The notes under the pieces were generated by a model, which made no database searches, had not been told where the DNA came from, and worked only from the letters and a program-made list of their open reading frames with translations. A stretch of 26,984 nucleotides of DNA from a virus, in IMG/VR virus record IMGVR_UViG_3300047551_003541, positions 1 through 26,984 of that record; one strand, written 5' to 3'. Numbering within the stretch: the first letter of the stretch is position 1; the number at the start of each line of letters is the position of its first letter. Shown here one piece after another: positions 1 through 26,984 of this stretch. The translations under genes were made by a program, and so were the position numbers.

Positions 1-168
1 ACTTACATCATTTCTAGAATCAATTAATATCTGTTCAATTTCTGATTCGCTAACTTCAGTGATTTCTTCTTGAGAAGCAAGCATTATCTTTTTGGCTCCT
101 TGCTTTAACAAGGATCCATAATTTATATCTAATTCGTTTTTATATATTTTGTCAAAAAGATCTTTCAT
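1..168 (-). CDS. Partial protein of unknown function (C-terminus outside window)
   Basis: An ATG at 168-166 opens a frame that stays open for 56 codons to the window edge (begins MKDLFDKIYKNELDINYG, later an acidic stretch EEITEVSESEIEQ). The start overlaps the stop of the upstream gene as TAATG, which is typical of translational coupling in this operon. The visible part is charged and predicted helical, and I recognise no family. It is the last visible gene of the leftward packaging/structural operon, so a virion role is possible but only by position. Confidence 0.6.
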   Translation of the reverse strand, partial: MKDLFDKIYKNELDINYGSLLKQGAKKIMLASQEEITEVSESEIEQILIDSRNDVS

Positions 169-572
169 TATTGATTAAGTCTTTCAATATATTGAAGTTT
201 CAAAGAAATATTAGTTTTAATTTGAGATGCAGTTAATCCAGGACAAAAAACTCTAACCCAAAAAGGAAGTGGATTTAGATCGTTTAAAGATGTAACTACG
301 GTTTCTTGATTAATAAAAACCTTATCCCATTCAAATTCAGTGGGTTGTATTTCTGTTTGTTTGATTTTTATAGACCAACCTGATTCAGTTAGAATATTAT
401 TAGAAATTAAATCAGGAAAAACAGGAATCACTTTTATATTTGTATAATATGCATTGCTATTATCATTTTGTAAAAAGAATTTAAATTCATAACTGCCACC
501 GGTGTAACCATTATGTGTAGTTTTGAATTCGGATATTGGATTAAAATTATTATCTAAAAGATTTAAACTCAT
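168..572 (-). CDS. Beta-rich virion-type protein, unknown
   Basis: A 134-aa protein whose ATG overlaps the TGA of the preceding gene (ATGA), while its own stop overlaps the next start (TAATG). The sequence is rich in alternating hydrophobic/polar stretches, aromatics and Gly/Asn turns (SYEFKFFLQND, PFWVRVFCPGL, ISLKLQYIERL), suggesting a small beta-sandwich. No signal peptide or membrane segment is seen. Position in an operon with the large terminase suggests a structural or decoration-type virion protein, but that is inference; no family was recognised. Confidence 0.65.
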   Translation of the reverse strand: MSLNLLDNNFNPISEFKTTHNGYTGGSYEFKFFLQNDNSNAYYTNIKVIPVFPDLISNNILTESGWSIKIKQTEIQPTEFEWDKVFINQETVVTSLNDLNPLPFWVRVFCPGLTASQIKTNISLKLQYIERLNQ

Positions 573-2464
573 ATTCTGTTGCCTCTGTTAGCATTAAAGC
601 CTCTTCGATGATCTCTTTTCTTTGGAGTAAACGCAACGCCAGCAAGTGCTGCGCCACCTAAAGTCATACTTCTACTACTAGTTAATGCAGAATTTTCAAA
701 CATATTTTTTGTACCAAAGTTATTTGTTAATTTATCTTTATACATTTTATCCATAAAATCAAGTGCTTCGTCATCTAATTCTTCAACAGCTTCTAATTGT
801 TGTGGTCTGGTTTTGCCTTTAGCAGTGTCTTTTAATAAACTGTTAATCATTTTTCCTTCAAACATATCTGTATTATTTCTTAACATACCTGCTATGTTTT
901 TACCAACGCTTGCACCTACAACCCCCGCAACAAAACCAGCTTCAGGATTGTCATCAGTTACTGAACCTATTGCAGCACCTAACATACCGCCAGCAATAGC
1001 TCTACCAGCAAAATTTCTAAAATTATCTTCCGAGTTACTAGAAAAAAAACCTTCTTTTTTATTATTCATTTCTTGATTTACAGAAAGTCTTGCTTGTCTA
1101 GGTGTCATATTGTTCCCAGGTGTTATTTCCTGTCGTAAATTCTTGTTATATTGCTGAAACCAACCTTCAACACCCTGTTCATCCATATTATCAAAAGTTG
1201 AATTAAAAAAAGCTTTTAAAGGTTCTGCTTCCTTATCGTCTATAGCTCCTTGATTCTTATAAAAGTCTATTCTTTGATTAACTGTTTCCGGATTTTCATT
1301 TCTCGCTGCACCTATAAGTTCTTCTCTAAGCATAGCTACTTGCTTCCCAGTTTTTGTTCCTATAGCTTTATCAAAAACCATCCTAGCAAGACTTCCATCT
1401 GAGTTAATAGTAGAACTTTCATCATCTATGTTAGTTAAAGAAGCATATTTTGGATTGCTTTTTAACCTTGCTTCATGAGCCGCTGTTCTTTTTTCGTTAA
1501 GTATTTCGTCTGCTGATTTAACTGGTTGTGAATTTTCTGTTGTTTGTGTTACTTTTGAAGTATTGGTATCTAACAGTTGAGAAGATGTGGATTCGGAAGA
1601 GTTGACTGTGGGAGCCAATGGATTGTTGAGTTGGTTATCCGCGCCTATTGTTTGAAAATTTTTATTTTCCTTTCCAGGATAAAGAACCTTAAATAAAGAG
1701 TCATAATCTGTATCATCAAAGTCATCTGCAGTTTTACTAAGTGCCTTTGCTTCCTGTGAATCAGGGGAAAAAAAGATCACCTTATAAGAGTCATCATAGT
1801 GAAGTGCATTTTGCATAGCATTAAAATGTAACGCTTTTGCTTTCTTTAGTTCATCTTGAGGAAGCGGTCTCTCACCCCTTCTAATCTCACTTTTTGCGTT
1901 TTCTACAGTCTTACTTAATTCATCGTTTAGACCCATAAACCAAAGATGTTCATCGTTTGATAAAATAAGGTCATCTATTTCTTTTCCCTCATGAAGAGTA
2001 GAAGATATATCCTGTAACATTTTGTTTCGAGTAACAAAATTGTCAAATTCGTCCTGATTAAAAAGAGATTGAGTTGAGACATAATCTATAAGATCTGCGT
2101 TCTTTCTGTCAACTATTGGATGTAAAATTTGGGTTTCTTCTGCTCTTATGCTTGAAAGAGTTTCGTAATCTTTAACGTGTTGAAAAGCAAACAATGTTTT
2201 TTTATACTCTGTTGCATCCGAAAATGAATCGGGAAAATTCATATCCAACGGACGTGTTCCATACCTCTCGTTTCCTCTTCTATTTTGTAATACATTTATA
2301 AATACTTCTTTATCGAAAGGATGCATTACATCAAATTCTTGTCTAACATAATTTAATGCTAAGGTTTCTTCAGAGTCTGGTATTGATAATTTCGGTATTA
2401 TATCCTCTAAATTACTATTCTTATATAATTTATTTAACACATTATAAAATTCACCTGCGCCCAT
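569..2464 (-). CDS. Large unknown protein with C-terminal Gly-rich hydrophobic segment
   Basis: 631 aa. I chose the ATG at 2464 because AGGAG lies nine bases upstream; a TTG at 2473 would abut the Shine-Dalgarno site and is unlikely. The N-terminal two thirds are charged and helical, followed by a Ser/Thr/Gln-rich low-complexity linker around residues 275-320. Near residues 480-530 is a Gly/Ala-rich hydrophobic segment with glycine-zipper character (GGMLGAAIGS, GFVAGVVGASVG). The C-terminus is basic (KKRDHRRGFNANRGNRI). A similar Gly/Ala-rich membrane-like segment occurs in the 498-aa neighbour, so both may be internal virion or DNA-ejection proteins. This is inferred from composition and position; no homologue was recognised. 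Confidence 0.7.
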   Translation of the reverse strand: MGAGEFYNVLNKLYKNSNLEDIIPKLSIPDSEETLALNYVRQEFDVMHPFDKEVFINVLQNRRGNERYGTRPLDMNFPDSFSDATEYKKTLFAFQHVKDYETLSSIRAEETQILHPIVDRKNADLIDYVSTQSLFNQDEFDNFVTRNKMLQDISSTLHEGKEIDDLILSNDEHLWFMGLNDELSKTVENAKSEIRRGERPLPQDELKKAKALHFNAMQNALHYDDSYKVIFFSPDSQEAKALSKTADDFDDTDYDSLFKVLYPGKENKNFQTIGADNQLNNPLAPTVNSSESTSSQLLDTNTSKVTQTTENSQPVKSADEILNEKRTAAHEARLKSNPKYASLTNIDDESSTINSDGSLARMVFDKAIGTKTGKQVAMLREELIGAARNENPETVNQRIDFYKNQGAIDDKEAEPLKAFFNSTFDNMDEQGVEGWFQQYNKNLRQEITPGNNMTPRQARLSVNQEMNNKKEGFFSSNSEDNFRNFAGRAIAGGMLGAAIGSVTDDNPEAGFVAGVVGASVGKNIAGMLRNNTDMFEGKMINSLLKDTAKGKTRPQQLEAVEELDDEALDFMDKMYKDKLTNNFGTKNMFENSALTSSRSMTLGGAALAGVAFTPKKRDHRRGFNANRGNRI

Positions 2465-2466
2465 TT

Positions 2467-4629
2467 TTACCAACTCCTATTTTTAGAACCAAATCTACCT
2501 CTTTTTTGTACTGCACCAAAAGAAGCTGTTTGATTGTTTTTTAATGATTCAAGTATAGAAATTTCTTCTTTTGGATTCAAATCTCTAGACTTTTTATTTG
2601 TATTTGGTTGATATGCAGGTAAATTATTTTTTTTATTCTCTGGATCTTTTTCATTGAATTCACCACGCATTATTTTTAATACGTTTATTTGCCCTGGGTA
2701 TGATTTTTTTTGTAAATCATTAATTTTTTGATTTGCTTCTTCATCTGGACTTAAAGATTCATAACTATTTTTGCCAGTAGAAATGAATCTAGGAGCGCTA
2801 ATACCGATACCCTTACCACTGAATACTGATTCTTCAATTACTAAAGCCCCCAAAGCTAACATCATTGCATCTAATCTGTGATCTCCTATTTTTTCATTTT
2901 GCATGCCATATACTGGTTTTCCAGTTTGTGCATTTCTTTTTAATATAATATAATTGGCTAGCTGTAATTTTAGTCTTTCATCTTCTGCTGGAAAGATAAT
3001 TAAATTCTCTTGAAAAATTCTAATAGCATTTTCTACTAAGAAATTTTTAGCAGCTTTTTTAACTATATCATTTGTAATTGGATCTTTTAGTTCAACATTC
3101 CCTGAAAAATTAAAAGAAGTTAATCTATCTGGTATTAAAACAGTTTCAATATCTATTGCAGTTTTATTTCTTTTTTCTCTCAATTGATAAGCTTGAAATC
3201 TTAAATCTTCAATAATAGTATGTCCATAACCTTCATCTGCATAAATATAATTTGGTTTCCATTTATAATTTAAAGCAATTAATTCTTTAATCCAACGTTT
3301 TGCAGAGTATTCTTCTGCAGGTACATTTATTGCATCTAAAGCAACCCATAATTGTGACTCTGGAAAATAACCAATTACATAAAATTCAGTGCCTGCATTT
3401 TTATTCCAATCTATACCAATAGAAACAATTCTTGAATTTGGTGCTTGTATACCTATTCTTGCTAAAGTGTGATTATTAGAAGCATCTAAATAAGTGTAAT
3501 CAGTTCTTGCTTTTTGAATCCAATCAGATCTAAATACTCCGCTTTCAGAATCAATAAATTCAGCCATATACTCTGCTAAAAAAGATTCTTTAGTAGACTC
3601 TCTAATTATTTCTTCTTTAATTTGCTCCCAGTGAGGAATTACTGTTGATGGATGAAAATCTTCTTTAAAATCTGGACGCTCCAAGCACCATTCATAAAAT
3701 TTAGATTTCTTACCAATTGGTGTAGATGTTGCAATTAACATTGTATCTGGTGTAGTAGCTAAGATAGGATTGATAACTTTATCTAATACGTCTTTTGGAA
3801 TCATATCCATTTCATCTAGATAAACAATATCTGCAGAAAAACCACGCATAGTACCACCACCAGAACCATCTTGACGCATACCAATACCAGAAACAAAACC
3901 TGTGATTGTAGCTTGATTTTTGAATTCCATTTTAAAAGTTGGAGTTTTTACATAAAGATTATCTCCAGTACCTGATGTAACTTCTAAACGTAATTCATAA
4001 TTACGTTTAACTAACTTTTCCATTTCTTCAAAAATATTAGTTAATTGAGCTTGATAAGGTGTTACTATCATTATACTTGGACCAAGCATAACTTCATTAC
4101 CTTGCAAATCTCTACCTTTAGATACTTTCAAATTAAACGCGTAATAAAGTAGTTTAAGCGCGCTCATAAATGTTTTACCAGAGCGACGTCCTTCTCTAAT
4201 TGCAATACGCTTAGAAGTACATCTCAATTGTTCTTTTTGATATGCTCTTAATTTCCATTTGTTATCTTTATCATCAAACCCGAAGATCAATTCAGCCCAA
4301 GCTACAGGGTCAATTGTAGCAAGCATTAATTTTTTAGCATGCTCTTTATCCATTTTTGTATTCTTAACAATTTCATCTAGTCTTTCGGCAGAACCAGGTG
4401 GCAAACCTCTAGGAATACCCCTGCAAGGAATAATAAATTTGCTTTCTTCAGGGTACTTTTCTATTTGTCTAATTTGACAAGATATACAAGTTTTATGCAC
4501 ATCAGTTCTAATACCATGATTTTGTTTATAATATTCAACAACATCTTCTGGAATATCAGCATGTATTTTATGATGTTTGATGCCATATTCATTTATTTCA
4601 TATAAAGTACTTATATCTGGTTTTTTCAT
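2467..4629 (-). CDS. terL: Terminase large subunit (ATPase/nuclease DNA-packaging motor)
   Basis: 720 aa, starting at the ATG at 4629 with GGAAG about eight bases upstream; a longer reading that begins inside the preceding gene is less likely. Walker A is GRRSGKT (residues 147-153), Walker B is IVYLDE (268-273), and the coupling motif is LIATSTP (298-304). The RNase H-like nuclease half shows SIGIDWN (Asp407) and, near the C-terminus, GDHRLDAMMLA, which supplies the last metal-binding Asp. This matches the family's ATPase-then-nuclease order, so the protein should package genome DNA into the capsid and cut it. An N-terminal extension of about 100 residues contains CISC (48-51) and Cys69, a possible metal site. 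It lies two bases from the previous stop and three bases from the next start. Confidence 0.95.
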   Translation of the reverse strand: MKKPDISTLYEINEYGIKHHKIHADIPEDVVEYYKQNHGIRTDVHKTCISCQIRQIEKYPEESKFIIPCRGIPRGLPPGSAERLDEIVKNTKMDKEHAKKLMLATIDPVAWAELIFGFDDKDNKWKLRAYQKEQLRCTSKRIAIREGRRSGKTFMSALKLLYYAFNLKVSKGRDLQGNEVMLGPSIMIVTPYQAQLTNIFEEMEKLVKRNYELRLEVTSGTGDNLYVKTPTFKMEFKNQATITGFVSGIGMRQDGSGGGTMRGFSADIVYLDEMDMIPKDVLDKVINPILATTPDTMLIATSTPIGKKSKFYEWCLERPDFKEDFHPSTVIPHWEQIKEEIIRESTKESFLAEYMAEFIDSESGVFRSDWIQKARTDYTYLDASNNHTLARIGIQAPNSRIVSIGIDWNKNAGTEFYVIGYFPESQLWVALDAINVPAEEYSAKRWIKELIALNYKWKPNYIYADEGYGHTIIEDLRFQAYQLREKRNKTAIDIETVLIPDRLTSFNFSGNVELKDPITNDIVKKAAKNFLVENAIRIFQENLIIFPAEDERLKLQLANYIILKRNAQTGKPVYGMQNEKIGDHRLDAMMLALGALVIEESVFSGKGIGISAPRFISTGKNSYESLSPDEEANQKINDLQKKSYPGQINVLKIMRGEFNEKDPENKKNNLPAYQPNTNKKSRDLNPKEEISILESLKNNQTASFGAVQKRGRFGSKNRSW

Positions 4630-4630
4630 T

Positions 4631-6127
4631 TTATAATCTTCCAAAAGTAGCAAAGTAATCCCTGTTAGTATGCAATACAGCTGCTTCATTACCTAAAGCA
4701 TTTCTTGCATTCATGTGAGATCCACTCATAGATTGTAAAGCTCTTTGTCGCATTGTTACTGCATTTCTAGAGAAAAAAGGTTCAGGATCTTTAGCAAAGT
4801 CAAAGCGATTATGTGCTTCTCCAATTCTTTTAAACCCTTCTCCCATGATACCACTTCCTAAAGAAACTGCAAGCATTGCTGAACCAGCAACTGCAGCAGT
4901 AACAGCTAAACTTCCAATGTTACTAAACGCCATAGCTCCAACTGGAGCTAATGCTGAAGCGCCAAAAATACCTCCGCCAACTCCTGCAAGAAGTGTGTTG
5001 TCAGCGCCAAGCATTTCGGATGCGCCAATCGCTAAAGAACTACCAATTGAATAACCTGCTGATGCAAACACATAACTACCAATGGCTGGAGCAATTAAAC
5101 CCAAACCTCTATCTAAATAAGGTATTGCTTTCATTGACCCAAAACTACCGATTCTAAAAAAAGAATTAGCTTGATATATTTTTGTTTTTTCGTTAATTGG
5201 AGGTCCTGCTTCTTTATTTAAATTATAAATAGAACCTTCAATTGCTTTTAATTCTGCATTATTAATAGTAGCAAGTCTTGCCGATTGATTTTTTTGGTGC
5301 AATAAAATTTCTTGTTGTTTAGCAGCAGGGAGTTTTTGGAACCTTTCAGATTCATTAAATGCTTTATATTTAACTTCTAATTGTTCTGCTTTTCCTTTTA
5401 ATTCCACAGCTTTTGATTCCAGAGTTTTTAATTGTTCTCTTTTTTGAGTTAATTCACCTTTTAAAAATAAAGGGTTTTTAGCATGCAATTTATCTTGATT
5501 TCTATTTCTTAAATAGTTGTCTATTTCAGTTTCTGTAAAACCACCTTGTTGCATGAATTTACTAAGTTTTTTATCGCTTAGATTTCCTACAATGTGTTCT
5601 CTTTGAGATTCTTTTATACCATGTCCGTAAGACAAACTCATGTTTACAGCTTCTCTGAAAACACCTTCCAATCCAGAATCTTCGTATCCAGTATACAAAC
5701 CATATGCAAAACCTAAGGGATTTAAAACTCTAAATAAACCTGGCATTGCAATGTTACCTATGCCCCTTCCAGGAGATAAATTTTCTGTTAAATTCAAAAT
5801 ACTTTTATTTGCCTGTGCAGCGTTAATAGTCTTTCCAAAACCATTTTGATTGTAAATTTTTGGACCATTTGTTGTCATTTTATAAAAATCAATATTTTGA
5901 TTCATACCCTGATTATAAAATACAGGAGCGATAGTGGTACTATTTAAGGTGTTTCCTTGAACGTTCATAGAAGAGAAAATACTAGCGTGTGCTCCTCTAG
6001 ATAGAATCTCTCGAGAACCATATCCTACTCCCATTAAAGCTGTTCCACCAACAAGCATTGAGATCATATCAGCTTTGCTTGTTTCTTTTTCTTTTTTCTG
6101 CTTATATATTTCTGAATAATCTGCCAT
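4631..6127 (-). CDS. Probable virion/ejection-type protein with coiled coil and Gly/Ala-rich membrane-like region
   Basis: 498 aa, with AGGA about eight bases upstream of the ATG, inside the end of the previous gene. There is a hydrophobic stretch at residues 21-36 (MISMLVGGTALMGVGY), a charged Lys/Glu/Gln coiled coil around 225-300, then a long Gly/Ala-rich hydrophobic region at 341-430 with several potential membrane-crossing helices (AGVGGGIFGASALAPVGAMA). The conserved-looking tail contains MRQRALQSMSGSHMNARNALGNEA split over 459-482. No enzyme motif was seen. A helical, coiled-coil and membrane-active protein between TerL and a nuclease giant could be a DNA-ejection or internal core protein. 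I cannot assign a family. Confidence 0.7.
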   Translation of the reverse strand: MADYSEIYKQKKEKETSKADMISMLVGGTALMGVGYGSREILSRGAHASIFSSMNVQGNTLNSTTIAPVFYNQGMNQNIDFYKMTTNGPKIYNQNGFGKTINAAQANKSILNLTENLSPGRGIGNIAMPGLFRVLNPLGFAYGLYTGYEDSGLEGVFREAVNMSLSYGHGIKESQREHIVGNLSDKKLSKFMQQGGFTETEIDNYLRNRNQDKLHAKNPLFLKGELTQKREQLKTLESKAVELKGKAEQLEVKYKAFNESERFQKLPAAKQQEILLHQKNQSARLATINNAELKAIEGSIYNLNKEAGPPINEKTKIYQANSFFRIGSFGSMKAIPYLDRGLGLIAPAIGSYVFASAGYSIGSSLAIGASEMLGADNTLLAGVGGGIFGASALAPVGAMAFSNIGSLAVTAAVAGSAMLAVSLGSGIMGEGFKRIGEAHNRFDFAKDPEPFFSRNAVTMRQRALQSMSGSHMNARNALGNEAAVLHTNRDYFATFGRL

Positions 6128-6129
6128 TT

Positions 6130-9100
6130 TTACATCCTAGTGTGATTTTGTTTTAAGTGAATTAAAGCTTTATGTTGAGCAATTTGCATATCATTGAATC
6201 TTCTTGCTCTAATTGCTTTGTTGGTTGTTTGATTTGTTATTTTTGAAACTTGAGAATTATTACTTGTGCTTTGTACTGTTTCGAGAAGTTCAATATTGTT
6301 CTCTAACATTTGTCCCGAATATTTAAGTTTATTCTCTACATCTTTGCTACCTTTAGTTTCTATTAATCGTTTTAAATCATATTGCAAACTAGGCATATGT
6401 TCATTATGTCTAGCCATTTTTCTATGTTGATCAAAATCTGCATCAAAAGGTCTAACGTTCTTTTTTTGAGAATATTTCTTTTTTAAATCTTCTGAAATTA
6501 AAACACTAGGTTCAATAGAAACTTGTCTAGTATTGTTTTTGATTTCATTAAAAGTTTGATCCATTTCTTCTCTATGGAAATCAGATATTTTGCCTTGTTT
6601 TTGTGCACTTAACATAATACCCAATATATTAGTTAAATTTGCATTTTCAGCACTTTTAGTTTTATTAGCAAAAGTATTAAATGTAACCGTTTGTTGAGTT
6701 TGCTTATTCATTTCATTGTATACTTGAAAAAACGGTTCACTCCACATACCTCGACGTTGTTCTACTGCGTATTTTTGAGCGGCGCTAAAAGCTTTTTCAT
6801 TGTACATTTGTTCTTGCCCCTTACCTTCATAAGGTAGGTAAGCGACAGCACCTCTCTTCAATAATTCTAAATTTAAATTTCTATCTCCAGCAAATAAAGT
6901 AGCAACTTGACGTCCATAAGTAATATTTGTTGGGTCGAATACTAAAGATAACTCCTTTCCTTGCATTAAAGATTTCAACATTTCTTTTGAAATCTCAGCA
7001 TGCGGTTGTGCAGCTCTTTCATCATGTGAAGTTTCAGGAGCATCAATACCAGCCAAACGAAATGAATAATTTCCACTACCCATAAACTTAGAAAGAGGAT
7101 TATTTGTGGCACCTTTTCTTTGCAAGGTAATAGTATCGGCATCTTCCACCGAAATATGAAAATCATCTTTATTTATTACTAAACGCTTTAAATTATTACC
7201 TTTCAGACTTAATAATTGTTCTTGAGTTAAACCTTGATTAGGACTGGCAAATTCTCTAAATATCTCTCTCATTTCAGGTTTATAAGCTATATGACTTCTT
7301 AAGAGATTAAATATATCTCCTCTTTCAGTGAAATGTCTTTCGTTAAACATATAAGAAGAATATTTTTGACGCTCTCTTATTAGTTCTTGATCTTCAAATA
7401 CACTGTAAGAAGTTGCAGGACCTTGATATGGAGAACCAAAATCTGTATTTACTTTTCGCATTAAAGATGCCAGACCATTCTCGGCTAAACCATCATTGCT
7501 TGCAAAATATTTATCTTTAATTGCAGTTTTAAAATTACTTTCTGAACCAAAAAATTTCTTCTGATTTTCAAACCATCTATCATAACTTGGAGATAGAGTC
7601 GAAGTTTCACTTGCTTTAGATAAAGCAGGTTCTTGTACTAAACTCAAAGTTGCTAATGCAGCGGCACCTGCCGCATACATGCCAAAGAATTTTAATCCAG
7701 CAGAGGAACTTGCAAATTCGGAAAATACTTTATTTAAACCATTATCAAAATTTTGTTCAACAATAGTATTGGCAATGTTATCTAATTCAGAAACTGTTAA
7801 TCCAGGAGGTAATGCTTTAAAGGTAGTTGGTGCAGTTGCTAATTCTGAAGATCCAAAAAGCACAGGCTTAGACTTTATATTATCTGGTACTTTTCTATCA
7901 AAGATATAATTTTTTATTTCTTTCTCATTGTAAATAGGTGTTCCACCTTTTTCATCCTTTGGCATATTGAAAGATTCTTCTAATCTAAAATTTAAATCAG
8001 CGTATTTTTTTGCTTGCTCATTTAAATCAACGGAAGCATCATGAGAAGGATCGATATAAGTAGCGCCATAAGAAGTTTTAATTTCACCATAATCTATATA
8101 ATTTCTAAATCCAGATCTATAATCTCCTAGTGTTTTTTGATTATACACAGGTACTTCATTTAAATCTTTTTCAAATTGATAAACGGTGTCTCCTAATTCA
8201 ATTTGTCTAGTCGCGGCCTGTTTTATTACTTCCTTTGTTAAACTACCATAATTTTGCTTTCTAGAAGCAACATATTTCTTTGAGTCCATTACTTGACCAG
8301 TAGACTCATAATGTTTTATTTCAAAAAAAGCTCGAGCAAAAGCTTCTTCTCTGTTGGTCTCTGGAGGAGCTACAAATATCTTTTGATTTTTTTCTGCATA
8401 AATAGGCTCACCAGCAAGAAACTTTTGCTTAGCTAAATTTATCTCTGCTTCTGAATAACCACTAGTAGTTTTTTGATAACCAGCTGGCATGTTAAAAGCA
8501 TGATGCTGTATTTCATTTATCATAGCTTCTACTGGTATTGGTTTGGATCTAGATTGTAGTAAACTAGCTGTATGTTTATGTTCTGTGGCTTTTTTTATTA
8601 CATCTCTGATTTTTTCTGTAGTTTTTATTTCATAAGGTTTTTTAAATTTTTCTAAATTTAAACGTGGAATATTTCTAGAAGTTCTTGATAATAATGATTT
8701 TTCTACTTTATTTGAGAAGTCATCAGTAATCAAAGATTCAGATAAACTTTCAAAACCTTTAATTAAATCATGTACTTTATTTCCTCTAGTTTGTAGAAAA
8801 GATTTTAATTCTGCACGTTTTTTTATTGCAGCTTCACTTTGTTTTCTACTATCTAATAAATCAGAATCAAATTCATAAGTATCGCCTGTATGATAAATAA
8901 AACGTTTATCCAGGAGTTCTTGTTCTAAAATTTCAAACTCTTTATTTCTCCCAGCATAATTATACAAATCATTATTTTGTAAATTCTTCTTAAAAGAAGT
9001 ATAAGAAGCAATAATCTTTCTATTATAAGATGGCGTTTTTATTTTTTCAGTAACAATAGTATCAGAGTACAAATCTTTTAAACTTTGTACGCTTGATTCT

Positions 9101-10968
9101 GGAACCCCTTGGTTTCTTAAAATTTGTTCTGCACTTTGAATATGTTGTTGCTCTCTATATAAAGGTGTTTCAGTTAATTGAGAAGCTGAAATTTGTGCGG
9201 TATCTGCAATTTCTCCTAAATCTGAAACAATTCTAGATTGTAAATTTATTTCTTGGATTTTAGGTACAATCTCTTCAAAAATTTTAGAATACGCGGCAGC
9301 CCTATATAAAGGATCTGTTCTTTTTAAATTTTTTACATATGCTATTTTTTCTTCTTCTGGCATTTTAGAAAAGCGTGACAAAGCTTCTGCTTGTACTACT
9401 GACTCTCTTAATACTATATTTTCATGTATTAAAGTATCTAAACCTGCAGTGTGAGTTTCTTTAAAACTAGAAAGTATTTCTTTTAATTCTGCTTCTGGAG
9501 CGTTTTCACTTAAAGCATTTGTAAACATATATAAACGAGATTGAGCCTCAATTGAAAGCCCTAAAGGAGACGAGACGTTTGAAAGTAAGCCTTCTTTAAC
9601 TAACATAGATTGTTGAGATCTAATTACATCTTGAATGTCTCTTGCACTACCTGGTTTTGTAGTTTGAAAAAACACGTCAGAAACATTACTGTAATCGCCA
9701 TGTACCCTTGCTTCTGTTAAAGCAGCGTTATATTCAATACCAGTAGAGTAAAAAGGTTCACCAGTAGAAGCAGATGCAGGAATTCCTGCAATAGTCATAA
9801 ATGGATTATTTCTTATAAATGCGCGACTTCTTAAATCTGCAATTTGACGTTTAGAAAGTTCTACGTTGTCTGGGATGTTATTTTCTTGCCTATAAACTTG
9901 CTCTGCAAGAATCATTTCCTCTCTTGCCTCTGAAGCTATTTGTGAACCAAATTTTTTCGCTTCAAATTTAATATTAGCAACATAAAGAGTCTTATTTTTC
10001 ATTAACTGTGCTAATTGTTGTTGCATTTGTTTCATCGAAACATTGGTATGCACATTTATTTTAACATCTTTTGCTAAACCAGAAATTCTCTGACTAGAAT
10101 ATTTAAATTTAGAAAAATAATCTTGCATCAAAGCATTAAAAGTATTTGAATCGTATTGCATATTTCTAGTACGCATATACTTCAAGTATTCTGCTTCAGC
10201 AGGATTTGAAGTTAAAAATTTATTAAAACTTTCAGAGCCCTCTAATATATATTTTGAAAGAAATGGTTCATCTCTCTCAAACGCAGCATGCAACCCAACT
10301 TCTCTTAATAATCTTGGATTTTCCAATTCAGGATTTAAAGCGTTATTTTCTACTAACAAAGTTTCTGCTTTTAAAATTTCATTAGCAGCGCTAGAATTAT
10401 TATCAAAATCTTTTACTTTAATTAATTTTCTTTCCAATGATTGTATTTGATTCTGTAGCACAGTATCTAAATTATTAAAATACGTAGCATTTCTTTTTAA
10501 ATTTTTTATGTTCTCAAGTATCTCGTTATAGCTATTCTTATTCATTAAATAGTCAACGATAGCAATATCTCTAAAAGACATCTGCTTTACTAAATCAGGG
10601 TGCATTCCTTTCAATACATTTACTTGATTCAATTTAGAAGAGGAAACCATATTCGCATTGGTTTCTTCTAATTTTCTAATTAAATTAGCTTCCGGAATAA
10701 ATATATTTAATTCGTTTTGCTCTAAATTAAATAAAGCAACTTCATGCATAGATTCAGTTTTTAAACCTAGAGTTTCAATATCTAAAATTGCTGCATTCTT
10801 TAAAATATCTTTAGAATCAGTAAAAGGTAAAGACTTAGTATCTAAAGTACTAGTTGCTTTTACAGGCTGACTCTGTATAAAAAGTGCATTCTGTCTAGAT
10901 TCGAATATATTTTGTTTATCTGGATCTAAAGCTTTATAAGTAGTTGTGAGATATTTTTGCTGTGTCAT
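6130..10968 (-). CDS. Giant protein with possible DEDD-exonuclease-like N-terminus and C-terminal staphylococcal-nuclease (TNase) domain
   Basis: 1612 aa, with its start overlapping the previous stop (ATGA). The C-terminal TNase/SNase-type domain spans about residues 1267-1420. EDADTITL carries the metal Asp pair (1276, 1278), RLAGIDAPE gives Arg1304, Asp1309 and Glu1312, and GRQVATLFAG supplies the second catalytic Arg. It ends with the family's usual RGMWS. All S. aureus nuclease catalytic positions are therefore present, and calcium-dependent nucleic-acid cleavage is predicted. At the N-terminus ILDIETLGL (61-69) looks like exonuclease motif I of the DEDD superfamily. Candidate motif II is LYVANIKFEAKKFG near 327-345, but the spacing is unusually large and motif III is unclear, so that call is weak. 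A hydrophobic Gly/Ala segment lies near 1085-1110. Operon position suggests a virion-associated or injected nuclease. Confidence 0.8.
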   Translation of the reverse strand: MTQQKYLTTTYKALDPDKQNIFESRQNALFIQSQPVKATSTLDTKSLPFTDSKDILKNAAILDIETLGLKTESMHEVALFNLEQNELNIFIPEANLIRKLEETNANMVSSSKLNQVNVLKGMHPDLVKQMSFRDIAIVDYLMNKNSYNEILENIKNLKRNATYFNNLDTVLQNQIQSLERKLIKVKDFDNNSSAANEILKAETLLVENNALNPELENPRLLREVGLHAAFERDEPFLSKYILEGSESFNKFLTSNPAEAEYLKYMRTRNMQYDSNTFNALMQDYFSKFKYSSQRISGLAKDVKINVHTNVSMKQMQQQLAQLMKNKTLYVANIKFEAKKFGSQIASEAREEMILAEQVYRQENNIPDNVELSKRQIADLRSRAFIRNNPFMTIAGIPASASTGEPFYSTGIEYNAALTEARVHGDYSNVSDVFFQTTKPGSARDIQDVIRSQQSMLVKEGLLSNVSSPLGLSIEAQSRLYMFTNALSENAPEAELKEILSSFKETHTAGLDTLIHENIVLRESVVQAEALSRFSKMPEEEKIAYVKNLKRTDPLYRAAAYSKIFEEIVPKIQEINLQSRIVSDLGEIADTAQISASQLTETPLYREQQHIQSAEQILRNQGVPESSVQSLKDLYSDTIVTEKIKTPSYNRKIIASYTSFKKNLQNNDLYNYAGRNKEFEILEQELLDKRFIYHTGDTYEFDSDLLDSRKQSEAAIKKRAELKSFLQTRGNKVHDLIKGFESLSESLITDDFSNKVEKSLLSRTSRNIPRLNLEKFKKPYEIKTTEKIRDVIKKATEHKHTASLLQSRSKPIPVEAMINEIQHHAFNMPAGYQKTTSGYSEAEINLAKQKFLAGEPIYAEKNQKIFVAPPETNREEAFARAFFEIKHYESTGQVMDSKKYVASRKQNYGSLTKEVIKQAATRQIELGDTVYQFEKDLNEVPVYNQKTLGDYRSGFRNYIDYGEIKTSYGATYIDPSHDASVDLNEQAKKYADLNFRLEESFNMPKDEKGGTPIYNEKEIKNYIFDRKVPDNIKSKPVLFGSSELATAPTTFKALPPGLTVSELDNIANTIVEQNFDNGLNKVFSEFASSSAGLKFFGMYAAGAAALATLSLVQEPALSKASETSTLSPSYDRWFENQKKFFGSESNFKTAIKDKYFASNDGLAENGLASLMRKVNTDFGSPYQGPATSYSVFEDQELIRERQKYSSYMFNERHFTERGDIFNLLRSHIAYKPEMREIFREFASPNQGLTQEQLLSLKGNNLKRLVINKDDFHISVEDADTITLQRKGATNNPLSKFMGSGNYSFRLAGIDAPETSHDERAAQPHAEISKEMLKSLMQGKELSLVFDPTNITYGRQVATLFAGDRNLNLELLKRGAVAYLPYEGKGQEQMYNEKAFSAAQKYAVEQRRGMWSEPFFQVYNEMNKQTQQTVTFNTFANKTKSAENANLTNILGIMLSAQKQGKISDFHREEMDQTFNEIKNNTRQVSIEPSVLISEDLKKKYSQKKNVRPFDADFDQHRKMARHNEHMPSLQYDLKRLIETKGSKDVENKLKYSGQMLENNIELLETVQSTSNNSQVSKITNQTTNKAIRARRFNDMQIAQHKALIHLKQNHTRM

Positions 10969-11705
10969 TTCGCATCATCCAAGAGAATTTCATCTTTTAC
11001 AACTATAACATTCTCTTGTGCAATTAATAAAGCTTCTCTAAGTTTTTGAATTTCGCCCAAAACTTTTGAATTTTGATTCTCATTACCCAATCTAGAAACA
11101 AAGTCTGCTTTTGATTTTCTAGTTTCCATTAATTTTTCTAACCAACGTTCTCTTCTTTTTTCTAATTTATCAATTAATTCTAAAAGAGGGTGTAATTTGG
11201 TTTGAGTAGCTACATCGCCATTTTCATTAAAACCAGTAATTTCGGTTAAAAGAAAATCTCTACCAAAACCATTTTTATCACCATTGCTCAAGACAGTAAT
11301 AGAGCGTTGCTTATATAAATCAATTAAAGCTAATTCATTTATAATACTCATCTCTACAGGATTAGAAGGATCTACATCTAAGTACTGCATGTAATTTATA
11401 ATTTGTTGTTCTAAAAAACTTTTCTCTAATACGCAAGACATTCCAACTGGATACTCTTGTAAGTTTGCTTTTTGAATCTTGCCATTTTGATCTATATCAT
11501 TAATTGGACAACTAGCAAAAAAAGGACATTTATCTGGGCCGTTACAAGTCAAAGGAGAAGCGGTATAGACTCCTTGATTCTTAACACTTACTGCAATTTT
11601 AGATTTCTTTTCTTCAGTTAATTTTTCTAAATATTTTTCATATCTAGAATTATTGTTTGATAATTTATTGAAATATTCTAATTGGCGTTCTTCTTTTGAT
11701 ATCAT
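10965..11705 (-). CDS. Cys-rich (putative zinc-binding) protein with coiled coil; possible small terminase
   Basis: 246 aa, first gene of the leftward operon, with AGGGA upstream of the ATG at 11705. Four cysteines (54, 60, 66, 91) in the arrangement TCNGPDKCPFFASCP and YPVGMSCVLE suggest a small zinc or Fe-S knuckle. The second half (about 175-240) is a charged coiled coil (LIDKLEKRRERWLEKLMETRKSK). Being upstream of TerL in the same operon, and ending in a helical oligomerisation-like region, it might be the small terminase or another packaging factor. No diagnostic DNA-binding motif was seen, so this is a guess. The start and stop are well supported, the latter by ATGA overlap with the next gene. 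Confidence 0.7.
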   Translation of the reverse strand: MISKEERQLEYFNKLSNNNSRYEKYLEKLTEEKKSKIAVSVKNQGVYTASPLTCNGPDKCPFFASCPINDIDQNGKIQKANLQEYPVGMSCVLEKSFLEQQIINYMQYLDVDPSNPVEMSIINELALIDLYKQRSITVLSNGDKNGFGRDFLLTEITGFNENGDVATQTKLHPLLELIDKLEKRRERWLEKLMETRKSKADFVSRLGNENQNSKVLGEIQKLREALLIAQENVIVVKDEILLDDAK

Positions 11706-11792
11706 AAAAAATCCCTATAGGCTGTTTTTTTTGGTTAATTATTTTTTTAGGATACTGCTTTTTTTGGATTTAATAAAGCGAAAAATAGACAC

Positions 11793-11894
11793 CACCCCGG
11801 TCTAGTAATAGTAAAATTGGATAAAGTGTCGATTGAGGGGAGGTAATATATATGTTGCCCAATCAGTTTTCATTCTTTTTTAGCCCACCCCGGT
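11793..11894 (+). repeat. Direct repeat CACCCCGGT(G)CTAG, two copies 93 bp apart
   Basis: The nine-base CACCCCGGT occurs at 11793-11801 and 11886-11894. In both copies it is followed by CTAG, directly in the first and after one extra G in the second. These G+C-rich words stand out in an AT-rich region and flank the leader micro-ORF. They could be operator or activator sites for the divergent promoters. Confidence 0.5.
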
Positions 11895-11899
11895 GCTAG
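11852..11899 (+). CDS. Possible leader micro-ORF (15 aa)
   Basis: ATG TTG CCC ... TAG encodes MLPNQFSFFFSPPRC. It is preceded by GGGGAGG with seven bases of spacing, the strongest Shine-Dalgarno match in the window, which is hard to explain without translation. The ORF ends 56 bases before the 316-aa gene start and overlaps the second CACCCCGGT copy. It may be a leader peptide. A longer frame opening with GTG at 11893 exists but has no suitable ribosome site there. Confidence 0.35.
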   Translation: MLPNQFSFFFSPPRC

Positions 11900-11955
11900 G
11901 TACATTCGGTACCAAGATGAGTGCAACACACCTGTACATAGAAAGGATTTCACAA

Positions 11956-12906
11956 ATGTACTATTTTCTCCTCAACTTTTTAAGTTGTTTCGTTTTCTCG
12001 GAAAAAGAAGCTAAAGTCAATACCTTTGGGTATACCGTTGCTCGTCTTCTTCTTCCTATCTTGTTCTTCTTTCTTTCCATTAAAATTCAGCTGGTTGAAG
12101 TTATTGTTTTAAATGGTTTTTTGCTTATCTATGTAGTGGTTGACCAATGTTCTCTTTTTGTTTCAAAAGATGCTGCAAATTTAAACGACTTTACAAAAAT
12201 GTGTGACTCCTCTATGTCAAAAATTTTAAAAGTTCAATGTTTATTCATGTTTATCGTCCTATTGAATACAGTGGATGCACAAAGCATTACTTGTCCTGAT
12301 GAAATCAATAAATTCTCTAAAAGCACATTCTTCCATGAAGAATTGCTAAGTAAAGAAGAATTAGTTTCTTATTGGAAAGAGAACAAAGGTACGCTTGATG
12401 TTGCCCAAGAAATCTCTCAAGAATTTCTTAATGAACAACATGATCTCAGAGTGTTCTTTTTAAAGAATCCCCAAGTTTGTGTTATAGCTGTTCCTGAACC
12501 CTATATGGGAGCTTTTGAAGCTACCAGGGAGATTACTAGGCTTTTGTGGTCCGTACCACAAGCTTGGTATCATGAAAGAATGCATAGCTGTAAGATTGGC
12601 TTATCTTTCTCCCATGGAGATAAGGATAAACTTAATATTCTTTCTTCCAAGAGAGCAATTAAGGGTGAGGATTCTGCGAGATGGATAGCTGCAGAAGATT
12701 TGAAAAAAGCTTTTCCTCAAATTGATATTCTTCTTATTACCTGTAGAGGTGAGAAATCACCCTCTCATGAAGGTGATTTTATCTTGGATCATCAAACTGC
12801 AATTTGGTGGTCTACAGAAAAAGGAGAAAGTACTCCTAGTAAATGGCTATGGCATGCTCATGAAAACGGAAACCTACAAAGGTTTGTAGACATGTATAGC
12901 TATTAA
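11956..12906 (+). CDS. Unknown protein with N-terminal membrane segments
   Basis: 316 aa from the ATG at 11956, chosen because AAAGGA lies eight bases upstream; an earlier in-frame GTG at 11893 lacks a good site. Residues 1-110 hold several hydrophobic stretches (MYYFLLNFLSCFVF, ARLLLPILFFFLSI, VLNGFLLIYVVV, LFMFIVLLNTV), suggesting a membrane-anchored N-terminus. The remainder, from about SITCPDEINKF, appears soluble and globular with Trp/His-rich stretches (PQAWYHERMHSC, TAIWWSTEKGE, KWLWHAHENG). No catalytic signature was recognised. It is the first gene of the rightward unit, and the first hammerhead ribozyme begins 26 bases after its stop. Confidence 0.7.
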   Translation: MYYFLLNFLSCFVFSEKEAKVNTFGYTVARLLLPILFFFLSIKIQLVEVIVLNGFLLIYVVVDQCSLFVSKDAANLNDFTKMCDSSMSKILKVQCLFMFIVLLNTVDAQSITCPDEINKFSKSTFFHEELLSKEELVSYWKENKGTLDVAQEISQEFLNEQHDLRVFFLKNPQVCVIAVPEPYMGAFEATREITRLLWSVPQAWYHERMHSCKIGLSFSHGDKDKLNILSSKRAIKGEDSARWIAAEDLKKAFPQIDILLITCRGEKSPSHEGDFILDHQTAIWWSTEKGESTPSKWLWHAHENGNLQRFVDMYSY

Positions 12907-12931
12907 CTTCTTAATAACAACCCCTAATAGG

Positions 12932-12984
12932 GAGGTCTGCAGGTAGTGTCCTGTACTGATGAGGCGAATCGAAGCCGAAACCTC
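12932..12984 (+). ncRNA. Hammerhead ribozyme 1 (type III)
   Basis: Stem III is GAGGT (12932-12936) with ACCTC (12980-12984). The cleavage triplet is GTC, so cutting is expected after 12937. Stem I is TGCAGG/CCTGTA (12938-12943/12950-12955) with loop TAGTGT. The core is CTGATGA (12956-12962), stem II is GGC/GCC (12963-12965/12974-12976) with an 8-base loop, and GAAA is at 12977-12980. Every invariant core base is present. It lies between the 316-aa and kinase-like genes with no terminator in between, so it should cut a read-through mRNA. Confidence 0.93.
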
Positions 12985-13038
12985 AAAACTTGTAACCGTC
13001 TAGCTTAAAGACATTAAAGAAAAGCAAAGGATGAAATC

Positions 13039-13683
13039 ATGGATGTTTTGTTTATGAAAAAAGTTTCTGCTATCGATTTAATTGATAGCGTTGAGAAAGC
13101 AAAAAGAATCATTTCTCAACCTTGTACATCTCAGGGGATGTTTAGGGAGGTATGGGTGGGTAATTATGCGGTTTTGAAGAAAGGCAAAGAAGTACCTGGA
13201 GGAGGTTTTGATATCTCTCTTGGGGGAGGAGAGATGAATAGGAGGGAAAATCAAGTGTGGACAAAGTATAACCATCTTAATCTTTTGGCAAAAATTAATT
13301 GGGTATCTACAGATAATTTATATTTGTCCATGGAAAAGTTGAATATGGACGAAGAGAGAAAAAATAAAGCGATTAAAGATCTCTTTGGAGATTTTTGGGT
13401 TGATGAAGGTGATGAGAAAAAATCTGCTGCCAATTGTTTAAACAGGGTGAAGATGGTTCTATGGGCTTTATTAAAAGCCAATTATGATAAGTTGATAGCT
13501 ACTTCCTTGCTTAAGGCAAATCACTTTGATAGAAAAGTGAACTTAGCAAAGGTAGAGTTGAAAAAAGAAATCTATAGGAAGTTATTACAACTTCCCAAAG
13601 ATGTGGTTTGGGATTTGCATTACTCTAATTGGGGGCTGGATCATAAAGGAGAATTGAAAATTCTAGATTATGCAGGTGTTTAA
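13039..13683 (+). CDS. Small protein-kinase-like protein
   Basis: 214 aa from the ATG at 13039, with AGGA eight bases upstream. The order of motifs fits the protein-kinase fold: a strand with a likely ATP-binding lysine in NYAVLKKGKE (Lys47/48), a Glu in MNRRENQVW (Glu70) as the possible helix-C partner, a hinge-like NLYLSMEKLNM (93-103), then the catalytic-loop-like WDLHYSNWG (Asp192, Asn197), and finally KILDYAG (Asp210) as the metal-binding DFG equivalent. The protein stops right after that point, so the activation loop and rest of the C-lobe are missing. This short form resembles small kinase-like proteins seen in phages. It could phosphorylate host or phage proteins or be a degenerate binding module. 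It is flanked on both sides by hammerhead ribozymes. Confidence 0.7.
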   Translation: MDVLFMKKVSAIDLIDSVEKAKRIISQPCTSQGMFREVWVGNYAVLKKGKEVPGGGFDISLGGGEMNRRENQVWTKYNHLNLLAKINWVSTDNLYLSMEKLNMDEERKNKAIKDLFGDFWVDEGDEKKSAANCLNRVKMVLWALLKANYDKLIATSLLKANHFDRKVNLAKVELKKEIYRKLLQLPKDVVWDLHYSNWGLDHKGELKILDYAGV

Positions 13684-13709
13684 AAAGACAAAACAAAACC
13701 TTTAAAGAG

Positions 13710-13765
13710 GAGGTCCGTAGGGTTGTCCCTATGCTGATGAAGGCTTAATTGAGAGCCGAAACCTC
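13710..13765 (+). ncRNA. Hammerhead ribozyme 2 (type III)
   Basis: Stem III is GAGGT/ACCTC (13710-13714/13761-13765), with triplet GTC and cleavage expected after 13715. Stem I is CGTAGGG/CCCTATG (13716-13722/13727-13733) with loop TTGT. The core CTGATGA is at 13734-13740, stem II is GGCT/AGCC (13742-13745/13754-13757), and GAAA is at 13758-13761. It starts 26 bases after the kinase-like gene and ends 24 bases before the next ATG. Its stem III matches ribozyme 1, while the stem I sequence differs but keeps pairing. Confidence 0.93.
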
Positions 13766-13789
13766 AAACTGTAACAAAAGGAGAAAAAC

Positions 13790-14110
13790 ATGAATACAGT
13801 TAAAAAAATCTCAGAAAATTGCTATTTAGTTAGTAACGACGCTGATTGTTACTTAACAGAAGAACCAGCTACTAACCCTGAATTGGGCTGTAGATTGATT
13901 CAAGTGAGTGAGAATTCTTGGAATCAAAGAAAAGGTATTTGGTTCACTACAAACGGAACACCAAAAATTATTTCGTTACCAGATACAGCAATCACTGCTC
14001 TCACAGATGTAAATGGCAATAAATTGTTCTTTTTGCCTTCTGGAGAAAAAGATTTCAGTAATCAAACAGCAAAAATTTCATTCATTTATTTTGATGAAAT
14101 CTTTAATTAA
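13790..14110 (+). CDS. Unknown 106-aa protein
   Basis: A clear ATG at 13790 with GGAG six bases upstream. The protein (MNTVKKISENCYLVSN...) is a mix of short beta-like stretches and polar residues (RKGIWFTTNGTPKIISLP, NGNKLFFLPSGEKDF), with no signal peptide, membrane helix or catalytic motif. It lies alone between ribozymes 2 and 3, so cleavage would release it on an RNA of about 466 nt. No family was recognised. Confidence 0.65.
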   Translation: MNTVKKISENCYLVSNDADCYLTEEPATNPELGCRLIQVSENSWNQRKGIWFTTNGTPKIISLPDTAITALTDVNGNKLFFLPSGEKDFSNQTAKISFIYFDEIFN

Positions 14111-14120
14111 TTCGCTGTTA

Positions 14121-14149
14121 TAAATTATTTAATTTGATTGTTTATCCAA
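14121..14149 (+). promoter_or_regulatory. AT-rich element shared with 21258-21287 (possible promoter)
   Basis: The 15-mer TAAATTATTTAATTT, followed by GATTG-TTTATCCAA, closely matches an element at 21258-21287 (same 15-mer, then TATTTATTTATACAA). Both copies lie just upstream of a type III hammerhead and just downstream of a gene. The similarity extends weakly further 5' (AATTAATTCG versus AATTAGATCG). A phage promoter or shared RNA-processing site is the simplest reading; the role is inference. Confidence 0.4.
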
Positions 14150-14172
14150 TTTTTAAATTCTAGTCAATTATA

Positions 14173-14235
14173 GACAAGATACATAGCGTCCGCTGCTATG
14201 CTGATGAGACCCGATCCGGGGTCGAAATCTGTGTC
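14173..14235 (+). ncRNA. Hammerhead ribozyme 3 (type III, AUA cleavage site)
   Basis: Stem I is CATAGC/GCTATG (14182-14187/14195-14200) with a 7-base loop. The core CTGATGA is at 14201-14207, stem II is GACCC/GGGTC (14208-14212/14219-14223), and GAAA is at 14224-14227. Stem III pairs GACAAGA (14173-14179) with TCTGTGTC (14228-14235) around one bulged G. The cleavage triplet is then ATA, a permitted NUH triplet, and cutting is expected after 14181. The bulged stem III makes it slightly less regular than the others. Confidence 0.85.
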
Positions 14236-14258
14236 TCCATTCCAGTAGTACCGATTAT

Positions 14259-14308
14259 AGAAAATAGAGTTTTTTCACACAACACTCTTTTCCCTTTTTC
14301 TATTTTTT
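14259..14308 (+). other. Long imperfect hairpin in the leader of the 129-aa gene
   Basis: AAAATAG (14261-14267) can pair with CTATTTT (14300-14306), and the inner AGAG (14266-14269) with CTCT (14284-14287) as an alternative. The 3' side is T-rich, so it is terminator-like, but there is no separate U-tail after the stem. It may be a regulatory structure between ribozyme 3 and the gene start. Confidence 0.3.
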
Positions 14309-14323
14309 ATAAACGGTCGAGAT

Positions 14324-14333
14324 GACGAGACGA
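14324..14333 (+). promoter_or_regulatory. GACGAGACGA leader motif, copy 1
   Basis: The 10-mer GACGAGACGA lies 34 bases upstream of the 129-aa start. The same word occurs twice before the polymerase gene (15176-15185, 15191-15200), and the shorter GACGAGAC occurs before the 126-aa gene (22206-22213). Being confined to 5' leaders suggests a protein- or RNA-binding site. Confidence 0.4.
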
Positions 14334-14367
14334 AAAAAAACCAACCATTTAGCACAAGGAGATTAAA

Positions 14368-14757
14368 ATGCTAAAATTTGGAAAAATCAAAAAAGGCAAT
14401 GCCATTATGGCAAGAACAATCAAAGCACAACTCAAGCAAACAAATCAATACGTTTTGTTTTGTCGTCTGATCAACAAGATCAGAAAGAGTGGGATCACCT
14501 GTGTTGAATTAAGCAAGCAAACACCATTGATGTTACAAAGTTTAGTTTCTTTTTGCTCTATGAGCAAGGAAATTGAAAAAGAAGGATTAGATGCTTTGGT
14601 ATTAGCTTTAATGCTAAAGAAAGATCAAGTTTCCTCTTCTCCTTTTTACAAAGGTAGACCAGGTGTAACAGCTATTGCTTCTTTTCAAACAGCAGAATGC
14701 CGTTTTGGAGATTTTTATCTCCATTTTGGTGATCGAGTAGTAATTATTGCTGCTTAG
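14368..14757 (+). CDS. Unknown 129-aa protein
   Basis: ATG at 14368 with AAGGAG seven bases upstream; an internal ATG (residue 14) lacks a site of equal quality. The protein begins basic (MLKFGKIKKGNAIMARTIKAQLKQ), continues with helical hydrophobic stretches (LFCRLINKIRK, LDALVLALMLKK) and ends with a beta-like tail (FGDFYLHFGDRVVIIAA). The basic start could mean nucleic-acid binding, but no recognised motif supports it. It sits between ribozyme 3 and the long leader of the polymerase gene. Confidence 0.6.
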   Translation: MLKFGKIKKGNAIMARTIKAQLKQTNQYVLFCRLINKIRKSGITCVELSKQTPLMLQSLVSFCSMSKEIEKEGLDALVLALMLKKDQVSSSPFYKGRPGVTAIASFQTAECRFGDFYLHFGDRVVIIAA

Positions 14758-14812
14758 AGTCTGTCTGCTGATCCTCCAAACCCCAACCCTAACCAAAGGA
14801 GATAGTCCAGAA

Positions 14813-14869
14813 ATGGTAATCCTAGCACAACAACAAATTTGCAAATTATTGTTGATTGTTGCGTTGTAA
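14813..14869 (+). CDS. Possible leader micro-ORF (18 aa)
   Basis: Encodes MVILAQQQICKLLLIVAL. AAAGGAG lies 11 bases upstream, slightly long spacing. It overlaps the inverted repeat CAACAAATTTG / CAAATTATTGTTG (14830-14853), so ribosome passage could alter folding. The peptide is short and hydrophobic. It could be a leader peptide or chance. Confidence 0.22.
   Translation: MVILAQQQICKLLLIVAL
14830..14853 (+). repeat. Inverted repeat (near-perfect, almost no loop)
   Basis: CAACAAATTTG is followed by its near complement CAAATTATTGTTG, giving about 11 paired bases with a two-base bulge and essentially no loop. It contains the palindrome ATTTGCAAAT; a further AAATTTGCAA copy follows at about 14868. 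It could be a dyad operator or an RNA hairpin. Confidence 0.4.
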
Positions 14870-14928
14870 ATTTGCAAGCGCCCATATTCCTCTTTTCCCT
14901 TTCCCCAACCTTAAACTCAGGAGTTAAC

Positions 14929-14964
14929 ATGCTTAAGCCTAGTTTGGTATCTAGTAAAATTTAG
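14929..14964 (+). CDS. Possible leader micro-ORF (11 aa) ending inside a pseudoknot
   Basis: Encodes MLKPSLVSSKI. AGGAG lies five bases before the ATG, a good site. The last codons lie within the 5' arm of the pseudoknot and the TAG touches its second helix (14964), so translating it would disrupt the structure. This fits a leader-peptide attenuation or translational switch; coding is unproven. Confidence 0.3.
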   Translation: MLKPSLVSSKI

Positions 14965-15003
14965 CAGATTATATGCTAGATACCGTAATGCGTTCAGATC
15001 TGC
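14946..15003 (+). other. Predicted H-type RNA pseudoknot
   Basis: Helix 1 is GGTATCTAG (14946-14954) with CTAGATACC (14976-14984), nine perfect pairs. Its loop contains GCAGAT (14964-14969), which is perfectly complementary to ATCTGC (14998-15003) beyond the helix, giving a 6-bp second helix. Two perfect interlocking helices in 58 bases are unlikely by chance. It precedes a 7-bp hairpin at 15010-15027. It may be a riboswitch-like or protein-binding element of the polymerase leader. Confidence 0.55.
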
Positions 15004-15120
15004 AACCCCAGGTTGACGAATCAACCTCCATTGAAGCCCAGCCTTCCAACCCTTTCCTTTAACTTTATCCCCTCTCTATCTTATGTTTATCTCTAGCCAG
15101 AGCATCATTATATAAGCGCT

Positions 15121-15149
15121 GCCACTGAAAGGTGGTCTGTTCTTTTTTT
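15121..15149 (+). terminator. Weak terminator/attenuator-like hairpin
   Basis: GCCACT-GAAA-GGTGGT forms a 6-bp stem with two G-U pairs and a GNRA tetraloop (15121-15136), followed after six bases by seven Ts. The gap between stem and T-run makes it a poor terminator, so attenuation or a protein-binding role is equally possible. Confidence 0.3.
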
Positions 15150-15175
15150 AAGCGTTTATTATTCCAATTGGCAAC

Positions 15176-15200
15176 GACGAGACGAAATTTGACGAGACGA
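15176..15200 (+). repeat. Tandem GACGAGACGA leader motif (two copies)
   Basis: GACGAGACGA occurs at 15176-15185 and 15191-15200, separated by AATTT, about 40-65 bases before the polymerase ATG. The same word is in the 129-aa leader (14324-14333). Confidence 0.5.
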
Positions 15201-15239
15201 CGTTAAACAAAACACAACACAAAAAAAGGAGATTGCAAA

Positions 15240-18200
15240 ATGTTAAACGCAATCAACAACACACAAAAACCAACTGTAGTATCTACAACAAGCACAACAC
15301 ACACATCAGGAGAAACCGAAATGACAGTTTTTCAATCAATCGTTTTAGCATTCGAAGATGCTAAAACTGCTGCAGAACTCAATGCAAAGGAATCTTTAAT
15401 CAATGCATTAGGCGAAAGAAAAGTAGGAAAGTTAAGAAAAGCTTGGAATCAAGCATTTGTTAAACTCACAACAATTAAAACAGCACAGACACAAGCAACA
15501 ACTGAAACAGCAAGAGTAACAACCCCAGCTATTTCTACAAAATCTCCTCAAGCAATTAAGTTTGCAAAACAAAGAGAAGCTGCTGCTAAGGCTAAGGCTG
15601 ATGCTAAAACTGCTGCTAGACTTGCCAAGGTTATTAAGGCTGCTGAAGTTACACCTGTTGCTCAAACTCCCGATAAATCTTTTGCTCCCAAGGTTCCAAC
15701 TGGTGGTTGGTTCTGTAAGGCAGCATTAGATGCAATGCTCAAAGCTTTTGATTTAGCAATTGATAAAATTGTACTCATCACACAAATCACACAAACACAA
15801 ACCATTGGTAGCCAAAGCACTGCTGAGGCCAACCAATTTCACACTCAACAAGGAGAAGTTAGAAACATGATGACTCCAAATCATTTTTCAATTCCAGATA
15901 CAGAGATGGAAAACACTCTGTTCACAGAACCTGGTTTCAAATCAACTGAAGAAGTATTAAATTGGTTCAAACCAGAATTCAGCTTTGATTTCAATGGTCT
16001 TAAAACCCATGTAAAAGTGATCGATCAAGAGAATCCAGGTCGAGTTAATCTAGGCCAGAGATTAATCACTTTGTCTGATAAGTTAACTCAAAATCAACTA
16101 GTTCGTGCTTTAGTGCATGAACTTGACCATTTGAATTATGGTGATTCAAAAAATCAAGTTGAATTACTCAAGTCATTGGATGAATGTAGAAATCAAAAGA
16201 ATCGTCCAGAGTTCTTAAACGATCAACATGCAGAAGAAGAATTGTGGGTGAGGTATCGTGATTATCTCAGAGGTGATCATACATATCAAGAGTTTTTTAC
16301 TTGGTACGAAAGCACAACAACAACAACAACAACAACCGAGGCCTCAGAAACCTCACAACAAAAGGAGAAGAAGATGCTAAAGACATCAACTTCAATCAAA
16401 AATCAAAAGAAGGCAAGAGCAGCAGACCGAATCATCGATAGTGACTTAACCAACTTGACTGAAGAAATCGTCTTTTTAAAATCGAAAAATGGTATTAGAT
16501 TCATCTCAGATGTTTGTTCTTCGTGGGCAAGCCCTATTAATCAAACAAAGAGAGTGCTTGGTTTAAAAGGGAAGATGGTGAAAGTGTCTTTTAGAGAATT
16601 ATCATTTCTTGAAATGCAAAAAGTTCAGAAGGCTTTAAACGAAGCGGGATGGTTCTTTGTCAGTCAGAATATGATCTGCAGAGAAGAAGATGCAAAGAAA
16701 GTTTTTGCTGCAGCGAAGAAAGTTTTCAAATCTCTAACAGGCTTTGTAAATTACGGTAAAGCATGGTTCACAACACCTTGCAAGCCATCTTTGAATTACG
16801 TTGTAGGTTTGATCAACGAAGAAGAAATCGCCGAACTTACGGGTAATGATGGCAGTGGTTTCTTGACTGCTGGTGTTCATTTTGATTTGATGCAATTCAG
16901 AAGCACTGGCTTGGACGAAGGATTATTTGGAAAAGGGATTGTAACTCATACTAAATTTATCATCAAAGACAATAAAGTTGTCAGCATTGATAGTTTAAAT
17001 TTTGGTGAGAAAGAAACTGGGGACTTCCAGTCCTGGTTGAACAATTCGAACAGCTGTGTTGTTGCAATTGATGGGATTGAATACAAGAAAGCTTTGATGT
17101 TGTGTGGATCAAACTTAAAGGGCATTCTTAAAGATGTTCCTAACGATGATTCTTTTACAGAAGTCGACACTGATTTCTTTAGCTTGATGGCTGGGGATTT
17201 GGATTTGAAACCAGGCAAATTGACGATGCCCAACCAAATCTCCTTTTATGCTGAATTGGATTCAGGAATCATCAACCAGTTGGTTAAGAAGTCTCTTGAT
17301 AAAGCTAAGACTAGTCTTAGGAAACTTGTGCTACTTGAGAATTTAACAGAAGAGGTCATAAGCCTATGCAAGACAAAATTCGACACGAAATATGTTCAGA
17401 TGAGTGATTTAAATATCGCTGCTGATACAGAAACATGTCAAGATCAAGTGATTGAGGGGAGTATGAACTTTGTTTTGGAGGCAGACAAGTTTGAAATAGG
17501 TCAGTTGAGGAAAGAGGTATGGATGGTGAGAACCCCTGTACAGGATCAAAATGCATTGAATTGTATTCCAACCTACAATCCTACAATAGTGCATGATATT
17601 TTGTACATGAGCGAACAAGAGTTGATTGCAAAGCATGATGGATTAGATCAAGAAGAGATTGCAAAAGTCAAAGCGGTATTCAATACTGATAAGAAGAAAT
17701 TGCAATTTAGCGCTATGATTGCGCCCGTGGTGAAAAAGGGCATTATGTGGTTGGATACGAGGGTTCAAGAAATTCTCGTTGGCGATAATGATGGCGACAT
17801 GAACTCTTACAAAGAAAAAGATAAGGATGCAGCGATCGATGATCTTTTCACTAAATCTAAAGCTTACAAAGCCAAAGAAATCATCAAGAAAGAAACAAGC
17901 AAAGCGTTTGTTCTAGATTCTGAGTCCAGTGATGATTGGTGCGATGAGAAATCCCAACAACGCCTTATTACCCCTAATGGCGGTCAGTTGAACGTTGGGG
18001 CAATCAGCAATCTCCAAGTGGCTGTAAGAAGTCAGCTTGGTTTTGACAAATTGCCAGATGTAGTTACCTTTGCAGGTAAAACCATTTCTGGTATCCAACA
18101 GCCAAGTATCGATAGGCAGAAATATAAATATGTCTTGCCTAGCTTGCAACATTGGTATTTGTCAAGGGGACCAGTGAAGATCAATCTAGATGGCAAAGAA

Positions 18201-20729
18201 AAAAGTTTGATCATACCTGGTGTGAGTTGGGTGGCAAAAGGAGAGGCAGAGTTCAAAGGTTTCGATGAAAAGAAACAATGGACAACAGAAGAGTTATCTA
18301 AATGGTTTAAGAAAGCGTTCAATAATTATGATGACTTCTCGGAAGAAGTCATCACCGACATCAAAGGTGAGGGAATTAACGCGTATGATCCTGAAGGTTA
18401 CAACTCATTGGGTTGCCAGGCTTGGGGTCAAAAATTTATTTTAGCTGTGAAGCTGTTGAGTGGCGATTCAGAGTTAGCTAAAGCTTCTTTGGATAATCAA
18501 ATCATGGCAGTTGCGGAGATGATGCAACGATTGGAAGATGAATCAATAGATGAAGAGACCATGAAAGTTTGTGGGATTTGTGAAGAAGAACTAAATGATA
18601 GTTTTTATAGCCTGAAATGGTTGAAGCAAATTCAACATCAAAGTTGTCCTGCGAGTCTAGTTGCTTTGAGAGATAAACTATCAGAGCATTTGGTTTTGGA
18701 AGATTTGTTGGTGGGGATCATTGAGGAATATAAAGCAATCTATAGCAATGGCGTGAATAACACATTGTTAGGATTAGATACTGATGATCAAGAGTCAATT
18801 GTTAAATTTGGAACCCTGTTATCAAAATTGTTTATCTCCCAAAAAGATCAAATAACCCAGCAACTTGAAAATACCAACAGATCAACCCAAAAGCAGCAAG
18901 AACTTTCTACCTTAGGTAGTTGGGTGGCAGCTGCAAATGATTGTGGATTGGAATGGTTAGTCAACATATTGGCTAACAACAAATTAGATACACAGGAAAG
19001 ACAAATTAGGTTGAAGGCCTTTAAAAAAGCTTTAGCCTGGATGATTGCTGATCAAATTCATTGTTACTTCGACGTTGCAGATAAAAAGTTTCTTCCCAAT
19101 GTTAAAAAAGATGATTTGATTATTTTTCTATCAAGCATTGTTAAATTGCTTGATGCCGTTGATGAAGCTGACAGCAATGCTAGCAGTGTTAGCTGGACCA
19201 ATCAATTATTAGTGAATGCTGCTATAACATTCAAGAAAGGAATTAAAGAAAACAAAACAGGTCTCAAGGATTTAGTTGCCAAATTTGAAGCAGATGCTTT
19301 GAAATGTTTAGTCGAATTTATTAGGGATCAACACTTCGGTGAAGATTCAGAGGTTTCGCAGCTTGTTATTGTAAACAGCCATCACTGGAATAAATATAGT
19401 TTTGTGATGAACATAGCCAAAAGACCTGCAAAGGCCTTAGAATTATATACCAGTTATGGTTGGAGTGAAAAGGATTTCAAAGATAGCCTAGTCGATTTGG
19501 TACTAAAAGAGGTTGGAAAGAAGGACAATCGAAAGTTCATAGTTCCTACCAAAGTAACTTATCTCTTGGATAATAAGTGGTGGGGAGATATGGTTAAGGG
19601 TTTAGCAAAGAGTCAAACTGTCAACATTTACTATCGTACTTTGTGCGATGGAAATGGTGATGTTGGCTATGTAGTTGAGGCTCAAACTCAAAAGGCATGG
19701 CTTACATTTACAAATAAATATGCTGACAAATTTGAAGCACTTGCTCCATATGGTCTGTCAGAAGTGATATCAACCACTCAGTTGAATAATCTTTTGATAG
19801 ATAATGAATCAATGGCGGTTAGTATCGAAGAGTCTGATGATGTGGCTTCTGCAAGAAGAACCCTTGCAAAATTTGGAGAGTACGGAGATTTGAAACATTT
19901 AGTTGCTGAAATCATTAGAAATTCCTTAATCATCAAAGGCTATGTGAAAAACTATGATGATTTTGAACAAAGTTTTGTGGCAGTGCCTTATGGGTATTTG
20001 ACAGCAAATGTCAATCACAAAGTTTATTCAACCAACTTTAGAAACGCTATGCATCTCTTGTATAACGTTGAAAAAGCTGGCATCGAGTTGATCAGTGAAA
20101 AAATAGACAGTAAGGATTTCAATGGTGCGTTCGATTTAATGTACCCTGTAGTAATTAGAAAAGGTCTTCTCGATGATTTTGGTATCGATTTAGCTGGCTT
20201 CAAAACCAGAGATGAAATGTCCTTGTTCGATGATGCAAAAGCCAAATCTGCAAAAATTTCTAGTGAGAGGGGTCCTAGACTCATAAAGAAGCAGAAGACG
20301 AACCAGGTATGGACTGATTTTAGAGAACAACAACAAAATCTTTCTTACAAAAAGATGAAGCAAACTGGAATTGATCTCGATGAAAAATTGGCTTATCTAG
20401 GTAATCAATCGCCTATCGATCTTTTCAACACAATTGGTAACAATGAAGATTACCGAGCAAGATTGCTGTTATTGAATAGAGATTTTCTCTTAACAAGAAA
20501 TCTCGAGACAATGCTGAATATCAGCAAACAATTGTCTTCTGGTAAAGGTGATAAAGATCAATTGAGTCAAATCTATGAAAATTGTAAAAACTCTCTCTTA
20601 AAGGAGATCGGAAATCCATCCCTTAAAAAGATGGTGTATTCAGCAATCACAGATCCAGATTCAAACGGCTTAAATGTATTCTCAAAAATAGATTCAAATG
20701 ATCTTATCGATTTAATCTTAAAAGATTAA
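15240..20729 (+). CDS. Divergent double-psi beta-barrel RNA polymerase (RdRp/YonO/crAss-phage-like) with N-terminal HExxH peptidase-like segment
   Basis: 1829 aa, with AAAGGAG before the ATG. The polymerase core shows the hallmarks of single-chain two-barrel RNA polymerases. NDGSGFL (Asp537) followed by QFR (552-554) and GLFGKG (561-566) match the DGxG...QxR...G-KG pattern of cellular RdRps. Then RTP (764-766) and the catalytic DNDGD (Asp849, 851, 853) match the RxP...DxDGD of RNAP beta-prime, and AISN (921-924) corresponds to the lG-IxN-H element about 70 residues after DxDGD. It should synthesise RNA with two metals, probably transcribing phage genes. N-terminal parts are a helical Lys/Ala-rich region (28-150) and a segment with VHELDHLNYGD (His293, Glu294, His297), a zinc-metallopeptidase signature; a possible third ligand lies near 331-335. 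An eight-Thr run joins it to the polymerase. In-frame ATGs with Shine-Dalgarno sites at residues 28, 210 and 379 suggest nested products. The C-terminal 800 residues match nothing I recognise. Confidence 0.82.
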   Translation: MLNAINNTQKPTVVSTTSTTHTSGETEMTVFQSIVLAFEDAKTAAELNAKESLINALGERKVGKLRKAWNQAFVKLTTIKTAQTQATTETARVTTPAISTKSPQAIKFAKQREAAAKAKADAKTAARLAKVIKAAEVTPVAQTPDKSFAPKVPTGGWFCKAALDAMLKAFDLAIDKIVLITQITQTQTIGSQSTAEANQFHTQQGEVRNMMTPNHFSIPDTEMENTLFTEPGFKSTEEVLNWFKPEFSFDFNGLKTHVKVIDQENPGRVNLGQRLITLSDKLTQNQLVRALVHELDHLNYGDSKNQVELLKSLDECRNQKNRPEFLNDQHAEEELWVRYRDYLRGDHTYQEFFTWYESTTTTTTTTEASETSQQKEKKMLKTSTSIKNQKKARAADRIIDSDLTNLTEEIVFLKSKNGIRFISDVCSSWASPINQTKRVLGLKGKMVKVSFRELSFLEMQKVQKALNEAGWFFVSQNMICREEDAKKVFAAAKKVFKSLTGFVNYGKAWFTTPCKPSLNYVVGLINEEEIAELTGNDGSGFLTAGVHFDLMQFRSTGLDEGLFGKGIVTHTKFIIKDNKVVSIDSLNFGEKETGDFQSWLNNSNSCVVAIDGIEYKKALMLCGSNLKGILKDVPNDDSFTEVDTDFFSLMAGDLDLKPGKLTMPNQISFYAELDSGIINQLVKKSLDKAKTSLRKLVLLENLTEEVISLCKTKFDTKYVQMSDLNIAADTETCQDQVIEGSMNFVLEADKFEIGQLRKEVWMVRTPVQDQNALNCIPTYNPTIVHDILYMSEQELIAKHDGLDQEEIAKVKAVFNTDKKKLQFSAMIAPVVKKGIMWLDTRVQEILVGDNDGDMNSYKEKDKDAAIDDLFTKSKAYKAKEIIKKETSKAFVLDSESSDDWCDEKSQQRLITPNGGQLNVGAISNLQVAVRSQLGFDKLPDVVTFAGKTISGIQQPSIDRQKYKYVLPSLQHWYLSRGPVKINLDGKEKSLIIPGVSWVAKGEAEFKGFDEKKQWTTEELSKWFKKAFNNYDDFSEEVITDIKGEGINAYDPEGYNSLGCQAWGQKFILAVKLLSGDSELAKASLDNQIMAVAEMMQRLEDESIDEETMKVCGICEEELNDSFYSLKWLKQIQHQSCPASLVALRDKLSEHLVLEDLLVGIIEEYKAIYSNGVNNTLLGLDTDDQESIVKFGTLLSKLFISQKDQITQQLENTNRSTQKQQELSTLGSWVAAANDCGLEWLVNILANNKLDTQERQIRLKAFKKALAWMIADQIHCYFDVADKKFLPNVKKDDLIIFLSSIVKLLDAVDEADSNASSVSWTNQLLVNAAITFKKGIKENKTGLKDLVAKFEADALKCLVEFIRDQHFGEDSEVSQLVIVNSHHWNKYSFVMNIAKRPAKALELYTSYGWSEKDFKDSLVDLVLKEVGKKDNRKFIVPTKVTYLLDNKWWGDMVKGLAKSQTVNIYYRTLCDGNGDVGYVVEAQTQKAWLTFTNKYADKFEALAPYGLSEVISTTQLNNLLIDNESMAVSIEESDDVASARRTLAKFGEYGDLKHLVAEIIRNSLIIKGYVKNYDDFEQSFVAVPYGYLTANVNHKVYSTNFRNAMHLLYNVEKAGIELISEKIDSKDFNGAFDLMYPVVIRKGLLDDFGIDLAGFKTRDEMSLFDDAKAKSAKISSERGPRLIKKQKTNQVWTDFREQQQNLSYKKMKQTGIDLDEKLAYLGNQSPIDLFNTIGNNEDYRARLLLLNRDFLLTRNLETMLNISKQLSSGKGDKDQLSQIYENCKNSLLKEIGNPSLKKMVYSAITDPDSNGLNVFSKIDSNDLIDLILKD
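16312..16335 (+). repeat. ACA trinucleotide microsatellite encoding a Thr run
   Basis: Eight consecutive ACA/ACC-type codons give an eight-Thr stretch between the peptidase-like and polymerase parts of the 1829-aa ORF. It looks like the CAA/ACA-rich untranslated leaders seen before other genes here (for example just before 15240). Its length may vary by slippage. Confidence 0.7.
16364..16376 (+). promoter_or_regulatory. Internal ribosome-binding site and ATG for the polymerase domain
   Basis: AAAAGGAG (16360-16367) stands six bases before an in-frame ATG at 16374 (residue 379), exactly at the junction between the Thr-rich linker and the polymerase part. Initiation here would give a 1451-aa polymerase without the peptidase-like segment. 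Similar sites lie at 15308-15312 (ATG 15321, residue 28) and 15851-15855 (ATG 15867, residue 210). Confidence 0.45.
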
Positions 20730-20747
20730 CATAAAAAGGAGTCAATC

Positions 20748-20786
20748 ATGACTATTAGAATTAGAAGTCCAACTCATTTGAGTTGA
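20748..20786 (+). CDS. Possible micro-ORF (12 aa) after the polymerase gene
   Basis: Encodes MTIRIRSPTHLS. AAAAGGAG stands six bases before the ATG, an excellent site lying 18 bases after the polymerase stop. It ends 38 bases before the next gene's ATG. It may be a leader peptide or a tiny real gene; the signal is the ribosome site rather than the peptide. Confidence 0.35.
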   Translation: MTIRIRSPTHLS

Positions 20787-20824
20787 TCAATAAAACAAAA
20801 CAAAACAAAAAAAGGACGAAAGAA

Positions 20825-21211
20825 ATGGAAGAATTAAAATACTTCCTTGAATTGCTTGGTAAAGAAAAAGACGAAAACAAGAAAAAATTCTTGCAAAATG
20901 TTGTCAACGATATAATTGCTAACAATCACAAGGAAACAATGGCAAAGATTCAAGCACAGACAGTGACTGCTTTGCCAAATCACAATCATTTAGAGTTAGA
21001 AGGCAGTGCTACTGCAAGTATTACTACTCTAGATCATCATCAGAAGTTTAGAATTACCTTAAAAGGTAATTCCAAAGTAGTAATCGGCAAAGAAGTATTT
21101 CAAAGTACTGCTGAAACTACTAATCAACCACAACCACCAAAAACAGGAGCAAGCAAAATTATCAAATCTGCAATTAAAGCAGAAGATGGTGATATTGATA
21201 TTGATATGTAA
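20825..21211 (+). CDS. Unknown 128-aa protein with acidic tail
   Basis: The start is the ATG at 20825 because AGGA lies eight bases upstream; an upstream in-frame TTG at 20783 lies in the CAAAA-rich leader and overlaps the micro-ORF stop. The N-terminal helix is charged (MEELKYFLELLGKEKDENKKK), the middle is beta-like (LELEGSATASITTL, KFRITLKGNSKVVIG), then comes a Pro/Gln linker and an acidic tail (AEDGDIDIDM). The acidic C-terminus recalls single-stranded DNA-binding or DNA-mimic proteins, but nothing else supports either. No family was recognised. Confidence 0.6.
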   Translation: MEELKYFLELLGKEKDENKKKFLQNVVNDIIANNHKETMAKIQAQTVTALPNHNHLELEGSATASITTLDHHQKFRITLKGNSKVVIGKEVFQSTAETTNQPQPPKTGASKIIKSAIKAEDGDIDIDM

Positions 21212-21257
21212 TTACCAATGCTATTAACTTAAAAATTATAATTAATTAGATCGTTTT

Positions 21258-21287
21258 AAATTATTTAATTTTATTTATTTATACAAC
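21258..21287 (+). promoter_or_regulatory. AT-rich element shared with 14121-14149 (possible promoter)
   Basis: TAAATTATTTAATTT followed by TATTTATTTATACAA; the first 15 bases are identical to the copy before ribozyme 3. Here it ends three bases before stem III of ribozyme 4, so a transcript starting here would begin with the ribozyme. Confidence 0.4.
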
Positions 21288-21290
21288 CGT

Positions 21291-21344
21291 TGTGTATATG
21301 GGTATCTCCCATACTGATGAGGCAAATTGAAGCCGAAACACAAT
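21291..21344 (+). ncRNA. Hammerhead ribozyme 4 (type III, GUA cleavage site)
   Basis: Stem III is TTGTG/CACAA (21291-21295/21340-21344). The triplet GTA puts cleavage after 21297. Stem I is TATGGG/CCCATA (21298-21303/21309-21314) with loop TATCT. The core CTGATGA is at 21315-21321, stem II is GGC/GCC (21322-21324/21333-21335) with an 8-base loop, and GAAA is at 21336-21339. All helices are perfect and all core bases are present. Confidence 0.93.
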
Positions 21345-21408
21345 TTCCATCAGATGTTCCATTGTTTCGATTATAAATGTTCAGCTTTTAAATATATACT
21401 ATTTTGTT

Positions 21409-21434
21409 TTTAGGTGGACTCCGCCTAAAGATTT
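21409..21434 (+). terminator. Hairpin followed by T-run (attenuator candidate)
   Basis: TTTAGGTGG (21409-21417) pairs with CCGCCTAAA (21421-21429) around ACT, giving nine pairs including one G-U, followed by GATTTTTC. It looks like an intrinsic terminator placed inside the leader. The 3' arm GCCTAAA (21423-21429) is also perfectly complementary to TTTAGGC at 21509-21515. Confidence 0.5.
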
Positions 21435-21531
21435 TTCTTGAAGGAAAGGCATTAGAGTATATTTATATAATATTATAACGAAAATGAATATAAAAATCTA
21501 ACAGCCTTTTTAGGCAGAAAGGTTTTTCGTC

Positions 21532-22050
21532 ATGAGCGAGACCAGTATTATTAAAGATGGCAATGCAATTCAAATCGATGCGTTAACAACTGTAGCGGAT
21601 GTTTTGTTAGCAATGCAAGATCCCAAAAATTCAAATGTTATGAATGCTTTAATAGCTCGAATGACAACTTTGAATTCTGAAAGTCAAGCAAAGTTACAAC
21701 AATTAGAGGCTCATGCAAATGCAAAGGAAATTTTAGGATTTCCAGGAATCGTTCAAGTTCCGGCATTACAAGATCCTCAATTTGCTTACAGTGGACCACT
21801 TCATGAAATCAAGTTCAAAAATGCTGGAGAAGTTTTTAATTTCTTCAGTAAGTATGAAAGTTTGCTTTATGAGGAAGGTACTTCTGTTACGGTTTCGTTT
21901 AGAGGTAGAAAACTTGCAGATGGTATTCAAACTGGCGTAAAAGCTGGCAAGACTTCTGTTTTCAGTAAACCTTTCAAAGACAAATTGTATGAAGTTGTTG
22001 ATTCAACATCAATCGACAATAGTGTTCGTAAGATCACTGTTAGAAGATAA
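21532..22050 (+). CDS. Unknown 172-aa protein
   Basis: ATG at 21532 with AAAGG nine bases upstream. The N-terminal half is helical with a short coiled coil (ARMTTLNSESQAKLQQLEAHANAKE). The C-terminal half is a basic beta-rich domain (GTSVTVSFRGRKLADG, KTSVFSKPFKDKLYEVV, SVRKITVRR), which could bind nucleic acid. No membrane segment or catalytic motif was seen. A strong terminator follows immediately, and the whole unit (shared element, ribozyme 4, leader switch, gene, terminator) looks like a self-contained transcription unit. Confidence 0.65.
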   Translation: MSETSIIKDGNAIQIDALTTVADVLLAMQDPKNSNVMNALIARMTTLNSESQAKLQQLEAHANAKEILGFPGIVQVPALQDPQFAYSGPLHEIKFKNAGEVFNFFSKYESLLYEEGTSVTVSFRGRKLADGIQTGVKAGKTSVFSKPFKDKLYEVVDSTSIDNSVRKITVRR

Positions 22051-22070
22051 TTGATAGTTGTCATCTTTAG

Positions 22071-22094
22071 AAGGGAGAGAGATCTCCCTTTTTT
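22071..22094 (+). terminator. Strong intrinsic terminator after the 172-aa gene
   Basis: AAGGGAGA (22071-22078) and TCTCCCTT (22083-22090) form a perfect 8-bp stem with loop GAGA, running into a T-run. It lies 20 bases after the stop codon at 22050, a textbook Rho-independent terminator. Confidence 0.9.
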
Positions 22095-22107
22095 CTCATC
22101 TGTAAAA

Positions 22108-22115
22108 TATAAATA
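22108..22115 (+). promoter_or_regulatory. TATAAATA box just before ribozyme 5 (possible T4-late-type promoter)
   Basis: An exact TATAAATA lies between the terminator and ribozyme 5. This octamer is the consensus -10 element of T4-type late promoters, and start positions about 10 bases downstream would fall at the first base of the ribozyme (22124). A single AT-rich octamer is weak evidence, but the placement is apt. Confidence 0.35.
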
Positions 22116-22123
22116 TACTCATT

Positions 22124-22182
22124 CCAGCTGATGAGCTCCTTGAACAAGAGCGAAACCTAGATTTTAAATTCGACGGTCCTGG
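22124..22182 (+). ncRNA. Hammerhead ribozyme 5 (type I)
   Basis: Stem I is open at its end: CCAG (22124-22127) with CTGG (22179-22182). The core CTGATGA is at 22128-22134, stem II is GCTC/GAGC (22135-22138/22148-22151), and GAAA is at 22152-22155. Stem III starts ACC/GGT (22155-22157/22175-22177) and is closed by a 17-base loop. The triplet is GTC, with cleavage after 22178. Ribozyme 6 has the same architecture with compensated changes in stem I. Confidence 0.88.
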
Positions 22183-22205
22183 TAGTTTTTTGATTTCCAA
22201 AACCA

Positions 22206-22213
22206 GACGAGAC
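22206..22213 (+). promoter_or_regulatory. GACGAGAC leader motif
   Basis: An eight-base version of the GACGAGACGA leader motif, 49 bases before the 126-aa start and downstream of ribozyme 5. It is followed by TCGCAGTGAGACTC. It is listed because the motif recurs only in leaders of this block. Confidence 0.3.
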
Positions 22214-22254
22214 TCGCAGTGAGACTCAGCAACACCTCTCTTAAGGATTTTATT

Positions 22255-22635
22255 ATGTTTGAAGTATTTATTAAAGATAATGAATTGTATCTTGGTTTAA
22301 CAAAACGAGATGTAATTACAAAAGTATTGCCAATGGGTGATATTAGGGAAGAAGGTAAATCTGCTTTAAAAGATGCTTTATTATTATTTACTAATGATAA
22401 TGATGAAATTCGATTAAAGAGAAGTAGATTATGTGATGCAGTATCAAAAGCTATTTTAGAAGATAAAGCAAGTTATGATGATCATTTATGGTTTTATGCA
22501 TTTAATTTGTTTGAGAAGTATAATAGCCGCGAAGTAAGTTACAAAGTCCTGAGCAATTGTAAAGTTTGCAGCCATGATATTACCTTTCTTTATGCAGAAG
22601 AAACAGATGACGTTGAAGTTGTAGAATACAACTAA
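22255..22635 (+). CDS. Unknown 126-aa protein with CxxC
   Basis: The start is the ATG at 22255, with AGGA eight bases upstream; an earlier in-frame GTG at 22219 falls in the ribozyme-processed leader. The protein is acidic and helical, with SNCKVCSHD near residues 101-109 giving a lone CxxC, and ends in a very acidic tail (AEETDDVEVVEYN). The stop codon is one base before stem I of ribozyme 6, so cleavage by ribozymes 5 and 6 would excise an RNA of about 516 nt carrying just this gene. No family was recognised. Confidence 0.65.
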   Translation: MFEVFIKDNELYLGLTKRDVITKVLPMGDIREEGKSALKDALLLFTNDNDEIRLKRSRLCDAVSKAILEDKASYDDHLWFYAFNLFEKYNSREVSYKVLSNCKVCSHDITFLYAEETDDVEVVEYN

Positions 22636-22636
22636 T

Positions 22637-22698
22637 CCAACTGATGAGCTCCTTAAGCAAGAGCGAAACCTAAAGAATTATATTCTTGATGGTCTTGG
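22637..22698 (+). ncRNA. Hammerhead ribozyme 6 (type I)
   Basis: Stem I is CCAA (22637-22640) with TTGG (22695-22698). The core CTGATGA is at 22641-22647, stem II is GCTC/GAGC (22648-22651/22661-22664), and GAAA is at 22665-22668. Stem III is ACC/GGT plus the inner helix AAGAAT/ATTCTT (22673-22678/22682-22687). The triplet is GTC, with cleavage after 22694. Compared with ribozyme 5, stem I changed from CCAG/CTGG to CCAA/TTGG, a covariation that supports function. Confidence 0.92.
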
Positions 22699-22729
22699 TA
22701 GCTTTTTACCATATCCCGGTATTTTTTTT
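22696..22729 (+). terminator. Alternative hairpins with T8 tract after ribozyme 6
   Basis: TGGTA (22696-22700) can pair with TACCA (22707-22711). The same TACC can instead pair with GGTA (22718-22721), which runs directly into eight Ts, a weak terminator-like form. The two folds exclude each other, and the first also competes with stem I of the ribozyme (22695-22698). Confidence 0.4.
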
Positions 22730-22756
22730 CACTTATCACCTGTAAAGGATTACATC

Positions 22757-22918
22757 ATGCTATATACCGTTATTTTGTCTAATAATTCTGTTGAAGTTAT
22801 TAGAGCCTCTTCTGTTCAAGAATTAGTTGCTGTTATTAGAGAAAATTCTGGTGACGAACTCGTATTGGAAACTATCGTAAAGGTAGAAGAAGAGAAGAAA
22901 GAAGATGCTTCTAGATAA
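22757..22918 (+). CDS. Unknown 53-aa protein
   Basis: A short frame (MLYTVILSNNSVEVIRASSVQ... ending KVEEEKKEDASR) with AAAGGA eight bases before the ATG. The N-terminal 40 residues could form a small alpha/beta unit with alternating strand and helix, and the tail is highly charged. It overlaps the next start by 14 bases, consistent with an operon. No family was recognised. Confidence 0.6.
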   Translation: MLYTVILSNNSVEVIRASSVQELVAVIRENSGDELVLETIVKVEEEKKEDASR

Positions 22919-23072
22919 TTTGTTTATCTTTGGCTATTGCATCTTTCTTTATCTAGTACTCAGTCTTACTAAAACTGAAACTGGAGAACCAACCCCTAGA
23001 TTCTTTAGAATCTCCATTCCTATCATCATGTGTGTAACTTTTATAGTACATACATACAGACAACTCTCATAG
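22905..23072 (+). CDS. Small membrane protein (55 aa)
   Basis: Starts with ATG at 22905 inside the end of the preceding gene. Two hydrophobic segments, NLFIFGYCIFLYLVLSL and ISIPIIMCVTFIVHTY, flank a polar loop containing KTETGEPTPR. There is no strong Shine-Dalgarno site, only a purine-rich AGAAGAAAG stretch, so coupling with the upstream gene is likely. It may be distantly related to the next two proteins, which also place a KTE/KFE after the first helix. Confidence 0.55.
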   Translation: MLLDNLFIFGYCIFLYLVLSLTKTETGEPTPRFFRISIPIIMCVTFIVHTYRQLS

Positions 23073-23088
23073 AAAAAGGAAAACAAAA

Positions 23089-23343
23089 ATGAGTATCGAA
23101 CTCCTTTCAATCACACTCTTTATTATTTGGTATTGCGTAACAACATATTGTTTAGCAAAAACAGAATTTATTCTTAAGCATCCTGAAATTGTTACAATAG
23201 GCATGTTTTTCGCAATTATTGGTAATTGCTATTTAGCTGTTTATTATGCATCTTTGTTTGTAATGAATTTTGCATTTTGGACAGTTATTGGTTTTGCCGC
23301 TTATATTTTCTCTCTTCTATTTAGCAAAGAAAGAGCCATCTAA
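23089..23343 (+). CDS. Small polytopic membrane protein (84 aa), paralogue A
   Basis: AAAAGGA precedes the ATG at 23089. About three hydrophobic helices are visible: LLSITLFIIWYCVTTY, IVTIGMFFAIIGNCYLAVYY, and FAFWTVIGFAAYIFSLLF. It aligns by eye along its whole length with the next protein (both start MSI, share Y-L-K-E after helix 1, N-LA-Y in helix 2 and A-W in helix 3), so the two are probably a tandem duplication. The role is unknown; the inner membrane is the likely site. Confidence 0.65.
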   Translation: MSIELLSITLFIIWYCVTTYCLAKTEFILKHPEIVTIGMFFAIIGNCYLAVYYASLFVMNFAFWTVIGFAAYIFSLLFSKERAI

Positions 23344-23585
23344 TGAGTATTGCAATTTTCTTATTCATCTTCAGTTGCTTATCCTCTATTTATTTGATTT
23401 ACAAATTTGAAATCAATATTCGAGATTGGCAATTAAGTTTAGCTATTTTATTTGCTACTTTAATGAATGCATTTTTAGCGTTCAACTATCCGCTATTCTA
23501 TATTGTCTCATATGCTTTATGGATCCCATTAGCTCTTTTCTCCCTAAGCTATTTATCTTTATTTGAAGGAAGGTCAATCAAATGA
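23343..23585 (+). CDS. Small polytopic membrane protein (80 aa), paralogue B
   Basis: The start overlaps the previous stop (TAATG), so it is translationally coupled. Hydrophobic helices are MSIAIFLFIFSCLSSIYLI, LSLAILFATLMNAFLAF and FYIVSYALWIPLALFSLSYL. It resembles paralogue A in length, helix layout and matching residues. The next gene starts inside its stop (ATGA). Function is unknown. Confidence 0.65.
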   Translation: MSIAIFLFIFSCLSSIYLIYKFEINIRDWQLSLAILFATLMNAFLAFNYPLFYIVSYALWIPLALFSLSYLSLFEGRSIK

Positions 23586-23893
23586 GTGACGTTATTAATG
23601 CCCCACAATCTACTAAGTTTTTAAATGAACAAATTATTTCTGATGAAAAAGGTATTTATACTTCTCGCGTCAATAATGATGGTTCAGTCATGATTAAATT
23701 TGATCCTTATAGAATTCCTTCTCTTGAAAATCGCATTTTAATTCTTGCAAAAGAAATCGAATACTTCAGAGAATACAATTACGATATTCGTTTTGTGAAA
23801 GATCGCAGACATCAAGATTTGTATATTATGTATGCAAATCCAACAGAAAACTCTCCAAAACCTTTCTCTGATGATGAGGAAACAAATGTTTGA
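23582..23893 (+). CDS. Unknown soluble 103-aa protein
   Basis: ATGA overlap with the previous gene and a GGAAGG site upstream. The protein is hydrophilic (SDVINAPQSTKFLNEQ, YRIPSLENRILILAKEIEYFREYNYDIRFVKDRRHQDLYIMYANP) with an acidic tail, and is probably an alpha/beta domain. It is the only clearly soluble product among the small membrane proteins of this operon, so it might act with them at the membrane. No family was recognised. Confidence 0.6.
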   Translation: MSDVINAPQSTKFLNEQIISDEKGIYTSRVNNDGSVMIKFDPYRIPSLENRILILAKEIEYFREYNYDIRFVKDRRHQDLYIMYANPTENSPKPFSDDEETNV

Positions 23894-24128
23894 TTTATAT
23901 GTAAGTATGTGGATTTTATCTTCTGTGTTTTTTATTGGATATATTCTAACCAGAATCAATAATGTTATTCTAATTCATCAACATCTTGATTTAGAATTCA
24001 TTGGTAAATTATTCACTTTCTATATTCTTAACTTTTTTGTATGGCACATCAATCTCTATGTCTTTTTAAATGACAAAGAAAGTTTTGATAACGAAATACA
24101 AAAACAAATCAAAGACCACTTAATATAA
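23886..24128 (+). CDS. Small two-helix membrane protein (80 aa)
   Basis: I chose the ATG at 23886 because GAGGA lies five bases upstream, within the end of the previous gene; a longer reading from 23832 would overlap that gene extensively. Two hydrophobic helices are seen: SMWILSSVFFIGYILT and LFTFYILNFFVWHINLYVFL, followed by a charged tail. It is similar in size to the 80-84-aa paralogues but not clearly homologous. Confidence 0.65.
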   Translation: MFDLYVSMWILSSVFFIGYILTRINNVILIHQHLDLEFIGKLFTFYILNFFVWHINLYVFLNDKESFDNEIQKQIKDHLI

Positions 24129-24138
24129 GGAACCTGTA

Positions 24139-24543
24139 ATGAAAACAAATGAACAAGAAATGAACAACGATACTGAACAAAACCCCGAGCAAAGTCAATC
24201 CCCTGTTGATCAAAATGAAGAAAATACTGAACAAAAGACAGAGGAAAAGAAGACTGTTCAAAGTAAAAAGACTGAACAAAAACGCAAATCTTTAAAAGAG
24301 ATGTATGATAATACTCCTCGATGGGCTAAAGTTGTTGTTGCTTTACTTATTATGTTAGGTATTTATAAGTGGACTCCAATCTTTCAATTGGTAACTGCTT
24401 TCCTTTATGTTGTACTCTTACCAGCTTTCTTCCTCTATTTAATGGGCTTTATCTCAAATGAAGCTTATGATAGTTTGATTGAAGGTATCGAAAGCATCAA
24501 AATCAAAGTTCAAGAACAGAAAGCAAAAGAAGCAAATGTGTAA
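24139..24543 (+). CDS. Unknown membrane protein with long acidic/Gln-rich N-terminus (134 aa)
   Basis: AAGGA precedes the ATG at 24139. Residues 1-55 are low-complexity Glu/Gln/Lys (NTEQKTEEKKTVQSKKTEQKR split over 28-48), then comes a probable membrane helix pair (WAKVVVALLIMLGIYKW and AFLYVVLLPAFFLYLMGFI) and a charged helical tail. This looks like a cytoplasmic disordered arm tethered to the membrane. A 23-base piece of its early coding sequence is repeated downstream at 24633-24655. Confidence 0.6.
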   Translation: MKTNEQEMNNDTEQNPEQSQSPVDQNEENTEQKTEEKKTVQSKKTEQKRKSLKEMYDNTPRWAKVVVALLIMLGIYKWTPIFQLVTAFLYVVLLPAFFLYLMGFISNEAYDSLIEGIESIKIKVQEQKAKEANV

Positions 24544-24655
24544 CGAACTTTTTGTAATCTGGCTATCCGTTCCCCTTTTAATTGTACTTTTTCACTAAAT
24601 GTTCAGTATTCATAGACACTTTTCACAGAAAGTACTGAACTAAACCCCGAGTAAA
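24171..24655 (+). repeat. Imperfect 23-bp direct repeat (24171-24193 and 24633-24655)
   Basis: The copies agree at 21 of 23 bases (core AAACCCCGAG). The first lies inside the 134-aa gene; the second is in the intergenic leader of the 174-aa gene, where its TACTGAAC pairs with GTTCAGTA at 24601-24608. The second copy may be a remnant of a partial gene duplication reused as a regulatory hairpin. Confidence 0.6.
24536..24598 (+). CDS. Possible 20-aa hydrophobic peptide
   Basis: ATG at 24536 overlaps the end of the 134-aa gene and encodes MCNELFVIWLSVPLLIVLFH, one short membrane-spanning stretch. The ribosome site is weak (AAAG). The overlap style matches the neighbouring membrane genes, but it is short enough to be chance. 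Confidence 0.25.
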   Translation: MCNELFVIWLSVPLLIVLFH

Positions 24656-24673
24656 AATAGACTTTATTTTTAC
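24601..24673 (+). promoter_or_regulatory. Two hairpins in the leader of the 174-aa gene
   Basis: GTTCAGTA/TACTGAAC (24601-24608/24633-24640) is an 8-bp stem with a 24-base loop. It is followed by the perfect 9-bp hairpin GTAAAAATA/TATTTTTAC (24651-24659/24665-24673) with a 5-base loop, just before the AAAGGA ribosome site. There is no T-run after either hairpin, so translation control or mRNA stability is more likely than termination. Confidence 0.5.
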
Positions 24674-24696
24674 AAAATGAACAAAGGATCTGTATT

Positions 24697-25221
24697 ATGT
24701 TAAATACTATTATTAATGTTTTAGAAAATACCAAAAAAGAATTCGCAAATTACGACAAAGAATCCAATCGTAAAGAAACTTTAACTGCTGCTTACAAATT
24801 CGCATCTTTACAACATGATCTCTATATTGATTTAGTAAAACAAATGATGGAAAATCGTCATAAAGTCATCAATACATTATGTCTATTAACTAACTCTGTA
24901 CAAATTATGCAATGTCAATTCTCTTTAATTGCCAAGGATTTAAAGTCATATAAAGATACTTCACTCGTTACTTGTTTTAAAGACTTTGAAACAGAATTAA
25001 ACAAAATGAAACAAGTTGAAACAGAAAAACAAGGATTTGAAATTGTGAGCTCAAGTGAAATGATCAAGAATCAATGGGATATTTCAAGAGTTCAAGATTA
25101 TATTTTAGAAGCAACACATATGCTTCAAGTTGTAGACAGCTATCAAGTAAAAGCAAAATTAAAAGCTAATATCAAAGATGCAAAAGAATATTTAAGCACT
25201 TTCACCACACATGTAAAATAA
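24697..25221 (+). CDS. Unknown helical 174-aa protein
   Basis: ATG at 24697 with AAAGGAT eight bases upstream. The protein is almost entirely helical and charged (LENTKKEFANYDKESNRKET, YIDLVKQMMENRHKVINTL, FETELNKMKQVETEKQ), with four scattered cysteines and no membrane segment. It looks like a small helical-bundle protein. No family was recognised. The candidate small RNA promoter begins 15 bases after its stop. Confidence 0.65.
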   Translation: MLNTIINVLENTKKEFANYDKESNRKETLTAAYKFASLQHDLYIDLVKQMMENRHKVINTLCLLTNSVQIMQCQFSLIAKDLKSYKDTSLVTCFKDFETELNKMKQVETEKQGFEIVSSSEMIKNQWDISRVQDYILEATHMLQVVDSYQVKAKLKANIKDAKEYLSTFTTHVK

Positions 25222-25235
25222 TTTTAAAAAAGTTC

Positions 25236-25265
25236 TTGACAGATATTATTTATTAATTGTATATG
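25236..25265 (+). promoter_or_regulatory. Sigma70-type promoter for the candidate small RNA
   Basis: A perfect -35 box TTGACA (25236-25241) is followed after 18 bases by TATATG (25260-25265). The start would be about 25272. It is the best sigma70-like promoter in the window and no protein gene follows directly. Confidence 0.65.
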
Positions 25266-25271
25266 TATTTA

Positions 25272-25383
25272 TATGCAGAGCTTCGCGCTGTGTTGTGTTG
25301 TTGAGTCCCTTGCATGCACTTTCTCCTTGGTGTGTGTAAGGGGTTAATCTGGTTTCTGTGGTTTTTTAATCACAGATTTTTTT
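25272..25383 (+). ncRNA. Candidate small RNA with three hairpins and an anti-Shine-Dalgarno loop
   Basis: From the predicted start to the terminator this is about 112 nt with no convincing ORF. Hairpin 1 (25276-25290) is short. Hairpin 2 pairs CCCTTGCATGCAC (25307-25319) with GTGTGTGTAAGGG (25330-25342): all 13 positions are Watson-Crick or G-U. Its 10-base loop TTTCTCCTTG contains CTCCTT, the complement of the AAGGAG ribosome site used by many genes here. Hairpin 3 is the terminator. A small RNA that blocks or sequesters Shine-Dalgarno sites is the natural hypothesis. No known family was recognised. Confidence 0.6.
25355..25383 (+). terminator. Intrinsic terminator of the candidate small RNA
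   Basis: TCTGTG/CACAGA (25355-25360/25371-25376) with a 10-base loop, followed by seven Ts (25377-25383). The T-run is shared with the next inverted repeat. Confidence 0.75.
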
Positions 25384-25403
25384 ACCCCCGCCAGGGGGTA
25401 AAA
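25380..25403. terminator. Perfect 10-bp inverted repeat, possible second or bidirectional terminator
   Basis: TTTTACCCCC (25380-25389) and GGGGGTAAAA (25394-25403) are exact complements around GCCA. The five G-C pairs make it very stable. It directly follows the small-RNA terminator and could stop leftward transcription or act as a double-strand origin or protein site. Confidence 0.55.
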
Positions 25404-25775
25404 CATTTTTACTACACTCAAAAAAAATGCAAAAAAGAAGCAAAAGAAAAGAAGGAAAACGAGACGAGAGGCGAGCTCAAAACAAATCCTAAAACGCTTT
25501 AGGAAAACAATAGGGGAAGGATAAAGAAATATAAGTTTCTTTTTCGGGTACCTGGTACCCACCCACTTCCCTCTCTATCCCCTACTTCCACCCTTTTCCT
25601 CCTTCCCACCCTATCCCACTCTTACCACCACTTCCCTACATTCCCGCTTCCTATTTATACCGCATCTTCACTTTATACCGTACTTATTTCCCCCTTATAT
25701 TTCGATTTTATTCTCAAAAACGATTATTAGAAGCCATAGAGTGTTTAATCTGAACTCTATCTCAAACGTTTCAAA
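25404..25775 (+). promoter_or_regulatory. Non-coding region with purine/pyrimidine asymmetry, hairpins and direct repeats
   Basis: A purine-rich stretch (about 25418-25470), then hairpin CCTAAA-ACGC-TTTAGG (25488-25503), the palindrome GGGTACC-T-GGTACCC (25546-25560), 85 bases with no G on the + strand (25561-25645, C-rich), a direct repeat TTTATACCG (25654-25662 and 25672-25680), and hairpin ATAGAGT/ACTCTAT (25736-25742/25754-25760) just before the next gene. The C-rich, G-free tract resembles a Rho-loading (rut) region; an origin is another option. No ORF is credible. Confidence 0.5.
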
Positions 25776-26063
25776 ATGTTTCAGCGTAAAAATATTTTTA
25801 ATACACCAATGTATATTTCCGAAATCAAAGCAAAAGATGACTATCGAATTCTACTTGATAGATTAGATTATGAAAAGCCTTATCAACTCAAAGAATCTTC
25901 TTTTAAAAAGATTCTTTACAAACTAGATTCCTTATATACTGTATCTAATGATGTTAAATTAGAATTAGTAGATTTAGAAGTAAATAAGTTTATTAGTTAT
26001 ATTAGATATAGATATCAGTATTCTGAATTAAAATTTTTATTTTGTGAGGATTGGTATGTTTAA
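25776..26063 (+). CDS. Unknown 95-aa protein
   Basis: ATG at 25776 without a recognisable Shine-Dalgarno site; a hairpin ends 15 bases upstream, so translation may depend on a short leader or a different mechanism. A second ATG at residue 12 has no better site. The protein is charged and Tyr-rich (DYRILLDRLDYEKPYQLKE, FISYIRYRYQYSELKFLFCEDWYV), probably alpha/beta. It overlaps the next gene by eight bases. No family was recognised. Confidence 0.55.
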   Translation: MFQRKNIFNTPMYISEIKAKDDYRILLDRLDYEKPYQLKESSFKKILYKLDSLYTVSNDVKLELVDLEVNKFISYIRYRYQYSELKFLFCEDWYV

Positions 26064-26388
26064 TAAAATATATAGTGCGCCGATTTTTTCTCTTATTATC
26101 AAGCAATATCTTTTAAAAGAATTAGATGTTAAGTATTCTGGATCTAAGCAATTAGATACTAATACATATAAACATTCATATGAGTTAATATATAATGCCG
26201 CGACTCTTTATGAAGTAGACTTATTATTTGTAAATACTTTAGCGTATGTAACAATAACAATACCTAATGTTGCATATAAGAGTAAAGAGATTGAATTATT
26301 TGATTTAGATAAAGAGAATCAAGAGACAAGAATCATTAATACATTTATTAGTTTATGTTATGAATTAGATATTAGGCCATTTAAATGA
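26056..26388 (+). CDS. Unknown 110-aa protein
   Basis: ATG at 26056 with GAGGA five bases upstream; an in-frame GTG at 26044 is part of that ribosome site region and is less likely. Features are FNKIYSAPIFSLIIKQYLLKEL at the start (hydrophobic helix, split here by Ile-Ile), a Tyr-rich middle, and beta-like LAYVTITIPNVAY. It overlaps the next gene as ATGA. The role is unknown; it shares the short, Tyr/Asp-rich character of its neighbours. Confidence 0.6.
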   Translation: MFNKIYSAPIFSLIIKQYLLKELDVKYSGSKQLDTNTYKHSYELIYNAATLYEVDLLFVNTLAYVTITIPNVAYKSKEIELFDLDKENQETRIINTFISLCYELDIRPFK

Positions 26389-26741
26389 AGACTTATATTT
26401 ATTATGCTTTTTCATTTTCATTAGAGAATGAAAGATATACAGTAATGTTAAATAGTGAATGCTATGATTCTGATAGGGATTTAACTAATATTGCGGCGCG
26501 AAAAATTGATACTATGTTAAGTGAATTTTTCCCTGCAAATGAAATCCAAATTACACACAATCAATCTGTTGATTCAGATGCATTTATTACTTACTTATGT
26601 GAAAAATATCAAATTAGTATTTCTCAGCATCTTTGTATTAATTTTGAAGATGATAGAGAAATTGCTATTATTAAAGAAAAAGAACAACCTTTAGAGAGAG
26701 ATTTAGAAGATTGCAATACAAAACAATCACAACTAAATTAA
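26385..26741 (+). CDS. Unknown 118-aa protein
   Basis: Starts within the previous stop (ATGA). It begins MKTYIYYAFSFSLENERYTVML, continues with a helical, acidic middle (DRDLTNIAARKIDTMLSEFF) and ends in a polar Glu/Lys/Gln tail (KEKEQPLERDLEDCNTKQSQLN). It is likely a small soluble alpha/beta protein. No motif was recognised. The next frame begins inside its 3' end. Confidence 0.6.
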   Translation: MKTYIYYAFSFSLENERYTVMLNSECYDSDRDLTNIAARKIDTMLSEFFPANEIQITHNQSVDSDAFITYLCEKYQISISQHLCINFEDDREIAIIKEKEQPLERDLEDCNTKQSQLN

Positions 26742-26984
26742 ATGAGTTTGACAATTATCGTTTATATTTAACTGCACAAAGTACAATAGAAAAATATGTC
26801 AAACCTATCCCTTTTATATTGAATCATTTAGATGAATATATGAAAGCAGAAATATATAAAGATCTGAATAAAGACTCACAAGAGTTTTATATTATTTACG
26901 ATTATTATATTGCAAATTTAATGAAAGAACTAGGAGAACCTATTTCAGAGAAATTAATTTATCCTATTTGGCAAAGAGTATACA
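26711..26984 (+). CDS. Partial unknown protein (C-terminus outside window)
   Basis: A frame in a different register is open from 26675 to the window end, with no ATG near its beginning; TTG at 26711 is the likeliest start, with a purine-rich GAGAGAG upstream. The readable part (LNEFDNYRLYLTAQSTIEKYVKPIPF..., ending KLIYPIWQRVY) is Tyr-rich and helical, like its upstream neighbours, which supports it being real. An ATG at 26742 in another frame stops after nine codons. Confidence 0.5.
   Translation, partial: MQYKTITTKLNEFDNYRLYLTAQSTIEKYVKPIPFILNHLDEYMKAEIYKDLNKDSQEFYIIYDYYIANLMKELGEPISEKLIYPIWQRVY

Follow-up and report, generated by a model that had tools for sequence, protein, structure and literature searches.

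The block of genes that runs rightward from about 11.9 kb in the window (the whole stretch of DNA analysed here, an entire IMG/VR fragment of 26,984 b) contains six real hammerhead ribozymes whose self-cleavage is predicted, and at a probability of roughly 0.65 they would serially cleave a single transcript, giving short mRNAs that begin with a 5'-OH. The terminase large subunit (phrog_2 match, E 1.7e-34) is encoded on the other, leftward strand, and its presence shows that the fragment comes from a tailed phage. Among named phages its best matches (MTATph1, ME3, KLEB27-3; genomes of 177-235 kb) are 24-30% identical, and no DNA near-identical to the window was found in the phage collection.

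Six hammerheads and the genes between them

All six elements lie on the + strand, four of type III (copies 1-4) and two of type I (copies 5-6), and each shows the full CUGANGA...GAAA core together with its three helices and NUH cleavage site, copy 2 carrying an extra A (Table 1). Scans and folds thus confirm what the first-pass annotation had read from the letters, and five of its predicted cuts stand as in Table 1; the one it had placed after 21297 belongs after 21296. Our strict descriptor scan (core, three helices and NUH site; both strands of the window) gave five matches, all at the sites in Table 1 and none elsewhere on either strand, against a chance expectation per 26,984 b of 0.08 on average and 1 at most (100 first-order Markov shuffles). 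Copy 2 (core at 13734) is not fully canonical: A9 is followed by one additional A before stem II starts to pair, and this copy is therefore detected only if a one-base insertion is permitted. The minimum-energy folds of copies 1-4 are exactly the hammerhead secondary structure, as is that of copy 5 folded in isolation, and for copy 6 the hammerhead comes within 0.1 kcal/mol of the minimum. In the type III copies, loop II, the candidate partner of loop I in a tertiary contact, usually measures 8 nt and is NAAUUGAN-like; a scan with a strict type III loop pattern found no match. Spacing across the block is uneven, with about 7.1 kb separating copies 3 and 4.

Table 1. Features of the hammerhead block and its surroundings in the window
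Feature	Position	Strand	Remarks
Terminase large subunit	2467..4689	-	divergent strand; marks tailed phage; bait for relatives
246-aa gene	10965..11705	-	conserved, divergent neighbour of hammerhead block; identity about 70% to either relative
Conserved leader GGGGAGGT..ATATA ... AGCCCACCCCGG	11837..11896	+	motif comparison; common to G001, G002, G004
First block gene, 337 aa from GTG	11893..12906	+	homologue of first gene of G002 block
Hammerhead 1, type III	12932..12984	+	GUC, cut after 12937
Cargo gene, 214 aa	13039..13683	+	phrog_4301, no function assigned
Hammerhead 2, type III	13710..13765	+	one A inserted after A9, ahead of stem II; GUC, cut after 13715
Cargo gene, 106 aa	13790..14110	+	no homologue found
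Hammerhead 3, type III	14172..14236	+	AUA, cut after 14181
Leader motif TGACGAGACG	14323..14332	+	
Cargo gene, 129 aa	14368..14757	+	no homologue found
Tandem leader motif GACGAGACG	15176..15199	+	15-nt period; precedes the giant-gene orthologues of G002 and G004 too
Giant gene, 1,829 aa	15240..20729	+	invariant GDNDGD; in both relatives
Cargo gene, 142 aa	20783..21211	+	131 aa from 20816
Hammerhead 4, type III	21289..21344	+	GUA, cut after 21296
Terminator-like hairpin and T run, GGACTCCGCCT	21406..21438	+	GGACTCCGCCT also in G002 at 23729
Cargo gene, 172 aa	21532..22050	+	
Terminator-like hairpin	22069..22096	+	T run after 10 pairs; follows 172-aa gene, precedes hammerhead 5
Hammerhead 5, type I	22116..22190	+	GUC, cut after 22178
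Cargo gene, 138 aa from GTG	22219..22635	+	126 aa from ATG 22255
Hammerhead 6, type I	22631..22706	+	GUC, cut after 22694; starts at stop codon of upstream gene

That the helices differ from copy to copy and stay paired, another claim made at first pass, holds up in the covariation analysis, which found double compensatory changes in 12 of 14 pairs for type III (twelve copies, 97.6% of cells paired) and in 9 of 14 pairs for type I (eight copies, 98.2%). Since the alignments were fitted to the structure these percentages are inflated, and it is the controls and the held-out matches (see below) that bear the argument: none of 500 shuffles matched the observed covariation, and for type III a slid control was also far off. 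Helices that diverge between copies yet remain paired argue for selection on structure rather than on sequence identity. Chance as the origin of the hammerheads is ruled out by the shuffle counts of scan and covariation.

A search with the Rfam hammerhead models, the check proposed by the first-pass annotation, had a mixed outcome. No hammerhead was returned in the window at gathering thresholds (48.5 bits for Hammerhead_3, RF00008; 52 bits for Hammerhead_HH9, RF02275), and below threshold four of the six copies appeared (Hammerhead_3, 36 and 29 bits; HH9, 28.2 and 24.6 bits), with copies 2 and 3 absent even there. Because the hammerheads of two related contigs, G002 and G004, were likewise missed at the gathering threshold, we see the shortfall as a model gap, whereby Rfam thresholds overlook this group of phage hammerheads, and not as counter-evidence. 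Consistent with this, a model made from four type III copies and searched over 237 kb recovered all seven held-out copies (26.5-48 bits, E 6e-5 to 2e-11), window copies 2 (48 bits) and 3 (26.5 bits) among them, and picked up an additional hammerhead (28.8 bits) in a further contig, G001.

Ribozymes and cargo in related phages

Using the terminase we found six related contigs; the 246-aa protein as query gave nothing beyond the two relatives already known. In the syntenic block, G002 (56.5 kb) has seven hammerheads and G004 (27.2 kb) has six, three or four type III copies being placed before the giant gene and type I copies after it, a layout from which the window differs by one type III copy (cut 21296) after the giant gene. 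Among the three phages the terminases are 74-92% identical and the 246-aa neighbours 69-85%, and the first genes of the window and G002 blocks are homologous (32%, E 1e-28), but none of the six window cargo proteins tested finds a counterpart in either relative (best E 0.6). From this comparison, the ribozymes appear to behave as standing punctuation that keeps to the same genome stretch in relatives while the genes in between are replaced.

Individual copies deserve comment. The G001 ribozyme, also of type III, sits at the contig end; the shared leader TTTTTAGCCCACCCCGG immediately precedes it, and the ATG of the first gene follows about 87 nt later. In G004 every one of the four type III copies has an extra nucleotide after A9, and the G002 copy with its cut at 25277, in which about 14 nt are inserted near stem II, is possibly inactive. 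No hammerhead was found elsewhere in G002, elsewhere in G001 or in G005, and a weak G004 match at 3970 was discounted (within an ORF, long loop). The distant terminase relatives MTATph1, ME3 and KLEB27-3 gave no convincing hammerhead either, the best ME3 candidate (18.1 bits) being rejected for lack of the GAAA side and broken pairs.

One way to see such an array is as a ribozyme-framed cargo locus, in which the hammerheads are fixed slot dividers, accessory genes are swapped within one operon and the TGACGAGACG leader completes a modular expression platform. We hold this as a tentative option, at well under even odds; if true, self-cleavage would give any inserted gene its own message regardless of its neighbours. 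A more passive view would have the ribozymes as recombination joints or as passengers of the cargo cassettes, in the main, and would leave them little part in regulation. It accords with their being kept where adjacent genes are replaced and with copy 3 (cut 14181) and a G002 copy (cut 15403), whose stems are almost base-identical and whose flanking genes differ; helix sequences that vary with pairing kept point instead to structural selection, and to our minds the passive view is scarcely credible.

To place the window among other phages, we ran two pattern scans of viral contigs, which gave 180 stretches and, once duplicates were removed, 30 loci with at least two hammerheads each and 94 in total (window, G002 and G004 counted in), numbers that are no measure of hammerhead frequency in phages as the loci were chosen by hammerhead pattern. 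Every one of the 30 loci has its hammerheads on one strand only, and what most often separates neighbouring ribozymes is one same-strand ORF (28 of 64). Copies of both types end about 25 nt upstream of the next start, those of type III beginning some 57 nt past the upstream stop codon and those of type I right at it (median 0 nt). Several other contigs have four to six hammerheads per 10 kb and one has six in about 5 kb, so that the window is densely but not uniquely packed. Phage copies that need an inserted core base (n=57) have U 44 times, A 9 times, G 4 times and never C. According to PMC3705267, reporting De la Pena and Flores 2001, an extra U speeds cleavage of the CChMVd plus hammerhead 3-4-fold, an extra A makes it moderately slower, and an extra C or G is strongly harmful. 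The base preference in phages thus tracks an activity order known from a viroid, which suggests selection for cleavage.

Proposed splitting of the transcript and rival readings

Intergenic, coding-strand, covarying hammerheads in a syntenic array make self-cleavage of a multi-gene transcript the natural reading. Structure, covariation, strand, position and conservation can be read off the DNA; from them we infer co-transcription, cleavage in the cell and a benefit. The block would be transcribed rightward, with the conserved leader near 11837-11896 as its probable start and likely promoter region, and the intergenic hammerheads would cut the nascent RNA into mRNAs of one or few genes. Each cut is expected to leave a downstream mRNA with a 5'-OH start and an upstream mRNA with a 2',3'-cyclic phosphate end. 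A type III ribozyme would remain on the downstream mRNA, its 5' end flush with the stem I hairpin, and a type I ribozyme would stay on the upstream mRNA as a folded tail. The benefit may be that translation and decay of adjacent cargo genes are uncoupled. While splitting of a polycistronic RNA thereby survives from the first-pass annotation as the natural reading, its single-gene messages do not hold for every interval, since copies 3 and 4 enclose three genes (of 129 aa, 1,829 aa and 131-142 aa) and not one. Also counting against splitting are the uneven spacing, the G002 copy that is possibly inactive, and the G001 ribozyme, which lies before the first gene, where it is unable to separate two genes.

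The largest of these three genes encodes a candidate single-chain RNA polymerase, an identity that is unproven, as neither Pfam nor PDB gives the 1,829-aa protein a sequence match and its structure model is poor (pLDDT 33.5). As a query against viral contigs it retrieved no relatives.

Two kinds of element in the block suggest more than one transcript, in which case some ribozymes may cut read-through RNA only. Terminator-like hairpins are one kind, and with two of them inside the block (Table 1) the first-pass claim that the ribozymes replace terminators is not supported. The other is the possible-promoter motif TGACGAGACG: in each of the three phages it recurs at several genes, placed after a ribozyme and ahead of the start codon and never off the coding strand, and the giant gene is preceded by a doubled copy. 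In its GACGAGACG form it occurs four times in the window, one of them within an unrelated ORF, against 0.03 expected. If TGACGAGACG is a promoter, part of the block would form separate units whose ribozymes trim read-through. Taken to its end, this would make the hammerheads insulators or makers of 3' ends, with per-gene promoters after the ribozyme and the ribozyme, with or without a terminator, trimming upstream read-through. Such a role would fit the hairpins beside copies 4 and 5 and after the G002 cut at 25277, as well as type I copies that start at stop codons. However, the promoter is only a candidate (sigma-70-like matches are no commoner than in shuffles), the genes following copies 1 and 2 lack the TGACGAGACG motif, and the G001 leader ribozyme has no upstream gene to insulate from. 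We consider this account rather unlikely.

The place of that G001 copy, in the leader ahead of the first gene, favours yet another purpose, namely the making of 5' ends, where a 5'-OH (for type III, with a flush hairpin) would resist 5'-phosphate-dependent decay and gene splitting would be secondary. The ribozyme of haloviruses HF1/HF2, which PMC3088659 places at a mapped transcript 5' end, points the same way. Against it, the ends released by type I copies are hardly more structured than those of shuffles, be it pairing of the first 5 nt (at 40 nt; 33% vs 28%) or a helix of at least 5 pairs (33% vs 32%), and a post-cleavage 5' hairpin as a general type I feature was dropped. As main purpose we find 5'-end formation improbable. 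Both type I copies of the window do look hairpin-started after cleavage.

Cleavage products with 5'-OH and 2',3'-cyclic phosphate ends might also be joined by an RtcB-type ligase into circular or otherwise ligated RNA, a chemistry that suits RtcB. In eukaryotic retrozymes, fragments are joined by RtcB-type ligation. The 18 records searched, mostly fragments, contain no RtcB, though a host enzyme could serve; moreover, spliced and circular products were sought and none found according to Perreault 2011 (PMC3088659). We regard ligation here as very remote.

Returning to serial self-cleavage, this phage lineage, whose block keeps its six or seven predicted ribozymes while the genes change, offers a compact natural test: each cut is predicted to the nucleotide, mutating the core is simple, and every gene's expression can be measured.

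Relation to known hammerhead systems

Clustered prophage hammerheads that flank single genes, with operon splitting proposed, are described by Perreault 2011 (PMC3088659) for Clostridium scindens, Azorhizobium caulinodans and, as a triple, Agrobacterium tumefaciens; these ribozymes are active in vitro, those of the A. tumefaciens triple in E. coli as well. Such clusters contradict the first-pass view that phage hammerheads come one at a time and, together with the 30 clusters found here, its judgement that a density like this is unusual. As a 2017 review has it, hammerhead-associated ORFs are small and not conserved, and the role of phage hammerheads is an open question (PMC6155905).

Single elements have their counterparts too. 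The HF1/HF2 hammerhead (HHphage) lies just before a phage gene with the transcript 5' end at the cut, as reported in PMC3088659, and so resembles the G001 leader copy; unlike our arrays it is a single copy and from an archaeal virus. Core, helices and topology of Rfam Hammerhead_3 (RF00008) and Hammerhead_HH9 (RF02275) are those of the window copies, which score under the gathering cut-offs, and the HH9 consensus has CUGAUGAGCUCC..GAGCGAAACCUA in common with the type I copies of the window. The CChMVd plus-strand hammerhead has an extra nucleotide (A9/G10.1), as have copy 2 and four type III copies of G004, but it belongs to a viroid RNA and serves rolling-circle replication (PMC3705267).

Like the Perreault 2011 clusters, the window block has mixed-type hammerheads between phage genes, around single genes or short blocks, and it contains more than the two coding-strand hammerheads flanking genes or short blocks that at least define such a cluster. 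It differs from what the text of that paper (PMC3088659) describes in its six to seven copies, where a triple is the largest cluster named there, in coming from metagenome fragments of a tailed phage rather than from prophages, with ribozymes predicted from sequence, and in an array position kept across relatives with cargo replaced. Measured against that text, the operon-splitting idea is not new in kind and the block is a larger example of these clusters. Within the open-licence literature searched, beyond which a later report may exist, what we add is an array kept across a lineage while its cargo turns over, together with a shared leader element.

Leader elements of the hammerhead block

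In the hammerhead block of the window and of G002 and G004, the relatives that span this block, gene leaders carry a recurrent motif, (CTGTAA)TGACGAGACG(A), on the coding strand; upstream of the giant gene it stands in two copies with a 15-nt period. The 50-kb relative G005 is without this motif, which may be a candidate promoter or RNA-binding site. Common to the window and G002 is a hairpin sequence, GGACTCCGCCT(A/G)AAGA, that sits in the leader 3' of a hammerhead in either phage, the adjoining genes being non-homologous between the two.

Upstream of the first rightward gene, a conserved leader consists of GGGGAGGT..ATATA, a gap of ~40 nt and then AGCCCACCCCGG; pairing could occur within it between GGGGAGG and CCCACCCC. 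In the window, this leader is followed 3' by a hairpin (GGTAC..GTACC) and then AAGATGA. The hairpin occupies the place of the leader hammerhead in G001 (a related contig ending near the block) and, together with AAGATGA, is possibly a decayed hammerhead copy.

Coordinates of leader elements and large genes
Feature	Contig	Position	Strand
(CTGTAA)TGACGAGACG(A)	window	14323-14332, 15175-15199	coding
Variants of this motif	window	near 22205 and 25459	
(CTGTAA)TGACGAGACG(A)	G002	15570, 16592, 17465-17485, 24217, 25358, 25373, 28129	coding
(CTGTAA)TGACGAGACG(A)	G004	16919, 15932, 15105, 15090, 8746, 4230	(-)
GGACTCCGCCT(A/G)AAGA	window	21406-21438	
GGACTCCGCCT(A/G)AAGA	G002	23729	
Conserved leader	window	11837-11896	
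Conserved leader	G001	485-430	(-)
Conserved leader	G002	14174-14230	
Conserved leader	G004	18895-18840	(-)
GGTAC..GTACC, AAGATGA	window	11890-11960	
1,612-aa protein	window	6130-10968	(-)
1,829-aa protein	window	15240-20729	(+)

Dense arrays in other viral contigs

Four further viral contigs from our pattern scans (L059, L114, L131, L189) hold 4-6 hammerheads clustered within ~1.4-5 kb, and most of their type I products start with 5'-UUAACCA, ~20 nt upstream of ATG. These contigs are a further phage group carrying dense hammerhead arrays.

Two large proteins

In the 1,612-aa protein, Pfam SNase (E 2.6e-16) marks a staphylococcal-nuclease domain, and the N-terminus carries a DIETLG stretch resembling DnaQ-type exonucleases. 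For the 1,829-aa product of the giant gene, no sequence match was found in Pfam or PDB, and structure prediction gave no usable model. GDNDGD and QQ.SID.QKY are invariant in this protein across the three phages (window, G002, G004), and the former recalls DxDGD, a motif found in single-chain two-barrel RNA polymerases, e.g. YonO and QDE-1.
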